Shown: positions 1 through 64,000 of the stretch, one piece after another
Layout of the letters: each line of letters begins with the position of its first letter
Numbering within the stretch: the first letter of the stretch is position 1
Origin: Verrucomicrobiota bacterium
Lineage (GTDB): Bacteria; Verrucomicrobiota; Verrucomicrobiia; Opitutales; UBA953
Direction: 5' to 3'
Length of the DNA stretch: 64,000 bases
NCBI GenBank assembly: GCA_014193315.1
Contig: BJHS01000005.1
Location: 1 to 64,000 of the forward strand
The notes under the pieces: generated by a model
The model's input: only the letters and a program-made list of their open reading frames with translations
What the model was told of the DNA's origin: nothing
Database searches by the model: none
Made by a program: the position numbers and the translations under genes

Positions 1-654
1 GGTGGCGGCGAAGACGAGTACCTCGTAGCCGGCGGCTTCGAGGACTTTCTTGGCCTCGGTAACGCAGGCGGTGGTGTTGCCGAACATGCTGGCCACGACC
101 AGGGGGCGCGCGGCGAGGCTCGCAGGCTCGCTCTCCACCATCCCGCAGATGGCGCCGGCGGCGCGCGTGAAGATGGTGCGAGAGAGTCGGTTCAGGCCGG
201 CCACATCGGCGATGCTAGGCATCATCGTGATGTCCTTCGTTCCGAGGTAGGGCGCGACGTTGCCGGCGGCGAGCGTCGAGACCATCAGCTTGGGAAACCC
301 AAGCGGCAGCGCCCGCATGGCCGCCGTGGCGATGGCGGTGCCACCGCCCCCGCCGAGTGAAATGACGCCTTGGATGTGGCCTTCGGCCACGAGTCGAGAA
401 AGAAACGCGGGGGCGGCCTGGGTCATCGCCACGACGCACTCCCCGCGGTCCTTCTTCGCCATCAGGGGGGCAAGGTCGATGTTCGCGGCGGCGGCGACCT
501 GTTCGCGGGTACAATCCGGCACGACGGTGGGCGGCCCGCCGGTACCGACGTCGATCAACAAGGGCTTGTGCCCACGTGCCGCGATGATCCCGGCGACAAA
601 AGCATGCTCCTCCCCTTTGGAATCAAGGGTGCCGAGGACAACGATCGTGGCCAT
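1..654 (-). CDS. Tm-1-like ATP-binding domain protein (UPF0261), C-terminus beyond the window
   Basis: The 218 codons read leftward from ATG at 654 run off the window edge without a stop. The protein opens MATIVVLGTLDSKGEEHAF and contains the glycine run SLGGGGGTAIATAAM, both typical of the UPF0261/Tm-1-like family; plant Tm-1 is a viral replication inhibitor, while bacterial members are uncharacterised. The start lies 10 bases after the stop of the TIM-barrel gene transcribed just before it, so the two are almost certainly one operon. These two domains are fused in some other organisms, which supports a shared function. The role is unknown; ATP binding is inferred from the family. Confidence 0.85.
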   Translation of the reverse strand, partial: MATIVVLGTLDSKGEEHAFVAGIIAARGHKPLLIDVGTGGPPTVVPDCTREQVAAAANIDLAPLMAKKDRGECVVAMTQAAPAFLSRLVAEGHIQGVISLGGGGGTAIATAAMRALPLGFPKLMVSTLAAGNVAPYLGTKDITMMPSIADVAGLNRLSRTIFTRAAGAICGMVESEPASLAARPLVVASMFGNTTACVTEAKKVLEAAGYEVLVFAAT

Positions 655-664
655 GGTGTCGGGC

Positions 665-1537
665 TTAGAAGTGCTTCCTCTTGATCGGGATCTGCTTGAA
701 GCGTTGGGTGAGGTCGGTGAGCGACTGCTCGACCGCCATCCGCTCGAGGCTGGAGGCGCCGACGAAGCCGTCGGTGTCGGTATGCTCGTTGATGAAGGCC
801 GCGTCCTCGGGGGTGTTGATCGGACCGCCATGCGAAAGGAAAATGAGGTCCTGACGCACCGACTTGGCGGCATCGATGATGCCTTGGGTGATCTTGGCGG
901 CCTCCGGCAGGCTCATCGTGGCGTTGGTCACGCCGATCGAGCCCCCGACCGTGGTGCCGACGTGGGCGATGATGACGTCAGCCCCGGCTTCGGCCATCGC
1001 TTTGGCTTCGGCTGGCGAGCCCACGTAGACGATGGTGAACATCTCCATCTTGCGGGCGAGGGCGACGGTTTCGAATTCCTTCTTCACGCTCATGCCCGTC
1101 TCTTCGAGGATTTGGCGAAACTTACCGTCGATGATGGTGTGGGTGGGGAAGTTGTTGATGCCGGAGAAGCCCATGTCCTTCACCTTGCCGAGCCAGTGCC
1201 ACATGCGGCGGCGGGGGTCGGTGGCGTGGACCCCGCAGATGACGGGGATCTCTTCCACGACCGGCAGGACCTCGTATTCGCCGATTTCCATGGCGACGGC
1301 GTTGGCGTCGCCGTAGGCCATCATGCCGGCAGTCGAACCGTGGCCGGCCATGCGGAAGCGGCCCGAGTTATAGACGATCACCAGGTCCGCGCCGCCCCGT
1401 TCGATGAATTTAGCGCTGATGCCAGTGCCGGCCCCGGCGGCGATGATCGCCTTGCCCTTGGACATCGTGTCGCGGAGGCGCTCGATGACTTCGGTGCGGG
1501 TGTAAGGGTTTCCTTTTCCGGTCCAAGGGTTGGGCAT
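665..1537 (-). CDS. TIM-barrel phosphoenolpyruvate hydrolase-family protein
   Basis: This 290-residue protein matches the TIM-barrel family annotated as phosphoenolpyruvate hydrolase-like, which travels with UPF0261. Visible features are an N-terminal AIIAAGAGTGISAKFIERGG strand-loop, a GDANAVAMEIGEYEVLPVV segment and a C-terminal LSHGGPINTPEDAAFI loop, consistent with a (beta/alpha)8 barrel that binds a phosphorylated or carboxylated ligand. There is no signal peptide, so it should be cytoplasmic. It is the first gene of a two-gene leftward operon and is divergent from an AraC-type regulator whose start is only 70 bases away, so that regulator may control it. The actual reaction is not established; the family name is from memory. 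Confidence 0.8.
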   Translation of the reverse strand: MPNPWTGKGNPYTRTEVIERLRDTMSKGKAIIAAGAGTGISAKFIERGGADLVIVYNSGRFRMAGHGSTAGMMAYGDANAVAMEIGEYEVLPVVEEIPVICGVHATDPRRRMWHWLGKVKDMGFSGINNFPTHTIIDGKFRQILEETGMSVKKEFETVALARKMEMFTIVYVGSPAEAKAMAEAGADVIIAHVGTTVGGSIGVTNATMSLPEAAKITQGIIDAAKSVRQDLIFLSHGGPINTPEDAAFINEHTDTDGFVGASSLERMAVEQSLTDLTQRFKQIPIKRKHF

Positions 1538-1607
1538 GGGTGTGTGTTGAGGGAAGGTGGGTAAGGTGAGGGTTGCGCCGCAGGGCGAGGTGGGTTAGGC
1601 AATCCGG

Positions 1608-2525
1608 GTGGCCCGCAAGAGCGAACCAAATCATTCCAGCCAGACGCAACTCCATCTTTCCGAAACGGACATCGAGAACCCGCGGTCGCGTCGCTCCGTT
1701 CTGGTATCGGCCGATTACCAGGACGACCGGGAATGGGTCCGGGGCGCGGGTCGCTGCCGCGAGCTCAGTCTGTTCGAGATCGATCATGTCGGCGTCGGCG
1801 AGATGGTCGCGCCCTACCAGGTCGTGCGCGCGCACCAGAGCGGCGCCTTCTTCATGGCCAGCCTTTCCGGGCAAGGCCAGGTGCTGGTGGACGGGCGCTG
1901 GCGAACCTTGGTCGCCGGGCAGGCTTGCCTGCAGCCGGCGGGGCTCCGCAATTCGTTCCGCATCGGGCGCGGGCGTCGCTGGGATTTTTGCTGGGTGCGC
2001 TTCGCCCCGGGCGTCCGCTCGCGGACCATCTTCCGAGCCAATTCACCGGTGCTCGCCGACTTCGCGGGCGAGCCGTTGTTGGCCGCCATCCGTGGCCTGA
2101 TCGCGGAGCAGAAGGCCGATGGCTTATCGCGCCGGCAGCACCAGTGGGTCGAGTTGATCTACGATTATGTGCGCGGCTTCGCGGGGGGCTTCCGCGGCGA
2201 CGCCCGGATCGAGAGCCTGTGGGACAAGGTCCAGGCCCGGTTGGGCGACCCGTGGGATAGTCAGGCGTTGGCCCGAGAGTCTGGCCTGAGTTTTGAGCAC
2301 CTCCGGCGGCTTTGCCTCAAGGAAATCGGTCGGACCCCGATGAATCACTTGACCCACCTGCGGATCCAACAGGCGATCCGGTTAATCAGCGAGACCGAGG
2401 CCAAACTCGCCGTCATCGCCCAACAGGTCGGTTTCGCCAACGGCAATAGTTTCTCCTCGGCGTTCAAGAAAAGCACCGGATTTACCCCATCGCATTTCCG
2501 CCAAAGCCCTGGTTCGGGGGAATAA
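1608..2525 (+). CDS. AraC family transcriptional regulator
   Basis: The protein has 305 residues from a GTG start at 1608; an in-frame stop 12 bases upstream makes this the longest possible reading. Residues about 60-140 look like a cupin-type AraC sensor domain (AFFMASLSGQGQVLVDGRW). The last 95 residues form the two-helix-turn-helix AraC DNA-binding domain, with ARESGLSFEHLRRL as the first motif and VIAQQVGFANGNSFSSAFKK as the second, ending in the usual GFTPSHFRQS. It is divergent from the TIM-barrel/UPF0261 operon and lies 111 bases before the giant ThuA/dehydrogenase gene, so it could act on either. The effector is probably a sugar or related small molecule by analogy with the family; this is inference. 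Confidence 0.88.
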   Translation: MARKSEPNHSSQTQLHLSETDIENPRSRRSVLVSADYQDDREWVRGAGRCRELSLFEIDHVGVGEMVAPYQVVRAHQSGAFFMASLSGQGQVLVDGRWRTLVAGQACLQPAGLRNSFRIGRGRRWDFCWVRFAPGVRSRTIFRANSPVLADFAGEPLLAAIRGLIAEQKADGLSRRQHQWVELIYDYVRGFAGGFRGDARIESLWDKVQARLGDPWDSQALARESGLSFEHLRRLCLKEIGRTPMNHLTHLRIQQAIRLISETEAKLAVIAQQVGFANGNSFSSAFKKSTGFTPSHFRQSPGSGE

Positions 2526-2636
2526 GCCCTGAATCCTGATCTGGACCCTGGCTGATGTGCGTTTGGGAGTAGGGGGGTTGTAGGTCGATGTATCGCTAAA
2601 TCTTGTAGGGGCGGGGCAGGAGGCTTTGATGAAGCC

Positions 2637-5600
2637 ATGTTACCCCGTCTCAGCCACCTCGTGCGTCTGGCCGCCCTTGGCGCCGTCGCCCTCCTCCCTG
2701 CCGCGCCCCTGAAGGTGCTCGTCGTCAGCGACCAAGATGCGGTCGGCGCTAACCTCGCGGCTTCGCTTGTCCAAGGCGGCGCGGAAGTCCGCCGCGCCAC
2801 GTCCCCGCTGGCCGCTGACTTGAGTCAGGTCGACGTCGCCCTGCTTTATCAGTCCAAGTTCGCCGCCTACGGCGCCGCCGGCCAAAAGGCCCTCGCCGAT
2901 TTCGCGAAGTCCGGCCACGGCTTGGTCGTCGTGCACGGTGCCGTCGCCGGCGCCCCGACCGAGTGGTCCCGCGAGAACCTCGGCGGCGGATGGACCGCCG
3001 ACAGCCAGAAGTTCCGTGCCACCACCATGCTGAATGTCCGCACCGATGCCCACCCGTTGGTCAAGAATCTCTCCACCTTCGACGTCGAAGATGACACGGT
3101 CTACGACCTCGCCCTGAATGATAAGGCTTTCATTCTTTCCGCTTCCTTCACTTCCAAGGTCACCAATGCTCGCCGTAAGGCCGAAGCCGGCCGTGCCTCG
3201 GTGTATGACATTCAGCCGCAATCGTGGGTGCTTGAGGCCGCTGACCATCGCGCCGTGGTGCTGCTCCAGGGCGATCCCGCCACGCTGCGCCATGCCAGCA
3301 TCCACGCTTTCCTGAAGCGCGGGGTGGCCTGGGTTGCCAAGCGCTCCAATGTCGACGAACTTTGCGTTGCGGCCGAGCTCGCGGACTTGCGTTATCCGGT
3401 GGGCGGTCCGCGCCGGCCGGCTGACGCGGTCGCCCAGTTCCGCCTCCAGCCTGGCTTCAAGGCGTCGGCTGTCGTCGCCGAGCCTCTCGTCAATAAGCCC
3501 ATCGCCGTCCAGTGGGACGAGCGTGGCCGCATGTGGATCGCGGAAACGCCTGAATACCCCAATGGCCGCCGCACGCTCAACGCCGAGCCGTGGAAGGAAG
3601 GTGGCGTGCTGGTCCCTGGTCTCTACGACCGCCCAGCCCAGGACAAAATCTCCGTCCTCATCAGCACGAAGGGCGACGGCAACTTCGATAGGAAGCAGAT
3701 TTTCCACGAAGGCCTCGAGTTGATCACCGGTTTCTGCGTCTGGAAAGACGGGGTCATCGTCGTGGCGCAGAAGGGAATCTTCTGGCTCCGTGATACGGAT
3801 GGCGACGGCAAGTCCGATCAGGAAGTCCTCCTCTACGGTGGCTTCACGCCCGGCGACACCCATTTCGTCGCCAACCACTTCATCGTGGCTCCGGATGGTT
3901 GGATCTACGCCTCCAACGGCGGCGGTGGTACCGCGACCAATGCCAAGACCGGCGAGCCGATGGCGCGCCTCTCCTCCGGCACCTTCCGCTTCAAGCCCGA
4001 CGGCTCCGCCATCGAGCAGGTCGCCTCGCAGGGTGGCAATAGCTTCGGCAATGAAGTGACCAGCGACATGGAACTCTATCACGGCAAGGCAACCAACGGT
4101 AACCCGATCCAACACGTCGTCCTCCCTGAGCAGATCCTGGCCAAGGCCCCGGGCACCCCGGCCAAGGCTTTCAAGTCGGTCAATCCGGGCCGCCCTGTCG
4201 CCCGTGCGGACTTGCCTGAGCGGGCCCCGCTGATGCAGATCGACCAAGTGGGTCGCTATTCGGCAGGGTGTGCCGCGACGGTCTATGAAGGGGGTGCCTG
4301 GCCCAAGGAGTATAACGGCACCGTGTGGATGTCCGAGCCCATCCTCGACATCATTCACCACGAGAAGCTCGTCCTCGACGGCGCCGCGTATCAAGGCGAA
4401 CTCGTGCTCGAGAACAAGGAATGGCTGCGCTCGGCCGACCACTGGTTCTGCCCGATCGACCTCTCCTTTGGTCCGGATGGGGCGATGTACATCCTCGACT
4501 TCTACACCCCGGTCGTCGCCCACAACGATACCCGCGGGCCGCAGCACTCCAAGTCTGCCGCCTCCGTGCGCCCCGACCGCGAGCACTACTTCGGGCGCAT
4601 CTACCGTGTCCAGTACGACGCCGCCCCGGTGCTGACGCACCCTGATCTGGTCAAGGCCGACGCTGCCGCGCTGGTCGCCGCCTTCTCCCACCCGAGCAAG
4701 GTCGTCCGCTTCAATGCGATTCGCGTCCTGCTGGACCGTGATGCGTCCACGCAGGCTGCGACCGTCGCCCCGTTGAATGCCTTGCTTACCTCCGGCGGCG
4801 CCGTGGAAGCCCGCATCCAGGCCCTCTGGGCCCTGCAGCGGATGGGTAAGCTCGAAGGCTCCGCCCTGGCTGCCGCGGCGACCTCCCCGGAGGCCGGCCT
4901 CCGGAAGAACGCCTTCCTCGCCGCGGAGTCCGGCAAACTCTCCCTCCCGACCGCCGCCTTCAAGGCGGCGCTTGCCGACGTCGATGGCCGCGTCCGTCTG
5001 GCCGCCCTTCGCGCGATGGGTTCGGCTCCGCTCACGGCCGACGCCGGCCTCATGCTGCTCTCGGCTCAGGCTCAGTTCACCGACGATTGGTCCAAGGCCG
5101 CGGCGACCGCTGCCGCCTCGTCCAACCCGGTGCCGACGCTCGAAGGTCTCCTCGCCGGTGACGCCAGCTCCAAGGAAGTCGTCGAGTTCGCCCGCTCGCT
5201 CGCGGCCGCCGTCGCGACCGCCAATCTTCCCGAAGGCAATGCCCGCGTGCTCGCGGCTGCCGCCAAGGGAGCTAACGTCGCCGTTGCCAAAGTCGTGCTA
5301 CGTGAATTCACGGAACGTCGCACCGCCGCGGTTGCCGACACCCAGTCGCTAAAAGCCTTGCTGGCCTCTTCCGACCTCGAGTTGGCCGCCAGCGCGGCCA
5401 GCCTGGCGGTCCAGTGGAACCAAGTGGCGGCGCTCGGCAATGAACTGACCCCGATCGGGGAACGCCTCGTGCCGGTCCTCGCGGACGGTGCGGCCGCCCC
5501 CGCCGTGCGCCTTCAGGCCGGCCGGACGCTTGCCGCTCTCCGTGACCTTCGTCCGTCCTTCCGCGCCGCGGTCGTCGCCGTCCTGGCCGATAAATCCACG

Positions 5601-7748
5601 CCCGAATCCGTCAGCCTCGCGATCGTCGCCTCCGTGGTGGCCGCTGGTGACGTGCAGGCCGGTCCGCTGCTTGCGGGCGCTCTGGGTAAGTCCACGAGCG
5701 CTCTCCGTCAGTCGCTGTTCGCCGCGCTGCTCAGTCGGGCGGAGTGGGCGCAGCTGATCCTGGCTGAACTCGAAGCCAAGCACATCTCCCCGATGCAGCT
5801 CGGGCCGTTGCAGACCTCGCAGCTGACGCGTCACCCGGATGCGGGCGTCGCTAAGCGCGCCGGCGAGGTGCTGGCCAAGCTCGATGTCGGGTCTAGTCCC
5901 GCCAAGGATGATATCATCAATAAGCTGCGCCCTGAGGTCGAAAAGCCCGGCGACGCCGCCAAGGGCAAGGAGCTCTTCACCTCCGTTTGCGCTACCTGCC
6001 ATAAAGTCGGCGACGTGGGGGTGGAGTTTGGCCCCAACCTCCAAGGAATCGGTGCCCACCCGGCGGCGGAACTCCTCGTCCACATCGTTGACCCGAATCG
6101 TATGGTCGACGACGAGCATCGCACCTGGAACTTCAAGACCAAGGATGGCGCCCAGTACTCCGCTTTGATCGGGAGCGAGAACGCCTCCGTCGTCAAACTG
6201 CGCTTGCCGGCGGGTGCCAGCGTGGAACTGCGTCAAACCGACATCGCCACGCGGACGCGCGTGGAGACTTCCTTGATGCCCGAAGGCTTCGAGGCCCTCG
6301 GGCCCGAAGGTCTCCGTAATATCATCACCTACCTCCGCAGTGTCGCCGTCCCTGTGAATGGCGTCACCGTCGGTAGTTTCCAGCTCCTCGACCTCTCGAC
6401 CGTGATGACGGCCGATACCCGCTGGGGTCTCTACGCCAATCGCGAGACCAAGGGCGACACGTTGCCCTTCGTGAAGTTCGGCCAGGTCACCGCCAACGGG
6501 GTGCCTTACGTCATCCTCGACCCCGCCAAGGCGAAGGATGGAAAAAACGTCATCGTTCTCAAGGGTGGTGCCGGTCGCGCCTACTCCCAGTCCTTCCCGC
6601 AGAGCGTCGAGATTCCGGTCGGGGTCGCCGCCACCCGTCTGCACTTCCTCGGGGCGGTCGGCGGTTGGGCGGGCATCGGCGGCCTCCCGGCCCAGACCGT
6701 CGAAATTCGCTTCGTCGGCGGTCGCAAGCAGGTCGTGACGCATTATGCCGGCCGGGACTTTGCCGATTACTACCCGGATGACCCGGAAGTGCCTGGTTCG
6801 AAGATCGCCCAAGGTTTGGTCAAGAACCACCACGTGCGCACCCTGGTCGTCGCCGTGGATGGTCCTGAGGTGATCGAGAAGGTCGTCTTGACTAGCCCGG
6901 CCAATACCGTCGCGCCGACCACCGTCGCGATCACCGCCGAGATCCGGGGTGCCCCCAATCCCGCTAAGGGTGCCGAACCCGCGCCGAAGCCCCCGGGTAA
7001 AGGTAAGTCCAATGTGCCTGCGGTAAAGGACGGCGATCTCCCGGCCGACAACCCGCGCACCACCGCCCCGACTGGACAGAAGTTCAGCGCCCGCAAGTCC
7101 GGCCAGCTTCGCGTCCTCGTGGCTGGTGCGGGTAGCTCGCACAACTTCCCCAAGTTCTTCCTCGGGACCGACGGTCTGGTTGCCAAGGCCGCCGGCTATG
7201 ACGTCGCCGCGACCCCGAACCTCAAGGAGACCCTCGAGCTCCTTCCACAGGCCGACCTCTTCGTGTTCAGCGGTAACCACGGCCAGTTCGCCACCCCGGA
7301 GTTTCAGAAGGCCATCCGTGACTTCGTTGCGGCAGGGAAGGGCGTCGTTCTCCTGCACGCCGCGACCTGGTATAACTGGCCCCTCGAGACCAAGTACAAC
7401 GACGAGTTCGTCTGCGGCGGCGCCCGCGGCCACGGCCACAGCGACTTCCCGTTCACGGTGACCAAGCCTGCGCACCCCGTCATGGCCGGCGTCCCCGCGA
7501 CTTTCACGGTCAATGACGAGAGCTACAATGTGGAACTCAGCCGCCCAGAGGGCACCGAGGTTCTTGGCACCATCCCGCGCCAGAACCCCAAGCCGGGCCA
7601 GTCGGCTGTCCTGCCTTCCGTCTGGGTCGTCAAGCACCCTCAGGCTCGTATCGTCTGCATCGCCCTCGGGCATGACGAGCACACGCACGACCACGCCGCC
7701 TACCAGAAGTTGTTGCTCAACGCACTGATGTGGGTGAAAGGGAACTGA
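2637..7748 (+). CDS. Secreted multidomain protein: ThuA, PVC-type dehydrogenase, HEAT repeats, cytochrome c, beta domain, ThuA
   Basis: This 1703-residue protein starts with a signal peptide (LVRLAALGAVALLPAAP). Approximate domains are: ThuA-like 22-235; PVC-type membrane-bound dehydrogenase beta-propeller 260-665 (PIAVQWDERGRMWIAETPEY); HEAT-like alpha repeats 670-1085; a cytochrome c module with heme motif CATCH at 1118-1122 and a later SLMPEGFEAL segment supplying a likely axial Met; a beta-rich domain 1240-1438; a proline/lysine linker; and a second ThuA-like domain 1489-1703 with the GNHGQF and HAATWYNWP motifs. ThuA-like domains adopt a glutamine-amidotransferase-like fold and are linked to 3-keto-sugar metabolism. 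A periplasmic sugar or alcohol dehydrogenase passing electrons to heme c is the likely role; the substrate is unknown. Flanking by two ThuA domains is unusual. An AGGAGG lies 14 bases upstream of the start, rather far. Confidence 0.88.
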   Translation: MLPRLSHLVRLAALGAVALLPAAPLKVLVVSDQDAVGANLAASLVQGGAEVRRATSPLAADLSQVDVALLYQSKFAAYGAAGQKALADFAKSGHGLVVVHGAVAGAPTEWSRENLGGGWTADSQKFRATTMLNVRTDAHPLVKNLSTFDVEDDTVYDLALNDKAFILSASFTSKVTNARRKAEAGRASVYDIQPQSWVLEAADHRAVVLLQGDPATLRHASIHAFLKRGVAWVAKRSNVDELCVAAELADLRYPVGGPRRPADAVAQFRLQPGFKASAVVAEPLVNKPIAVQWDERGRMWIAETPEYPNGRRTLNAEPWKEGGVLVPGLYDRPAQDKISVLISTKGDGNFDRKQIFHEGLELITGFCVWKDGVIVVAQKGIFWLRDTDGDGKSDQEVLLYGGFTPGDTHFVANHFIVAPDGWIYASNGGGGTATNAKTGEPMARLSSGTFRFKPDGSAIEQVASQGGNSFGNEVTSDMELYHGKATNGNPIQHVVLPEQILAKAPGTPAKAFKSVNPGRPVARADLPERAPLMQIDQVGRYSAGCAATVYEGGAWPKEYNGTVWMSEPILDIIHHEKLVLDGAAYQGELVLENKEWLRSADHWFCPIDLSFGPDGAMYILDFYTPVVAHNDTRGPQHSKSAASVRPDREHYFGRIYRVQYDAAPVLTHPDLVKADAAALVAAFSHPSKVVRFNAIRVLLDRDASTQAATVAPLNALLTSGGAVEARIQALWALQRMGKLEGSALAAAATSPEAGLRKNAFLAAESGKLSLPTAAFKAALADVDGRVRLAALRAMGSAPLTADAGLMLLSAQAQFTDDWSKAAATAAASSNPVPTLEGLLAGDASSKEVVEFARSLAAAVATANLPEGNARVLAAAAKGANVAVAKVVLREFTERRTAAVADTQSLKALLASSDLELAASAASLAVQWNQVAALGNELTPIGERLVPVLADGAAAPAVRLQAGRTLAALRDLRPSFRAAVVAVLADKSTPESVSLAIVASVVAAGDVQAGPLLAGALGKSTSALRQSLFAALLSRAEWAQLILAELEAKHISPMQLGPLQTSQLTRHPDAGVAKRAGEVLAKLDVGSSPAKDDIINKLRPEVEKPGDAAKGKELFTSVCATCHKVGDVGVEFGPNLQGIGAHPAAELLVHIVDPNRMVDDEHRTWNFKTKDGAQYSALIGSENASVVKLRLPAGASVELRQTDIATRTRVETSLMPEGFEALGPEGLRNIITYLRSVAVPVNGVTVGSFQLLDLSTVMTADTRWGLYANRETKGDTLPFVKFGQVTANGVPYVILDPAKAKDGKNVIVLKGGAGRAYSQSFPQSVEIPVGVAATRLHFLGAVGGWAGIGGLPAQTVEIRFVGGRKQVVTHYAGRDFADYYPDDPEVPGSKIAQGLVKNHHVRTLVVAVDGPEVIEKVVLTSPANTVAPTTVAITAEIRGAPNPAKGAEPAPKPPGKGKSNVPAVKDGDLPADNPRTTAPTGQKFSARKSGQLRVLVAGAGSSHNFPKFFLGTDGLVAKAAGYDVAATPNLKETLELLPQADLFVFSGNHGQFATPEFQKAIRDFVAAGKGVVLLHAATWYNWPLETKYNDEFVCGGARGHGHSDFPFTVTKPAHPVMAGVPATFTVNDESYNVELSRPEGTEVLGTIPRQNPKPGQSAVLPSVWVVKHPQARIVCIALGHDEHTHDHAAYQKLLLNALMWVKGN

Positions 7749-7849
7749 ATAGAGTGCGGAATCGAGTGCAGGATCGATGATGCAACCGACGTACTGCATG
7801 CCTTTCCTAACCGCCAACCGCTAATTCCTCCCCCCTGTCCCCTAATCTT

Positions 7850-8146
7850 ATGGTCTACCATTACGGAACCTTCGTCTTTAATCCCGGCGTATCCCCGGCC
7901 ACTATTGACCGCTGCTTCGCCGAGATGCGCGGCATGGTCGGTAAAATCCCCGGCCTCCTCTCCATGCAGCACGGCGTCTACCAGAGCGACGAAGGCCTGA
8001 ACGATGGTTTCACGCACGGCTTCGTCATGACCTTCGACTCGCCCAAGAGCCGCGATGAATACCTCCCGCACCCCGAGCACGAACGCGTCAAGCTCGTCGT
8101 CGTCCCGAACCTCGCCCGCGTGATGGTCTTTGATTTTACGGTCTGA
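7850..8146 (+). CDS. Dabb family (dimeric alpha/beta barrel) protein
   Basis: This 98-residue protein matches the stress-responsive Dabb ferredoxin-like fold: MVYHYGTFVFNPGVS, a helix (CFAEMRGMVGKIPGL), then the conserved HGFVMTFDSPKSRDEYLPHP and a closing VMVFDF strand. Such proteins form homodimeric barrels; some are enzymes (for example polyketide cyclases), many are uncharacterised. It follows the giant ThuA/dehydrogenase gene by about 100 bases on the same strand and may be co-transcribed. PVC bacteria often place Dabb genes near sugar-oxidation genes, so a role in handling a reactive sugar intermediate is conceivable but unproven. Confidence 0.85.
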   Translation: MVYHYGTFVFNPGVSPATIDRCFAEMRGMVGKIPGLLSMQHGVYQSDEGLNDGFTHGFVMTFDSPKSRDEYLPHPEHERVKLVVVPNLARVMVFDFTV

Positions 8147-8171
8147 GCGGTCAGACAATCTTGCAGCGGAT

Positions 8172-8522
8172 CTAGATGTCCTCGTGCGTCTGGTAGATGG
8201 CGCACAGCCGGTGGTACCCGTCGGCGATGACGACTTTGCCGTGCGCGGTGTCGCGCACGAGCAATAGCGGGGACAGGTGAACCCCTTCCCGGATTTTCTT
8301 CTGACTCTTTTTGACGTGCGAGTTGCTGACGCCGAGCAACGAAAGTTGCGAAGCACGGAAGATGTCCTTGGCCTGAAACTCCACCACTTTCGCCCGGCGG
8401 AGACGGGCGACCAACTTGGCCGCGGTGCGCTCCGGATAAATCAGGCGTAGGTATGAGAGCGCCCGGGGATAATTATCGTCCTCCGAGGTTTTGAGCCAGG
8501 CGATACTTTCGGGTTTGGGCAT
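8172..8522 (-). CDS. Small ParB/sulfiredoxin-fold protein
   Basis: This 116-residue cytoplasmic protein has a C-terminal ParB N-domain-like segment: GVHLSPLLLVRDTAHGKVVIADGYHRLCAIYQ. The DGYHRL motif corresponds to the DGxHR-type phosphate-binding loop of the ParB/Srx superfamily. No DNA-binding helix-turn-helix or linker follows, so it is a stand-alone domain and not a chromosome-partitioning ParB. It is convergent with the Dabb gene (25 bases between stops) and lies just beyond the stop of the ClC gene's operon direction. The function is unknown; nucleotide binding or hydrolysis is plausible from the fold. Confidence 0.75.
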   Translation of the reverse strand: MPKPESIAWLKTSEDDNYPRALSYLRLIYPERTAAKLVARLRRAKVVEFQAKDIFRASQLSLLGVSNSHVKKSQKKIREGVHLSPLLLVRDTAHGKVVIADGYHRLCAIYQTHEDI

Positions 8523-8543
8523 GGTTGAAAAACTAGGGTCGGA

Positions 8544-9749
8544 TCACTCGGAATACAACCCCCGCCGGCCCGCGACGAGCCAGCTGACGGCGCAGGCGAT
8601 GGCGGCGTAGGGGGCGAGTTGCGGGTCGAAGAGTTCGCAGGCCATGACGGTACCGGCGAGGGGGACGGCGCCGGCGCCGGCGAAGACGCCGACGAACCCC
8701 AGCGCGGAGCCGACGGCGACGGGCAGGGTGGTGTAGTCGGCCAAGGCGCTGCCGAGGCATGCACCGATCACGAAAAGAGGCGTCACTTCGCCGCCGCGAA
8801 ACCCCGCGCCGACGCAGATGGCGGTGAGGAGGAACTTTACCACCGGTACCAGGGGGTGCATGGGGTGCTGTGCCGCGTTCTGAGCCAGGTCGAGGCTAAG
8901 TCCGGTGAAGTCACCGAGTCCGCCAAACCAGACTAGGCCGACATAGAGTAACCCGAAGGCGAAGATGGCGCGGTAGGGCGTGCCCAGCAGGCCGAGAGGC
9001 TTCCAGTCTGGGTTAAAGGTCACCCAACGCAGGTAGGCCCGGGCGACCAGGCCGAAGGCCAGGCCAAGCCCCGCCGCCCAGAGGAAGCCGGCAAGCTCCC
9101 ATGAGGGCGGGAGGATGAGTCGGTAGTCACCATGGACGACGCCAAAGACCCGGCGACCGATTTGGTCAGCCCCAAGGGAGCAGAGTAGGCAAAGGGGAAG
9201 TCGGTACCACCAGCCAGCGCGTAGGCGCACAAACTCCAGGGCGAAGACGGCGGCGGCGAAGGGGGTACCAAAGACGGCCCCGAAGCCCGCGCTGACCCCG
9301 CAAAGGAGCAGGGTGCGACGTTCCTCTACCCCAAGCCCCCAAGGACGTCCCAGAAGGTCGGCCAGACCCCCTCCCATCTGCAGGGCGGTGCCTTCTCGGC
9401 CGACGGAAGCTCCCCCGAGGTGGGAGAGGAGGGTGGTGCCGACAATGGCCGGGGCTAGGGCGGAGGGAAGGGGCTCGCTGGGCGAGCGGATTTGAGCGAG
9501 CAAGGTGCGGAGGCCGCCCTGGGCGGCTTTCGCCGGGTTCGCATACAGCCAGGTCATCGCCAGCCCGAGGGCAGGCAGGGTAAACAATAACAAAGGGTGT
9601 GCTTGAAAGAGCGCGAGAACCCAATCGAGGGTATGGACGAAGCCGGCAGCGCCGGCCCCGACGACCAGGCTAAGTCCAGTGCACAAGGCGACCCATCGCA
9701 GGACGGTTCTGGGCATCGAGTGAAGCATCGGAGGGTACCAGAAAACCAT
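8544..9749 (-). CDS. ClC-type voltage-gated chloride channel/transporter
   Basis: The start chosen at 9749 (MVFWYPPMLHS) gives 401 residues and avoids overlap with the divergent gene at 9784; a longer reading to 9953 would overlap it by 170 bases. Several hydrophobic helices are visible, plus the ClC signatures GGASVGREGTALQMGG (the gating glutamate region), GVSAGFGAVFGTPFAAAVFA and GFRGGEVTPLFVIGACLGSA. The usual N-terminal GSGIP selectivity motif is not present, as in a group of short bacterial ClC proteins that lack CBS domains. It should sit in the inner membrane and move chloride or another small anion, probably in exchange for protons given the retained glutamate. That last point is inferred from family knowledge. 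Confidence 0.87.
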   Translation of the reverse strand: MVFWYPPMLHSMPRTVLRWVALCTGLSLVVGAGAAGFVHTLDWVLALFQAHPLLLFTLPALGLAMTWLYANPAKAAQGGLRTLLAQIRSPSEPLPSALAPAIVGTTLLSHLGGASVGREGTALQMGGGLADLLGRPWGLGVEERRTLLLCGVSAGFGAVFGTPFAAAVFALEFVRLRAGWWYRLPLCLLCSLGADQIGRRVFGVVHGDYRLILPPSWELAGFLWAAGLGLAFGLVARAYLRWVTFNPDWKPLGLLGTPYRAIFAFGLLYVGLVWFGGLGDFTGLSLDLAQNAAQHPMHPLVPVVKFLLTAICVGAGFRGGEVTPLFVIGACLGSALADYTTLPVAVGSALGFVGVFAGAGAVPLAGTVMACELFDPQLAPYAAIACAVSWLVAGRRGLYSE

Positions 9750-9783
9750 TGAGACCGCCTCAGGATGGCTACAATCCCAAAGC

Positions 9784-11052
9784 ATGAGCCACCCCCTCCA
9801 CCGTCGCACATTTGTCAACCACGTCGCCTTGGGCGGCCTCGCCCTGGCCGCGGCCCCGTCGATCTTGCACGGACAGTCCGCCCTGCCCGCCAAGGTCAAG
9901 GTCGCCCTCATCGGGTGCGGTGGTCGTGGTTCCGGTGCGTTGGCGCAATTCATCGCCGCCTGTAAACTTCTCGCGATCGAACCGGAAATCGTCGCTTTAG
10001 CTGACGCCTTTGCGGACCGCGTGCAGAAGCTCGGCCAAAGTTACCAGGTGCCCCCGAGCCGACTCTTCACCGGCTACGATACCTACCAGAAGGTCATGGC
10101 GACCGACTGCACGTTCGTCCTGATGGCCACGCCGCCGGCCTTTCGGCCCATCCACTTCGCGGCGGCCGTCGAGGCCGGTAAGCATTGCTTCATCGAGAAA
10201 CCCGTGGCGGTCGATCCCGTCGGCGCTCGCGCCATCATCGCCACCGGTGAAAAGGCCCGGACCAAAGGTTTGGCGGTCGTCGCGGGTACCCAGCGCCGTC
10301 ACGACGGCTCCTATATCAAGAATAAGGCGCTGATTGATGCCGGCGCGATCGGCGCCATCCGCGGTGGGGTCGTGCAGTGGAACGGCACCGTCCCTTGGGT
10401 GCGTCGTCGCGTGGCGGGTGAATCCGATGGCGTTTACATGAACCGCAACTGGGTGAACTTCGCGGAACTCTCGGGCGACCACATCGTCGAGCAGCACATC
10501 CATAACGTCGACGTCGCCATCTGGTTCCTGGGCCGTCCACCCGTCAGCGCCTTGGGCTTCGGTGGCCGCGCCCGTCGTGACTCCGGCAACATGTTCGACT
10601 TCTTCAGCGTCGATTATGACTTCGGTGATGCCGTGCACATCCACAGCCAGTGCCGCCAGATCACCGACACGGCCAGCCGCGTGGGTGAGTTCTTCACCGG
10701 TGCCGAGGGTTCGTGCTACGGCGGCGGCAAGGTCTTCACCAAGAAGGACGTCCAGGTGCCCGACATCAAACTCGATACCGGTGACGCCATGGTGCAGGAA
10801 CACGTCGACCTGATTCGCAGCGCCTTCAACGGCAAGCCGCTCAATGACGCCCGCCAGATCGCCGAGACTAACCTCGCGGTCATCATGGGCCGGATGTCCG
10901 CCTACACCGGCGAACTCGTGCGTTTCGCCGACCTACTGACCAACGACAAGTCGCCGCATTATAACTTCAAGTTCGCCATCGGACCGAAGGATTTCGAAAC
11001 CGGCAACGTCAACCTCCCGGCCGAAGTCCCGCCGATCCCAGGGAAGGCGTGA
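9784..11052 (+). CDS. Tat-exported Gfo/Idh/MocA family oxidoreductase
   Basis: This 422-residue protein has a Tat-type leader (HRRTFVNHVALGGLALAAAP) followed by a Rossmann fold starting KVALIGCGGRGSGALAQF. The HCFIEKPVAVDP segment is the conserved EKP motif that contributes the catalytic lysine of Gfo/Idh/MocA enzymes. The C-terminal half is the alpha/beta substrate domain (QHIHNVDVAIWFLGRPP). Family members oxidise or reduce sugars and inositols with NAD(P); Tat export implies the cofactor is bound before export, as in Zymomonas glucose-fructose oxidoreductase. The substrate cannot be told. It is divergent from the ClC gene and convergent with a DUF1501 gene, across a palindrome-rich spacer. 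Confidence 0.92.
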   Translation: MSHPLHRRTFVNHVALGGLALAAAPSILHGQSALPAKVKVALIGCGGRGSGALAQFIAACKLLAIEPEIVALADAFADRVQKLGQSYQVPPSRLFTGYDTYQKVMATDCTFVLMATPPAFRPIHFAAAVEAGKHCFIEKPVAVDPVGARAIIATGEKARTKGLAVVAGTQRRHDGSYIKNKALIDAGAIGAIRGGVVQWNGTVPWVRRRVAGESDGVYMNRNWVNFAELSGDHIVEQHIHNVDVAIWFLGRPPVSALGFGGRARRDSGNMFDFFSVDYDFGDAVHIHSQCRQITDTASRVGEFFTGAEGSCYGGGKVFTKKDVQVPDIKLDTGDAMVQEHVDLIRSAFNGKPLNDARQIAETNLAVIMGRMSAYTGELVRFADLLTNDKSPHYNFKFAIGPKDFETGNVNLPAEVPPIPGKA

Positions 11053-11056
11053 GGTC

Positions 11057-11178
11057 GGGACAGCACCACGTGCTGTCCTAATAGGGCAGGGGATGGGCAT
11101 GGTTCGCCGCAAGGCGAACCCTACCCGACGGAGGGAGCCAACCCTACTACATGACAGGGCGCGGCGAAGCCACGCCCC
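11057..11178. repeat. Cluster of three intergenic palindromes between convergent genes
   Basis: Three hairpins lie in the 133-base spacer. The first (11058-11078) has an 8-bp perfect stem, GGACAGCA/TGCTGTCC. The second (11101-11120) has an 8-bp perfect stem GGTTCGCC/GGCGAACC closed by a GCAA tetraloop. The third (about 11157-11177) pairs GGGCG-GGC with GCC-CGCCC around a GAA loop. No U-run follows any of them. The position between two gene ends suggests bidirectional transcription termination or a REP-like dispersed element. No second copy was seen in this window. Confidence 0.6.
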
Positions 11179-11185
11179 TAACTCC

Positions 11186-12646
11186 CTAAGTGAGTATCTG
11201 CTTGATCACCTTGGCGGGGACGACGCCGACGAGTTTCTGGTCGAGGCCTTGGTACTTGAAGAGCAACTTGTCGTGGTCGATGCCGAAGCGGTTGAAGATG
11301 GTCGCGTGGAGGTCGCGCACGTGCACGGGGTCTTTCACGACGTTGTACGAGAATTCATCCGTTTCGCCGTGGGTCATGCCGCCCTTGACGCCGGCACCGG
11401 CCATCCACATGCAGAAATTACGGGGGTGGTGGTCGCGGCCGTAGTTGGTCTTGGTGAGCGCGCCTTGCGAGTAAACTGTGCGGCCGAATTCGCCGCCCCA
11501 GACGACTAAGGTGTCATCGAGCATGCCCCGCCGCTTGAGGTCCTGGATGAGCGCCCAGGCGCCTTGGTCGATGTCCTTGCACTGCGACTTGATGTCGTTC
11601 GGTAGGTTGCCGTGCTGATCCCAGCCGCGGTGGAAGATCTGCACGAAGCGGACACCCCGTTCGACGAGGCGGCGGGCCGTGAGGCAGCTATTCGAGAAGG
11701 TCCCACGATCACGGGAGTCCGGACCGTAGAGCTCAAACGTCTCCTTGGATTCCTTGGAGAGGTCCGCGAGCTCCGGCACCGAGGCCTGCATGCGGAAGGC
11801 CATCTCATACTGCTTGAGGCGGGTGGCGGTCTCCGGGTCGCCGACCTGCTGGTAGGTTAACTCGTTGAGCTCATTCAAGCCATCGAGCATCTTGCGACGG
11901 GTCTCGCGGCTGACGCCATCGGGGTCGCGGAGGTAGAGTACGGGATCGCCGGCGGAGCGGAAGGTGACGCCCGAGTGTTGCGTCGGCAAGAAGCCAGCCG
12001 ACCAGAGACGGGCCGAGATGGCCTGCACGTTGGCGCCCGGGTTGGTGTGGCGGGCATGGAGGACGACGAACGCGGGGAGGTCCTCGTTCAGGCTACCGAG
12101 TCCGTAGGAAAGCCAAGAACCCATCGACGCCTTACCCGGCACCATGTTACCGGTGTACGAAAGCATATTGGCAGGCTCATGGTTGATGGCCTCCGTGTTC
12201 ATCGTCTTGATGACGCAAATGTCGTCCGCCATCTTGGCGGTGTAGGGCAGGATATCTGAGATCCAGGTGCCGCCTTGCCCGTATTGTTTGAAGCCAATCG
12301 CCGATGGGGCGACAGGGAAACGGGCTTGTCCAGAGGTCATGCCCGTAATGCGCTGGCCATTGCGGATGGATGGAGGGAGGTCTTCGTTGAAGCGCTTCTC
12401 AAGCTCGGGCTTCGGGTCGAACATCTCGAACTGCGACGGCGCGCCGATCATCGAGAGGTAGATGCAGCGCTTCGCCTTGGCCGGGAAGTGCTGGGCGCCC
12501 GGCAGGCCGGCGGCTTGGGCTTGGCTGGCGAGGGACTTGCCTAGCAGCGACCCGAGGGCAATGCCCCCGAGGCCCATGGCGTTCTGGCGGAAGAACTGTC
12601 GACGGTTTTGGCGGAAGTTATGTTCGACGGGGTCAAAGGGATGCAT
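11186..12646 (-). CDS. DUF1501 domain protein (sulfatase-like), Tat-exported
   Basis: The protein has 486 residues from ATG at 12646 ([11 protein letters not shown]). An upstream reading to 12721 is open but would overlap the preceding gene's 3' end. A Tat motif ([20 protein letters not shown]) is followed by the DUF1501 body, including [38 protein letters not shown] and [12 protein letters not shown], which carry the Asp and His ligands expected of an alkaline-phosphatase-superfamily fold. It follows the DUF1549/DUF1553 cytochrome gene by 7 bases; this pair is a hallmark of Planctomycetes and Verrucomicrobia and often accompanies polysaccharide degradation. No enzymatic activity is established for the family. 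The gene closely resembles the second DUF1501 gene at 23.2-24.7 kb. Confidence 0.92.
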
Positions 12647-12653
12647 GGCTGGA

Positions 12654-15600
12654 TTATTTGTTAAGGGTTTCGTCACGGTTGAACATCTGCGAGCAGACGA
12701 GCGTCCAAGCCGCCACCTCATTGGGCGGTAGCTTGGGGTTGACGGGTTTTTCGCCGGCCTTCAGCAACTTGGCGGCCTCGGTAGGCTTGGCGGCGTAGTC
12801 GGCACGGAAGGCGGCAAGGGACTTGGCGAAGATCTGCTGTTCCTTGGCGGTGGCCGGTCGGGATAGGAGGAGAATGCTAAGCTGGTCGATGCGGGCCGCA
12901 TCCGTGGGGTGCTCCTTGAGGAGCTTTTCAGCGAGGACGCGGGAGGCTTCGACGAACTGGACGTCGTTGAGTAAGTTCAACGATTGCAGCGGGCTGTTGG
13001 ACCGTTCGCGGCGGGTGCAGAAGACCTCGCGGGAGGTCGCGTCGAAATTGAGCATCATGGGATGCGGGGCCGAACGCTTGAGGAACGTATACATCGAACG
13101 GCGGTAGAGCCCTTCGCCCTTATCCGGCGTGTAGAAGCGTGTGTTGCTGCCCGTCATCGCCACGTCGCTCCAGATGTTCTCGGGCTGGTAGGGGCGGGTG
13201 GAGGGACCGCCGACCTTTTGAATCAAGAGGCCCGCGGTGGAGAGGGCGAGGTCACGGACGATTTCGGCATCCACGCGGTAACGCGGCCCGCGCGAGAGCA
13301 GGCGGTTCTTCGGGTCTTTCTCGAGTTTCTGCGGGGTGGTCACGGACGACTGACGGTAGGTCTCGGACAGGACGATCGCGCGGACCATCGCACGCACGTC
13401 CCACTTCTGCGCCACGAACTCCGTGGCGAGCCAGTCGAGCAATTCGGGGTGAGAGGGTTTGTCGCCCATGATGCCGACGTTCTCGGTCGTCTCGGCCAGG
13501 CCCGTGCCCATGAATTGATACCAGAGACGGTTCATGGTGACCCGGGCCGTCATCGGGTTGCGGCCATCGACCAGCCAGCGGGCCAGGTCGAGTCGGTTGG
13601 CAGTCTTACCTTCGATTTTAAGGGGGGGCAGGACGCGGGGCGTACCAGCGTTGATGACCTCGGACGGTTGCGTGTAGTCGCCGCGAATCAGCAGCTTGGC
13701 GGTGGCGGGTGTCGCGTTCTCCTTCATGATGAGCGTCATGGCACCGCGGTTTTTAACCGCGTCGAGTTCGGCCGTGGTGGCCTTGATTTTGGCCACGACG
13801 GATTGGTCGGACTTATCGATGCGACGGTCGTAGTAGCTACGCAGCAGGGCGACGGACGCGGCCGGGGCCTTGGCGCCTTCCTTGCCGACGGCGGCGCGGA
13901 GTTCGGGGACCTTGCCCAAGGTGGCGACGTCCCCGGCTTCAACCAGGGCCGGGATGATATTGGCGGAAGCCAGGACGATACTGGTCGCCCCGGCCTTACT
14001 GCGGGTGCCATAACGGAACGGTACCGCGGTGCGGATGGTCGCGTTGGCGGGGAGGGTATTGCTGTCGACGATGTTCTGCTGTAGGTCGCCATCGATGTAG
14101 AACTTCACGCCGTCGGCCTTGCCCGAACCGTCGTAGGTTACGATGACTTCGACTTCCTTGTTCACCGGGATGACGCCGGCCGAGCGCACCTTGAGTGCCT
14201 GATCGGGCCAGGCCTGGATGATGTGCATGGCGGGGTTGCCGTTCTCAATCCAGAAGTCCCAGCCCCGATAGTTATTGGCCTCATCCATGCGCGCAAGCAC
14301 GGCGCCGTTGACCGTCTTGGTCATCTTCAGGCGGACCTGCACGGCCCAGGCTTGGTTCTTTTCGAAATCACCGAGCGTCGCATGCTCGTAAGCGGAGGAG
14401 CCATCCAGCACGAACCCGCCTTGTTTTTTATTGTAAGCCGGCTTGCCGATTGCTTTGGCCGTCAGCGCAGGGCCGGTCGGCGTCTTAACCGTCAGGGGGG
14501 TTGCGGCGTCGAACTTCCAGCCTGCCGGAAGTTCCTTCGCGACGATGGCGCCTGGGCTAGCCTGAGCCCGCCACGTGGCGAATTCCTTGTCGGCCTTGGC
14601 CTTGCGGGCGGCGTCATCCTTCTTCAAGTTAGCGAGGACGGTGTCGAGTTCCGCTTGTTTGGCGCGGTCCTCGGGACGAGCGACCAACATGGATGGCGGG
14701 TGGTTGGCGTTATTACCGTCGAGCGCCGACATCGAGGTATTCCGGAAGAACGCGGCCATGGCGTAGAATTCCTTTTGGCTGATCGGGTCAAACTTGTGGT
14801 CATGGCAGGCGGCGCAACCGCTGGTCAGTCCCAACCAAACCGCGCCGAGCGTCTCGACCTGATCCTTGGCGTAGTTCGTCATGACCTCTTCGGAGATGGC
14901 GCCGCCTTCGCCGGTCGTGGGCAAGCAACGGTTGTAGCCCGTGGCGACGAGCTGCTCGATGGTGGCATTGGGCAGGAGGTCGCCGCCGATTTGTTCAATG
15001 GTGAAACGGTCAAAAGGCATATTCGCCTTGAAGGCATTGATGACCCAGTCGCGGTAAGGGTAGATATTGCGAACGTTGTCGATATGAATGCCGTGGGTGT
15101 CGGCGTAACGCACGGCATCCAGCCAGTGGCGGGCCATTTGCTCGGCATGCTGATCCGTCTTGAGCAGGCGCTCCGCGGCTTGGGCGTAGGCGTCGGGCGA
15201 AGGGTCCGCTAAGTAGGCGCGTAATTCTGCGGGGGTGGGCGGCAGGCCGGTGAGGTCGAGGTTGAGTCGGCGGAAGAGTCGTTCCTTGGCTTCGGGTCCA
15301 TTCGGCTTCAGGCCGTTCTGGGCGAGGGTGGCGACGATGAAGGCATCGACGGGTGTCTTAGCCCAACCCGTCTTGTCGGCGGGCGGAGTCGGACGCTGGG
15401 GTGGCAGGAAGGACCAGTGCTCTTCATACTTCGCACCTTCGCTGACCCAGCGACGAATCAGTTCGATCTCGGCCGGCTTCGGTTGCTTATGCGTCTCCGG
15501 CGGTGGCATGACCTCATCTGGGTCTTTATTGAGGATGCGCTGAATGAGGGGAGACTTGTCGGCGGCACCCTTGAGGATGACCACGTCACCGCTCTTGGCG

Positions 15601-15782
15601 GGCTGGAAAGCGAACTCCGCACGGTCGAGACGGAGCTTGGACTTGCGCGAGCTACCGTCAGGCCCGTGGCAGTGGTAGCAATACTCGGACAGGATAGGTT
15701 GGATATCGCGATTAAACGAGACGCCGTCGGCGGCCGCGGCGGCCAGCGGAGCCAGCAGGAGCAAAGAAAGTCGGAACGACAT
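12654..15782 (-). CDS. PSCyt1/DUF1549/LamG/DUF1553 protein
   Basis: This 1042-residue secreted protein has a signal peptide ([16 protein letters not shown]). Next is a Planctomycete cytochrome C module with heme motif CYHCH at 35-39 and the [14 protein letters not shown] segment. A DUF1549 domain follows at about 140-350, containing [14 protein letters not shown] and a second heme-like motif CAACH. Residues about 420-615 look like a LamG/concanavalin-type carbohydrate-binding insert. DUF1553 occupies about 720-1010 ([51 protein letters not shown]). It is expected to act in the periplasm as a heme protein partner of the DUF1501 protein encoded 7 bases downstream. Its function is unknown; the LamG insert suggests contact with a polysaccharide. 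Confidence 0.92.
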
Positions 15783-15842
15783 GGGACGAGGGGTAAGACC
15801 AACCTAGGCCCTCGGGTGTTCCCTGCAACCCTGACCAATTTA

Positions 15843-15864
15843 AAACCCCTCTTACGAGGGGTCT
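15843..15864 (-). terminator. Rho-independent terminator of the importer operon
   Basis: Reading leftward, a perfect 7-bp stem ACCCCTC/GAGGGGT (15862-15845) with a 4-base loop is followed by TTTTAAATT. It lies 25 bases beyond the stop of the NIPSNAP gene and 63 bases before the start of the DUF1553 gene, so it should separate the two leftward operons. Confidence 0.75.
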
Positions 15865-15886
15865 TGGTGGGGGCAGCGCCGGATTC

Positions 15887-16663
15887 TTATTTAACCGGAG
15901 AATAGTCCGTCGGCACCAGGAACTCCGACTTCACGCCGTCCTTGATGGTCAGGGAGCCGCCGGCCTTCTTTTCCGAGGCTTCCTTGGCGGCGATCCAAGC
16001 CGGGTCGGCACGGAAGGCGTCGAAACTGGCCTTGGCGGCCTCTTCGGACTTATGGGTCAGGAGGTAGATCAGGGTGTTGCTGGCCACGAGCGCGGACTTG
16101 GCGCCTTTCTGGTCGGCCGCGAGGTTCCAGTAGCAGACGTTGGTCATGCCATGTTTCTCGAAGAGTTTGAGGGTGTGGTCGCGGAAGCGCGCATTGAGGT
16201 CAGGCAGGCGGCCGGCTTCGGTCGTGTAGGTGCGCAGTTCGAACACGCCTTGCCCGTAGGTCTTGGCCTGGGCGAGGGCAGAGTAGTCGGTCGCGGTCAG
16301 GAAGGCGGACTCCCCTTTGGTGAGCAGTCGACCGTTGGCCTCGGAGGCCTTCTGGGCTGCCTTCCAATCCGGGTCCGCCTGGAAAGCTTTCCACGAAGCG
16401 TCACGGGCCTCGCGGCTCGGGTAGGCGAGAAAGTAAATGAGTTTGTTCTCGGTGTTCTTCGTCGGGACGAAGTAGCCCAGGCTCGTCATGCCATGCTTGG
16501 CGAAGAGCTTCAGGGTGTGGTCGCGGAAGCGGGCGTTGAGCGCGTCGAGTTTGCCTTCGGCGGCGTAGTAGACACGCATCTCGAAGAGACGCGAGTCGGG
16601 TTCCGCCGCGACCGCCGTGGAGGCGAGCAGACCGAACGTGAGGAGGGAGAGCAGGGTTTTCAT
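15887..16663 (-). CDS. Tandem NIPSNAP domain protein, secreted
   Basis: The protein has 258 residues from ATG at 16663 (MKTLLSLLTFGLLASTAVAAE), which begins a signal peptide and lies one base after the preceding stop; seven upstream codons are open but would overlap that gene. Two copies of the NIPSNAP dimeric alpha/beta-barrel fold follow. Each has a FEMRVYY or FELRTYT first strand, then LNARFRDHTLKLF(A/E)KHGMT, and ends with a (F/A)RADPAW-type helix. NIPSNAP proteins have no settled biochemical role, and in PVC bacteria they are commonly secreted. It is the last gene of the sugar-importer operon. Confidence 0.9.
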   Translation of the reverse strand: MKTLLSLLTFGLLASTAVAAEPDSRLFEMRVYYAAEGKLDALNARFRDHTLKLFAKHGMTSLGYFVPTKNTENKLIYFLAYPSREARDASWKAFQADPDWKAAQKASEANGRLLTKGESAFLTATDYSALAQAKTYGQGVFELRTYTTEAGRLPDLNARFRDHTLKLFEKHGMTNVCYWNLAADQKGAKSALVASNTLIYLLTHKSEEAAKASFDAFRADPAWIAAKEASEKKAGGSLTIKDGVKSEFLVPTDYSPVK

Positions 16664-16664
16664 G

Positions 16665-17615
16665 TTATTTGAGGAAAGTGGCAAGGTTCTCGCGGGTCAC
16701 CAGTTGGAACGGGATGAGGTTCTCCTTGGGGCAGGGTTGCTTCCGGGCCAGCAGCAGGGCGGCATCGACCGAGCCCCGGCCTTGGCCCACGGCATCCTGG
16801 AAGACCGTCGCGTCCAGTCGGCCTTCCTTCACCGCGGTCAGGGCCTGGGCGATGGCGTCGATGCCGATGACGGTGACGTCTTTCTTGATACTCGCGCGCT
16901 CAAGGGCGAGCAGCGCGCCCATGGCCATTTCGTCATTATGCGCGAAGATGGCTTGGAATTTCCCTTTGTGGGCTTGGATCCAATTCTCGGTCAAGGCCAT
17001 GGCCTTCGCCCGATCCCACGAGGCGGTCTGTTGGTCAATGAGTTTGAGGCCAGGGTATTTGGCGAAAACCTCGCGAGCGCCGGCTTCGCGTTGCAGTTGC
17101 GCCGACGTGCCCATGATCCCGTGGATCATCAGGACGCCGCCTTGGCCGTTCAGTTTCTTGGCGATGGCCTCCATGGCGATCCGACCGGCTTCGAAGTCAT
17201 TGGAGCCGATGTAGCTGTCGCCCGCCGATTTCGTGACCTGATTGACGAGGACGAGGGGGATCTTGGCGGCCTTGACGTAGTCGACGGCCGGGGTGCTGGC
17301 CTCGAGTTCACACGGGTTGAGGATGATGGCGTCCACCTTCTGGGCCACGAAGTTCTCGACTTGGCTGAACTGCTTTTGGACATCGGATTGGGCATCGACC
17401 ATGACCAGTTTCACGCCCGGTTTCGTCTTGGCGTACTCGACGATGGCTTCGGAGAGTTTGGCGGTATACTCGGCGGAAAGGTCGCGCGAGGAGAACCCCA
17501 GAAGGATTTCGCCCTCCTTGCGTTCCGCCGGCTTTTTGCAGCCAGGCAAAAAGAAGCTAAAGACGGTCAGGGCGGCCAGCATCGAGCCGATGGCCAGGCG
17601 GGGGGTAGGGCGCAT
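16665..17615 (-). CDS. ABC sugar transporter substrate-binding lipoprotein (RbsB-like)
   Basis: This 316-residue protein is a periplasmic binding protein of the ribose/galactose class (peripla_BP_4). Its leader ends in the lipobox LPGC, so Cys26 should be lipidated and the mature protein tethered to a membrane. Family features include GFSSRDLSAEYTAKLSEA, DAIILNPCELEASTPAV, IFAHNDEMAMGAL and VTVIGIDAIAQALTAVKEG. It binds a monosaccharide and delivers it to the permease encoded immediately upstream (9-base gap). The sugar cannot be deduced; the residues lining the cleft would need comparison with RbsB, XylF or RhaS. Confidence 0.92.
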   Translation of the reverse strand: MRPTPRLAIGSMLAALTVFSFFLPGCKKPAERKEGEILLGFSSRDLSAEYTAKLSEAIVEYAKTKPGVKLVMVDAQSDVQKQFSQVENFVAQKVDAIILNPCELEASTPAVDYVKAAKIPLVLVNQVTKSAGDSYIGSNDFEAGRIAMEAIAKKLNGQGGVLMIHGIMGTSAQLQREAGAREVFAKYPGLKLIDQQTASWDRAKAMALTENWIQAHKGKFQAIFAHNDEMAMGALLALERASIKKDVTVIGIDAIAQALTAVKEGRLDATVFQDAVGQGRGSVDAALLLARKQPCPKENLIPFQLVTRENLATFLK

Positions 17616-17624
17616 GCCTATGGA

Positions 17625-18569
17625 TTACGAACGGGACTGACGGCGGTCGAGCCAAACCGCACCCACGATGATGACCCCCTTAATCACGGCCTGGTAGTAA
17701 GAAGAGACCCCTTGCAGGTCCAGGCCGTTGTTGATGATGCCGATGAGCAGGACGCCGAGGATGGTACCGATGACGCTACCGACCCCGCCGGAGAGGCTGG
17801 TGCCGCCGATGACCACCGCGGCGATCGCGTCGAGTTCGTAGGCCTGCCCGGCATTGGGCTGGCCGGTCGTGATGCGGGCGGCGAGGACCACCCCCGCCAA
17901 GCCTGTGAGTAAACCACAGGTGCCGTAGGCGAGGAGTTTGACCCGTGTCACGGAGACGCCCGCCGCCCGGGCCGCCTGTTCGTTGCCGCCGACCGCGTAA
18001 AGGTGACGCCCGAGCCGGAACCGTCCCAGGAAAATCCCGGAGAGCAGGGCGACCGTGGCGAAGCAAAGCACCGGAATCGGCAGAGGACCAAGGTCGCCGG
18101 CAAGGTCGGTCAAAGCCGGCATCATGTTCGCGACGGGTTTGCCGCCGCTGAGGATGAGCGCCAGACCTCGCGCCACGGTCATCATGCCCAACGTCACGAT
18201 GAACGGCGCGATACCGCCGCGAGTCACCAGCACGCCGTTGAGGAGGCCGCAGAGACCGCCGGTGAGCAGGCCGACGCAGATGGGGACGAAGAGCGGGTAT
18301 TCGCCGGGGTGGGCGAAGAGCGCGCAGGTCACCCCGCTGAGGGCGACGACGGAGCCGAGGGAAAGGTCCACGCCGCCGGTCAGGAGGACGAACGTCACCC
18401 CGACCGCCAAGATGCCGTTGATGGACACTTGGCGGGCGACGTTGGTGAGGTTCGCGGCCGTCGCGAAACTATCCGTGGTGAGGGCCAGCAGGGCGGCGAT
18501 GACGACAAGGACCACGACGATGCCGACGCGGTGGCGGAGGTTGCGGTCGAAGGCGGGGAAGTGGATCAT
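17625..18569 (-). CDS. ABC sugar transporter permease (RbsC-like)
   Basis: This 314-residue inner-membrane protein of the BPD_transp_2 family shows about eight to ten hydrophobic helices. The conserved motif GVTFVLLTGGVDLSLGSVVALSG is typical of ribose-class permeases, and ELDAIAAVVIGGTSLSGGVGSVIGT is the C-terminal signature that contacts the ATPase. Its start overlaps the stop of the ATPase gene by four bases (ATGA), indicating translational coupling. Only one permease gene is present, so a homodimer is expected as for RbsC. Confidence 0.94.
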   Translation of the reverse strand: MIHFPAFDRNLRHRVGIVVVLVVIAALLALTTDSFATAANLTNVARQVSINGILAVGVTFVLLTGGVDLSLGSVVALSGVTCALFAHPGEYPLFVPICVGLLTGGLCGLLNGVLVTRGGIAPFIVTLGMMTVARGLALILSGGKPVANMMPALTDLAGDLGPLPIPVLCFATVALLSGIFLGRFRLGRHLYAVGGNEQAARAAGVSVTRVKLLAYGTCGLLTGLAGVVLAARITTGQPNAGQAYELDAIAAVVIGGTSLSGGVGSVIGTILGVLLIGIINNGLDLQGVSSYYQAVIKGVIIVGAVWLDRRQSRS

Positions 18570-20041
18570 CGGGGCATGGCGTGGCGGAGGATTTCCTCCT
18601 GGTTGGTCTGGCGTGGGTTGAGTTCGGCGGAGAGTTCCCCTTGCCGGAGGACAAGGATGCGGTGGGTCAAGGCGAGGATTTCGGGGAGTTCCGACGAGAC
18701 CAGCAACACGGCGGTGCCCTGGGCGGAAAGGCGTCCGATGAGCGCGTAGATCTCGGCCTTGGCGCCGATGTCGATGCCGCGGGTGGGCTCGTCAAGAATC
18801 AGGACTTCCGGGGCGGCGAGCAATGCCCGGGCGAGCAGGACCTTCTGCTGGTTGCCGCCGCTGAGTTGCTGGATCGCTTGGGCTGGCCCGCTGGACTTGA
18901 TCGCAAAATCCGCCGCCGCCTGTCGGGTGACGGCCTTTTCGGCGGACGCATCGACGACCGCGCCGCGGCAGTAGTGGCGGAGCGCGGCCAAGGTCAGGTT
19001 GTGCTGGACGCTCATGGCGGGGATGATGCCGGAGCCCTTGCGGTCTTCGGTGAGCATCCCGATCCCGGCGGTTAAACCGTCAGCGGGAGAGGTCAGGACG
19101 AGAGGTTTGCCCAGCAGGCGGATCGCGCCGGCGTCGGCGGGTTGCAGCCCGTAGATCGCGCTGACGACCTCGGTGCGGCCAGCGCCCATGAGTCCGGCCA
19201 GCCCGAGCACCTCGCCGCGGCGCAGCGTGAAGGAGATGTCGCGGTAGGCCGGCTCGCGGGTGAGCTGTGTGACCGTGAGGATGACTTCGCCAGGCGTCGT
19301 GGTGACCGGCGGGAAGACCTGCGCGAGCTCGCGGCCGACCATTTGCGTGATGAGGGATGCCGGTGTGAATTCGCCCGCGGGCTTTGTCGCGACGAGGTGG
19401 CCGTCGCGCAAGACCGAGATACGGTCGGCGAGCCGGAAGACTTCATCCATCTTATGCGTCGTGTAGACCACGGTGACCCCGCGCTGTCGGAGGGTCGCGA
19501 TGGCCTTGAATAAAGCGGACACCTCGTGGTCGGACAGCGCCGCCGTCGGCTCGTCCATCAAGATGACATCCGCCTGACGGGCCAAAGCCTTGGCGATCTC
19601 GACCACCTGCATCTGCGCCACGGAGAGGGTGCGCATTGGGCGACTGGTCTCGAGGTCCGTGCCGAGTTGCCGGAGCCACGTGGTGGCTTGCCGGTGCAGC
19701 TCGGCGTGGTCGACCCAGCCCCAGGCGTTCACGGGTTCCATCCCGAGCATGAGGTTCTCCGCGACGGTGAGGTCGGGGATCGGCATCAGCTCCTGATGCA
19801 CCATCGCGATGCCTTGCGTGAGGGCGTCGTGCGGGGTGGCGAAGCGCACCGACCGGCCGCGCCACTGGATCTCGCCGCCGTCCGGACGGTACAGGCCGGC
19901 GAGCAGCTTCATCAGGGTCGACTTGCCGGCGCCGTTTTCGCCCATCAACGCATGGACCTCGCCGGGGCGGAAGTCCAACGAAACGTCCAGCAGCACGGAC
20001 AGACCTCCGAAGGTCTTCGTCAGCTGGCAGGCGCGGAGCAT
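18566..20041 (-). CDS. ABC sugar transporter ATPase with two nucleotide-binding domains (RbsA-like)
   Basis: This 491-residue protein carries two ABC domains in tandem, as in RbsA/MglA. The first has Walker A GENGAGKSTLMKLLAG near residue 34, signature LSVAQMQVVEIAKAL and Walker B VILMDEPTAAL. The second has a degenerate Walker A (GLMGAGRTEVVSAIYG), signature LSGGNQQKVLLARALL and Walker B VLILDEPTRGIDIG. Loss of the canonical lysine in the second site is normal for this class. It energises uptake through the neighbouring permease. It is the third gene of the six-gene leftward operon, 6 bases after the DUF1080 gene. Confidence 0.95.
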   Translation of the reverse strand: MLRACQLTKTFGGLSVLLDVSLDFRPGEVHALMGENGAGKSTLMKLLAGLYRPDGGEIQWRGRSVRFATPHDALTQGIAMVHQELMPIPDLTVAENLMLGMEPVNAWGWVDHAELHRQATTWLRQLGTDLETSRPMRTLSVAQMQVVEIAKALARQADVILMDEPTAALSDHEVSALFKAIATLRQRGVTVVYTTHKMDEVFRLADRISVLRDGHLVATKPAGEFTPASLITQMVGRELAQVFPPVTTTPGEVILTVTQLTREPAYRDISFTLRRGEVLGLAGLMGAGRTEVVSAIYGLQPADAGAIRLLGKPLVLTSPADGLTAGIGMLTEDRKGSGIIPAMSVQHNLTLAALRHYCRGAVVDASAEKAVTRQAAADFAIKSSGPAQAIQQLSGGNQQKVLLARALLAAPEVLILDEPTRGIDIGAKAEIYALIGRLSAQGTAVLLVSSELPEILALTHRILVLRQGELSAELNPRQTNQEEILRHAMPR

Positions 20042-20047
20042 GGCGGC

Positions 20048-20914
20048 TTACTTCGCCAGCGGGTAGGCAGGCGGGATGTCGCCGGCCACTTCTTTCGGCC
20101 AGGCGGTCAGCGGCCGGATCTCGAGGCGGCGGTACTCGCATTCGGCGGCCTCGGATTGGATCTGCAGTCTACCAGCCTTCAAGGGGATGTCGTGGTCGGA
20201 GCCCTTCTCGCGGTAACGGGAGTTCAGGATCACGTTCACCGTTCGGCCGTTCAGGCGGAAGACCGCGTTTCCGTCCAAGGAGTAGACCTCGACGACATTC
20301 CACTCGCCCGAAGGCTTCTCTTGGTAATCGGTGCCATGCCAGACGCGGTTCCGCATCATGCGTACGGGGGCCTTTGGGTCGTAGACGACTGTCTTGCCTT
20401 CATCGCGGGCAGGCACGTCGATGATCGCGCCAGCGATGGGCCACCAATCGCCGATGTCGCCTTCTTGGACCTGGCATTCTTGGCTGCGCATCCAGTTCTT
20501 GCCGCCCGCGCCATGTTCGCCGACGCAGTAGATCAGGATCCCGTTGTCGCGGACCGCGTTGAGGCGGGGCTCCCACTTCTTCGTCCCCCATCGCTGTTGC
20601 GTGCGCAGGTGGAAGTTATCGTAGGACTTCAGAGACGTCAGGCCGCCGAAGACTTGGCCGGTAATATGCAGGACCGGTTCGCCGTCGACGAGCTTCGCCG
20701 TGTAGACGGCGAGCGGGTCGCGGTTGAGGCCGAGGACGGGGTCTTCCTTCGCGGTAGCACCACGGACGTAGCCGGGCACATCATAGGAACGATGCGGCAC
20801 GCCCAGCCACTTCTCCCATTGTGATAATTTCTCATCGAGCAGCGGGGTGAAGACCGGTTCTTCCGCGGCGAAAGCTGCCACGGTCAAACCACACAGTAAA
20901 AACAAGGGTCGCAT
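20048..20914 (-). CDS. Secreted DUF1080 (3-keto-disaccharide hydrolase family) protein
   Basis: The protein has 288 residues from ATG at 20914, which starts a clean signal peptide (MRPLFLLCGLTVAAFAAEE); an upstream ATG at 20935 would overlap the preceding gene by 11 bases. The body is a concanavalin-like beta sandwich with DUF1080 marks: VFTPLLDEKLSQWEKW, YDNFHLRTQQRWG, GILIYCVGEHG, SQECQVQEGDIGDWW and the closing LQIQSEAAECEYRRLEIRPL. Some family members hydrolyse 3-keto-glycosides, hence the newer name. Its place between an esterase and a monosaccharide importer suggests it releases the imported sugar in the periplasm; that is inference. Confidence 0.88.
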   Translation of the reverse strand: MRPLFLLCGLTVAAFAAEEPVFTPLLDEKLSQWEKWLGVPHRSYDVPGYVRGATAKEDPVLGLNRDPLAVYTAKLVDGEPVLHITGQVFGGLTSLKSYDNFHLRTQQRWGTKKWEPRLNAVRDNGILIYCVGEHGAGGKNWMRSQECQVQEGDIGDWWPIAGAIIDVPARDEGKTVVYDPKAPVRMMRNRVWHGTDYQEKPSGEWNVVEVYSLDGNAVFRLNGRTVNVILNSRYREKGSDHDIPLKAGRLQIQSEAAECEYRRLEIRPLTAWPKEVAGDIPPAYPLAK

Positions 20915-20924
20915 CGCAGTGGGC

Positions 20925-21872
20925 TTAGCGGACATCGCGCCAGAGCCACTTGAGGGCTTCGGGCATCAGCATGGCGCCGTGACGCGGGTTGTGCGTGCCT
21001 TCGCCCATCACGAATTGATAATCGTACCCCTTGGCCTTCCAGGCGTCGGCCATCTTCTGATTCGCTTCAGGCCAGGAGCCGTGTTGGTTGTTCAGGTCAT
21101 GGGTGCCGTCTTGGGAGTAGACGCGGATATCCTTCTTCGGTTCGGCGAGGACCATCTCCGGAAACTTGTTGCCGCCGCGGATATTGGTGAAGCTGCCGAT
21201 AGTCGTGAAGACTTTGCTGAAGGCATCGGGACGCTGCCAGGCGGCGTTGAAGGCGCAGATGCCGCCGGAAGAAGCGCCCGCGATGGCACGGCGCTTAGCG
21301 TCTTTAGAGATTTTGACGCCTTTGGATTCGGCTAGAGGGATCATCTCCTCGAGCAGGAACGTGACATACTTGTCGGTGACGCTGTCATATTCGAAGGCGC
21401 GGTTGGCCTTACCGAGCGGCCTACCATCCTTGCCCTTGCCGGTGGGGTTATTCTTGTCGGGGGCGAAGCCGGGGTCGATGAACAAGGCGGCCGTGAGGGG
21501 CATCTTGCCTTCGGCAATCAAGTTATCGAAGACCACCGGCACGCGCCAGTTACCCTTCGTGTTCACATAGCCACTGCCGTCCTGGAAAACCATGAGCGCG
21601 AGCTCGGATTTTCCGTCATACTTGGCGGGTACGTAGAGGTGCCACCTGCGGGAGAAGCCTGGGAACGTCTTGGAATCCTCCAGAGTGTACGTCGTGACTT
21701 TCCCTTTGGCGACGTTGTCCTTCTCCTGGGAATCTGGCCCGAGGACGTACTGGCTGTCCCAGTCTTTCTTGGTTTCGGAGGCGGTAGGCGCCTTGGGAGC
21801 AGCAGTTTGGGCGGAGGCCACGGAGGCCAGCCCGGCCAGTAGGCAGGGCAGAAGGGTACGGAGGGAGCGCAT
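20925..21872 (-). CDS. Secreted alpha/beta-hydrolase esterase (enterochelin esterase-like)
   Basis: This 315-residue protein has a signal peptide ending near SVASAQ. The fold matches the putative esterase family (Esterase_D/Fes-like), which also contains feruloyl and acetyl-xylan esterases. The nucleophile elbow is AGASSGGICAF and a likely catalytic His lies in GEGTHNPRHGAM near the C-terminus. The RRWHLYVPAKYDGKSELALM segment is the characteristic first strand pair. It is the first gene of the importer operon, so deacylation of a plant or algal polysaccharide side group ahead of sugar uptake is a reasonable guess. The substrate is not visible in the sequence. Confidence 0.87.
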   Translation of the reverse strand: MRSLRTLLPCLLAGLASVASAQTAAPKAPTASETKKDWDSQYVLGPDSQEKDNVAKGKVTTYTLEDSKTFPGFSRRWHLYVPAKYDGKSELALMVFQDGSGYVNTKGNWRVPVVFDNLIAEGKMPLTAALFIDPGFAPDKNNPTGKGKDGRPLGKANRAFEYDSVTDKYVTFLLEEMIPLAESKGVKISKDAKRRAIAGASSGGICAFNAAWQRPDAFSKVFTTIGSFTNIRGGNKFPEMVLAEPKKDIRVYSQDGTHDLNNQHGSWPEANQKMADAWKAKGYDYQFVMGEGTHNPRHGAMLMPEALKWLWRDVR

Positions 21873-21923
21873 CGGGGTCAGGTCAATGAAGCAGAGCCCC
21901 CAAGGGTGACAAGCCCAAGTGCC

Positions 21924-23216
21924 TTACTTCGTGGGTTCTTGGCCGACTTTCCGCAGGTGCCAGAGTTCCGGGAATCGCCAGTGGGTGAGGCCCATCACCC
22001 CAAAGGTCGCCAAGCCCCCAAAGACTACCGAATTGACGGTCCCCAGGAGCCGGGCGGCGAGGCCCGATTCGGCCATCCCCAGTTCATTGGAGCACCCGAT
22101 AAAGACAGCCGTCACCGCGGAGACTCGGCCCATCATTTCAGGCGGGACGGTCGTTTGCAGGATGGTCTGGCGGATGATGACATTCACGGCGTCCGCCGCG
22201 CCCGAGATCAGCAGGAATAAGAATGATAGAACGAACGCGGCTTGGAGGCCGAACCCGAGTTCACTGGCGAGCGGGATGGAAAGTCCGAAGCCGATGATGC
22301 AGATTCCGAAGACCGCGAAGGACGCATAGAGGGCGGGGCCGGCCCGCTCTAAGGGCGGGCGGATAATCAGGTAAATGGACATGACCACGGCGCCCATCGA
22401 GGTCGCGGCCCGGAGGAGGCCAAAACCTAATTCGTCGACCCCGAGCATCTGGGCAAAGATTGGCAGCAGGGCGACGGCCCCACCGAGGAGCACGGCGAAG
22501 AGGTCCATCGTGAACGCGCCGAGCATGATGCGATGGTTGCGCATGAAACGAATCCCTGCAGCGAGGCTTTGTAAGATCGGCTCAGGGGTCCGCGTCTGCA
22601 GGAGCTGCGTCGGCTTCAGCAGGCTGGTGGTAACGAGCGAACCGGCGAAGCAGCCCAGCATGATTCCATAAGCTAGGGGTTCGTCGCCCAGCCAGAGCAG
22701 TAGACCAGCGAGGCCCGGGCCGATGACGCAGGCGAGTTCGAAGAGCGTATTGCGCCAGCGGACGCCGCTCGGGATGAGTTCGCGTGGGATGAGCTCGGCG
22801 ATCATCGCCTGACGGGCGGTGGTGAGGAAACTACGGGCCAGGCCGCCCAGCATGACTAACGTGTAGAGCAGGGTAAGTTGCAGCCAGGTCTCCAACTTGA
22901 GCATGCTCTGCGTGAACAGTACGATGCCCAGTAAGGTCATCGCGGCCATGGCTAAGCGCGCGATACGTCGACGATTATGGGTATCCGCCACGTGTCCGGC
23001 AAAGAGCACAGCCGCCACGAACGGGACCACTTCCGCAAAGCCGATGGCTCCAAGTGCCAAGGCAGCCGTTTGAGTGTCGGACTCAGTCAACTGGAAGACC
23101 TGCCAAGCCACCGCGACGCCTTGAATCTGGATACCGAGTGTGCCGAGCACAATCGCGCCGAGGTACAGGCGGAACGAACCGTGGTGAACGGCGGAGGCCT
23201 GGGGCGCGGTGGACAT
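21924..23216 (-). CDS. MFS transporter (EntS/MFS_3-like)
   Basis: This 430-residue inner-membrane protein shows about 12 hydrophobic helices. The N-terminal half contains the MFS loop 2-3 motif as GHVADTHNRRRIARLA, and the overall pattern (VAVAWQVFQLTESDTQTAALALGAIGFAEVVPF) resembles the MFS_3 group that includes the enterobactin exporter EntS. Substrate and direction are uncertain; export of a small molecule is most likely. It lies 51 bases upstream of the esterase gene on the same strand, so it may share the transcript, but its role does not obviously fit uptake of the same sugar. Confidence 0.88.
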   Translation of the reverse strand: MSTAPQASAVHHGSFRLYLGAIVLGTLGIQIQGVAVAWQVFQLTESDTQTAALALGAIGFAEVVPFVAAVLFAGHVADTHNRRRIARLAMAAMTLLGIVLFTQSMLKLETWLQLTLLYTLVMLGGLARSFLTTARQAMIAELIPRELIPSGVRWRNTLFELACVIGPGLAGLLLWLGDEPLAYGIMLGCFAGSLVTTSLLKPTQLLQTRTPEPILQSLAAGIRFMRNHRIMLGAFTMDLFAVLLGGAVALLPIFAQMLGVDELGFGLLRAATSMGAVVMSIYLIIRPPLERAGPALYASFAVFGICIIGFGLSIPLASELGFGLQAAFVLSFLFLLISGAADAVNVIIRQTILQTTVPPEMMGRVSAVTAVFIGCSNELGMAESGLAARLLGTVNSVVFGGLATFGVMGLTHWRFPELWHLRKVGQEPTK

Positions 23217-23244
23217 CGCGCCGAGTTAGGGCGGGAGCGACCTG

Positions 23245-24681
23245 CTAGGCAATCACGGCTTTAACCACGTGACCGGCGATGTCCGTCAAACGGTAGTAAC
23301 GCCCTTGGAACTTGAAGGTCTGACGTTCGTGATCAACGCCGAGCAGGTGCTGCATGGTGGCGTGCAAGTCGTGGACGTGGACGGGATCCTTGACGATGTT
23401 GTAGCCGAATTCATCGGTCTGCCCGTAGGCTTGCCCGCCTTTAACACCGCCGCCGGCCATCCAAAGGCTGAAGCAGCGCGGGTGGTGGTCACGGCCGTAG
23501 TTGCCCTTAGTAATCTTACCTTGGCTGTAGGCGGTGCGGCCAAACTCTCCGCCGGAGATCACGAGCGTGTCCTCGAGGAGGCCGCGTTGTTTTAGGTCCT
23601 TTATAAGAGCCGCGGAGGCTTGGTCGGTCTGGTTACACTGGCGGGAGATGCCGCCAGGCAGGCCGCCATGCTGGTCCCAGCCTTGGTGGAAGAGTTGGAC
23701 GAAGCGGACGCCTTTTTCAATCAGTCGGCGGGCCTGCAGGCAGTTGGCGGCGAACGAACCAGGCGTCTTGACGCTGTCACCGTACATGGCGAGCGTTGCC
23801 GCTGATTCTTTGGAGAAGTCGGCAACTTCGGGTACGCTCGTTTGCATGCGGTAAGCCATCTCGGCTTGGGCCAGACGGGCATCGACCTCGGGGTCGAGTT
23901 CGTTGGCACGTTGATCGGCGTTTAACTTACCGAGGGTGTCGAGCATGCCGCGTCGGGCGTGCGGAGAAACGCCTTCAGGGTTCGTCAAATAAAGTACGGG
24001 TTCCTTGCCGGCCTTGAACTGGACGCCTTGGTGTTCCGAGGGCAGGAAGCCCGAGCCCCACAGGCGGGAGTAGAGCGGCTGGTCCTTACTCGCATCCTGC
24101 GAGACCATGACGATGAAAGCCGGTAGGTTTTCGTTCATGCTACCGAGGCCGTACGAAGCCCATGCGCCCATGGAGGGTCGGCCCGCGACTTGATTACCCG
24201 AGCAGAAGAACGTGATGGCCGGGTCGTGGTTAATCGCCTCGGTGTGCATCGAGCGGATGACGCAGAGGTCGTCCGCCATTTCGCCGGTGTGCGTCAGAAG
24301 GTCGCTATATTCGACGCCTGACTTCCCATACTTCTTAAAGTTAGTGAAGGAACCGGCGAGCGGGAGCGTCGCCTGGTAACCGCTCATGCCGGTGAGCCGT
24401 TGGCCTTGGCGGACCGAATCGGGGAGCGGCTGCATATGGCGTTCGCGCAGCAGCGGTTTGGGGTCGAGGGTTTCGAACTGCGACGGGCCGCCAGCTTGGA
24501 AGAGGTAGATCACTCGCTTAGCCTTGCCCGGGAAGTGCGTGCCCTTAGGCAGCGCCGCCGCGTGGGCATCTCCCATGATACCGCGCATGGCAAGGGCACC
24601 GAGGCCGAGGGCAGATGCGCCGAGGAAGTGGCGCCGCGTGTGCTGCATGAGGCCGTCGTAACTAGGGAGGGGGTGGCTCAT
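23245..24681 (-). CDS. DUF1501 domain protein (sulfatase-like), Tat-exported, second copy
   Basis: This 478-residue protein has the Tat motif HTRRHFLGASALGLGALAM about 14 residues from the start. It is a clear paralogue of the DUF1501 gene at 11.2-12.6 kb: both share SQFE(M/T)(F/L)DPKP, TEAINH(E/D)PA, FH(R/Q)GWDQHG, GGEFGRT(V/A)YSQG and YGRDHHPR. It follows its DUF1553 partner by four bases. The two pairs keep the same gene order but differ in sequence throughout, so they look like old paralogues and not a recent tandem duplication. The activity is unknown; the fold is related to alkaline phosphatase and sulfatase. Confidence 0.92.
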   Translation of the reverse strand: MSHPLPSYDGLMQHTRRHFLGASALGLGALAMRGIMGDAHAAALPKGTHFPGKAKRVIYLFQAGGPSQFETLDPKPLLRERHMQPLPDSVRQGQRLTGMSGYQATLPLAGSFTNFKKYGKSGVEYSDLLTHTGEMADDLCVIRSMHTEAINHDPAITFFCSGNQVAGRPSMGAWASYGLGSMNENLPAFIVMVSQDASKDQPLYSRLWGSGFLPSEHQGVQFKAGKEPVLYLTNPEGVSPHARRGMLDTLGKLNADQRANELDPEVDARLAQAEMAYRMQTSVPEVADFSKESAATLAMYGDSVKTPGSFAANCLQARRLIEKGVRFVQLFHQGWDQHGGLPGGISRQCNQTDQASAALIKDLKQRGLLEDTLVISGGEFGRTAYSQGKITKGNYGRDHHPRCFSLWMAGGGVKGGQAYGQTDEFGYNIVKDPVHVHDLHATMQHLLGVDHERQTFKFQGRYYRLTDIAGHVVKAVIA

Positions 24682-24685
24682 GGGA

Positions 24686-27600
24686 TTAGCGGGAAGTCAC
24701 GGCGGCATCGCTCGCCAAGATGGTGGAACAGACGAGCGTGAGCGCGGCCAAGGCCGGGTCAGCTGAGATGGCCGCGGCTTTGGCCGGGGTGGCGGCACGC
24801 TTGCCCTTGGGCTCGGCCTTGGCCTTCGGGTCGGGCTTTGGTTCGGTCGCAACGGGCTCGACGGGGGCGACGGGAGTGAGTTGCGCCAGCTGAGCTTTCT
24901 GTTGGGTGTAGAGTTCCACTAACGCGGTGAGCTCAGTCGGGCGCGGCGAACGAGTGCAGATATGACGGAACGCCAAGGTAATCTGGTCTTTAGGATCGGT
25001 GGCTTCCTTGCTGACGCGTAAGGCGATTAGCTGGGCCGACTCCACGAAGCCGGGATTATTCAGCAGCACCAGCGCTTGCAGCGGCGTATTGGTGTTCAGT
25101 CGCTTGGGTTGGCAGACCTCGCGGGAGCCCGCGTCGAAAATCAGCATATTATCCGGCGGGGAGGTGCGTTTACGGAAGGTGTAGACGCTCCGGCGATGGG
25201 CGTTTTCTTGCACGCTGGCTCCGCCGACTTTCTCCACGAGTTTGCCGGAGGCCAAGAGGGCTTGGTCGCGGACCATCTCAGCGGTCAGGCGGAGGACCGG
25301 GCCGCGAGCGAGCCAGAGGTTGGCGGGGTCTTTTTCACGGGCCGCTGCCGAAGGGGTCGACGCCTGTTGGAACGTTGCGCTCAGCACCAGTCGACGGAGC
25401 ATCGCCTTCGTGTTCCAGCCGCCACGGACGAAGTCGACGGCGAGGGTATCGAGTAATTCCGGGTGCGTCGCTTGGTCGCCTTGCAGGCCGAGGTTCTCGC
25501 TCGAAGCGACGAGGCCGTTGCCAAAGACATGCGCCCACAGTCGATTGACGGCCACGCGGGCGGTTAGCGGGTTTTTCGGGTCAGTCAGCCAGCGGGCGAG
25601 GCCGAGTCGATTGCGCGGCAACTTATCGTCCCACGGGAAGATGCGGGTGGGCACGCCAGGCTCGCACGGCTTGGTGAGGTCGGGCTTATCGTATTCACCG
25701 CGGGTGAGCACGTAGGCCTTAGGCGCCAAAGGCGAATGCTCCATCGCGAAGAACGCGGGCACGGATTCCTGATGAGCGGCGAGATCGCGGCGCGCCTGTT
25801 GGAGTTTCTTCCAGGCTTCTTGGTAGGCCGTGTCCGTACGTTCGCGAGCGTGCATCTGCTGCAGGGCTTTGGGTAGCGTCGACGGGTCGAGGCCGTGGAG
25901 GCTCGCCACCTCAACAGCGGTCAGCGCTTGGTTCCAGAGCTGAACCTCATCGAGGGAGCCGTTACGGAAGCCGGCATCACGCGTGCGTGAGCCGATTTCG
26001 AGGGCGTTGTTGCGCGACTTGGCGTGAAGCGTGTCGCGCACGACCGTCGTGGCGATCTCGCGGCCATCTAAGTAGAGGTGGAGGCCGGAGGCCTGAGAAG
26101 AGCCGTCATAGGTGGCCGTGAGGCGATGCCACGCGTTAAGCGGCAGTTCGGTTTTGGTGATGATAGAGACCGCGCTATTGGGCCAGAGGTGAATCATGCT
26201 CCAGCGGAGTTTCCCCTCGGTGACCAGCAGTTCCACGCCAGTTGCATCGCCGTCGCCGGTGTAGAAGCCAGTGGAATGCAGGACGGTGGCGCGGGTGTTC
26301 TTTTCACCGAAGCGGATGAACGCGGAGAAAGTGAAAGGTTCGAACCGGCCCAGTTGGCGGAAGTCGGGGAGGATGAAACCCGCATCGCCATCGAACTTAA
26401 CCCCTTGGCCTTTCACGCCCGGGGTCAGTTGCAGGTCGTCGGGGTCGCTGCGGCGTTCAAACTTTGCGGGCTTACCGTTGGCGATGGCATTGTCGGCGCC
26501 CGTTATGGTGAACACATCTAGCGGAAGGTGCACGATGGGGGCGGCCGGAGCGGTCGCTCCGAGGTTGGCTAAAGACGGAGTCGGGATGGCCGCTAGCGCT
26601 TTTTCGGCGGCGACGATGGCCGCCTTTAAATGTTGTTCCTTGGTGCGCTCGGCGTCGGACTTGAATAGGCGCACGAACGGCGGCGGAACCTCGCCGTGAT
26701 AGGAGAGTAGGCCATTCTCGTTTTGGTCACCGAACAGGGCGGCCATCGAATAATAGTCCTTTTGCGAAATGGGGTCGTACTTGTGGTCGTGGCAGCGCGC
26801 GCACTCCATCGTCAAACCCATGAAGCTGTAGCTCGCCGTACTGACGCGGTCGTTGATGCCGTCTTGGCGGAATTCCTCAGCGATGGAGCCACCTTCGAAC
26901 GTCATCCGGTGTAAGCGATTAAAAGCCGTAGCGACGCGTTGGTCCTGGGTCGGATTGGGTCGGAGGTCGCCCGCCAGCTGCTCGGTTAGGAATTGATCGT
27001 AAGGCTTATTGTCATTGAGCGCTTGCAGGACCCAGTCGCGCCAGGGCCAAGCGAACATCCCATTGTCCCCGGTGTAGCCCCAAGTGTCGGCGTAACGCGA
27101 GAGGTCGAGCCAGCTGACGGCGAGGTGTTCACCGAAGCGTGGGGAAGCGAGGAGGGCATCGACGCGCTTCTCGTAGGCGTTGGGGGATTTGTCGGCGAGG
27201 AAGGCATCGACCTCGGCGGTCGTTGGCGGGAGGCCGGTCAGGGCCAAGGAGGCCCGGCGAAGGAGCGTCACGCGGTCGGCGGGAGCGGAGGGCTTCAAGC
27301 CGACTTGGGCGGCCTTCGCGGCCACGAAATGATCGAGCGGATCCTTGGGCCAAGCCGCATCGACCACTTTGGGCAGTGGGTAGGCCTGCGGTGTGACGAA
27401 GCCCCAGTGCCGGTCATACTTCGCCCCTTGTTTGATCCAGCGGGTCAGAATATCTTTTTCTGACGCCGTCAGCGGCCGGTGCAGTTCCGGCGGCGGCATG
27501 ATATCGTCCTCGGCTTTCGCGTTGATCCGGGCGATGATGGCGCTCTTGGTCAGGTCGCCGGGCACGATGGCCCTCTCCCCGCTCTTCAAGGCCTTCGTCG

Positions 27601-27784
27601 CGCCTTCGAACTCATCCAGACGCAGCCCGGCCTTACGACCTTTGTCCGCGTCGGGTCCGTGGCACCCAAAGCAACGGTCGGACAGGATGGGGCGAACCTC
27701 GCGGTTGAAGTCGACGGGGTCCGCCGCCCCGAGGGCGCCAGCGAGGAGCAAGGGGAAGGGAAGTAATAACTTTCGGAGAGGCAC
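24686..27784 (-). CDS. PSCyt1/DUF1549/LamG/DUF1553 protein, second copy
   Basis: From GTG at 27784 the protein has 1032 residues and a well-formed signal peptide (MPLRKLLLPFPLLLAGALGA); a TTG six codons upstream is also possible. The heme motif CFGCH is at 38-42, followed by MPPPELHRPLTASEKDIL. DUF1549 follows (SWLDLSRYADTWGYTGDNG, MECARCHDHKYDP with another CxxCH), then a LamG-like insert at about 420-620 and DUF1553 (ARVAVNRLWAHVFGNGLV, NTPLQALVLLNNPGFVESAQ). A lysine- and proline-rich tail (PVATEPKPDPKAKAEPKGKR) precedes the last helix. It pairs with the DUF1501 gene four bases downstream. It should be periplasmic and heme-binding; its reaction is unknown. Confidence 0.91.
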   Translation of the reverse strand: MPLRKLLLPFPLLLAGALGAADPVDFNREVRPILSDRCFGCHGPDADKGRKAGLRLDEFEGATKALKSGERAIVPGDLTKSAIIARINAKAEDDIMPPPELHRPLTASEKDILTRWIKQGAKYDRHWGFVTPQAYPLPKVVDAAWPKDPLDHFVAAKAAQVGLKPSAPADRVTLLRRASLALTGLPPTTAEVDAFLADKSPNAYEKRVDALLASPRFGEHLAVSWLDLSRYADTWGYTGDNGMFAWPWRDWVLQALNDNKPYDQFLTEQLAGDLRPNPTQDQRVATAFNRLHRMTFEGGSIAEEFRQDGINDRVSTASYSFMGLTMECARCHDHKYDPISQKDYYSMAALFGDQNENGLLSYHGEVPPPFVRLFKSDAERTKEQHLKAAIVAAEKALAAIPTPSLANLGATAPAAPIVHLPLDVFTITGADNAIANGKPAKFERRSDPDDLQLTPGVKGQGVKFDGDAGFILPDFRQLGRFEPFTFSAFIRFGEKNTRATVLHSTGFYTGDGDATGVELLVTEGKLRWSMIHLWPNSAVSIITKTELPLNAWHRLTATYDGSSQASGLHLYLDGREIATTVVRDTLHAKSRNNALEIGSRTRDAGFRNGSLDEVQLWNQALTAVEVASLHGLDPSTLPKALQQMHARERTDTAYQEAWKKLQQARRDLAAHQESVPAFFAMEHSPLAPKAYVLTRGEYDKPDLTKPCEPGVPTRIFPWDDKLPRNRLGLARWLTDPKNPLTARVAVNRLWAHVFGNGLVASSENLGLQGDQATHPELLDTLAVDFVRGGWNTKAMLRRLVLSATFQQASTPSAAAREKDPANLWLARGPVLRLTAEMVRDQALLASGKLVEKVGGASVQENAHRRSVYTFRKRTSPPDNMLIFDAGSREVCQPKRLNTNTPLQALVLLNNPGFVESAQLIALRVSKEATDPKDQITLAFRHICTRSPRPTELTALVELYTQQKAQLAQLTPVAPVEPVATEPKPDPKAKAEPKGKRAATPAKAAAISADPALAALTLVCSTILASDAAVTSR

Positions 27785-27864
27785 GGGGATGAGACCATAC
27801 AACCGAGCCGGAGGTTCCTGTCCACGACAACCGCCGCGGGTTTATTAATGAAGCCTTCTGATGG

Positions 27865-29118
27865 TTACTTACCGACGGCCCTGGCCGGGTGGGCGTAGCC
27901 CTGCCACAGCTCCTCGAGCCGCCGACCATCGGGGTCACCGTCGAAGACCACGAAGCGGAACTTCTGGGTCAGGGCCTCGTCCGGTTTGATGCTCACGGCT
28001 CCATCGTGAACCGGCGTGAAGGCTACGAAGGGATCCTTCGGGTTGAACCGAGTCCACTGCGGGAAGTTCACGTTGTCCGGGTGGGCGAGGATGGCGATCC
28101 CCCCCCGGCCTTGGGCGGTCGGACCGGCGAAAGCGAACCAGCGCACCCTTTGGCCATCGCCGGCCTTGCGCCCGAGCTGGCCTTCCGACGTCACGAAGAT
28201 CAGCGCGGCATCGACGGTCCACGTGGCGAGCCCGCGGAACCCGAGGCCGCCATAGATGTGCTTGGTCAAGACAAGGGGGTCTTTCGTCGCGTTCCGCTGG
28301 GTTGTCTCCAGTTCAAACACGGTTTCCGCTACGCTCGGCAGGTAGGTGGTCACGCGCCAGTCCTCCGTGAGCACCTCGAGCGGCGGCTCTGCCTTGGTAT
28401 CCAGGCTGCGCATTTTGGCGCCGAATCCAGAATCCACCGCGCCGATCCAGCGCGCCCCGAGGCCGAGGTACTCGACCCGGCCGCTCTCGTCCTGGACATT
28501 CCAGAAATCGGGATGGCGGCCTTGGATCTCGGTGTGCGACCACGCGGTCCAGATGCCGTGATGGTGCGCATGGTCGGGGGCGAAGCTGCCGGAGATGACT
28601 TGCCCGGACGGGGTCAGTACGGGGTGAATGAAGCCTGCCCGGCGGTAGACGGGTTTGATCCCGGGAGGCAGTAGTTCATCATGCTGAAAAGCGAAAAGCC
28701 GACGTTGGACCCCGTCGGCGAGCGTCGTCATCCAGAGTTGATCGTTCATGTAAGCGTGCTCGACACTCTGCTCGGCTTGGCGGGATTCCACCGACCGGAG
28801 TTGCAGGGTGAGCGCTGCGCCCGCTGCTTGGAAGGGCAGAACGAAGTAAGGTTCTTTGGTGCGTTCATCCCATTGGACCGGATGGACTTCCTTGGGCGGC
28901 GCTCCTGCGGTGCTCACGACGAAGATGTCCTTCGAGTTCAGGCCAAGCGACTTGACCTCCGCCGCCGTCGCTAGGTAGACCCGTTGGTGTCGGCGATCCT
29001 TGTCTGCCGCGGGGAGCGAAAGTGTCACTGGCGCGTTGACCTCCGGGGTGGCCGGTGTCGGGAGCTCGGCGGCACTGAGCAACGAGCCGAGGGACGCGAC
29101 CAGTGCGACAAGTTTCAT
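27865..29118 (-). CDS. Secreted DUF6807 (PmoA family) protein
   Basis: This 417-residue protein has a short signal peptide (MKLVALVASLGSLLSAAE). The family mark is the stretch AGFIHPVLTPSGQVISGSFA followed by a histidine-rich DHAHHHGIWTAWSHTEIQG, and a later ARWIGAVDSGFGAKM strand region. Such proteins are annotated DUF6807 or, misleadingly, methane oxygenase PmoA; they are unrelated to particulate methane monooxygenase and are common in PVC bacteria near sugar genes. The histidine cluster suggests a metal or sugar site. It is transcribed leftward ahead of the second DUF1553/DUF1501 pair with about 80 bases between. Confidence 0.87.
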   Translation of the reverse strand: MKLVALVASLGSLLSAAELPTPATPEVNAPVTLSLPAADKDRRHQRVYLATAAEVKSLGLNSKDIFVVSTAGAPPKEVHPVQWDERTKEPYFVLPFQAAGAALTLQLRSVESRQAEQSVEHAYMNDQLWMTTLADGVQRRLFAFQHDELLPPGIKPVYRRAGFIHPVLTPSGQVISGSFAPDHAHHHGIWTAWSHTEIQGRHPDFWNVQDESGRVEYLGLGARWIGAVDSGFGAKMRSLDTKAEPPLEVLTEDWRVTTYLPSVAETVFELETTQRNATKDPLVLTKHIYGGLGFRGLATWTVDAALIFVTSEGQLGRKAGDGQRVRWFAFAGPTAQGRGGIAILAHPDNVNFPQWTRFNPKDPFVAFTPVHDGAVSIKPDEALTQKFRFVVFDGDPDGRRLEELWQGYAHPARAVGK

Positions 29119-29269
29119 AAGCGATATTTGACCACTTCCTTCCTCAACGGCACTCCGAAAGCCCCATTTCAGTTTTTTCCGGTTTTCAACACGTCTAAAT
29201 GAGCGAAACAGTCATTTGTTTCATATAAGATAGATATCATTCATTTAATATTGCGAAAGAGGGGGATAT
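29119..29269 (+). promoter_or_regulatory. AT-rich divergent promoter region upstream of glmM
   Basis: The segment from about 29200 to 29255 is much richer in A and T than the surroundings and separates the glmM start from the divergent DUF6807 start. A purine-rich GAGGGGG at 29259-29265 lies close before a TTG codon at 29270. No confident -35/-10 pair could be fixed; TAAGAT at 29226-29231 is one weak -10 candidate. Confidence 0.4.
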
Positions 29270-29284
29270 TTGTCGAATTGCCCC

Positions 29285-30634
29285 ATGACGACCCGACTCT
29301 TCGGCACCGACGGTATTCGAGGGAAAGCAAACGAATACCCCATCACTCCTGAAATCGCCCTCCGCACCGGACAGGCGATCTCACGGGTTTTGAAATCCAA
29401 CGGTGCCAATCACAACCGAGTCATCATCGGGAAGGACACGCGGGTATCGGGCTACATGTTGGAGACGGCGCTGACCAGCGGCTTGGTCTCGAGTGGCATG
29501 GATGTCTTTCTCGTCGGCCCGATGCCGACGCCGGGCGTCGCGCACCTGACGAAGTCGATGGGCTGCGGCGCGGGTATCATGCTCACGGCCTCGCACAACC
29601 CTTACGAAGATAATGGCCTGAAAATCTTCGGTCCGGATGGGTACAAGTTGTCCGACGACCTGGAGCTGGCGATCGAGAAGGAGATCCTCGCGGCGTCTCC
29701 CGGGCAGGGCGTGATGCCGGACAAGATCGGCAAGGCGACCCGCATCGACGACGCGCGCGGACGCTACATCGAGTACGCCAAACAGAGCGTCGGGGCGGGT
29801 GACTTAGGGGGAATGAAAATCGTGGTGGATTGCGGTCATGGCGCGGCGTACTTGTTGGCGCCTCTCATCTTCAAGGAACTCGGCGCGAAGGTGATAAAAC
29901 TCGGCGTGGATCCCGACGGGCTGAACATCAACGACGCTTGTGGTGCCTTGCACCCCCAGCATGCCGGCCGGGTTGTGAAGGAGCAAGGGGCTGACCTCGG
30001 GATATCTTTCGATGGCGACGCCGACCGGGTGATTTTCACCGACGAGACCGGGGCCGCTGTTTCGGGTGACCGCATCCTCACCTTGTGCGCGCTGGCGCTG
30101 ATGGAAGAAGGGAAACTTCGGGGGGCGACGATGGCATGCACGGTGATGAGCAACCTCGGGCTCCACGAAGCTTTGCGCCAGGCGGGTATCGCGGTGCTGA
30201 CCACCGCGGTCGGCGACCGCCACGTCATCGAGGCTTTGCGCGCCGGCGGCTTCTCCTTTGGTGGGGAAAATTCCGGCCACCTCATCTTCGCGGACCATGC
30301 GACCACCGGCGATGGGATCCTGAGCGCCCTTCAGGTCTTGCGGATCATGAAGCGCACTGGTCGCCCCTTGTCGGTGCTCGCCCAGGTCATGCGCGAGTAC
30401 CCCCAGACCTTGGTGAACCTTAAGGTTCGCGCCAAGCCACCGCTCGAGTCCCTGCCGGCCTTGCAGGCGGCGCTGCGCGAGGCGGACGCGACCTTCGGTC
30501 CTTTGGGGCGACACCTGATCCGCTACTCCGGCACGGAGAACAAGGTGCGGATCCTCGTCGAACACCGCGAGGCCGCGGTCGTCGATACCTGGTCGACCCG
30601 CCTCCGTGCCATCATCGAACAGGAACTGGCCTGA
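29285..30634 (+). CDS. glmM: Phosphoglucosamine mutase
   Basis: This 449-residue cytoplasmic enzyme converts glucosamine-6-phosphate to glucosamine-1-phosphate for UDP-GlcNAc synthesis. Visible motifs are the N-terminal RLFGTDGIRGKAN, the active-site serine loop IMLTASHNPYEDNGLKIF, the Mg-binding ISFDGDADRVIF, the sugar-specificity loop GGENSGH and the C-terminal phosphate-binding RYSGTENKVRILVE. The ATG at 29285 is chosen; a TTG five codons upstream (29270) has a better-placed purine-rich stretch and is an alternative. It is the first gene of glmM/acetyltransferase/glmS, one base before the next start. Confidence 0.95.
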   Translation: MTTRLFGTDGIRGKANEYPITPEIALRTGQAISRVLKSNGANHNRVIIGKDTRVSGYMLETALTSGLVSSGMDVFLVGPMPTPGVAHLTKSMGCGAGIMLTASHNPYEDNGLKIFGPDGYKLSDDLELAIEKEILAASPGQGVMPDKIGKATRIDDARGRYIEYAKQSVGAGDLGGMKIVVDCGHGAAYLLAPLIFKELGAKVIKLGVDPDGLNINDACGALHPQHAGRVVKEQGADLGISFDGDADRVIFTDETGAAVSGDRILTLCALALMEEGKLRGATMACTVMSNLGLHEALRQAGIAVLTTAVGDRHVIEALRAGGFSFGGENSGHLIFADHATTGDGILSALQVLRIMKRTGRPLSVLAQVMREYPQTLVNLKVRAKPPLESLPALQAALREADATFGPLGRHLIRYSGTENKVRILVEHREAAVVDTWSTRLRAIIEQELA

Positions 30635-30635
30635 C

Positions 30636-31508
30636 ATGGATACCTTCCTCCTGCTTGCGCCGAGCCTGCTACCTGGGTTGGCCCCGCTCAAACTTCCCAA
30701 CCTACGGGTGGGCAACCGGCCCCTGGCCGACCATCAGCGGGCCGCGCTGGCGGCGGCCGACCTTCAGGAAGCCTTGCCGGGCCCTTCGGCTTTTGTCGTC
30801 GATGGCCTCGCCTGGCTGGAGGCCGAAGAAGTGCGTGCCTTCGTCCGTTCGGATGCCGCGTCCCTGACGATGCCGGAGGGGACGTCCCTGATCCGACGCG
30901 TCGGGGCGACCGGTGAGGACCGCGTGGCAGTGACCTCCTTTCGCGTCGAGCACTCCTGGGACCTGCTCCGTGCCAACGAGCAACACCTCCGCGCCCGGAC
31001 GGACTACGCTCGAGCGGCGGAAATCCCTCCCTCGCTTTACCTCGATGGCCGGCTGCAGGTCGGACGAGGGACCAGGATTCTTCCCGGGGTGGTGATTGAA
31101 GGCGATGTCATCATCGGCGAGGACTGTAAAATCGGGCCCAACTGCTACCTCCGGGGCGCCACCACGATCGGGGACCGCTGCCACGTCGGCCAAGCGGTCG
31201 AAATCAAGAACTCCATCTTGATGGACGGGACGAATGTGGGCCACCTATCGTACGTCGGCGACTCCATCCTCGGTCAGAAAGTCAACTTCGGCGCCGGGAC
31301 CCTGACCTCGAACCTCCGCCACAATGGGCGCAACCACCGAACCCTCGTGGCCGGTGAACTCGTCGATACCGGGCGGAGGAAATTCGGCGCGGTAGTCGGT
31401 GATGGCGTGCACACCGGCATCCACACCTCGATCTACCCCGGACGTAAGCTCGCCGCGGGCGCGACCACTCGGCCGGGCGACATCGTCCAAACCGACCTGA
31501 CCGCCTAA
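30636..31508 (+). CDS. GlmU-like left-handed beta-helix acetyltransferase with a short N-terminal domain
   Basis: This 290-residue protein begins one base after the glmM stop and ends four bases before glmS. Residues about 140-285 are hexapeptide repeats of a left-handed beta helix ending in the GlmU-like acceptor region (NFGAGTLTSNLRHNGRNHRT, RKFGAVVGDGVHTGIHTSIYPG). Unlike full GlmU (about 450 residues), it has no N-terminal LxxGxGxRM pyrophosphorylase signature; residues 1-120 are only a short domain, related at most to reduced nucleotidyltransferase-like domains in other GlmU-like proteins. The likely role is acetylation of glucosamine-1-phosphate, with uridylyl transfer supplied by another gene. 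The operon context strongly supports this; the exact split is inference. Confidence 0.8.
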   Translation: MDTFLLLAPSLLPGLAPLKLPNLRVGNRPLADHQRAALAAADLQEALPGPSAFVVDGLAWLEAEEVRAFVRSDAASLTMPEGTSLIRRVGATGEDRVAVTSFRVEHSWDLLRANEQHLRARTDYARAAEIPPSLYLDGRLQVGRGTRILPGVVIEGDVIIGEDCKIGPNCYLRGATTIGDRCHVGQAVEIKNSILMDGTNVGHLSYVGDSILGQKVNFGAGTLTSNLRHNGRNHRTLVAGELVDTGRRKFGAVVGDGVHTGIHTSIYPGRKLAAGATTRPGDIVQTDLTA

Positions 31509-31512
31509 GGTC

Positions 31513-33348
31513 ATGTGCGGCATCATCGGTTACGTCGGCGGCGCCCCCGCCATCCCCGTCCTTCTCGCTGGCCTCAAGCGACTCGAGTACCGCGGCTACG
31601 ACTCCGCGGGCTTTGCCCTGCAGCGTGGCAACGAACTGGTCGCCCTCAAGTCCGTCGGCAAGGTCGCTCGTCTGGCGGAAAAAACCCGGGACACATGGTC
31701 GAGTGAGGCGCAGCGCACCCCGTGCACCGGCATCGCGCACACCCGTTGGGCGACCCATGGGTCCCCGACCGAGCCTAACGCCCACCCGCATTTCGCCGAA
31801 GGGGGCGGGATCGCGCTGGTGCATAACGGCATCATCGAGAACTACCGTGCCATCCGCACCCGGCTGGAAGCGAAGGGCCACGTGTTCGTCTCGGAGACCG
31901 ACACCGAGGCGCTGGCGCGGCTCATCGGGGAGTGCCACCGCGGCGACCTGCGTGCGGCGGTCATCGCCGCCTTGCGCCAGATCGAAGGGGCCTACGGTAT
32001 CGCCGTCCTTTCCCGCGACGAGCCCGGCGTCATCGTTGCCGCCCGCAAAGGCAGCCCCTTGGTCATCGGCGTCGGGGAAGGGGAGAGTTTGGTCGCCTCC
32101 GACCCGGCGGCCATCATCGCGCACACCCGCCGCGTTATCTACCTCGATGACGGGGATGTCGCGCGAATCACGGCCGACCATGTCGACATCATCGACCTCG
32201 ACGAGGCGCGGATCGACCGAGCGGTGGGGGTGCTCGGGTTTGCCGCCGAAGCCGTCGAGAAGGGTGGCTACGAACATTTCATGCTCAAGGAGATCCATGA
32301 GCAACCCGAAGCGCTGCGTAATGCCCTGCGGGGGAGGCTCGACCTCCCCCAAGGAACGGCGGTGCTCGCCGGCATGGGGGCGTCACCCCGCGACCTGGCC
32401 GAGATTCGGCGCATTATTCTCCTGGGATGCGGCACCTCGTTGCACGCTGGGCAAGTCGGAGAGCATGCCTTCTGTGACCTCGCGGGTGTGCCCGCGGGGG
32501 TGCAGCTGGCGGCCGAGTTCCGCTACCGTAACCCCTTGGTCGACCCCTCCGATCTCGTCATCGCCATCTCGCAATCTGGCGAGACGGCGGACACCCTGGC
32601 CGCCGTCCGCGAAGCCCGCGAGAAGGGCGCCGTGGTGTTGGGTCTCGTCAACGTCGTCGGGTCGGCCATCGCCCGAGAGACCGGGCGCGGCGTCTACCTT
32701 CACGCAGGCCCGGAAATCTCGGTGGCGTCGACCAAGGCCTTCACCTGCCAGGTCGCCGTCCTGCTCCAGATGGCCTTGCGGCTGGGCCGCGGCCGTCGGC
32801 TCTCCCGCGAGCGGGGCATCGAGATCGCGGCCGAACTCGCCCGACTCCCGGAACTGGTCGGCGCGGTGCTCGCCCGCGAGGCGGACATCGCCGCGATCGC
32901 CCAGCGCTTCATCGGTCGTGAGCATGCCTTCTACCTGGGCCGGGGACCGATGCATGCCGTGGCGTTGGAAGGCGCGCTCAAACTGAAAGAAATCTCCTAC
33001 ATCCATGCCGAGGGCTACCATGCCGCGGAACTCAAACATGGTCCGATCGCGTTGCTCACGCCTGGCACCCCCGTCGTCGTCCTCGCGAATCGTTCGTCGG
33101 TTCGCGATAAGGTCTGGGGCAATGCCGAGGAATGCCGCGCGCGCGGTAGCTGCATCATCGCCGTGGTGACCGAGGGGGACGAAGCCCCTGGCGCCGATGA
33201 AGTGTTGCGCATCCCGGCGTGCGACCCGTTGGTGGCGACAATCCCCGCGGCGGTGGCCTTGCAGTTGCTGGCTTACTATGTGGCCCGACTACGCGGTTGT
33301 CCCATCGATCAGCCACGCAACTTAGCCAAGTCGGTCACCGTCGAGTAA
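31513..33348 (+). CDS. glmS: Glutamine--fructose-6-phosphate aminotransferase (isomerizing)
   Basis: This 611-residue cytoplasmic enzyme makes glucosamine-6-phosphate from fructose-6-phosphate and glutamine, the committed step to UDP-GlcNAc. The catalytic nucleophile is Cys2 (MCGIIGYVGG), with glutaminase motifs RLEYRGYDSAGFAL, THGSPTEPNAHPH and VHNGIIENY. Two SIS domains follow (ILLGCGTSLHAGQVGEHAF, ISQSGETADTLAAVREA, EGYHAAELKHGPIALL). It ends with the family's invariant tail QPRNLAKSVTVE. Full length is as usual (about 610). It closes the glmM operon; no glmS ribozyme-like region lies before it, as only four bases separate it from the previous stop. Confidence 0.97.
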   Translation: MCGIIGYVGGAPAIPVLLAGLKRLEYRGYDSAGFALQRGNELVALKSVGKVARLAEKTRDTWSSEAQRTPCTGIAHTRWATHGSPTEPNAHPHFAEGGGIALVHNGIIENYRAIRTRLEAKGHVFVSETDTEALARLIGECHRGDLRAAVIAALRQIEGAYGIAVLSRDEPGVIVAARKGSPLVIGVGEGESLVASDPAAIIAHTRRVIYLDDGDVARITADHVDIIDLDEARIDRAVGVLGFAAEAVEKGGYEHFMLKEIHEQPEALRNALRGRLDLPQGTAVLAGMGASPRDLAEIRRIILLGCGTSLHAGQVGEHAFCDLAGVPAGVQLAAEFRYRNPLVDPSDLVIAISQSGETADTLAAVREAREKGAVVLGLVNVVGSAIARETGRGVYLHAGPEISVASTKAFTCQVAVLLQMALRLGRGRRLSRERGIEIAAELARLPELVGAVLAREADIAAIAQRFIGREHAFYLGRGPMHAVALEGALKLKEISYIHAEGYHAAELKHGPIALLTPGTPVVVLANRSSVRDKVWGNAEECRARGSCIIAVVTEGDEAPGADEVLRIPACDPLVATIPAAVALQLLAYYVARLRGCPIDQPRNLAKSVTVE

Positions 33349-33424
33349 GGGGTTCTACCTGAGCAAACAACCTCACGAGCCAACCCTTGCCGAAGCGGGG
33401 CGTTAGCCTCGTCCTATTCTCGCT

Positions 33425-33751
33425 ATGACAACCAACGCGAAACGTACCTGCCATTGTTGCCGCAAGGCGAAATCCCTCGAGAGTTTCCCGCCGTTGCAGC
33501 CAGGGGGGCTGCTCCACCCCTACTGCCGCCCCTGCCTGACTATCCGGGTCCGTCGAAACGGTCGCGCCCGCGACCAGGCGGCCTCGGCTGCCACCAAAGA
33601 ATGTGCCCTCTGCGCCCAGCGTCTCCCGCTGGACACCTTCCACTGGATCAAGTCCAGTCAGACCCACCACAGTTACTGCCGGGGGTGTCACTCGGTCTAC
33701 ATGGCTGAACGCTACCGGCGTCGCCGCCGCCAAGCGGTGGCCAAGGCATAA
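33425..33751 (+). CDS. Small tandem CxxC zinc-finger protein
   Basis: This 108-residue protein has two copies of a Cys4 zinc-knuckle unit. The first is TCHCCRKAKSLESFPPLQPGG...YCRPCL, the second ECALCAQRLPLDTFHWIKSS...YCRGCH. Each unit resembles the zinc-binding N-terminal part of endonuclease VII and some HNH nucleases, in which a CxxC, a PL-x-F segment and a second CxxC fold together. No HNH catalytic motif follows; the protein ends in a basic tail (YRRRRRQAVAKA) suited to nucleic-acid binding. It lies between glmS and two tRNA genes. Its function is unknown; DNA or RNA binding is inferred from composition. Confidence 0.75.
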   Translation: MTTNAKRTCHCCRKAKSLESFPPLQPGGLLHPYCRPCLTIRVRRNGRARDQAASAATKECALCAQRLPLDTFHWIKSSQTHHSYCRGCHSVYMAERYRRRRRQAVAKA

Positions 33752-33785
33752 CCAACCGGCAAGCTAGGGGGCCCAAGGTTCTCGC

Positions 33786-33860
<75 letters not shown>

Positions 33861-33962
33861 GACAGCGAGAGAGCGATAAGTGCAACTTGCGCGTCGCTTT
33901 TCAAGCGCAAAGAACGGCAAAGATTACCTCGGTGAAGCCTTTGCAGCGTGGGCTGATCGGGG

Positions 33963-34034
33963 TGGCCGGACCGGGACTCGAACCCGGAACCAATTGATTA
34001 AAAGTCAACTGCTCTACCATTGAGCTATCCGGCC
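33963..34034 (-). tRNA. tRNA-Lys (anticodon TTT)
   Basis: On the minus strand from 34034 the acceptor GGCCGGA pairs with TCCGGCC. The D arm and anticodon stem are identical to the neighbouring tRNA, but the loop is CTTTTAA, giving TTT (lysine AAA codons). The T arm has GGTTCGAGTCC. After the discriminator A the genome reads CCC, so the 3' CCA must be completed by tRNA nucleotidyltransferase, unlike the first copy. Confidence 0.93.
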
Positions 34035-34088
34035 GTCCGAACTCCGCAATCCAAGGGTCGAGGAGCCGACAGGTAAAGACTTTTTGTC

Positions 34089-34652
34089 CTAGCGGTGACC
34101 ACGCTGACGCAAGGCCTCGAAGAGGCACACGCCGGCCGAGACGGAAACGTTGAGGCACGGCACCTGCCCGAGCATCGGAATCCGCAAGAGGAAGTCACAG
34201 GTCTCGGCCGTCAGGTGCCGGATGCCGTCGCCCTCGGCGCCCAGCACGATGGCCAGAGGACCCGTCAGCTTGGCCTGGAAGACCGATTGACTGGCTTTGT
34301 GGTCGCTGGTGCCGGCGAGCCAAACGCCGCCTTCCTTCAGTTTGACCAAGGCGTTGCGGAGGTTGTTGGCCTGCACGATGGGCAGACGCTCGGCCGCCCC
34401 CACGGCGACTTTACGGACGGTGTCGTTGACGGGAGAGGAGTTCTTGCGTGTCGTGATGACGAAGGCGCAACCGGCACACTCGGCGGTCCGGAGGCATGCA
34501 CCGAGATTGTGGGGGTCTTGGACACCGTCGAGGACCAGGATCAGCGGGTCTTTGTGCAGGGCAAGCAAGCCCGGGATGTCGGCCTCGTCGAGTAAACGGA
34601 CGGGTTTGAGGAGGTCCGCGTGACGCGGGGCGCGGTCGTTGCTCCGGGCCAT
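34089..34652 (-). CDS. TrmH/RlmB family RNA 2'-O-methyltransferase (catalytic SPOUT domain only)
   Basis: This 187-residue protein contains the three SpoU motifs in order: motif 1 DGVQDPHNLGACLRTAECAG, motif 2 LAIVLGAEGDGIRHLTAE and motif 3 LRIPMLGQVPCLNVSVSAGVCLFEAL, which build the SAM-binding trefoil knot. RlmB proteins are normally about 245 residues with an N-terminal substrate-binding L30e-like domain; that domain is essentially missing here, leaving about 25 residues before the catalytic fold. It probably ribose-methylates 23S rRNA or a tRNA. It is transcribed leftward just after asd (6 bases) and just before the two tRNA-Lys genes, which is suggestive but not proof of a tRNA substrate. 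Confidence 0.88.
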   Translation of the reverse strand: MARSNDRAPRHADLLKPVRLLDEADIPGLLALHKDPLILVLDGVQDPHNLGACLRTAECAGCAFVITTRKNSSPVNDTVRKVAVGAAERLPIVQANNLRNALVKLKEGGVWLAGTSDHKASQSVFQAKLTGPLAIVLGAEGDGIRHLTAETCDFLLRIPMLGQVPCLNVSVSAGVCLFEALRQRGHR

Positions 34653-34658
34653 GACGGT

Positions 34659-35678
34659 TTAGCGGCGAGCGAGCCGTCCACGCGAGTGGAGCGTCTCGGC
34701 GATCTGGATCGCATTGAGGGCCGCGCCCTTCCAGAGCTGATCGCCGCTCACCCAGAGGGAGAGGCCATTGTCGAAGAGGGTGTCCTTGCGCAGACGGCCG
34801 ACGCCGCACTTCTCCTTGCCGGCGTAATCGAGCGGCATCGGGTACTTCTTATTGGCCGGATCATCGCACAGTTCAGCACCGGGGAAGTCGGCGATAGCCT
34901 GACGCGCCACCGCGAGATCCACCGGGTGGGCGAACTCGGCGCTGATCGCGATCGAGTGGGCGCGGAAAACAGGGACGCGCACGCAGGTGGTCGTGACCTT
35001 AAGGTCCGGGAGGCTCATGATTTTGCGACCTTCATTGAGCATCTTCATCTCCTCCTTCGTGTAGCCGTCCTCGAGGAACGAATCCACCTGGGGGATGAGG
35101 TTGAAGTTGATGGTGTGGGAATAGACCTTCGGCGTGAGGGTCTCGCCGCGGGCCCAGGCGCGGGCCTGGGCGTCGAGCTCGCGCATCGCTTCGGCGCCGG
35201 TGCCGGAGACGGCCTGATAGGTCGACGCGAAGAAGCGCGTGAGGCCGAAGGCGCGATGCAGCGGGTAAAGGCCCATCAAGGCGATGGCCGTCGAGCAATT
35301 GGGGTTGGCGAGGATGCCCTTGTGGTTGTCCATCGCCTCGGGATTGATCTCCGGGATGACCAGCGGGACGTCCGGGAACATGCGGAAGGCCGAGCTGTTG
35401 TCGATGACGAGGCAGCCCCGCTTGACGGCCTCGGGAGCGAGGGCGAGGGAGATGGCACCGCCGGCGCTGAAAATCGCGAAATCCAGCCCTTCAAAGGCTT
35501 CCGGCTTGGCCTCTTGGACGGTCCATTCCTTGCCGGCATAGGTGACCTTGCTGCCGGCCGAACGCGCCGAGGCCAGAGGCCGGAGTTCCGCGACCGGGAA
35601 ACCTCGCTTGGCCATCAATGCGAGGATTTCTTGACCCACGGCGCCTGTCACGCCCACGATGCCGATACGATATGCCAT
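34659..35678 (-). CDS. asd: Aspartate-semialdehyde dehydrogenase
   Basis: The protein has 339 residues from ATG at 35678 (MAYRIGIVGVTGAVGQEILAL), the start that places the Rossmann GxxGxxG at the N-terminus. It makes aspartate semialdehyde from aspartyl phosphate with NADPH, feeding lysine, threonine and meso-diaminopimelate. The catalytic nucleophile Cys128 is in ILANPNCSTA. Further family marks are AGGAISLALAPEAV, YQAVSGTGAEAMREL, VRVPVFRAHSIAI and the C-terminal LWVSGDQLWKGAALNAIQIAE. Diaminopimelate supply fits the neighbouring wall genes. Its start nearly abuts the divergent L,D-transpeptidase gene. Confidence 0.95.
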   Translation of the reverse strand: MAYRIGIVGVTGAVGQEILALMAKRGFPVAELRPLASARSAGSKVTYAGKEWTVQEAKPEAFEGLDFAIFSAGGAISLALAPEAVKRGCLVIDNSSAFRMFPDVPLVIPEINPEAMDNHKGILANPNCSTAIALMGLYPLHRAFGLTRFFASTYQAVSGTGAEAMRELDAQARAWARGETLTPKVYSHTINFNLIPQVDSFLEDGYTKEEMKMLNEGRKIMSLPDLKVTTTCVRVPVFRAHSIAISAEFAHPVDLAVARQAIADFPGAELCDDPANKKYPMPLDYAGKEKCGVGRLRKDTLFDNGLSLWVSGDQLWKGAALNAIQIAETLHSRGRLARR

Positions 35679-35695
35679 GTGATGATAGAGCTTTG

Positions 35696-36229
35696 GTGTT
35701 AAGACAGGAGCTAGGCGAACGCCTTGCGGCCCGCGGTCTCCCAAGTGCGGAACATTGCATCGTTGTGTCGGTTGACCAGCAAAAACTATGGCTTTTTGAG
35801 GGTGAGCGTGCCCGGGAGTACACGGTCAGCACCGCCCGGGCCGGCGTCGGCTGCGTCGCGGATTCGTACCAAACCCCGCTGGGCTGGCATCGGGTCGCGG
35901 AGAAGATCGGCGCGGACGCACCCTTGGGAATGGTTTTTAAGGCACGTCAACCGACCGGTCGCATCTGGACCGAGCGACCTGCCCCGGAGGATAATCTCAT
36001 CACTTCGCGAATCCTCTGGCTCGAGGGCTGTGAGTCTGGTCATAACGCCGGACAGGATGCCGACGGGCGTGTGGTCGACACGAAGGCCCGTTTCGTCTAC
36101 CTCCATGGCACCAACCAGGTGGCCAAGCTCGGCACCCCGAATAGTCACGGGTGCGTCCTGCTCTCGGACGACGACATCGTGGACCTTTTCGCCCGCGTGC
36201 CGGTCGGGACGCCGGTCTACTTGCGCTGA
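35696..36229 (+). CDS. L,D-transpeptidase (YkuD/ErfK family)
   Basis: A GTG at 35696 gives 177 residues and leaves 17 bases to the divergent asd start; an ATG at 35672 is an alternative that overlaps asd. The N-terminal CIVVSVDQQKLWLFEG is the usual first strand of the YkuD fold. The catalytic motif reads HGTNQVAKLGTPNSHGCVLL with Cys153 as nucleophile. No signal peptide is visible, so export would need an unconventional route or a misjudged start. The expected reaction is formation of 3-3 peptidoglycan cross-links or attachment of a wall protein. Its stop overlaps the convergent PBP2 gene by 13 bases. Confidence 0.87.
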   Translation: MLRQELGERLAARGLPSAEHCIVVSVDQQKLWLFEGERAREYTVSTARAGVGCVADSYQTPLGWHRVAEKIGADAPLGMVFKARQPTGRIWTERPAPEDNLITSRILWLEGCESGHNAGQDADGRVVDTKARFVYLHGTNQVAKLGTPNSHGCVLLSDDDIVDLFARVPVGTPVYLR

Positions 36230-38322
36230 CAGTCGGAGGCGGGCTCAACGCCCTGGGGGGCATCGGCCTTCCGTGACCAGGTCGTGATCATATCCCGCGC
36301 GACGGGCCCGGCGGTCTTGCCGCCCCAGGTGCTCGTGTCGAGCTGACCTTCGACCAAGACGCAGAAGGCCACCACGGGGTTGTCAGCTGGCGCGTAGCCT
36401 ACGATCCAGGCTAAGTGGGCCTTCTCGCCATTCTTGAAATACTCCGAGGTGCCGGTCTTCGCGGCGAAGGGGAGCTCGGGGATCCGGACGGAGCGGGCGG
36501 TGCCCTCACTGACGCACAATTCCATGCCGCCGCGGAGCGCCGTCAACTGGGGCTCCGTGAGGCCGATGGGTTCCGCCCCGACATGGCGGCCGTCGCGGCC
36601 GGGGTCGTGGATGATGGCAGGCGTGGTCCGGGTCTCGCCGCGCGCGATCGAGGCGGCGACGCAGGCCATGTGCAAGGGGGTGGTGAGGATGTAGCCTTGG
36701 CCGATCGAGGTATTGGCCGTGTCGCCGTCGGTCCACGCACCGGCCCCGATCCGTTTCTTGTAGGCGGCATCGGGGATGACCAAGGTCCGACTCGAGGGGG
36801 AGGGGAGCTCGAACTGGCTGGAGTTATCGGCGTCGGGGACGTGGGTGAGCAGCGGCGTGTCGAGCCCGAAGCGGCGGGCTTCCTTGGCGAGCCGTTCCGG
36901 CCCCACCCGGAGACCGACCATGTAATTCCAAACGTTACACGACACGGCGAGCATCTTCTCGAGATTGACCTGCCCGTAGCCAGCAGGGTCGTGTTCGGGA
37001 AACTCGCGACCACCCACGCGGTAACTAGGGCCGCAATCCAGGATGTCGTCCCAGTCGATGACTTGGTTGCGCATGCCGGCGATCGCCGTGATGAGTTTGA
37101 AGGTCGAGCCAGGCGGGTACAGGCCCTGGATGGCCCGGTTCATCCACCCCTTGCGCTCCTCGATCTCGGCGTAGTAGACGCGGGTGACCCGATCGGAAAG
37201 TTTGTTGGGGTCGAAGGTGGGCTGGCTGGCCATCGCGAGGATTTCGCCGGTGTTGACGTCCAGCATCACGGCCGCCGCCGGAAGGAGCTCTCCCTTGGTG
37301 TCCTTGATCTGGGCGAGGGCCCGCTCCGCCGCGCATTGGATGTCGCGGTCGAGGGATAGCGTGACGTTGGAGCCTTGTTGGGCGGGTTTGCTGGCGATTA
37401 ACTCCTTGTTGTAGCCGGACGAGGTCTTGGTCCAAAGTTCCCACCCGCTCGACCCGCAAAGAATGCGATCATAGGTCTGCTCGATGCCGGTGGCGCCGGT
37501 CTTGCCCGTGTAGTGGAGCTTCTGCAGGTTATCCAACGGCAGGTCGGCCAGCTCGTTGACCTTTTCCGGCAAGTCCTCGGTGTCCTTGACGTAGCCGAGG
37601 ACATGCGCCGCCAACGTCCCCTGGGGGTAGGAGCGGACGATGTCGGACTCGAGCGAGATCGGCCCGTTCACGGGGAACTGATCGATGAACCGCGCGATGG
37701 TGCGTTGACCTTGTTCGGGCTTCAGCGCCCGCGTTGTCCCGGGGAACGCTAGGTCGGTCACCAGCGTGTACGGGAGCGCCCGGCGCTCACGCAGGTGTTT
37801 CTTCAGTTCGTCCGGGTTGACGCGTCGCTCGGGTTCGTCGGTTGGCTGGACGGACCGAGGCTTACCGGCGACGGCGGGCCTACCGTGCTGCGCCTCGTCG
37901 ATGACATACCACACGCGGTCGAGCCAACCTTGCAGGACATCGACCCGGGCTTTCTCCTGAAGCTTCTCGTGCTCGACCGGAGCGCCGCGGGCTCTTTCCG
38001 ATTTGATGAGCCAAAGGTAGCGACGGTGGATCTCCGGCTGCAAGGCGAGGAGGTCGGCCTTGATCGTCCAGCGTATGCGGTTCTCGACTAGGACATAGCC
38101 GTTGCGATCGTACACCACCCCGCGCGAAGGCGGACGCAGCACCACGCGCCGGCTTTGGGTCTCATATTGTGCCTTGAGGTCGCCGGACTGCCAGAGTTGC
38201 CGGAAAACCAGCCCGAGCGCGACATAGATGAAGCCGACGGCGAACATCGTGAAAACGAGGTAGAGCCGGGTCTTCGCGATGGGCGAGGAGGGCAGGGCTT
38301 CCGTCTCGTCCGGTGCTTTCAT
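36217..38322 (-). CDS. mrdA: Penicillin-binding protein 2, elongasome transpeptidase
   Basis: This 701-residue class B PBP has one N-terminal membrane segment (LYLVFTMFAVGFIYVALGLVF). The dimerisation domain has the typical RRVVLRPPSRGVVYDRNGYVL opening. The transpeptidase domain carries SxxK at 406-409 (PPGSTFK), SxN at 461-463 (SCN) and KTG at 622-624 (AKTGTSEY). It cross-links peptidoglycan during rod elongation with MreBCD and RodA. An insertion at about 130-185 (QHGRPAVAGKPRSVQPTDEP) is longer than in E. coli PBP2. It is the fourth gene of mreB-mreC-mreD-mrdA, overlapping mreD by four bases. rodA is not in this cluster. Confidence 0.93.
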   Translation of the reverse strand: MKAPDETEALPSSPIAKTRLYLVFTMFAVGFIYVALGLVFRQLWQSGDLKAQYETQSRRVVLRPPSRGVVYDRNGYVLVENRIRWTIKADLLALQPEIHRRYLWLIKSERARGAPVEHEKLQEKARVDVLQGWLDRVWYVIDEAQHGRPAVAGKPRSVQPTDEPERRVNPDELKKHLRERRALPYTLVTDLAFPGTTRALKPEQGQRTIARFIDQFPVNGPISLESDIVRSYPQGTLAAHVLGYVKDTEDLPEKVNELADLPLDNLQKLHYTGKTGATGIEQTYDRILCGSSGWELWTKTSSGYNKELIASKPAQQGSNVTLSLDRDIQCAAERALAQIKDTKGELLPAAAVMLDVNTGEILAMASQPTFDPNKLSDRVTRVYYAEIEERKGWMNRAIQGLYPPGSTFKLITAIAGMRNQVIDWDDILDCGPSYRVGGREFPEHDPAGYGQVNLEKMLAVSCNVWNYMVGLRVGPERLAKEARRFGLDTPLLTHVPDADNSSQFELPSPSSRTLVIPDAAYKKRIGAGAWTDGDTANTSIGQGYILTTPLHMACVAASIARGETRTTPAIIHDPGRDGRHVGAEPIGLTEPQLTALRGGMELCVSEGTARSVRIPELPFAAKTGTSEYFKNGEKAHLAWIVGYAPADNPVVAFCVLVEGQLDTSTWGGKTAGPVARDMITTWSRKADAPQGVEPASDCQRK

Positions 38323-38843
38323 GGCGAATCGAGGGCGGGGGGGATGCCGGCCCGGTCCATGGTGGCGTCCTGGATCAAGGCCAGCGGAATGAAGACCACC
38401 AAGGCCAGCAAGGCGGCGAAGCTGACTTGGAGCAGTAGTTGCTGGAGGAAGTGGCCGGGCTCATTGGCCACCCAGGACCCGGAGCGAAGCGCCGCCGAGG
38501 TGAACCAAGCGGTGCAGGCCAGGGTGTTGCAAATCAAGGCGCCACGCAGGACCAGCGGGGTATTCCGCAGCAACAGACGATTGCTCGTAAGGAAGATGCT
38601 CATGCCGGCGAGCAGGAAGGCCAAGGTGCCGGCCGGAATCGGCCGACGGGCTTCAAAGAGGAATCCCACGCCAGTGGCGAAGAGCACCGCTTGCCAGCGC
38701 TTGAGGCGTCGACAAGGGGCGACGATCGCTGCGCCGGAGACGAAGAGTACCAAACTATGGGAGGCCAAGGCATCCGAAGCAAGGTCGGCCAACCAGAGGC
38801 AAGGCAAGGTGGCCAGCAGGAGGATGAACCAAGTCCAGAACAT
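38319..38843 (-). CDS. mreD: MreD-like rod shape-determining membrane protein
   Basis: This 174-residue protein is very hydrophobic, with about five membrane helices (MFWTWFILLLATLPCLWLADL and later segments) and the size expected for MreD (about 160-175). Sequence similarity to named MreD proteins is weak, as usual for this family; the call rests on size, topology and its exact position between mreC and mrdA. It would anchor the elongasome in the inner membrane. Its start is two bases after the mreC stop and its stop overlaps the mrdA start. Confidence 0.82.
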   Translation of the reverse strand: MFWTWFILLLATLPCLWLADLASDALASHSLVLFVSGAAIVAPCRRLKRWQAVLFATGVGFLFEARRPIPAGTLAFLLAGMSIFLTSNRLLLRNTPLVLRGALICNTLACTAWFTSAALRSGSWVANEPGHFLQQLLLQVSFAALLALVVFIPLALIQDATMDRAGIPPALDSP

Positions 38844-38845
38844 GC

Positions 38846-39739
38846 TCAGCGGAGTTCATCGAGGCGCTTCCGCGCCTGGTCTTCCAGCAGCAGTTCGCCG
38901 GCCGACGGGTACTTGGGGACCAAGACCGTCACTTCCTGCAAGGAGAAGAGGTCGCGGGTCGGCGACAGGCCGGCCTCCTTGAAGTTGCCGTCCTGGGAGG
39001 TGCGTTCCGCGCCGTCGAGATTGCCCAGCACGAGTCCCGCGGGGTAGATCCCGCCCAGGCCGGTGGTGACCACCTTGGGCGCGCTCCCCACCGGATGGAA
39101 GTAGTCCTGGGGGATCGCGCTGACCTTGGCTCGCCCTGCGGCGAGCCCGCGTCCGGGGGAGCCCGTGACTAGGACGATGCGATTGGCCTCGTCGCCCTCG
39201 AGGAAGGCCGTGCAGCGGAAACTTGGGCTGGTGATCAGGTCGACCTCGCTGGTGGTATGATGCGCGACGGCCACCTTGCCGACCACGCGGTCGGAGAAAA
39301 TCACCGGACACCCGGCCCGGACGCCGTCATCGGAGCCCTTGCGGATCACGATGCGCTGCCACCAGGTGGTGGAGTCCCTCACCGCCACGCGGGCGACCAC
39401 CGTCAAGAAATCACCGGGAGGGTTGTAGCGCAGCATCTCGCGGAGGCGCAGGTTTTCTTTCCGCACGTCGTCGTAGCGCCGGAGCTGGAGTTCGAGCGCC
39501 GCGTTGGCGCGGGCGAGGTCACGCGAGGCGGCGAGGATCTCTTCCTTGTCCCGGCTTTTGAGTTCCCAGTAACGCGCGAGATCGCGCCCTTTGCCTGCCA
39601 GGTGCAAGGCGGGGGCCTGGAATTCCGCAAAGGCTTCCTGGGTGAAGCGATGCACCGCCGCGGGCAGGACCATCCAGAGGACGACACAGACGACCAGGAC
39701 GACGTAGGAAGCGGTGGCGCCTTGCCGGTTCTTATCCAT
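38846..39739 (-). CDS. mreC: Rod shape-determining protein MreC
   Basis: This 297-residue protein has an N-terminal membrane anchor (ASYVVLVVCVVLWMVLPAAV), then a coiled coil at about 60-105 (KEEILAASRDLARANAALEL, ENLRLREML), then the periplasmic beta-barrel domain with the family motifs VVARVAVRDSTTWWQRIVIR, GCPVIFSDRVVGKVAVAH and LVLGNLDGAERT. It links MreB filaments to PBP2 in the periplasm. It follows mreB by 20 bases and precedes mreD by two. Confidence 0.94.
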   Translation of the reverse strand: MDKNRQGATASYVVLVVCVVLWMVLPAAVHRFTQEAFAEFQAPALHLAGKGRDLARYWELKSRDKEEILAASRDLARANAALELQLRRYDDVRKENLRLREMLRYNPPGDFLTVVARVAVRDSTTWWQRIVIRKGSDDGVRAGCPVIFSDRVVGKVAVAHHTTSEVDLITSPSFRCTAFLEGDEANRIVLVTGSPGRGLAAGRAKVSAIPQDYFHPVGSAPKVVTTGLGGIYPAGLVLGNLDGAERTSQDGNFKEAGLSPTRDLFSLQEVTVLVPKYPSAGELLLEDQARKRLDELR

Positions 39740-39759
39740 GGCGGGTCAGCCCGCGCGGC

Positions 39760-40776
39760 TTATTCTCGGCCGCTCCAGCGGGACGAGTTGGCAAGAATCT
39801 TGCCGGTTCCATTGACCACGGCGCAAAGGGGGTCTTCGGCGACGAACACCGGCAGGCCGGTGGCTTCGGAGATGGCGCGGTCGATCTTGCGGATCAAAGC
39901 ACCGCCGCCGGCGAGCACGATGCCGCGGTCGACGAGGTCGGCGGACAGTTCCGGGGGGATGCGTTCCAAGGAGCCTTTCACGGCCTCGATGATCTGATTG
40001 ATGTTGTCCGCCATGGCCTCGCGGACCTCCTGCGATGTCAGGTGAAGCTGGCGGGGCAGGCCGGTGACATTGTCGCGACCGCGGACCTCGTACGTCAGTT
40101 CCGACTCCAGCGCGTAGGCGGAGCCGATCTTGATCTTGATTTCTTCCGCCGTGCGCTCGCCGATGATCAGGTTGTAGGAGTTGCGGATGTACTTGATGAT
40201 CGAGGAATCGAATTCATCCCCGCCGACACGGATGGAGCGGGCGTGCACGATGCCACCGAGCGAGAGGACGGCGACCTCGGTGGTGCCGCCACCGATGTCG
40301 ACGATCATGGAGCCGGTGGGTTCCTCGACGGGCAGGCCGACGCCGATGGCGGAGGCGACGGGCTCCGGAATCGTGATGACGTCGTCGGCGCCCGCGCGGT
40401 ACGCGGAATCCATGACGGCGCGGCGTTCGACCGCGGTGATGCCATAGGGCACGGCCACCACGACGGTCAGGTTGGTGAAGAGGGATTTACGGGCGACCTT
40501 GCCGATGAAGTAGCGGAGCATGTGCTCGCTGATCTCGAAGTCGGCGATGACTCCGTCCTTCATCGGGCGCAAAGCTTGGATGTCGCCAGGGGTCCGACCG
40601 AGCATCATGCGCGCCTCGTTGCCGACGGCGATGGGCTTGCGGGTGCTCGTGCGGATGGCTACCACGCTCGGCTCACGGAGGACAACTCCGCGGTCCTTAA
40701 GGAACACGAGAGTGTTGGCCGTGCCAAGGTCGATGCCGATGGCTTGGGTGAATAGCCCGGGGAAGCGCTTGAACAT
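39760..40776 (-). CDS. mreB: Rod shape-determining protein MreB (actin homologue)
   Basis: This 338-residue actin-like ATPase has the phosphate-1 motif IGIDLGTANTLVFLKDRG, phosphate-2 MIVDIGGGTTEVAVLSLGG, and the ADLVDRGIVLAGGGALIRKID adenosine loop near the C-terminus. A GRTPGDIQALRPMKDGVIAD segment is diagnostic of MreB rather than FtsA or ParM. It polymerises under the inner membrane and directs lateral wall synthesis. It is the first gene of the shape operon; about 200 bases separate it from a divergent oxidoreductase gene and should hold the promoter, but no clear -35/-10 pair was found. Confidence 0.97.
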   Translation of the reverse strand: MFKRFPGLFTQAIGIDLGTANTLVFLKDRGVVLREPSVVAIRTSTRKPIAVGNEARMMLGRTPGDIQALRPMKDGVIADFEISEHMLRYFIGKVARKSLFTNLTVVVAVPYGITAVERRAVMDSAYRAGADDVITIPEPVASAIGVGLPVEEPTGSMIVDIGGGTTEVAVLSLGGIVHARSIRVGGDEFDSSIIKYIRNSYNLIIGERTAEEIKIKIGSAYALESELTYEVRGRDNVTGLPRQLHLTSQEVREAMADNINQIIEAVKGSLERIPPELSADLVDRGIVLAGGGALIRKIDRAISEATGLPVFVAEDPLCAVVNGTGKILANSSRWSGRE

Positions 40777-40973
40777 CAGGGTCGTGGTTTCCTTGATGAA
40801 CGCCTAAAGAGGGGGGGAGTCAAAAGCAAAGTGCGGTCCGCCTGTCGACCTGGTATGCATAAGAAACAATCTGACAGCGAGATAGGTGGGGGAGGGGGCT
40901 AGGCGGGGCGAGTTGATTTCCGCGCTTCGCCGACGGGAACCCGCCCCCCAAGGCTCTGTCCTACCCTTACACC

Positions 40974-42353
40974 ATGAGTACCCCCCTCGACCGTCGACAC
41001 TTCCTTCGCCAGACTGGCCTGACCGCTGCCGGCTTCGCCTTGAGCCGGCCTTGGCTCAACGCCGCGACCCGGAGCATCTCGCCGAGCGACAAGCTCAACA
41101 TCGCCGCCATTGGCTTCGGCGGGGTCGGCGGTAGCAACGTCCGGAATAGCTCCGACGAGAACATCGTGGCCCTGTGTGACCTGGATCTGAGGCGCTGCGC
41201 CGGGACGATCAACCAGTTCCCCAAGGCCGAGACGTTCACCGACTTCCGCGTCATGCTCGACAAGCGCAAGGACATCGACGCCGTCATCATCGCCACGCCG
41301 GATCATTCCCACGCCTACATCGCGATGGAGTGCATGCGCCGCGGCAACCACGTCTACGTCCAGAAGCCGATCGCGCACAATGTCTTCGAGGCCCGCACCC
41401 TCACCGAGGCCGCGCGCACGCACAAGGTCGTGACCCAGATGGGCAACCAAGGCCACTCCGGCGAGGGCATCCGCCAGATCTGCGAGTGGCTCGAGGCCGG
41501 GCTCATCGGCCAGGTGCGCGAGGCGCACGCGTGGACGAACCGTCCGATCTGGCCGCAGAGCTCGGACACCCCGCGTCCGACCGGCCAGGCCACGCCGCCT
41601 GAGGGCATGGACTGGGACCTCTGGTGCGGACCCGCGCCGTTGCGCCCGTATCATCCGACTTACCACCCGGGTAAATGGCGCGCCTGGTGCGATTTCGGCA
41701 CGGGTTCGCTGGGCGACATGGGTTGCCACATCATCGACCCGCTTTTCCTGGCCCTCAAGCTGCGTTACCCCGAGAGCGTCGAGGGGAATGTCTCCACCGG
41801 TTTCGCGGATTTCGGCCACAAGAGCCCGGTCCTCAACGAGTGCTTCCCGCGTTCCTCGATCGTGCGCTACCGTTTCCCCGCCCGCGGCGACCTGCCGCCG
41901 GTCCAGCTCACCTGGTGGGATGGCGGCCTGATGCCCGCCCGCCCGGTCGAACTCGAGGACGACATGCCCTTCGGCGATGGCGACGGCGGCTGCCTGCTGA
42001 TCGGTGACAAGGGCAAGATCGTCTGCGGTTGCTATGGGTCGAAGCCGCGCCTGCTCGATCGCGACCAGCGCGAGGCGGCCAAGAAGATCGTGAAAACGAT
42101 TCCGCGCATCCCCGGCAACAACTCCGGTCATGAGAAGGACTGGCTGCGCGCCTGCAAAGGCGGCGTCCCGGCCTCGTCCAACTTCGATTACTCCGGACCG
42201 CTCTCCGAGATGGTGCTCATGGGCAACCTCGCGATCCGCTTCCCCGACCGCAAACTGCTCTGGGACGGGGAGAAGATGCAGGTGACCAACGACGCCAAGG
42301 CCAACGCCTTCGTCCGTCGCGTGTACCGTCAGGGCTTCGAACTGGGCACCTAA
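40974..42353 (+). CDS. Tat-exported Gfo/Idh/MocA family oxidoreductase
   Basis: This 459-residue protein has a Tat leader (DRRHFLRQTGLTAAGFALS). The Rossmann domain starts KLNIAAIGFGGVGGSNVR and has the conserved NHVYVQKPIAHNVFEAR, where QKP replaces the more usual EKP around the catalytic lysine. The large C-terminal domain (GKWRAWCDFGTGSLGDMGCH, ENVST-type strands) matches the PVC-type extended Gfo/Idh/MocA group. It resembles the family member at 9.8-11.1 kb only in fold, and the two differ in length. A periplasmic sugar oxidoreductase is likely; the substrate is unknown. Its stop lies two bases from that of the convergent uppP gene. Confidence 0.92.
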   Translation: MSTPLDRRHFLRQTGLTAAGFALSRPWLNAATRSISPSDKLNIAAIGFGGVGGSNVRNSSDENIVALCDLDLRRCAGTINQFPKAETFTDFRVMLDKRKDIDAVIIATPDHSHAYIAMECMRRGNHVYVQKPIAHNVFEARTLTEAARTHKVVTQMGNQGHSGEGIRQICEWLEAGLIGQVREAHAWTNRPIWPQSSDTPRPTGQATPPEGMDWDLWCGPAPLRPYHPTYHPGKWRAWCDFGTGSLGDMGCHIIDPLFLALKLRYPESVEGNVSTGFADFGHKSPVLNECFPRSSIVRYRFPARGDLPPVQLTWWDGGLMPARPVELEDDMPFGDGDGGCLLIGDKGKIVCGCYGSKPRLLDRDQREAAKKIVKTIPRIPGNNSGHEKDWLRACKGGVPASSNFDYSGPLSEMVLMGNLAIRFPDRKLLWDGEKMQVTNDAKANAFVRRVYRQGFELGT

Positions 42354-42355
42354 GT

Positions 42356-43324
42356 TCAAGCCAGGCCGAGGTAGGCCAAGATGCCGCCGCCGAGGGCGAT
42401 GCGGTACCAGGCGAACACGCCCAAGCCATGCCGCGAGACGTAGCCAACCAGCCATTTCACTGAGAGGAAGGCGGTGACCGCGGCGATCGCCAAGCCGAGG
42501 AGGGCTGGACCCGCGGGGTAAACCTGGGTGAGGGCGGGCCCGAGCGACCACATTTTATAGACGGAGGCCGCCGTGAGGGTGAGCAGGCCGACCAGGAAGG
42601 AGAACTCGGTCGCGGCCGCGTGGGAGAGCCCGACCAACCGCCCACCGAGGATGGTGGCTAGGGACCGACTGGTGCCGGGTATCAGCGCGAAGCACTGACA
42701 GACCCCGATGGTCAACGCTTGGCGGAGGCCGATCGATCCCAGCTCGTCGCCCGCGGCTGGCTTGAGCCGCAGGGTGGCCTCGGCCACCAAGATGACCACG
42801 CCGCCCACCACCAAGGCGAGGGCGACGACTTCGATGGAGAAGAGAGCCGCCGCGATGGCCTCCTTCCAGAGGAAACCCATGCCGGCGGCAGGCAGGAAGG
42901 CGATGACGATGGCCAGCGCCAACCCCCGGGCGGCGGGTTCGCCTTGAGATAACCCGCGGAGCAACCCGGCGAGGCGACCCGCGAAAGCGAAAAGTACCGC
43001 GAGGATCGCACCCAGCTGGATGATGACCAGGTAGTCGTCGGCGATACGCGCCTGCGAGACCAGCCGACCTTGGCGGTCCACGATACCCGCGTAGAGGCGA
43101 GCCGGATCCTTGGGTACGCCCAGCAATCGGTCACTCACAATCATGTGTCCCGTGGAGCTGATCGGGAGGTATTCCGTAATCCCTTCGACGGTGCCGGTCA
43201 CGACCGCCCGGCCATAGGTGAAGTCCGCAGTGGCGTCCGCCGTCGCGGTCGGCGCGTCTCTGTCGGGCGCGGCAATCGCGACCAGCGGAGCGAAGAGGAG
43301 CAACCAGACAGACGATTTGACCAT
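42356..43324 (-). CDS. uppP: Undecaprenyl-diphosphatase with an N-terminal signal-like extension
   Basis: This 322-residue membrane protein recycles undecaprenyl pyrophosphate to the phosphate carrier for peptidoglycan synthesis. The two active-site regions are [20 protein letters not shown], near residue 41, and [18 protein letters not shown]. It is about 50 residues longer than E. coli UppP. The extra sequence is an N-terminal cleavable-looking signal ([18 protein letters not shown]) plus a spacer, and a short insert after the first motif ([20 protein letters not shown]). About eight membrane helices follow. Its gene is convergent with the oxidoreductase and divergent from trpB. Confidence 0.93.
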
Positions 43325-43428
43325 ACTCTCTCCATGGCGACAGCCGTGGCGGAGGGCAAGAGCGGGAAAGACGCCTTGTCGCTTGCCCTGCGGGAGACTC
43401 GTCGCTTTATGAAAACCCTCCCTCTACC

Positions 43429-44664
<1,236 letters not shown>

Positions 44665-44666
44665 GC

Positions 44667-45548
44667 ATGGCCGCACACTCGATGACCGGCTTCGGCCGCG
44701 CGGAAATCGACCTTCCGGGCGCCCGGCTGGCGATCGAACTTGCGACGGTCAATCAGAAGAACCTGCAGGTTTCGGTGCATGGTCCCGAGGTCTGGACTTC
44801 CCTGGAATCCTCGGCCACGGCGTGGGTCCGGGCCCGGCTGCAACGAGGCAAAGTGACCGCGCGGGTGACGCAGGCCGCCCCCGCGGGCGGCGCCGCGGGT
44901 ACGTGGGATCTCGAGTCGACCCGGGCGCAATTACAGGAATTGGAAACCTTGGCCCGGGCGCTGGGCGCACCGTGGACGCCGCCGTCTCTGGAGCTGGTGC
45001 TCAAGCTTGCCGAATCCCGGCGAAGTCAGATCAGTGCCTTGCCGGACTTCACCGCCGTCGAGCCCGTCGTGCGAGCGGCCTTCACCCGAGCGCTCGACCA
45101 ATTGATCGCGATGCGCGCCCAGGAAGGGGCCGCCCTCGCCGCCGACCTGCGCCATCGGCTTGGCCTGCTCGATGGTTTCGTCCGCACGATGGAGACTTCG
45201 GAGCACGGGGCGGTCCCTCGCCACCGCGAGGCCTTGCTGCGCCGCCTCAAGGACGCCGGCCTGGCGTTGGATGTCTCCGATGACCGGGTTCTCAAAGAAT
45301 TGGCCTTCTTCGCGGAACGCTGCGACATCACCGAGGAGGTGGTCCGCCTGCGGAGCCACCTGGCCCAATTTGAGGCTGAATTAGGGCAGGCCAATAGCGG
45401 TCGAAAACTCGATTTTCTGGTCCAGGAACTCCTCCGGGAGGTGAACACCATCGGCAGCAAAGCCGCGGAAATCCCCACGACCCGGGCGGTTTTGGAGGCC
45501 AAAACCGAGATCGAACGTATCCGTGAGCAGGTCCAAAACCTCGAGTGA
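44667..45548 (+). CDS. yicC: YicC family endoribonuclease
   Basis: The protein has 293 residues from ATG at 44667; a GTG at 44661 that overlaps the trpB stop is also possible. The N-terminal AAHSMTGFGRAEI is the family hallmark. The C-terminal DUF1732 half includes ELAFFAERCDITEEVVRLRS, SGRKLDFLVQELLREVNTIG and ending helices rich in charged residues (AVLEAKTEIERIREQVQ). E. coli YicC is a metal-dependent endoribonuclease acting on small RNAs and stalled transcripts. The gene ends within a strong terminator hairpin. Confidence 0.92.
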   Translation: MAAHSMTGFGRAEIDLPGARLAIELATVNQKNLQVSVHGPEVWTSLESSATAWVRARLQRGKVTARVTQAAPAGGAAGTWDLESTRAQLQELETLARALGAPWTPPSLELVLKLAESRRSQISALPDFTAVEPVVRAAFTRALDQLIAMRAQEGAALAADLRHRLGLLDGFVRTMETSEHGAVPRHREALLRRLKDAGLALDVSDDRVLKELAFFAERCDITEEVVRLRSHLAQFEAELGQANSGRKLDFLVQELLREVNTIGSKAAEIPTTRAVLEAKTEIERIREQVQNLE

Positions 45549-45556
45549 GGTTTTTT
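45535..45556 (+). terminator. Rho-independent terminator overlapping the yicC stop
   Basis: An 8-bp perfect stem AAAACCTC/GAGGTTTT with loop GAGT is followed by two more T residues (six in a row, 45551-45556). The stop codon TGA lies inside the loop and stem. It should end the trpB-yicC transcript ahead of the HU/IHF gene. Confidence 0.78.
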
Positions 45557-45587
45557 CTGGGTGTGGTATTGCCTCGGAGGCTTTCCC

Positions 45588-45935
45588 ATGCCTTTGTCCA
45601 TCAACACTTACGAAACGGCCATGTCCAATAACCTCACCAAGCGGGATATCGTTATCAAGATCTTCACGGAGAAGGGCTACCCGCAGAAGCATATCCGCGA
45701 GAGCGTCCAGATGACGCTCGACGCGATCAGCGAGGCCCTGCTGTCCGGCCGCGACGTGGAACTCCGTAACTTCGGCGTCTTTCAGGTCCAGGTGCGCAAG
45801 AGCCGCGTTGGCCGCAACCCGAACCGCCCCGAGACCGATGTCATCATCCCTAAGCGGGCCGTGATCAAGTTCAAGGCAGGCAAGGAATTGAAGGCGAAGT
45901 TGAAGTCGTACGACGTCGAGAAGCCCGCGCAGTAA
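45588..45935 (+). CDS. HU/IHF family DNA-binding protein
   Basis: An ATG at 45588 gives 115 residues and has a good Shine-Dalgarno (CGGAGG, seven bases before), so it is preferred over the ATG at 45621 that would give a more standard 104. The fold is HU/IHF: LTKRDIVIKIFTEKGYPQKH, the DNA-bending arm with RNFGVFQVQVRKSRVGRNP followed by RPET and IIPKRAVIKFKAGKELKAKL. The NP at the arm tip is the intercalating proline. It binds and bends DNA as a dimer. It sits between a terminator and hisS, nine bases before the latter. Confidence 0.93.
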   Translation: MPLSINTYETAMSNNLTKRDIVIKIFTEKGYPQKHIRESVQMTLDAISEALLSGRDVELRNFGVFQVQVRKSRVGRNPNRPETDVIIPKRAVIKFKAGKELKAKLKSYDVEKPAQ

Positions 45936-45943
45936 TCACCGCG

Positions 45944-47281
45944 ATGTCCGACATTCGAACGCTCCCCGGTTTCCGGGAGTTCTACCCTGAGGACCAGGCG
46001 GTCATCGGTCATATCATGGATGTCTGGCGCCGCGCCTGTCGGCGTTATGGCTTCCGCGAATGGAACTCGCCCGTGCTCGAGCCCCTCGAGCTCTTCACCG
46101 AGAAATCCGGCGAGGAGATCGTCCGCCAGTTGTTCAACTTCGAGGACAAGGGCGGCCGTCAGGTCACCCTCCGCCCCGAGCTCACGCCCGCGCTCGCCCG
46201 CATGGTGGGGGCCAAGGCCAACGGTATGCCCAAGCCGATTCGCTGGTTCGCCATCGGTGAGAGCTACCGCTACGAGAAACCGCAGAAAGGTCGCCTCCGC
46301 GCCTTCTACCAGTTGAACGCCGACCTCCTCGGTGAGGCGGGTCCCGCCGCCGACGCCGAGATCATCGCGCTGTGCGCCGATTGCCTGATGGGCTTCGGGC
46401 TCACGCAGGCGGACTTCCGCATCCGCGTCTCCGACCGCACCCTCTGGTTCCGCTACCTGGCGACGCTTGGTATCCCGGAAGCCCAGGCGACCGCGGTGCT
46501 CGGCGTCGTCGACAAGCTGGAGCGTGGTTCGCCGGCGGACCTGCTTCAGGCGATGACCGCCGCCCTCGCAGGCACGGCGGTCGAAGCGGCTTCGGCCCTC
46601 GCGGCCGCGCGCGCCTTTGCGAACACCAAGTCCCTCGCCGACCTGGAGCGACTCGCCACGGGCGATGCCGCCCTCACGGAGCGCCTGGCCGAATGGAAGC
46701 AGTTGCTCGGGACACTGACCGCCCTGGGTTTCGCCGAGTGCGTCGCCATCGACCTCACCATCGTGCGTGGGCTGGCTTATTACACGGGCTTTGTCTTCGA
46801 GGCATTCGAGACCGGCGGCGAGGCCCGCGCCCTCGCCGGGGGTGGTCGTTACGACGCCCTGGTGAAGAAGATGGGCGGCCCGGACCTGCCGGCCGTTGGC
46901 TTCGGCATGGGCGACGTCACCTTGCGCGACCTGTTGGAGTTGCGGAAGTTCCTCCCGGTCTACGCCGACGGGCCTGATTTCTACGCCATGATCCTGGGCG
47001 ACGACGCCCGCTCGGCCGCCCTAGAGGATGTCGCGTCGCTGCGCCGCGCCGGCTTCCGCGTCGAGTACAACCTCCGCGACGGCAAGTTCGGCAAGCTCGC
47101 GCAACAGGCCGAGACCGCGGGGGCGAAGTACGCCCTGGTCTACGGTGGCGGCGAAGTCGCGAAGGGCGTCGCCAAGGTCCGCAGCCTCGCCGACCGGAGC
47201 GAGGCCGAGGTGCCTCGCAGCGACCTGGTCCCGGCTCTGCGGGCGGTGTTGGAAGACGGGATGCGCGCGATCCTTCCCTGA
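45944..47281 (+). CDS. hisS: Histidine--tRNA ligase
   Basis: This 445-residue class II aminoacyl-tRNA synthetase charges tRNA-His. Motif 1 is around EWNSPVLEPLELF, motif 2 is RWFAIGESYRYEKPQKGRLR, the histidine-binding IVRGLAYYTGFVFE segment is present, and motif 3 is the ALAGGGRYDAL loop with GFGMGDVTLRDLL. The C-terminal anticodon-binding domain is present (DFYAMILGDDARSAALEDVA). The length is normal. It begins nine bases after the HU/IHF stop and ends four bases before murJ. Confidence 0.95.
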   Translation: MSDIRTLPGFREFYPEDQAVIGHIMDVWRRACRRYGFREWNSPVLEPLELFTEKSGEEIVRQLFNFEDKGGRQVTLRPELTPALARMVGAKANGMPKPIRWFAIGESYRYEKPQKGRLRAFYQLNADLLGEAGPAADAEIIALCADCLMGFGLTQADFRIRVSDRTLWFRYLATLGIPEAQATAVLGVVDKLERGSPADLLQAMTAALAGTAVEAASALAAARAFANTKSLADLERLATGDAALTERLAEWKQLLGTLTALGFAECVAIDLTIVRGLAYYTGFVFEAFETGGEARALAGGGRYDALVKKMGGPDLPAVGFGMGDVTLRDLLELRKFLPVYADGPDFYAMILGDDARSAALEDVASLRRAGFRVEYNLRDGKFGKLAQQAETAGAKYALVYGGGEVAKGVAKVRSLADRSEAEVPRSDLVPALRAVLEDGMRAILP

Positions 47282-47285
47282 GCCG

Positions 47286-48866
47286 ATGACCGAGCAGGCG
47301 CGCCAGTACCGGGACATGGCCAAGACCACCTCCTGGACCATGGTGTCGCGCGTGCTAGGCTTGTTCCGCGACCAACTGACGGCGGCCATCTTCGGCGCTT
47401 CGGCGGTCGGCGCTGCTTTCCTTTTCGCTTTCCAGATCCCGAACCTGTTCCGCCGGTTGCTGGGCGAAGGTGCGTTGACCGCCGCCATCGTGCCGGTGCT
47501 GGCCGACAAGACCGCCCGCGAGGGCAAGGCGGCGGCCTTCGGGTTCCTGAATCACGTGCTGCGCCGGATTCTGCCCCGGATGATCGGGCTGACATTGTTG
47601 AGCGTCGGCAGCGCCTTGCTCTGGGCCTTCGTCCGCCCGGCCGACGCCAACGTGGCGATCCTGACGGCTGCGTGCATGCCGTACATGCCGCTCGTCTGCG
47701 TCGCCGCGCTCTTCACTTCGGCGGTCAATCTCAGCGGCCGCTTCGGCTTGGCGGAGATCGCCTCGGGCCTGCTGAATCTCTGCATGATCGTCGGCCTGGG
47801 TCTCTTCGGTCTGTTGGCCGACACCGAGATGGGCAAGGCGGGCTGGTTGTGCGCCGGCGCGCTCGCGGGTGGCACCTTGCAACTATTGATCCCGCTGCAA
47901 GGCCTGCGTCAGGAAGGCTGGCAACCCGGGCCGGGGCAGGTCGACCCCGTCGCTTGGCGGACGCTCAGCGTGGCTTTCCTGCCGGCCGCCCTCGGGGCGG
48001 GTATTCAGCAGATTAACTTCCTAGTCTCGCGGGGACTGGCCTTCAAGGTCAGCGATGCCGGCCTGACCTACTACTACATCGCGAATCGGATCGTCGAACT
48101 ACCCATCGGCCTCTTCAGCGCGTCCATCGCGGTGGTGATGTTCCCGGCGCTCGCGATGGCCTTCGCCCAGGGCGACCGGCCGACGCTGGCGCGGAACTAC
48201 GCCCGCGGTCTCCGGCTAATCCTCGCCGTCAACGTGGCCGCGGCCTTCGGCCTCGCGGTGCTGGCCGGACCCATCGTCCAGCTGCTTTTCGAGTTCGGCA
48301 AGTTCACCCCGGAGCATTGCGCGGCCACCAGTCGTCTGCTCGTGCTCTTCGCCGTCGCCATGCCGTTCTACGCCATGATCTCACTGGCCACGCGGGCCCT
48401 GAACGTCGCCGGCCAGCCCCGCGTGACCCTGATTGCGGCGCTGCACGCCTTGACCATCAACTTCCTCGGCTCCCTTGGGGTCATCATGCTGGGTTACGGC
48501 GTCGAGGGCTTGGCCATCGCCAATGCCGCCTCGACGATCTGGCAGTACCTGGTACTCCGCCATTACCTCAAGCGCCTGGCCCCCGAGTTCCTCGCCGAGC
48601 CGATGCTTAAGCCGGCCCTCCAGGTCCTGTTCGGTTCTTTTCTCCTGGGCGTCATCGCCTATCAGGCCACCGCCTGGATTCATCTACAGGGATTCAACCA
48701 CCTGCCAGAGAAACTTAACCTCGCTCTCTCGATGCTGCTCGGTGGTGGGGTCGCCATGGTCGCGTACGCCATCTACCTATACCTGTTACGCTACCCCGAA
48801 CGCGACCTGCTGCGGGGCTTCGTGAACAAGCTCCTGCGGCCGACCGGTTACCAGCTTAAGGCTTAA
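47286..48866 (+). CDS. murJ: Lipid II flippase MurJ (MviN)
   Basis: The protein has 526 residues from ATG at 47286, four bases after hisS; an open frame continues upstream within hisS but is not coding. About 14 hydrophobic helices are seen. The N-terminal TTSWTMVSRVLGLFRDQLTA and FRRLLGEGALTAAIVPVLAD are the standard MurJ signature with the conserved Arg residues. It flips lipid-linked peptidoglycan precursor across the inner membrane. Its last 11 bases overlap the end of the convergent amidase gene. Confidence 0.95.
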   Translation: MTEQARQYRDMAKTTSWTMVSRVLGLFRDQLTAAIFGASAVGAAFLFAFQIPNLFRRLLGEGALTAAIVPVLADKTAREGKAAAFGFLNHVLRRILPRMIGLTLLSVGSALLWAFVRPADANVAILTAACMPYMPLVCVAALFTSAVNLSGRFGLAEIASGLLNLCMIVGLGLFGLLADTEMGKAGWLCAGALAGGTLQLLIPLQGLRQEGWQPGPGQVDPVAWRTLSVAFLPAALGAGIQQINFLVSRGLAFKVSDAGLTYYYIANRIVELPIGLFSASIAVVMFPALAMAFAQGDRPTLARNYARGLRLILAVNVAAAFGLAVLAGPIVQLLFEFGKFTPEHCAATSRLLVLFAVAMPFYAMISLATRALNVAGQPRVTLIAALHALTINFLGSLGVIMLGYGVEGLAIANAASTIWQYLVLRHYLKRLAPEFLAEPMLKPALQVLFGSFLLGVIAYQATAWIHLQGFNHLPEKLNLALSMLLGGGVAMVAYAIYLYLLRYPERDLLRGFVNKLLRPTGYQLKA

Positions 48867-49794
48867 TCTTACCGACCTTGGCGGGGCGGGGTGCCGTCGG
48901 CACCAGGGGGGCAGGGGAGGGCACGGTGGCGGTGGTCCGGTAACGCTTCACCAAGGCCCGCAGGGTCGCCACGGTTTCGGGGTCGGCGACGCCGTCCACC
49001 TTGCGCGGCCGGAAGTGACGCTGAAAAGCTTCGATCGCGAGATGCAAACCACGGTCACCGGCCTCGACCGCATAACCGTAGGTCAGGAGCAACCGGCGTA
49101 ACTCGGCGGCGTTGGCCGTAGGGGCGGTTTTGGAGAACGCCGCCACATCTTCCGGTAAGGGCCATGCCCCGATTTTCTGCGCCGACAATTCCGCCCAAGG
49201 AAAGAGCAGCCCGGGGTCGATCTTGCGGCCCACGGCGATGTCCGAATGCGCCAGGACTTCGGTCGGCGCGATGGTTGGATTCCGGCGTAGGATATCAGCG
49301 CACAGTTTAACGATGACATCTTTTTGCCCTGGGGCGTAGGGATGGATGTTGCCATCGAGGTTAATGATCTCGATGCCGATGGAATTCTGGTTCAGGCTTT
49401 CAAATTGGCGCCAGCCGCTTTTGCCGGCATGATAAGCCACTTTATTTTCCGGCACCATCGCGATGACCCGGGGAGGTTGTTCGTCCGTGACGAGGTAATG
49501 GATGCCGACTCGGTGATTGGACTGCTTCCCCTGGAGAACATCATAGGAACCGGCCAGATTGCCGCCGGTATGATGCAGGACCAGGACTTGAATCGGGCCC
49601 CGACGGGCTTCCGATCCCAGTGAGTTCGCCCCTTGTTCAATCTTCAGGCCGGTCTCGGTCTTGGTCGCGAGCGGCAGCTTGGCGGGAGGACTGGACGGCG
49701 CCGTTGAACATCCCCCGACGAGACCAGAAAGGGCAAAAATCAATGGGGCAGCCCAAGCCGTGCGGTGTACCTTGTTCATGACGATGCGCAGCAT
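48856..49794 (-). CDS. N-acetylmuramoyl-L-alanine amidase lipoprotein with peptidoglycan-binding domain
   Basis: This 312-residue protein has a lipoprotein signal ending LSGLVGGCS. The amidase_2 (AmpD-like) domain at about 65-215 has the zinc ligands in VLVLHHTGG and EVLAHSDIAVGRKIDPG, with HYLVTDEQP between. A C-terminal PG_binding-like helical domain follows (RRLLLTYGYAVEAG, AIEAFQRHFRPRKVDGVADP). It cleaves the amide between MurNAc and the stem peptide, either during growth or to recycle fragments at the outer membrane. An internal ATG at 49779 is an alternative start. Confidence 0.9.
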   Translation of the reverse strand: MLRIVMNKVHRTAWAAPLIFALSGLVGGCSTAPSSPPAKLPLATKTETGLKIEQGANSLGSEARRGPIQVLVLHHTGGNLAGSYDVLQGKQSNHRVGIHYLVTDEQPPRVIAMVPENKVAYHAGKSGWRQFESLNQNSIGIEIINLDGNIHPYAPGQKDVIVKLCADILRRNPTIAPTEVLAHSDIAVGRKIDPGLLFPWAELSAQKIGAWPLPEDVAAFSKTAPTANAAELRRLLLTYGYAVEAGDRGLHLAIEAFQRHFRPRKVDGVADPETVATLRALVKRYRTTATVPSPAPLVPTAPRPAKVGKIKP

Positions 49795-49974
49795 CGTCTA
49801 AATCGGAGCCATTCAGACCCCAAGATAATACCATTACCATCTGTTTTATCCCCTTATTAATTGGATGCTATTTTTAGACATAATGTATATTGTGCGAAAT
49901 TTTTATCTGGTGGTTTTCCTATTCAATCGGTTATTGCTCGCTTGACTACGTACGGTCATTTAAACCCAATCTTT
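49795..49974 (+). promoter_or_regulatory. AT-rich promoter region of the DeoR/rhamnose locus
   Basis: This 180-base spacer between divergent genes is strikingly AT-rich in a high-GC genome. TATATT at 49886-49891 is a good -10 match; the best -35 candidate, TTGGAT at 49861-49866, is 19 bases away, which is long. A small palindrome ACATAATGT (49878-49886) overlaps the -10 and could be an operator. The rest shows nothing identifiable. Confidence 0.4.
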
Positions 49975-50751
49975 ATGAAAGTCGCTCGCCACATCATTGA
50001 CGCCCGCCGGGAAGCCATCGCCAAACTGCTGAGTAAAGTGGGGTATGTTCCGGTCCTCGAAATCTGCAAACTATTCAATGTCTCCGAAGCCACCGCTCGC
50101 CGCGACCTCACTGAACTGGAAAGCCAACGTCGGATCACGCGGACGCACGGTGGCGCCCTCTCGGATTTCAATCGCAACTTCCCGCCCCTCGACGATCGCA
50201 AGGTCGAGGATGCGGAGGCCAAGCGGAAAATCGGGAACCTGGCCGCCTCTCGCGTGAAGCCCGGCATGACTGTCTACCTGGATTCGGGCTCGACCATCTT
50301 CTTCGCGGCCGAAGCCATCGCTTCCGCGGGTGTCGCCGACCTCCAGATTGTCACGACCTGCTTGCCGACGGCGCAGCTGATTTCCTGCCTGCCGGGGGTC
50401 GAAGTCTACATCCCTGGCGGTTTGTTCCTGACCCGACATGCCATGGTCGCTGGTGACCGCACGCTCGAGGAGGTCGCTCGCTGGAATTTCGACGTCGCCC
50501 TGCTCGGCGCTGAAGGCATCGATGAGAACGGGTTGTGGAACTCGCAGCGCGACATCTCTCATCAACAGCGGGAAGTCATTCGGCGCAGCGACGAGGTGCT
50601 CATTTGCATGAACAAGGTGAAACTGGGCCGCGGCGGCCCTTGTGCCGTGACCCGCGATGTGAGCGCGCTCTTTTTAGTCACCGACGCCGATGCGGCCTCG
50701 GTCTCCAAAGCGAAGGTCAAGATGGCCCCGGACCACGTGCTGACGGCCTGA
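49975..50751 (+). CDS. DeoR family transcriptional regulator
   Basis: The protein has 258 residues from ATG at 49975; an open frame extends upstream into AT-rich DNA but has no family similarity. The N-terminal winged helix reads VLEICKLFNVSEATARRDLT followed by ITRTHGGA, the DeoR signature. The C-terminal DeoRC sensor has MTVYLDSGSTIFFAAEAI, DVALLGAEGIDENG and the closing LFLVTDADA. Such proteins bind phosphorylated sugars and usually repress an adjacent catabolic operon. The rhamnose genes start 37 bases downstream, so regulation of this locus is likely. Confidence 0.92.
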   Translation: MKVARHIIDARREAIAKLLSKVGYVPVLEICKLFNVSEATARRDLTELESQRRITRTHGGALSDFNRNFPPLDDRKVEDAEAKRKIGNLAASRVKPGMTVYLDSGSTIFFAAEAIASAGVADLQIVTTCLPTAQLISCLPGVEVYIPGGLFLTRHAMVAGDRTLEEVARWNFDVALLGAEGIDENGLWNSQRDISHQQREVIRRSDEVLICMNKVKLGRGGPCAVTRDVSALFLVTDADAASVSKAKVKMAPDHVLTA

Positions 50752-50788
50752 CCTCCTGGTCGCGGCCGCGCCCCAGACCCGAGTGTCC

Positions 50789-51544
50789 ATGCCCACCGAC
50801 GCCCTCCAGTCGTTGCTCGACCTTTCCCACACCTTGGGTGGCGAGCGTCTTCGTCTGGCGATTCTCGGCGAGGGTAACACGTCCCTGCGTCTGGATGAAG
50901 CGACTTTTACGGTGAAGGCTTCCGGGTCAAACCTTGCCACGCTTCGCCCGTCCGACCTCACCGTCTGTCGGTTTGAACGCTTACTTCCCCTGCTCGACTC
51001 ACGGACCGCCAGTGACGCGGAGATCGACCAAGCCCTTCTCGCCTCCCGGGTCCATGAAGCCGCGCGCAAACCTTCGATCGAAGCCCTGTTTCACGCCTAC
51101 CTCTTATCGCTCCCGGGCGTCAATTGCGTCGGCCATGTCCATGCGATCGCGGTCAATCAGCTGCTCTGCTCGCCCCGGGCCGCCGACTTCGCCGCCCACC
51201 GCACGTGCCCCGACGAGGTCGTGATGTGCGGCGTGGAATCGGTGCTGATTCCCTATGCCGAGCCGGGCCTCGCCCTCTCGCAAGCCATTCGTCATGGCGT
51301 CACTGACTTCGTCCGCCGCACCGGCCGGGCGCCGAAGATCATCCTCTTGCGCAACCACGGCATCATCGCCGTCGGCCCTTCCCCCCAAGCCGTGCTCGGA
51401 TCGTTGCTGATGGCGGAGAAAGCCGCCGAGATCTTCGTCGGTGCCGCCGCCCTGGGCGGGCCAGTTTTCCTGAGCTCCGCCCAGTGCGAGCGTATTGCGG
51501 GTCGCCCCGATGAGCTCTATCGCCAGAAGCTGCTCGGGATGTGA
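50789..51544 (+). CDS. Class II aldolase/adducin family protein
   Basis: The protein has 251 residues from ATG at 50789; a GTG two codons earlier is possible. It has the class II aldolase fold: the phosphate-binding ILGEGNTSLRLDEATFTVKASGSNL, zinc ligands in VGHVHAIAVNQLL (His-x-His) and the third His in LLRNHGIIAVG. Family members split or epimerise sugar phosphates such as fuculose-, rhamnulose- or ribulose-phosphate. It sits between the DeoR regulator and rhamnulokinase. Because the locus also encodes a bifunctional enzyme with its own aldolase domain, this one may act on a different phosphorylated ketose; which one is unknown. Confidence 0.88.
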   Translation: MPTDALQSLLDLSHTLGGERLRLAILGEGNTSLRLDEATFTVKASGSNLATLRPSDLTVCRFERLLPLLDSRTASDAEIDQALLASRVHEAARKPSIEALFHAYLLSLPGVNCVGHVHAIAVNQLLCSPRAADFAAHRTCPDEVVMCGVESVLIPYAEPGLALSQAIRHGVTDFVRRTGRAPKIILLRNHGIIAVGPSPQAVLGSLLMAEKAAEIFVGAAALGGPVFLSSAQCERIAGRPDELYRQKLLGM

Positions 51545-51567
51545 CCCCTTCGCCCCCTACCCTGCCC

Positions 51568-53037
51568 ATGTCCAACTACCTCGCCATCGACCTCGGCGCC
51601 GAATCCGGCCGCGTGATCTTCGGTTCCCTCCAAGGCGGCAAGCTCCGCATGAAGGAGGTCCATCGCTTCGCCAACGGCGCCATCACCGCCAACGGTACCC
51701 TTCGCTGGGATATCGTCCGGATCTTCCGGGAAATCCGGGTCGGGCTCGCCAAGGGCGCCAAACTCGGCCCCGTGAAGTCCATCGCTTGCGACTCCTGGGG
51801 CGTCGACTACGTCCTTCTTAAGGGCGACGGCCCGATGCTCTCCCTCCCGTACACCTACCGCGATGAGCGCAGTTTCAAGGCGTTCGAGAAGGCCCAGCAA
51901 AAGTTCTCCCAGCACCAGCTTTTCGAGGGCACGGGGATCGCCTCGATTTCCATCAACACCCTCTACCAGTTGCTGGATGACGTCGAGCAGCGCCCCGAGA
52001 TGCTCCGTTTCGCCGACAAGTTCCTGCTCATCGGCGATTACATCACCTGGCTCCTGACCGGCAAGGCCCGCGCCGAGGAGACCCTGATCTCGGGCAGCCA
52101 GTGCTGGGATACGCGCAAGCGCGACTGGGCCTGGCCGGTGCTGAAGAAGCTCGGCATCCCGACGCACCTATTCCCGAAGCCCATCGCCCCCGGGGTGAAG
52201 CTAGGCAAACTCCGCCCCTACCTAGCGCAGGAGACCGGCTTGGCCAAGTCCGAGGTGGTCACGACCTGCGCCCACGACACCGCCGCGGCGGTCGCCGCCG
52301 TGCCCGCGACCAAGGGCGACGATTGGGCTTACTTATCATCTGGCACCTGGTCGCTGCTCGGCGTCGAGTTACCCCAACCGCTCGTCAATGAGACCGTGCG
52401 GCTGGCCAAGTACACGAATGAGGTCGGCTTCGGCGGTACCTCGCGCTTCCTGAAAAATCTCGTCGGGCTCTGGGTACTTCAGGAATGCCGTCGTGAATGG
52501 ATGGAAAAGGGGGAAGTCTCCGACTACGGTGAGATCACGAAGCTCGCCATGAAGGCGCCCTGCCTCCGCGCCTTCATCCGGCCGGACGATACCCGTTTTG
52601 CCAAGCGTGGCGATATGGTCGCCAAAGTGCAGGCATTTTGCCGCGAGACCAAGCAGCCAATCCCCAAGACTCACGGCGAAATCGCCCGCTGCATCCTCGA
52701 ATCCCTGGCGCTCCTTTACCGCCTCGAGATGGACGCGATGGAGAAACTGACCGATCGAGAGATCAAGGTGCTCCATGTCGTCGGTGGCGGGTGTCGCAAT
52801 GCCTTGCTCAATCAAGCCACCGCCGACGCGACCGGTCGTACGGTCATCGCCGGCCCGGTCGAAGCCACCGCGGCGGGCAATATCTTGGTTCAAGCCATCG
52901 CCATGAAGGAGGTCAAGGACCTCGACGCTGTCCGGGGAATCGTCCGAAAGTCTTTTGAGGTAGTGACTTACAAGCCTAAGGGCGGAGTCCTCTGGGCCCA
53001 GGCATTAGCCAAGTTTAATGGTTTAAAGAAGTCGTAA
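51568..53037 (+). CDS. rhaB: Rhamnulokinase (FGGY family carbohydrate kinase)
   Basis: The protein has 489 residues from ATG at 51568, 23 bases after the aldolase stop. It phosphorylates L-rhamnulose to rhamnulose-1-phosphate. The N-terminal NYLAIDLGAESGRVIFGSL, SIACDSWGVDYVLL, YRDERS and GTGIASISINTLYQL match RhaB rather than glycerol- or xylulokinase. The C-terminal half contains WAYLSSGTWSLLGVE, KNLVGLWVLQECRREW and VLHVVGGGCRNALLNQATAD with a sugar-kinase ATP-binding turn. The next gene starts 43 bases later, the usual order in rhamnose loci. Confidence 0.92.
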   Translation: MSNYLAIDLGAESGRVIFGSLQGGKLRMKEVHRFANGAITANGTLRWDIVRIFREIRVGLAKGAKLGPVKSIACDSWGVDYVLLKGDGPMLSLPYTYRDERSFKAFEKAQQKFSQHQLFEGTGIASISINTLYQLLDDVEQRPEMLRFADKFLLIGDYITWLLTGKARAEETLISGSQCWDTRKRDWAWPVLKKLGIPTHLFPKPIAPGVKLGKLRPYLAQETGLAKSEVVTTCAHDTAAAVAAVPATKGDDWAYLSSGTWSLLGVELPQPLVNETVRLAKYTNEVGFGGTSRFLKNLVGLWVLQECRREWMEKGEVSDYGEITKLAMKAPCLRAFIRPDDTRFAKRGDMVAKVQAFCRETKQPIPKTHGEIARCILESLALLYRLEMDAMEKLTDREIKVLHVVGGGCRNALLNQATADATGRTVIAGPVEATAAGNILVQAIAMKEVKDLDAVRGIVRKSFEVVTYKPKGGVLWAQALAKFNGLKKS

Positions 53038-53080
53038 AACCTTCTAACCCTCCCCTCTCCCCTTTCCAACGAAACGCACC

Positions 53081-55273
53081 ATGTCCTCCTATAAGTACGT
53101 CTCCCACCTCTGGAACGACGCCGAAGCGGCGAAGCTCGATGCCGTCGGCCGTCTGGTCTACCGCTCGAACAAGCTCGGTGCCGATCAGCGTATCACCAAC
53201 ACCGGCGGCGGCAACACCTCCTCGAAGGTCGTCGAGAAGGATCCCTTGACCGGCCAGGACACCCTTGTCCTTTGGGTCAAGGGTTCCGGGGGCGACCTCC
53301 GCACCAGCAACCGCGAGAACTTCTCCTCCCTCTATCAGGACAAACTGATTGGCCTCCAGCGGTCGTACGCCGCGCGGGCCGACAAGGGCCTCAAGGCCCC
53401 CGCCGAGGACGACATGGTCGGCATGTACAACCATGCCACGTTCAACCTCAACCCGCGCGCCTCCTCGATCGATACCCCGCTGCACAGTTTCCTCCCCGGC
53501 AAGCACGTCGACCACATGCACCCGAACGCGATCATCTCGATCGCCGCCTCCAAGCACTGCCAGGCCCTCACGCAGTCGATCTTCGCCGGGAAGATGGCCT
53601 ACGTGCCGTGGATGCGCCCGGGCTTCGAACTCGGCCTCGCCATGCAGGAAATCTCCCGTCAGCAGCCTGCGATCAAAGCCATCATGATGGGTCAGCATGG
53701 CTTCATCTCCTGGGACGATGAAGACAAGGCCTGCTACGAATTGACGCTCGCCATGATCGAACAAGCCGGGGCCACCATCGAAGCCAAGTACCAAGCCAAG
53801 GGGGGCGACGCCAAGGCCTTCGGCGGCGCGCTCTACCAGACCCTCGAACCCGCCCAGCGTCACGCGACCTTCGCCGCCATCTTGCCTTGGCTCCGTGGCC
53901 AAGTCTCCAAGGAGAAGCGCTTCATCGGCACGATCCAGGATGACGAGAAGATCCTCCGCTTCGTCAATTCGATGGACGCGCCTCGGCTCGCCGAACTGGG
54001 GACCTCCTGCCCGGACCACTTCCTTCGCACCAAGATCAAGCCGCTCTACGTCCACTGGAACCCGCAGTCCGAGGACGCCGCCGCTCTGAAGACAAAGCTG
54101 GCCGCCGCCCTCGAGCAGTACCGCAAGGACTACGCCACCTATTACAACGCCTGCAAGCGCCCGAATTCCCCGGCGATGCGCGACCCGAACCCGACCGTCG
54201 TCCTCATCCCCGGCCTCGGCATGATCGCCTGGGGTAAGGATAAGTCCGAATCCCGCGTCACCGCGGAGTTCTACAACTGCGCCGTCGAGGTCATGCGCGG
54301 CGCCGAGGCCATCGACGAGTACATCGCCCTCCCCCAGCAGGAAGCCTTCGACATCGAGTACTGGCTGCTGGAGGAAGCGAAGTTGAAGCGGATGCCGGCC
54401 GAGAAGGAACTCGCCCGTCAGGTCATCATCGTCGTCGGCGCGGGCTCCGGCATCGGCAAGGAAACCGCCCACCGCCTCGTCAAGGAGGGCGCCCATATCG
54501 TCTGCGTCGACAAGAATGTCGAGGCGGCCCAAGCCACCGCCAAGGAGATCACCGACAAGCTCGGGAACGGCATCGGCGTCGCCGGCACCGGCCTCTCCAA
54601 CTGCGGCCCCGCCATCGGTCTCGCGGGAGACATCATGGACCGCGCCTCGATCCGCATGATGCTCGACCAGGTCGTGCTCGCGTATGGCGGCTTCGACTCC
54701 ATCTGCGTCACCGCCGGCATCTTCGTCTCCCCGGACACGACCGGCCACATCCCGGACGACAAGTGGGCGCTCACTTTCGCCCTCAACGTCACCGGCAGTT
54801 ACCTCGTCGCCGACGAAGCCTTCAAGACCTGGAAAGAACAGGGTCTCCGCGGTAACCTCGTGCTGACCACCAGCGCCAACGCCGCCGTCGCCAAGAAAGG
54901 CTCCGTCGCGTACGACACCTCCAAGGCTGCCGCCAACCACCTCGTCCGCGAGATGGCCATGGAGCTCTCGCCCCTGATTCGGGTGAACGGCGTGGCCCCG
55001 GCCACCGTCGTGCAGGGGTCCGCGATGTTCCCCCGCGACCGAGTGATCGCCTCGCTTGCGAAGTACGGCATTCCTTACACCGATGATGAGGCGACCGATT
55101 CGCTGACCACGAAGCTTTCCCACTTCTACGCCGACCGCACCCTGACCAAGAACCCCATCACCCCCGGCGACCAGGCCGAAGCCTACTTTCTTCTCGTGAC
55201 GAACCGCCTCAGCAAGACGACCGGTCAGGTCATCACCGTCGACGGCGGCTTGCACGAGGCGTTCCTGCGCTGA
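53081..55273 (+). CDS. Bifunctional rhamnulose-1-phosphate aldolase/L-lactaldehyde dehydrogenase (RhaAD type)
   Basis: This 730-residue fusion has an N-terminal class II aldolase domain at about 20-370 (RITNTGGGNTSSKVVEKD, zinc ligands in GKHVDHMHPNAIISIA) and a C-terminal short-chain dehydrogenase domain at about 445-730. The SDR part has the nucleotide-binding IIVVGAGSGIGKETA, the NAA-type loop and catalytic AYDTSKAAAN (Tyr and Lys), and ends GQVITVDGGLHEAF. Members cleave rhamnulose-1-phosphate to DHAP and L-lactaldehyde and then oxidise the lactaldehyde to L-lactate. It would therefore produce the lactate that the decayed lut genes just downstream once consumed. Confidence 0.93.
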   Translation: MSSYKYVSHLWNDAEAAKLDAVGRLVYRSNKLGADQRITNTGGGNTSSKVVEKDPLTGQDTLVLWVKGSGGDLRTSNRENFSSLYQDKLIGLQRSYAARADKGLKAPAEDDMVGMYNHATFNLNPRASSIDTPLHSFLPGKHVDHMHPNAIISIAASKHCQALTQSIFAGKMAYVPWMRPGFELGLAMQEISRQQPAIKAIMMGQHGFISWDDEDKACYELTLAMIEQAGATIEAKYQAKGGDAKAFGGALYQTLEPAQRHATFAAILPWLRGQVSKEKRFIGTIQDDEKILRFVNSMDAPRLAELGTSCPDHFLRTKIKPLYVHWNPQSEDAAALKTKLAAALEQYRKDYATYYNACKRPNSPAMRDPNPTVVLIPGLGMIAWGKDKSESRVTAEFYNCAVEVMRGAEAIDEYIALPQQEAFDIEYWLLEEAKLKRMPAEKELARQVIIVVGAGSGIGKETAHRLVKEGAHIVCVDKNVEAAQATAKEITDKLGNGIGVAGTGLSNCGPAIGLAGDIMDRASIRMMLDQVVLAYGGFDSICVTAGIFVSPDTTGHIPDDKWALTFALNVTGSYLVADEAFKTWKEQGLRGNLVLTTSANAAVAKKGSVAYDTSKAAANHLVREMAMELSPLIRVNGVAPATVVQGSAMFPRDRVIASLAKYGIPYTDDEATDSLTTKLSHFYADRTLTKNPITPGDQAEAYFLLVTNRLSKTTGQVITVDGGLHEAFLR

Positions 55274-55277
55274 TCCC

Positions 55278-55710
55278 GTGCGCATCTCCCTCTTCGTCCC
55301 TTGCTTCGTCGACTAACTGCCCCCTCAGGTCGGCTTGGCCGCGGCCACGGTGTTGAAGCGCCTCGGCCACGAGGTGGAGTTCCGCGCGGCGCAGACTTGC
55401 TGCGGGCAACCTTCGTTCAATTCCGGCCAGTCGGACGTCGCCCAGCTCGGTTCCATCTTGGTCTCCAGCGTCAGCTCCGGGGGGCGGTCCCTGTCGATCC
55501 TCCCGCATGTTCATGTCGTCGTGGCGGAAGCGTCGCAGGTCGTCCCGGACCTCGGCTCCGCTCTCGCGCTGGCCAAGGCGCGTCATGGCGACCAGATGCC
55601 CAGTATGTTCTCTTTTCATCACCGGGCCGAGCCGGACCGGGGATATCGAACGGATTCTGGTCCTCGGGGCGCACGGCCCGAAGGAACTTTACCTCGTTTT
55701 AGTGGGTTAA
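55278..55710 (+). pseudogene. lutABC remnant: LutA N-terminus joined to LutC C-terminus by deletion, with a nonsense codon and a frameshift
   Basis: GTG at 55278 opens a reading of LutA (Fe-S oxidoreductase): RISLFVPCFVD, then an in-frame TAA at 55314-55316 where family members have Gln (CAA to TAA). The frame continues with LAAATVLKRLGHEVEFRAAQ and TCCGQPSFNSGQ, the LutA N-terminal region. It then passes without a shift into a LutC (LUD domain) C-terminal third: GSILVSS, SILPHVHVVVAEASQVVPDL. At the T4 run 55613-55616 one extra base shifts the frame; the next frame reads FITGPSRTGDIERILVLGAH and ends LYLVLVG-TAA at 55710, the normal LutC end. The rest of lutA, all of lutB and the first part of lutC (over 2 kb) are missing. 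Confidence 0.85.
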
Positions 55711-55719
55711 AGAGGTGTC

Positions 55720-58700
55720 ATGCGCCTGCTCGCCCTCCTCGTCCTGACCGTCAGTGGTCTGTCCGCGCAAGCGGTGCGCCCGTTCAAGTGGTCCGGTAGC
55801 ATCAACGTCCCCGACCCCGTCGCGGTCACGGTCGATGAAACCGGGGCAGTCTACGCGACGTCGACGACGCGGCGCAAGGTCGCCGACCTCGACATCCGCG
55901 AGCACCCGCAATGGATCGCCGCCGACCAAGCCCTGACCTCGCCGATCGAAAAAGAGGCTTTCTACAAACGAGTGATGGCGCCGGGGGTGCTCCGCGGCCC
56001 GCAGGGTAGCCTCAAGGATCACAACCGCGACGGGAGCGTCGACTGGCGCGACCTCACCGTCCATCAGGAGCGCATCTACAAACTGGTCGACACCGACGGG
56101 GATGACGTGGCGGACAAGCTCACGGTCTTCGCCGAAGGTTTCAACCCGGTGGGCGGGGGCATCGCCGCGGGGATTCTCTACCATGACGGTTGGGTCTATG
56201 TGACCGTGCAGCCGGACCTCTGGCGGCTGAAGGATACGGACGGCGACGGGGTCGCGGACTTGAAGGAACTCGTCTGCACCGGTTTTGGAGCCCACATCGC
56301 CTACGCGGGCCATGACATGCACGGACTCCGCCTCGGGCCCGACGGCCGGATCTACTGGACCATCGGCGACAAAGGGGCGAACGTGACGAGCAAGGAAGGG
56401 CGACGCTTTTACTTCCCCCATACTGGTTCGGTGCTTCGCTGTGAACCCGATGGCACGGGTTTCGAGGTTTTCGCCTCAGGTCTCCGTAACGTCCAGGAAA
56501 TCGCCTTTGACGACCTTGGTAATATCATCGGGATCGACAACGACGCTGACCAACCCAAGGAGCGTGAACGCCTGGTCTACGTGGTGGAAGGCTCTGACTC
56601 GGGCTGGCGTTGCCACAGTCAGTTCATGAAGCTTAACAGCCGCTGGATGCGCGAGAACATCTGGCAGCCCGCCGGCGCGCCCGACCAGCCCCTGTGCTTC
56701 ACCCCGCCCATCGCCAACTACTCCGACGGCCCCGCGGGCTTCCTGCACGAACCTGGCCACGCGCTCGACGGCACCTTGCGCGGCCACTTCATCCTGGACC
56801 AGTTCCCGAACGGCAAGATGGACGCCTTTACCTTGGAGCCGACGGCCGATGGTTTCCGGATGACCGGACTCCGCACGATCAACTCGGGCATCATGGGGAT
56901 CGGGATGTCCTGGGCGCCGGATGGCCGGGCCTATTTCGCCGACTGGATCGGCGGTTACGCGCTCGACGGCAAGGGCGCGGTCTGGCGCATGGACGTCGCC
57001 ACGCAGACCGACCCGGTCTCCAAGGAAATCCTTTCCCTGCCGCTTTCGTTCGCCGTGCCCAAGGACCGCCTGCTGGCCTTGCTCGCCCACCGCGATCAGC
57101 GGGTGCGCGTCAACGCCACGCTCCGCCTCGACCGGCTCGGCGCCTGGTCGGAACTCCTTGCCTTGGCCCGCGACCCGAAGCAGCCGTCGCTCGCCCGCAT
57201 CCACGCCGTCTGGGGTTGGGGCATGGGCCTGCGACACGGCAAGCTCGCTGACCTGCACGGCGTCGCCGAGCTGCTCACCGACGACTCCGACGAGCTCCGG
57301 GTCCAGTTGCTAAAGGTGCTGGCGGAAGGCAAGATGCCGCCGGGAAACCGGCTAACTAAGGAAGGTGAGATCGACGACCTGATCGCCACGCGGATCGGCG
57401 TCCAGCTCGCCTCGCCCAACCCTCGGCTCCGCATGCAAGCGGCCCTCACCCTCGGTCGCTTGTGCCTCGGCGAGGCCGCGTTGCCGGCGAGCCGCCCGGC
57501 GCTCCCGAGCTTCTTCCACGACGCCGCAGCGGACCTGCGGATGCCCTGGCTTCGGCACGGCCTGGTGGTCGGCATGGCCGGCACCCAGACCGAGGCCTCC
57601 TTGCTCGCGTTGGCGCAGGACCCGGATGCCGCGAAAGCCACCTTCGCGACCTTGGCCTTGGCGCGTCGAAAATCACCGGCCCTCGGCCGACTGCTCGCCT
57701 CCCCGCACGCCGCCGTGCTCAACGAAGCGGCGCGTGCCATCCATGACGACGACGGGATTCCTGCAGCCCAAGAAGCCTTGGCGGCGATCCTCGTCGTGCC
57801 GCCGACGGCCTTACCCGCCACCGCCCTGCGTCGGGCGCTGAACCAAAACCTTCGGGTCGGCACCCCGGAGGCCGCCGCCCGAATCCTGACCTGGATCCAG
57901 TCCCAGCCCGAGTCCACGAAACTCCTCTCGGAAGCCTTGCAGGCCCTGCTCGTCTTCCCCTCGCCTCCCCCGCTCGACTTGGTCGACGGTACTGCGCACG
58001 ATTACCCCGCCCGCCCCATCGCCCCGCTGGCCCAGGTCCTCCGCGCCGGGCAAGCGAAGTTACTCGCGTTGCAGGATCCGGCGTTGAAGGCCGTCGGCAT
58101 CGAATTGCTCGTCAAGTACGGCCTCGATATACCTACCCCGGAATTACTCCGCCTCGCCAGTACCCCGAACGTCTCGTCCGCCGTGAAACTGCAGGTGCTC
58201 CGCTTGCTGGCCCCCAAGACCGACGCGCCTGGCGAGGTTCGGTCCGCGCTCGCCGCCGCCACGGGCGAGACCGGTCCTTCGGAACTCCGGGTTGAAGCCC
58301 TCCAACTGCTCGGAGGCGTCGCTCCGGACATCGCGTTGAGCACCGCCCAACGCTTCCTGGATGGGAAAGGTTTCAAACCCGCGGAACGCCAGGCGGCGGT
58401 GGCCATCGTCGCCACGTCGACTCAGCCTGACGCCGCCGCCCGTCGTCTCGCCTTGCTCGAACTCCTCGTGAAGGGTCGGCTGGACGCCTCCCTCCGGCTC
58501 GAGGTCCACGCCTTCGCGCTGACCTCGGCGGAACCGGCCGTGCAAGCCGCGCTTCGTCGCTACTTGACGCTCGCCCGCCAGCCGGAAGCCCTCGCCACCC
58601 CTGACCTTCCCTTCGAATTGCTGATTGTTGGCGGCGACCCTAAACGCGGTCGCCTCATCGCGAACGAACACCTCGCCGCGAATTGCACCGCCTGTCACCG

Positions 58701-59082
58701 GTTTGAGTCGGACGAAGGCAGTGAGGTCGGACCTGCGCTCAAGGCGGTCGGGGCGCAAAAGTCTCCGGCGGAATTGGCCGAATCCCTCGTCAACCCCTCC
58801 GCCAAGATCGTCCCGGGCTTCGGCTTCGAGACCTTGATGTTAAAGAACGGCGAGACCCTGGCTGGCGTCGTCACGGCTGAACCCGGCATCTTGAGCAAGA
58901 CCTATACCCTGCGCCTACCGGACGGCACGAAGCGCACCATCCCGGCGGGGGAACTTTCGAGCCGCACCCCACCGGTCTCCATCATGCCCCCCATGCTCGG
59001 AATCCTGACTCCTGCTGAGATTCGCGATGTCGTCGCCTACCTGGCGACCTTGAGGTCTAAGGAGAAGAAAGCGAAGAAGTGA
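55720..59082 (+). CDS. PVC-type dehydrogenase with HEAT repeats and cytochrome c
   Basis: This 1120-residue secreted protein has a signal peptide (RLLALLVLTVSGLSAQA). Residues about 20-440 form a beta-propeller dehydrogenase-like domain (DPVAVTVDETGAVYATSTTR, DTDGDGVADLKELVCTGFG, GHDMHGLRLGPDGRIYWTIG, DRAYFADWIGGYALDGKG-type blades). HEAT-like helical repeats fill about 445-965. A cytochrome c domain ends the protein with CTACH at 989-993 and an SIMPPMLGILTPAEIRDVVA segment giving the likely axial Met. It shares this plan with the middle of the 1703-residue protein at 2.6 kb but has no ThuA domains. It probably oxidises a sugar or alcohol in the periplasm and passes electrons to heme c. Confidence 0.92.
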   Translation: MRLLALLVLTVSGLSAQAVRPFKWSGSINVPDPVAVTVDETGAVYATSTTRRKVADLDIREHPQWIAADQALTSPIEKEAFYKRVMAPGVLRGPQGSLKDHNRDGSVDWRDLTVHQERIYKLVDTDGDDVADKLTVFAEGFNPVGGGIAAGILYHDGWVYVTVQPDLWRLKDTDGDGVADLKELVCTGFGAHIAYAGHDMHGLRLGPDGRIYWTIGDKGANVTSKEGRRFYFPHTGSVLRCEPDGTGFEVFASGLRNVQEIAFDDLGNIIGIDNDADQPKERERLVYVVEGSDSGWRCHSQFMKLNSRWMRENIWQPAGAPDQPLCFTPPIANYSDGPAGFLHEPGHALDGTLRGHFILDQFPNGKMDAFTLEPTADGFRMTGLRTINSGIMGIGMSWAPDGRAYFADWIGGYALDGKGAVWRMDVATQTDPVSKEILSLPLSFAVPKDRLLALLAHRDQRVRVNATLRLDRLGAWSELLALARDPKQPSLARIHAVWGWGMGLRHGKLADLHGVAELLTDDSDELRVQLLKVLAEGKMPPGNRLTKEGEIDDLIATRIGVQLASPNPRLRMQAALTLGRLCLGEAALPASRPALPSFFHDAAADLRMPWLRHGLVVGMAGTQTEASLLALAQDPDAAKATFATLALARRKSPALGRLLASPHAAVLNEAARAIHDDDGIPAAQEALAAILVVPPTALPATALRRALNQNLRVGTPEAAARILTWIQSQPESTKLLSEALQALLVFPSPPPLDLVDGTAHDYPARPIAPLAQVLRAGQAKLLALQDPALKAVGIELLVKYGLDIPTPELLRLASTPNVSSAVKLQVLRLLAPKTDAPGEVRSALAAATGETGPSELRVEALQLLGGVAPDIALSTAQRFLDGKGFKPAERQAAVAIVATSTQPDAAARRLALLELLVKGRLDASLRLEVHAFALTSAEPAVQAALRRYLTLARQPEALATPDLPFELLIVGGDPKRGRLIANEHLAANCTACHRFESDEGSEVGPALKAVGAQKSPAELAESLVNPSAKIVPGFGFETLMLKNGETLAGVVTAEPGILSKTYTLRLPDGTKRTIPAGELSSRTPPVSIMPPMLGILTPAEIRDVVAYLATLRSKEKKAKK

Positions 59083-59134
59083 GTCAGCCGTAAGTTTGAT
59101 TGAACCAGGGGCGCCATTGGGGTGTCCTAGGTCC

Positions 59135-61342
59135 ATGCCCCTCCGCCTAGCCCTCCTTTGGCTACCGCTCCTCGCCGGCGCCGCCTCGACCGAAGTCGCC
59201 GACTGGCAAAAACAATACGATGCTTGGTACTGGAAAGCTCCGGCCACGCGCCTCGAGAACCTACGGTGGTCTGAAAACGGCGAGTACCTAGTCTTTAGTG
59301 AACGCGGTTCGGCCCACGTTTGGAAACAGGTCACCTGCGCATCGGGTCAAGTACGACCGGCCTTCGACCCGACGACCATCGCCGCGCGGATCGCCGCCCT
59401 CTCCCCGGGACAACCCCCCTCGGCCAAACCTCCCTTCACGCGCGTCGTGCCGCTCGACGACGGTCGGCTTCGGCTGGAGAATGACACCGCGGGTTGGATC
59501 CTCGAAAAGGATGGTCAGCTCACCTCGGCGAAACCTGGCAAGGCCCCGGAGACCGGCGCCTCCGGACGCAATCGCTCCGTCGGACGGGAGAACCTGTTGT
59601 CCGCGACCAAACTCGGCGAGCATTCGCCTGACGGCAAGTGGCGGGTCACGCTGAAGGACGGCAACGTCCTCCTGCTCGATGCCACGCATCCCGAGACGGC
59701 CCGTGCCCTCACCCAGGACGGTAAGCCTCAGGATGGTTGGACGGGCCCCGTCTCCTGGGCGCCGGATGGGCAACGTTTCGCCCTCTGGCGGGAACGCATC
59801 GTGCCCATCCGCCAGTACACGGTGGTCGACTCGCTGCAGGGCACGAAGAAAGACATCCCGTACGACAAGCCCGGGGACGATAAAACCGAACGAATCCCCT
59901 GGGTCTTCTCCGTCGCGGCAGAAGCGCCGTCCAGCCCCGGTCGTGAGGTCCTGCCTTTGACCATGAACACCGACCGCCTCGACTGGACCGCCGACAGCCG
60001 GCGGCTGCGCAGTCAGTTCGTGAAGCGGGGTTTCACGGGCCATGGCATCATCGAGTTCTCCGCCGACACCCATCGCTGGCGGCAACTGCTGGTCGAAGAG
60101 GACCCGAAATTCGTCTACACGTACGGGTCCCGCTACCGGTATGACCTTGAGGAAAACCAGACGCTGTGGGCCTCGGAACGCAGCGGCTTTAATCAGCTTT
60201 ACTTGGTCGACCTCGGCACCGGCCGGACGATTCGCCCGGTGACCACCGGGCCGGGTATCATGAAGCAAGTCGTCGCGGTCGATGCGAAGGCGGGCGAACT
60301 CCTTTACTTCGGGCTCGGGCGCTCGCCCGGCGAGAGCCCCTACCATCAGCACCTCTACCGCACCGACCTCCGCGGCCGGCCACCGATCGACCTGACTCCC
60401 GGCGACGCCCACCACACCGTCGAGTTCTCCCCCGGTCGCAAGTACCTAGTCGACACCGCCTCCCGCGTCGACCTCGCCCCGGCCTTCACCTTGCGCGCTT
60501 CCGCCGATGGTCGCGCGTTGGCGACGCTGAGCGTCGGCACCCTGGAGAAACTCCAGGCGGCTGGCTGGCAGGAACCGATTCGCTTCCACACTAAGGATCG
60601 CGACGGCAAATTCGACATCTGGGGGATCGTGCATCGCCCCTACCCCTTCGACCCGAAGCAGAAATACCCGGTCCTCGAGTACATCTACGCAGGACCGCAG
60701 GACTCGTTCGTGCCGCGGAGCTTCACTTTCTGGAATAACAACCACCGGGAACCGACGCTCAAGGGTTTCTACGTCGTGCAGATTGACGGTCGGGGGACCT
60801 GGAATCGGGGCAAGGAGTTCCACCAGGAGGCATGGCGCAACCTGCGGGATGCGGGCTTCCCTGATCGCATTCGTTGGCTGACCGAATTCGCCAAAGGCGA
60901 ACCTTCCCTGGATCTCGGACGCGTCGGGATCCTCGGGGGCTCCGCCGGCGGCCAGAACACCGTCCACGCCCTCCTGCTGCATGGCGATTTCTACCGCGCC
61001 GGGGCGGCGGACTGCGGTTGCTACGATAATCGCATCGATAAGCTTTGGTGGAACGAGCAATGGATGGGCTACCCCCTCGGTCCTTGGTACGCCGCCAACT
61101 CGTGCGCGACCGACGCCGCTCGCCTCCGTGGACACCTCTTTCTTTCCGTCGGGGAATCCGACTCGAATGTCGACGTGAAGTGTACCTACGACCTCCGCGA
61201 TGCCCTGCTGGCCGCCGGCAAGAAAGACCTATTCGAGCTCCATGTCGTGCCCGGGGCCAATCATGGGGCCTGCGAACGGACAGACATGCGCGTGAAACGG
61301 CTCCAGTTCTTCATCGACCAACTGCACCCTCCGGGCCGATAA
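59135..61342 (+). CDS. S9 family prolyl oligopeptidase (dipeptidyl peptidase IV-like), secreted
   Basis: The protein has 735 residues from ATG at 59135 (MPLRLALLWLPLLAGAAST), a signal peptide. An N-terminal DPP-IV-type beta-propeller spans about 40-500 (VSWAPDGQRFALWRERIV, SERSGFNQLYLVDLGTGRTI). The C-terminal alpha/beta hydrolase has Ser603 in ILGGSAGGQNT, Asp676 in GESDSNVD and His710 in VPGANHGACE, the expected order and spacing. It should remove dipeptides or small peptides in the periplasm. It is 52 bases downstream of the dehydrogenase gene and seven bases ahead of the next gene. Confidence 0.92.
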   Translation: MPLRLALLWLPLLAGAASTEVADWQKQYDAWYWKAPATRLENLRWSENGEYLVFSERGSAHVWKQVTCASGQVRPAFDPTTIAARIAALSPGQPPSAKPPFTRVVPLDDGRLRLENDTAGWILEKDGQLTSAKPGKAPETGASGRNRSVGRENLLSATKLGEHSPDGKWRVTLKDGNVLLLDATHPETARALTQDGKPQDGWTGPVSWAPDGQRFALWRERIVPIRQYTVVDSLQGTKKDIPYDKPGDDKTERIPWVFSVAAEAPSSPGREVLPLTMNTDRLDWTADSRRLRSQFVKRGFTGHGIIEFSADTHRWRQLLVEEDPKFVYTYGSRYRYDLEENQTLWASERSGFNQLYLVDLGTGRTIRPVTTGPGIMKQVVAVDAKAGELLYFGLGRSPGESPYHQHLYRTDLRGRPPIDLTPGDAHHTVEFSPGRKYLVDTASRVDLAPAFTLRASADGRALATLSVGTLEKLQAAGWQEPIRFHTKDRDGKFDIWGIVHRPYPFDPKQKYPVLEYIYAGPQDSFVPRSFTFWNNNHREPTLKGFYVVQIDGRGTWNRGKEFHQEAWRNLRDAGFPDRIRWLTEFAKGEPSLDLGRVGILGGSAGGQNTVHALLLHGDFYRAGAADCGCYDNRIDKLWWNEQWMGYPLGPWYAANSCATDAARLRGHLFLSVGESDSNVDVKCTYDLRDALLAAGKKDLFELHVVPGANHGACERTDMRVKRLQFFIDQLHPPGR

Positions 61343-61349
61343 TATTCCC

Positions 61350-61883
61350 ATGGATGTCGCCGACGGCCTGATCGAACTTCAGGTCAACGACGTCGGGCAG
61401 CTTTTCAACACCATGGACCCGTCGCCGTTCCATGAACGCGACCTGGACCATGACGCCGAGGAATTCATCGTCAGCTGGGCTCGGGAACTGCGCGCGCAAG
61501 GGCAGGCGAACCTTCGGTTGCGCGTCGTGCTCCATCATCCGGCGGACACGGCGGTGACCGCCCCGGTGGGACAATCCCTCCGGCATTATTTTTCCTATCG
61601 TGCCGAGGTGACCCGCCGGGAATTGCAGGAACTGCTCCGGGAGGGTCGCACCGCCCTCGGTATCGGCCGGGCCTTTCTCGCCGTGACGTTGGCTTTGCGG
61701 GGACTCATCCCAGGCCACGGCGGCTGGAGTGATGGGGTCAAGGAAGGCCTCACCATCTGCGGCTGGGTCGGGCGCTGGAAGCCCATCGATATCCACCTCT
61801 ACCGATGGCGGCCCCTGCGTGCGCAGGCCTTGTTGCAGGCCCGTCTGGCGGCCTGCCCGGTCGAGGTCCAGTTCGCCGCCTAA
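61350..61883 (+). CDS. Conserved protein of unknown function
   Basis: This 177-residue protein is not assigned to a named family here. It begins with an acidic region (LIELQVNDVGQLFNTMDPSP, then FHERDLDHDAEEFIVSWARE), followed by a beta-rich middle (LRLRVVLHHPADT) and a hydrophobic stretch at about 108-122 (IGRAFLAVTLALRGLI) that could be a membrane segment. The end reads CGWVGRWKPIDIHLYRWRPL, a motif that, from memory, recurs in uncharacterised bacterial proteins with the same DPSPF...DLD start. It starts seven bases after the peptidase stop and is likely co-transcribed. Confidence 0.75.
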   Translation: MDVADGLIELQVNDVGQLFNTMDPSPFHERDLDHDAEEFIVSWARELRAQGQANLRLRVVLHHPADTAVTAPVGQSLRHYFSYRAEVTRRELQELLREGRTALGIGRAFLAVTLALRGLIPGHGGWSDGVKEGLTICGWVGRWKPIDIHLYRWRPLRAQALLQARLAACPVEVQFAA

Positions 61884-61988
61884 AGCCGCCCTGACGGCTC
61901 GGACCGTGGCCAAGCTGGACAAACTTACGATTTTTTTACGTGGGGGATTGACAGAGGGGTTCCGCCCCCCAATCCAAAACCCTCACGC

Positions 61989-63767
61989 ATGCAGAATTTC
62001 GCGAGCCAGTGCCTGGACCAGACCAAGGCCCTCCTCAAACTCAACCTTGGCTCCCTGTCCTCGGACGGTTCCGTCACCCCCGTGGCCGGCGAAGTATCCC
62101 GCGCGGACGAGCCGGGCCATGCCGCCTTGGCCTTCGGCGAGTATTACCGCGCCACCGGCGAGCTGACCCTCGACCGCATCAACATCGTCGAGATCGTCAC
62201 CCGCACCATCACCGCCCAGGTCCGCCTCAGCAAGGGCTCCGACAACGGCATGGCCTTCGCCTGCCTCGGGCTGCTGGCGTTCGGCCCGACCCGGGAACGC
62301 AACCCGGTCTGGGAGAAACTCGACGAGGCCACCCGCCAGCTGATCGACGAACGTCTGGCCATCGAGCACGACCATCACGACCACGTACAAGCCTTCGACA
62401 TCGCGAAGGCCGTCTGCCGCTTCTCTTTCGGTCTGACCAAGAAGGACATCACCGGCGAACTCGTCGACCGGTTCGTCGACCGGATCACCGCCAGTTCGTC
62501 CGGCGGCTTTCATGACGACGCCTCGCGTGCCGCCGCCCCCGAGAATTTCGGCGGGGTCTTCGACCTCTACGGCGTGGTCTCGTTGATCTTCATCCGCCAA
62601 GCCCTTCAGCTCCACGCCAATATCCAGCTGCGTGACCAGAAGCTGCCGAAGCTCCGCACGCACGCCGAGAAATACCTGCGCGTCATCCTCGAGACCACCC
62701 GCGAGGATGGGCTGGGTTGGTGCTACGGTCGCGGCATCGGCGCCTACGGCCAGATGCATTGCATCACCCTGCTGCTGCAGGCGCTCCGCGACCGCTGGGT
62801 GCCCGTCGATAAGGAAACGCTGGCGCGCGACCTTGTCCGCCGTCTTTACGCCAACTTCTTCACGACATTCTTCGACGCCGAGCATGGCCTCATCGTCATT
62901 CGCGATGGCGAACGCGACACCATCCCGGGCCACACCACCCGCATGGCCAACTTCGACGCTGCCCGCTACCTCTCGCAATGGTCCCGCCTGGCCAAGACGA
63001 TCGGCGGAGCGCTGGATGTGGTGAAGCCGGTCAGCAAGGCCCCGGTGTGTCGTTTCTTCTCCTTCGACAAATCCCCCCGCAAGGAACAGGGCCTGCTCTC
63101 CTACCAAGACACCGCCTCCGGCCTGTACATCCTCCTTCCGTTGGTCTCGTCGGGCACCCACCGCTACAGCGATTCGTTGGCCTTCCCCCACATGCCGGGC
63201 GTTTTCGATTGGCCGTCCAACCAGGCGGTCAGTCCCTTCATCCCCGAGTTCACCATCGGGGGCAAGGCCTTCACGCCTTCCTTCTACGGTAAGAACGCGC
63301 AGGTCAGCATGGGGGCCCGCCCGGGCGTCTACCATTTCCGTTATGAACAGCCGGACCTGATCGATCGCGACGAGAAGCTCTCGCTCAACATCGCCTCCCT
63401 TAAGGTCGATTGGGAATTCGCTGGCGGTCGCATCATTGCCCGCTACATGCTCTCGGCGAAGTCGGCGGTGGTGCTCGACGAGTTCCGGCTGGTTCTGCCG
63501 ATCGCCACGACCCATTCGCGCATGACCCTGGGTAACGCCTTGGTCCTCGGGCCAGAATCCCACCGTTGCGAGGTGTTGAAGGATGACTTTCATGCCTCCT
63601 GGGGCGCGACCCGCGTCGTCAGCGACGACCCGCGCCACCGGACCTGCTGGGGCAAGGTGCATTACTACCAGACGCTCCTGCGGGACAAGCCGATGGCTTT
63701 GCGCGCGGGGGCTTCCTACGGTTTCGAAATCGCCTTCGAACCCCACGTCGTCCGCGCCGAGGGTTGA
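61989..63767 (+). CDS. Uncharacterised 592-residue protein, helical N-terminal half and beta-rich C-terminal half
   Basis: No family name can be given with confidence. Residues 1-340 are mostly helical with regular hydrophobic spacing and a tract GLGWCYGRGIGAYGQMHCIT, suggesting an alpha/alpha toroid. Residues about 340-590 are rich in beta strands (DTASGLYILLPLVSSGTHRY, GVYHFRYEQPDLIDRDEKLS, GASYGFEIAFEP). That plan resembles heparinase/alginate-lyase-like or DUF2264-type proteins, but catalytic residues were not recognised and no signal peptide is present, so it should be cytoplasmic. The 105-base leader holds a T7 run (61931-61937) and a TTGACA at 61948-61953 with a poor -10. Confidence 0.75.
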   Translation: MQNFASQCLDQTKALLKLNLGSLSSDGSVTPVAGEVSRADEPGHAALAFGEYYRATGELTLDRINIVEIVTRTITAQVRLSKGSDNGMAFACLGLLAFGPTRERNPVWEKLDEATRQLIDERLAIEHDHHDHVQAFDIAKAVCRFSFGLTKKDITGELVDRFVDRITASSSGGFHDDASRAAAPENFGGVFDLYGVVSLIFIRQALQLHANIQLRDQKLPKLRTHAEKYLRVILETTREDGLGWCYGRGIGAYGQMHCITLLLQALRDRWVPVDKETLARDLVRRLYANFFTTFFDAEHGLIVIRDGERDTIPGHTTRMANFDAARYLSQWSRLAKTIGGALDVVKPVSKAPVCRFFSFDKSPRKEQGLLSYQDTASGLYILLPLVSSGTHRYSDSLAFPHMPGVFDWPSNQAVSPFIPEFTIGGKAFTPSFYGKNAQVSMGARPGVYHFRYEQPDLIDRDEKLSLNIASLKVDWEFAGGRIIARYMLSAKSAVVLDEFRLVLPIATTHSRMTLGNALVLGPESHRCEVLKDDFHASWGATRVVSDDPRHRTCWGKVHYYQTLLRDKPMALRAGASYGFEIAFEPHVVRAEG

Positions 63768-63848
63768 GGCCGGGGCCGACTCGACTGGTCCGATCGCTTC
63801 TGGGATTGTCCTCCCCCACCCCCTCGCCTATCCGTCTTGCGTCCGCCC

Positions 63849-64000
63849 ATGACCAGCCAGTTCTACCTGACCACCGCGATTGACTACGCCAACGGCGCCC
63901 CGCACCTCGGGCACGCCTACGAGAAGATCCTCGCTGACGTCATCGCCCGTCGCATGCGACTTCTTGGTCGCCCGACGCACTTCCTCACCGGCCTCGACGA
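63849..64000 (+). CDS. metG: Methionine--tRNA ligase, N-terminal fragment
   Basis: The first 50 codons of methionyl-tRNA synthetase are present and the gene continues past the window. The sequence [20 protein letters not shown] contains the class I HIGH motif as HLGH, and the following [14 protein letters not shown] and THFLTGLDE match the Rossmann fold of MetG. It starts 81 bases after the uncharacterised gene. No zinc-finger region is visible in this fragment. Confidence 0.93.

Follow-up and report, generated by a model that had tools for sequence, protein, structure and literature searches.

The protein encoded at the start of the window (the whole 64,000-nucleotide stretch of DNA analyzed here, from a lake bacterium of the class Opitutae) carries a ThuA-fold domain at each end of an electron-transfer chassis and belongs to a widespread Verrucomicrobiota protein family. 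It is a very large exported protein, probably with an oxidizing function. The two ThuA domains are unequal within the genus: the C-terminal one has the full set of conserved residues, and the N-terminal one has lost part of it. With about even confidence, we read the protein as an oxidoreductase that is secreted to the periplasm and carries its own domain for processing the product, and whose N-terminal ThuA domain would be a pseudoenzyme in this genus. This reading draws on the domain content, the folds, the pattern of conservation, residue loss and purifying selection, on gene fission and fusion, and on the exchange of the heme for a cupredoxin in a relative, all of which were observed in the analysis.

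Domain organization

The open reading frame (positions 2637 to 7748 including the stop codon, plus strand) starts with ATG, has no internal stops, and encodes 1703 amino acids, exactly as an earlier sequence-only reading had described. The signal peptide, heme c motif, and beta domain listed in that reading are likewise all present, and its PVC-type dehydrogenase corresponds to a DUF7133/TIGR02604 domain. The signal peptide (MLPRLSHLVRLAALGAVALLPAAP, residues 1 to 24, positions 2637 to 2708) was assigned by eye from the sequence. It is followed by the degenerate N-terminal ThuA-fold domain (residues 25 to 240, positions 2709 to 3356) and by a beta-propeller-type domain (residues 261 to 661, positions 3417 to 4619), which matches DUF7133 of Pfam with 334 bits over residues 261 to 660 and TIGR02604 with 214 bits over residues 273 to 661, above the cut-off of 122. 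The HEAT-like helical region (residues 662 to 1095, positions 4620 to 5921) is placed by its position in the chain and by HEAT Pfam matches in 6 of 18 family members. The HEAT repeats claimed previously thus hold by position and by relatives, but Pfam did not call them in the window protein itself.

The c-type heme domain (residues 1103 to 1236, positions 5943 to 6344) matches TIGR02603 over residues 1105 to 1235 with 110 bits, above the cut-off of 68, and contains the CxxCH motif as C1118-A-T-C1121-H1122. These two cysteines, H1122, and M1214 are invariant among 18 diverse family members, and M1214 is the probable distal heme ligand. A beta-sandwich-like domain (residues about 1244 to 1437, positions 6366 to 6947), predicted to be all beta over residues of about 1245 to 1435 in the AlphaFold model, and a Pro/Lys-rich linker lead to the C-terminal ThuA domain (residues 1486 to 1703, positions 7092 to 7745). 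The beta domain showed an unexpected resemblance to the AziU2-U3 complex (8gs1_A, Z score of 15.8, 159 residues aligned). No PSCyt Pfam domain was matched in the protein up to an E value of 1. A second protein of the window (positions 55720 to 59082), proposed earlier as a plain version for comparison, was confirmed to have the propeller and heme domains without ThuA.

ThuA folds at both ends

The two terminal domains were each scored alone against the ThuA family (PF06283), for which the Pfam gathering cut-off is 33.4 bits. The N-terminal domain reached 54 bits and the C-terminal domain reached 102 bits, both above the cut-off. AlphaFold models were built from alignments of retrieved homologous loci. 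The model of the N-terminal domain (pLDDT of 77 and pTM of 0.81, with two weak stretches) matched the solved structures 1t0b (Z score of 16.5) and 4e5v (Z score of 15.7), and that of the C-terminal domain, which was part of a 468-residue model with a pLDDT of 81, matched 4e5v (Z score of 21.6) and 1t0b (Z score of 21.0). Class I glutamine amidotransferases, whose broader fold is the same, ranked below the ThuA-like structures in both comparisons. No ThuA structure came up when the PDB was searched by sequence with the profile of the N-terminal domain, whose match was revealed by structure comparison alone. Since both models match ThuA-like structures, neither end fails the structural test of ThuA identity, and the ThuA-like domain that had been claimed at each end is borne out twice by Pfam and twice by fold.

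Residue loss and selection

In the C-terminal ThuA domain, H1502, H1574, H1599, D1627, E1628, Y1630, H1679, and H1684 are invariant among 18 diverse members, and their conservation suggests that they may be catalytic. A profile-profile alignment matched these positions to those of the N-terminal domain, and residues were tabulated for 26 sequences of the genus, including one more distant sequence (L058). The histidine of the GH motif is kept in none of the 26 N-terminal domains, and the glutamate of the DE pair is kept in 2 and lost in 24. The histidine equivalent to H1574 (H100) is kept in 8 of the 26, including the window protein, which also retains H139. At the position of H1599 the genus has no histidine (GGxWTxxS), versus GGxWxHG in several other families. 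The IH, DE, and GH motifs are all kept in the N-terminal domain of 39 of 60 homologues from other families, as counted by a pattern that some others may escape. The genome of the window also encodes a stand-alone ThuA protein of the N-terminal type (L144, positions 8157 to 8951, minus strand) with the conserved residues intact, which provides a natural control within the genome for the degenerate domain. The sequence-only reading had left it to be seen whether active-site residues are kept in one or both ends. The full set stands at the C-terminal end; the idea of two working copies is unsupported in this genus, given the residues lost from the N-terminal end.

Within the genus, conservation is highest in the C-terminal ThuA domain, with a median pairwise identity of 85%, ahead of the propeller at 80% and the heme domain at 76%. 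The N-terminal ThuA domain (51%) is conserved to about the same extent as the HEAT scaffold (53%). The dN/dS ratios were about 0.11 for the N-terminal and about 0.06 for the C-terminal ThuA domain, estimated from 23 pairs for some of which dS is near saturation, and the N-terminal domain is under purifying selection in the genus. The residue loss, the low dN/dS ratio, and the scaffold-like identity together indicate that the N-terminal domain is retained, though probably not as an enzyme. By descent and fold it belongs to PF06283, though it is unlikely to act as an enzyme in this genus.

Distribution of the double-ThuA architecture

The nearest named relatives of the window protein are from Opitutae assemblies and metagenome-assembled genomes (MAGs). 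A strong orthologue was found in 21 of the 24 other genomes of the genus, and at least seven orthologues run end to end in one frame with about 63% identity or more (range, 63 to 88%). This end-to-end conservation indicates that the double-ThuA layout is not due to chance. The orthologue in Opitutae bacterium BS6 (L075, the same gene as G016 C17) is broken into several frames, which may be either real decay or long-read errors.

When the N-terminal profile was run against 384 class genomes, 89 of them gave a match. When 60 matching frames were examined for both domains, the N- and C-terminal ThuA domains were found in a single frame in 54, each from a different genome; in one locus (L128) the C-terminal domain is interrupted by the contig end. 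With the genome of the window and two others (G000, G019, and G133), both domains stand in one frame in 57 of the 384 sampled class genomes, distributed over 20 families. We rejected the idea that the architecture is unusual, given its presence across these 20 families. The sequence-only reading had named a very common architecture as grounds for refutation, and this applies within the class: the double-ThuA layout is a widespread Verrucomicrobiota protein family and not a one-off. Among 115 genomes drawn separately across the phylum, only three full-length frames appeared, all from the window's own class. A Planctomycetota MAG (G491) has the N-terminal half at one contig end and the C-terminal half at the start of another contig (L151 and L155). 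These are probably one split gene, and contamination of the MAG is possible. The component domains are already known, and their combination is a variant of the PVC-type heme proteins. The family is apparently undescribed: a search covering part of the literature found no paper on this domain combination, and nothing relevant was found on ThuA with cytochrome or PVC proteins.

Gene fission, fusion, and module exchange

In two Verrucomicrobiota loci (L114 and L130), the C-terminal type of ThuA is a separate gene located directly downstream of a gene for an N-terminal ThuA-DUF7133 protein. A Bacteroidota locus (L082) encodes a ThuA-DUF7133-plastocyanin/azurin protein at positions 4388 to 7927, followed directly by a separate C-type ThuA gene at positions 7931 to 8635. 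The finding of the same pair both fused and unfused speaks for the two parts working together. No cytochrome domain was found in the Bacteroidota protein, and the blue-copper plastocyanin/azurin domain at its C-terminal end takes the place of the heme. The presence of an unrelated electron carrier in this position suggests that the C-terminal end of the chassis is the electron outlet.

The 2.36-Mb genome of the window has 23 matches to DUF1080 and 15 to ThuA. Some of its TIGR02604 frames carry one or two DUF1080 domains (for example, contig C1, positions 58122 to 59894 and 1507 to 4683, and contig C4, positions 89785 to 91644), and a further protein of 1419 amino acids (L147, positions 5675 to 9931) has the order ThuA-NPCBM-DUF7133-HEAT-cytochrome with a single ThuA domain. 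BT2157, a 3-ketotrehalose hydrolase, belongs to DUF1080, as does a protein proposed to hydrolyze 3'-ketolactose in the periplasm (PMC9007349). By analogy, the DUF1080 fusions to the same chassis provide the best support, of an indirect kind, for keto-sugar chemistry. The suggestion that oxidation and product processing are linked in one protein thus gains from the separate and fused ThuA genes and from the DUF1080-fused paralogues, but two working ThuA domains are unsupported.

Identity of the propeller domain

PQQ was considered as the cofactor and is unsupported: the PQQ glucose/sorbosone dehydrogenase family (PF07995) had no match in the window protein even at an E value of 1, and pqqE had no match in the window's genome, which is 97% complete and might still rely on PQQ uptake. 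Given these two negative results, the propeller may be a binding domain instead of an oxidizing one. We know of no DUF7133/TIGR02604 member with a tested activity, and a search of the literature for the reaction of ThuA itself found nothing relevant.

Neighboring genes

Immediately upstream of the fusion gene is a gene for an AraC-type regulator (positions 1608 to 2525, plus strand), preceded on the minus strand by a gene for a PF09370 PEP-hydrolase-like TIM barrel (positions 665 to 1537) and a UPF0261 gene that is cut by the contig start (positions 1 to 654). The UPF0261 and PF09370 proteins correspond to the N- and C-terminal halves, respectively, of plant Tm-1-like proteins (PMC5028733). 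All three genes are conserved neighbors. Among genus loci with flanking sequence, PF09370 and AraC adjoin the orthologue almost throughout. UPF0261 is near it in several; for L118 and the window, its identity was verified with Pfam. In other genera and families, PF09370 adjoins the double-ThuA gene in seven loci. The UPF0261/PF09370 pair was absent from the available flanks of about two-thirds of 20 other loci, and in L056/L146 it lies on the opposite side of the gene at a distance of about 7 kb. No sugar degradation gene was found as a conserved neighbor; the conserved ones are the UPF0261/PF09370 pair.

Elsewhere in the window, a PSCyt1-PSCyt2-LamG-PSD1 protein (positions 12654 to 15782, minus strand) is encoded beside a DUF1501 gene (positions 11186 to 12721, minus strand), a known planctomycete-type pair. 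Two open reading frames of 756 and 730 amino acids overlap on opposite strands (positions 53015 to 55285, minus strand, and positions 53081 to 55273, plus strand), and the one on the minus strand has no Pfam match.

Proposed function and alternatives

We infer the substrate, the oxidation chemistry, the electron acceptor, the ThuA reaction, and the role of the N-terminal domain as follows. The protein would be exported to the periplasm, where the DUF7133 propeller-type domain may bind and oxidize a small substrate, probably a sugar, a glycoside, or a related polyol. The single c-type heme would receive the electrons and deliver them to the respiratory chain, with the scaffold formed by the HEAT-like region together with the beta domain. 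The C-terminal ThuA domain may be a working enzyme that acts on the oxidized (keto) product, as the DUF1080 3-keto-glycoside hydrolases on the same chassis suggest by analogy. The N-terminal ThuA domain in the window's genus would be a pseudoenzyme retained for a binding or structural role.

Two other readings assign the domains differently. If both ThuA domains were catalytic, they could form a two-step or two-substrate pair. The conserved motifs kept in the N-terminal domain of most other class families (39 of 60 by pattern) suggest that the ancestral protein may have been double active, and the purifying selection on this domain and the retention of H100 and H139 in the window protein are in line with such a pair. 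However, none of the 26 sequences of the genus has the GH histidine and 24 of them lack the DE glutamate, the genus has GGxWTxxS where several other families have GGxWxHG with its histidine, and the conservation of the domain equals that of the scaffold, unlike that of the catalytic parts, which makes a double enzyme quite improbable here. Alternatively, the propeller may not be a dehydrogenase and the protein may be a periplasmic electron conduit that binds carbohydrate, with the heme serving another partner and ThuA acting independently. The lack of a PQQ sugar dehydrogenase match and of pqqE, the lack of a described activity for TIGR02604 proteins, and the unknown function of related cytochrome proteins of freshwater Verrucomicrobia (PMC5615132) all fit a conduit. 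We consider it rather doubtful, however, as the propeller is conserved nearly as well as the C-terminal ThuA domain, a blue-copper domain can replace the heme at the same end, as expected for the outlet of a fused oxidizing domain, and DUF1080 and ThuA modules recur on this chassis.

A reading compatible with oxidation followed by processing is that the protein carries out one step in a pathway set by its neighbors, in which the UPF0261/PF09370 pair, under AraC control, would handle the released product in the cytoplasm. The near-genus-wide adjacency of PF09370 and AraC, with UPF0261 in several loci and PF09370 in seven outside loci, makes this conceivable. We still regard it as somewhat unlikely, given the many loci in which the pair is missing from the flanks or lies at a distance and given that no function in bacteria is established for either protein (PMC5028733). 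The most complete version of the oxidize-then-process reading is tentative, and we doubt that all of its parts hold: a glycoside would be oxidized, electrons would go to heme (or to blue copper in relatives), the keto product would pass to a working ThuA enzyme within one chain, the second ThuA domain would be a binding pseudoenzyme, and the product would enter a Tm-1-like (UPF0261/PF09370) pathway. If this holds, ThuA, DUF7133, and the Tm-1-like pair would gain their first joint function. Freshwater Verrucomicrobia have many large cytochrome proteins of unknown function, and the chassis described here is tied to ThuA by fusion and by adjacent genes. The fission and fusion events, the heme-copper exchange, and the one-sided residue loss make the function testable. 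Periplasmic oxidative sugar breakdown by such cytochrome proteins becomes directly testable, as does the question of which ThuA domain is active.

Comparison with known systems

The fold common to both ends of the protein is that of the ThuA family (PF06283; 1t0b, 4e5v, and 4jqs). Rhizobial ThuA is a stand-alone protein and a partner of the dehydrogenase ThuB. In contrast, the domains of the window protein are fused to an electron-transfer chassis, and the N-terminal copy is degenerate in the genus. The chassis itself is that of the PVC-type heme-binding CxxCH proteins (TIGR02604 and TIGR02603, DUF7133), with the same order of a propeller-type domain, helical repeats, and a single c-type heme, and it passes the NCBI cut-offs; compared to these proteins, the window protein has an extra beta domain, and both of its ends bear an added ThuA domain. 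The PSCyt1-3/PSD proteins of freshwater Verrucomicrobia are also large fused cytochromes, are numerous in organisms of this kind, and have a suspected role with carbohydrates (PMC5615132), but the window protein has no PSCyt or PSD domain.

Domains of the DUF1080 or 3-keto-disaccharide hydrolase family (PF06439; BT2157 and CCNA_01705) occur in the genome of the window as fusions to this chassis, and a role in periplasmic processing of 3-keto sugars from an electron-transferring dehydrogenase has been proposed for them (PMC9007349). DUF1080 differs from ThuA in Pfam family, however, and is absent from the window protein. The lactose 3-dehydrogenase LacABC of Caulobacter with its DUF1080 hydrolase offers a parallel in how the system works, with periplasmic oxidation to a 3-keto sugar followed by hydrolysis (PMC9007349), although there the steps are carried out by separate proteins from other families.
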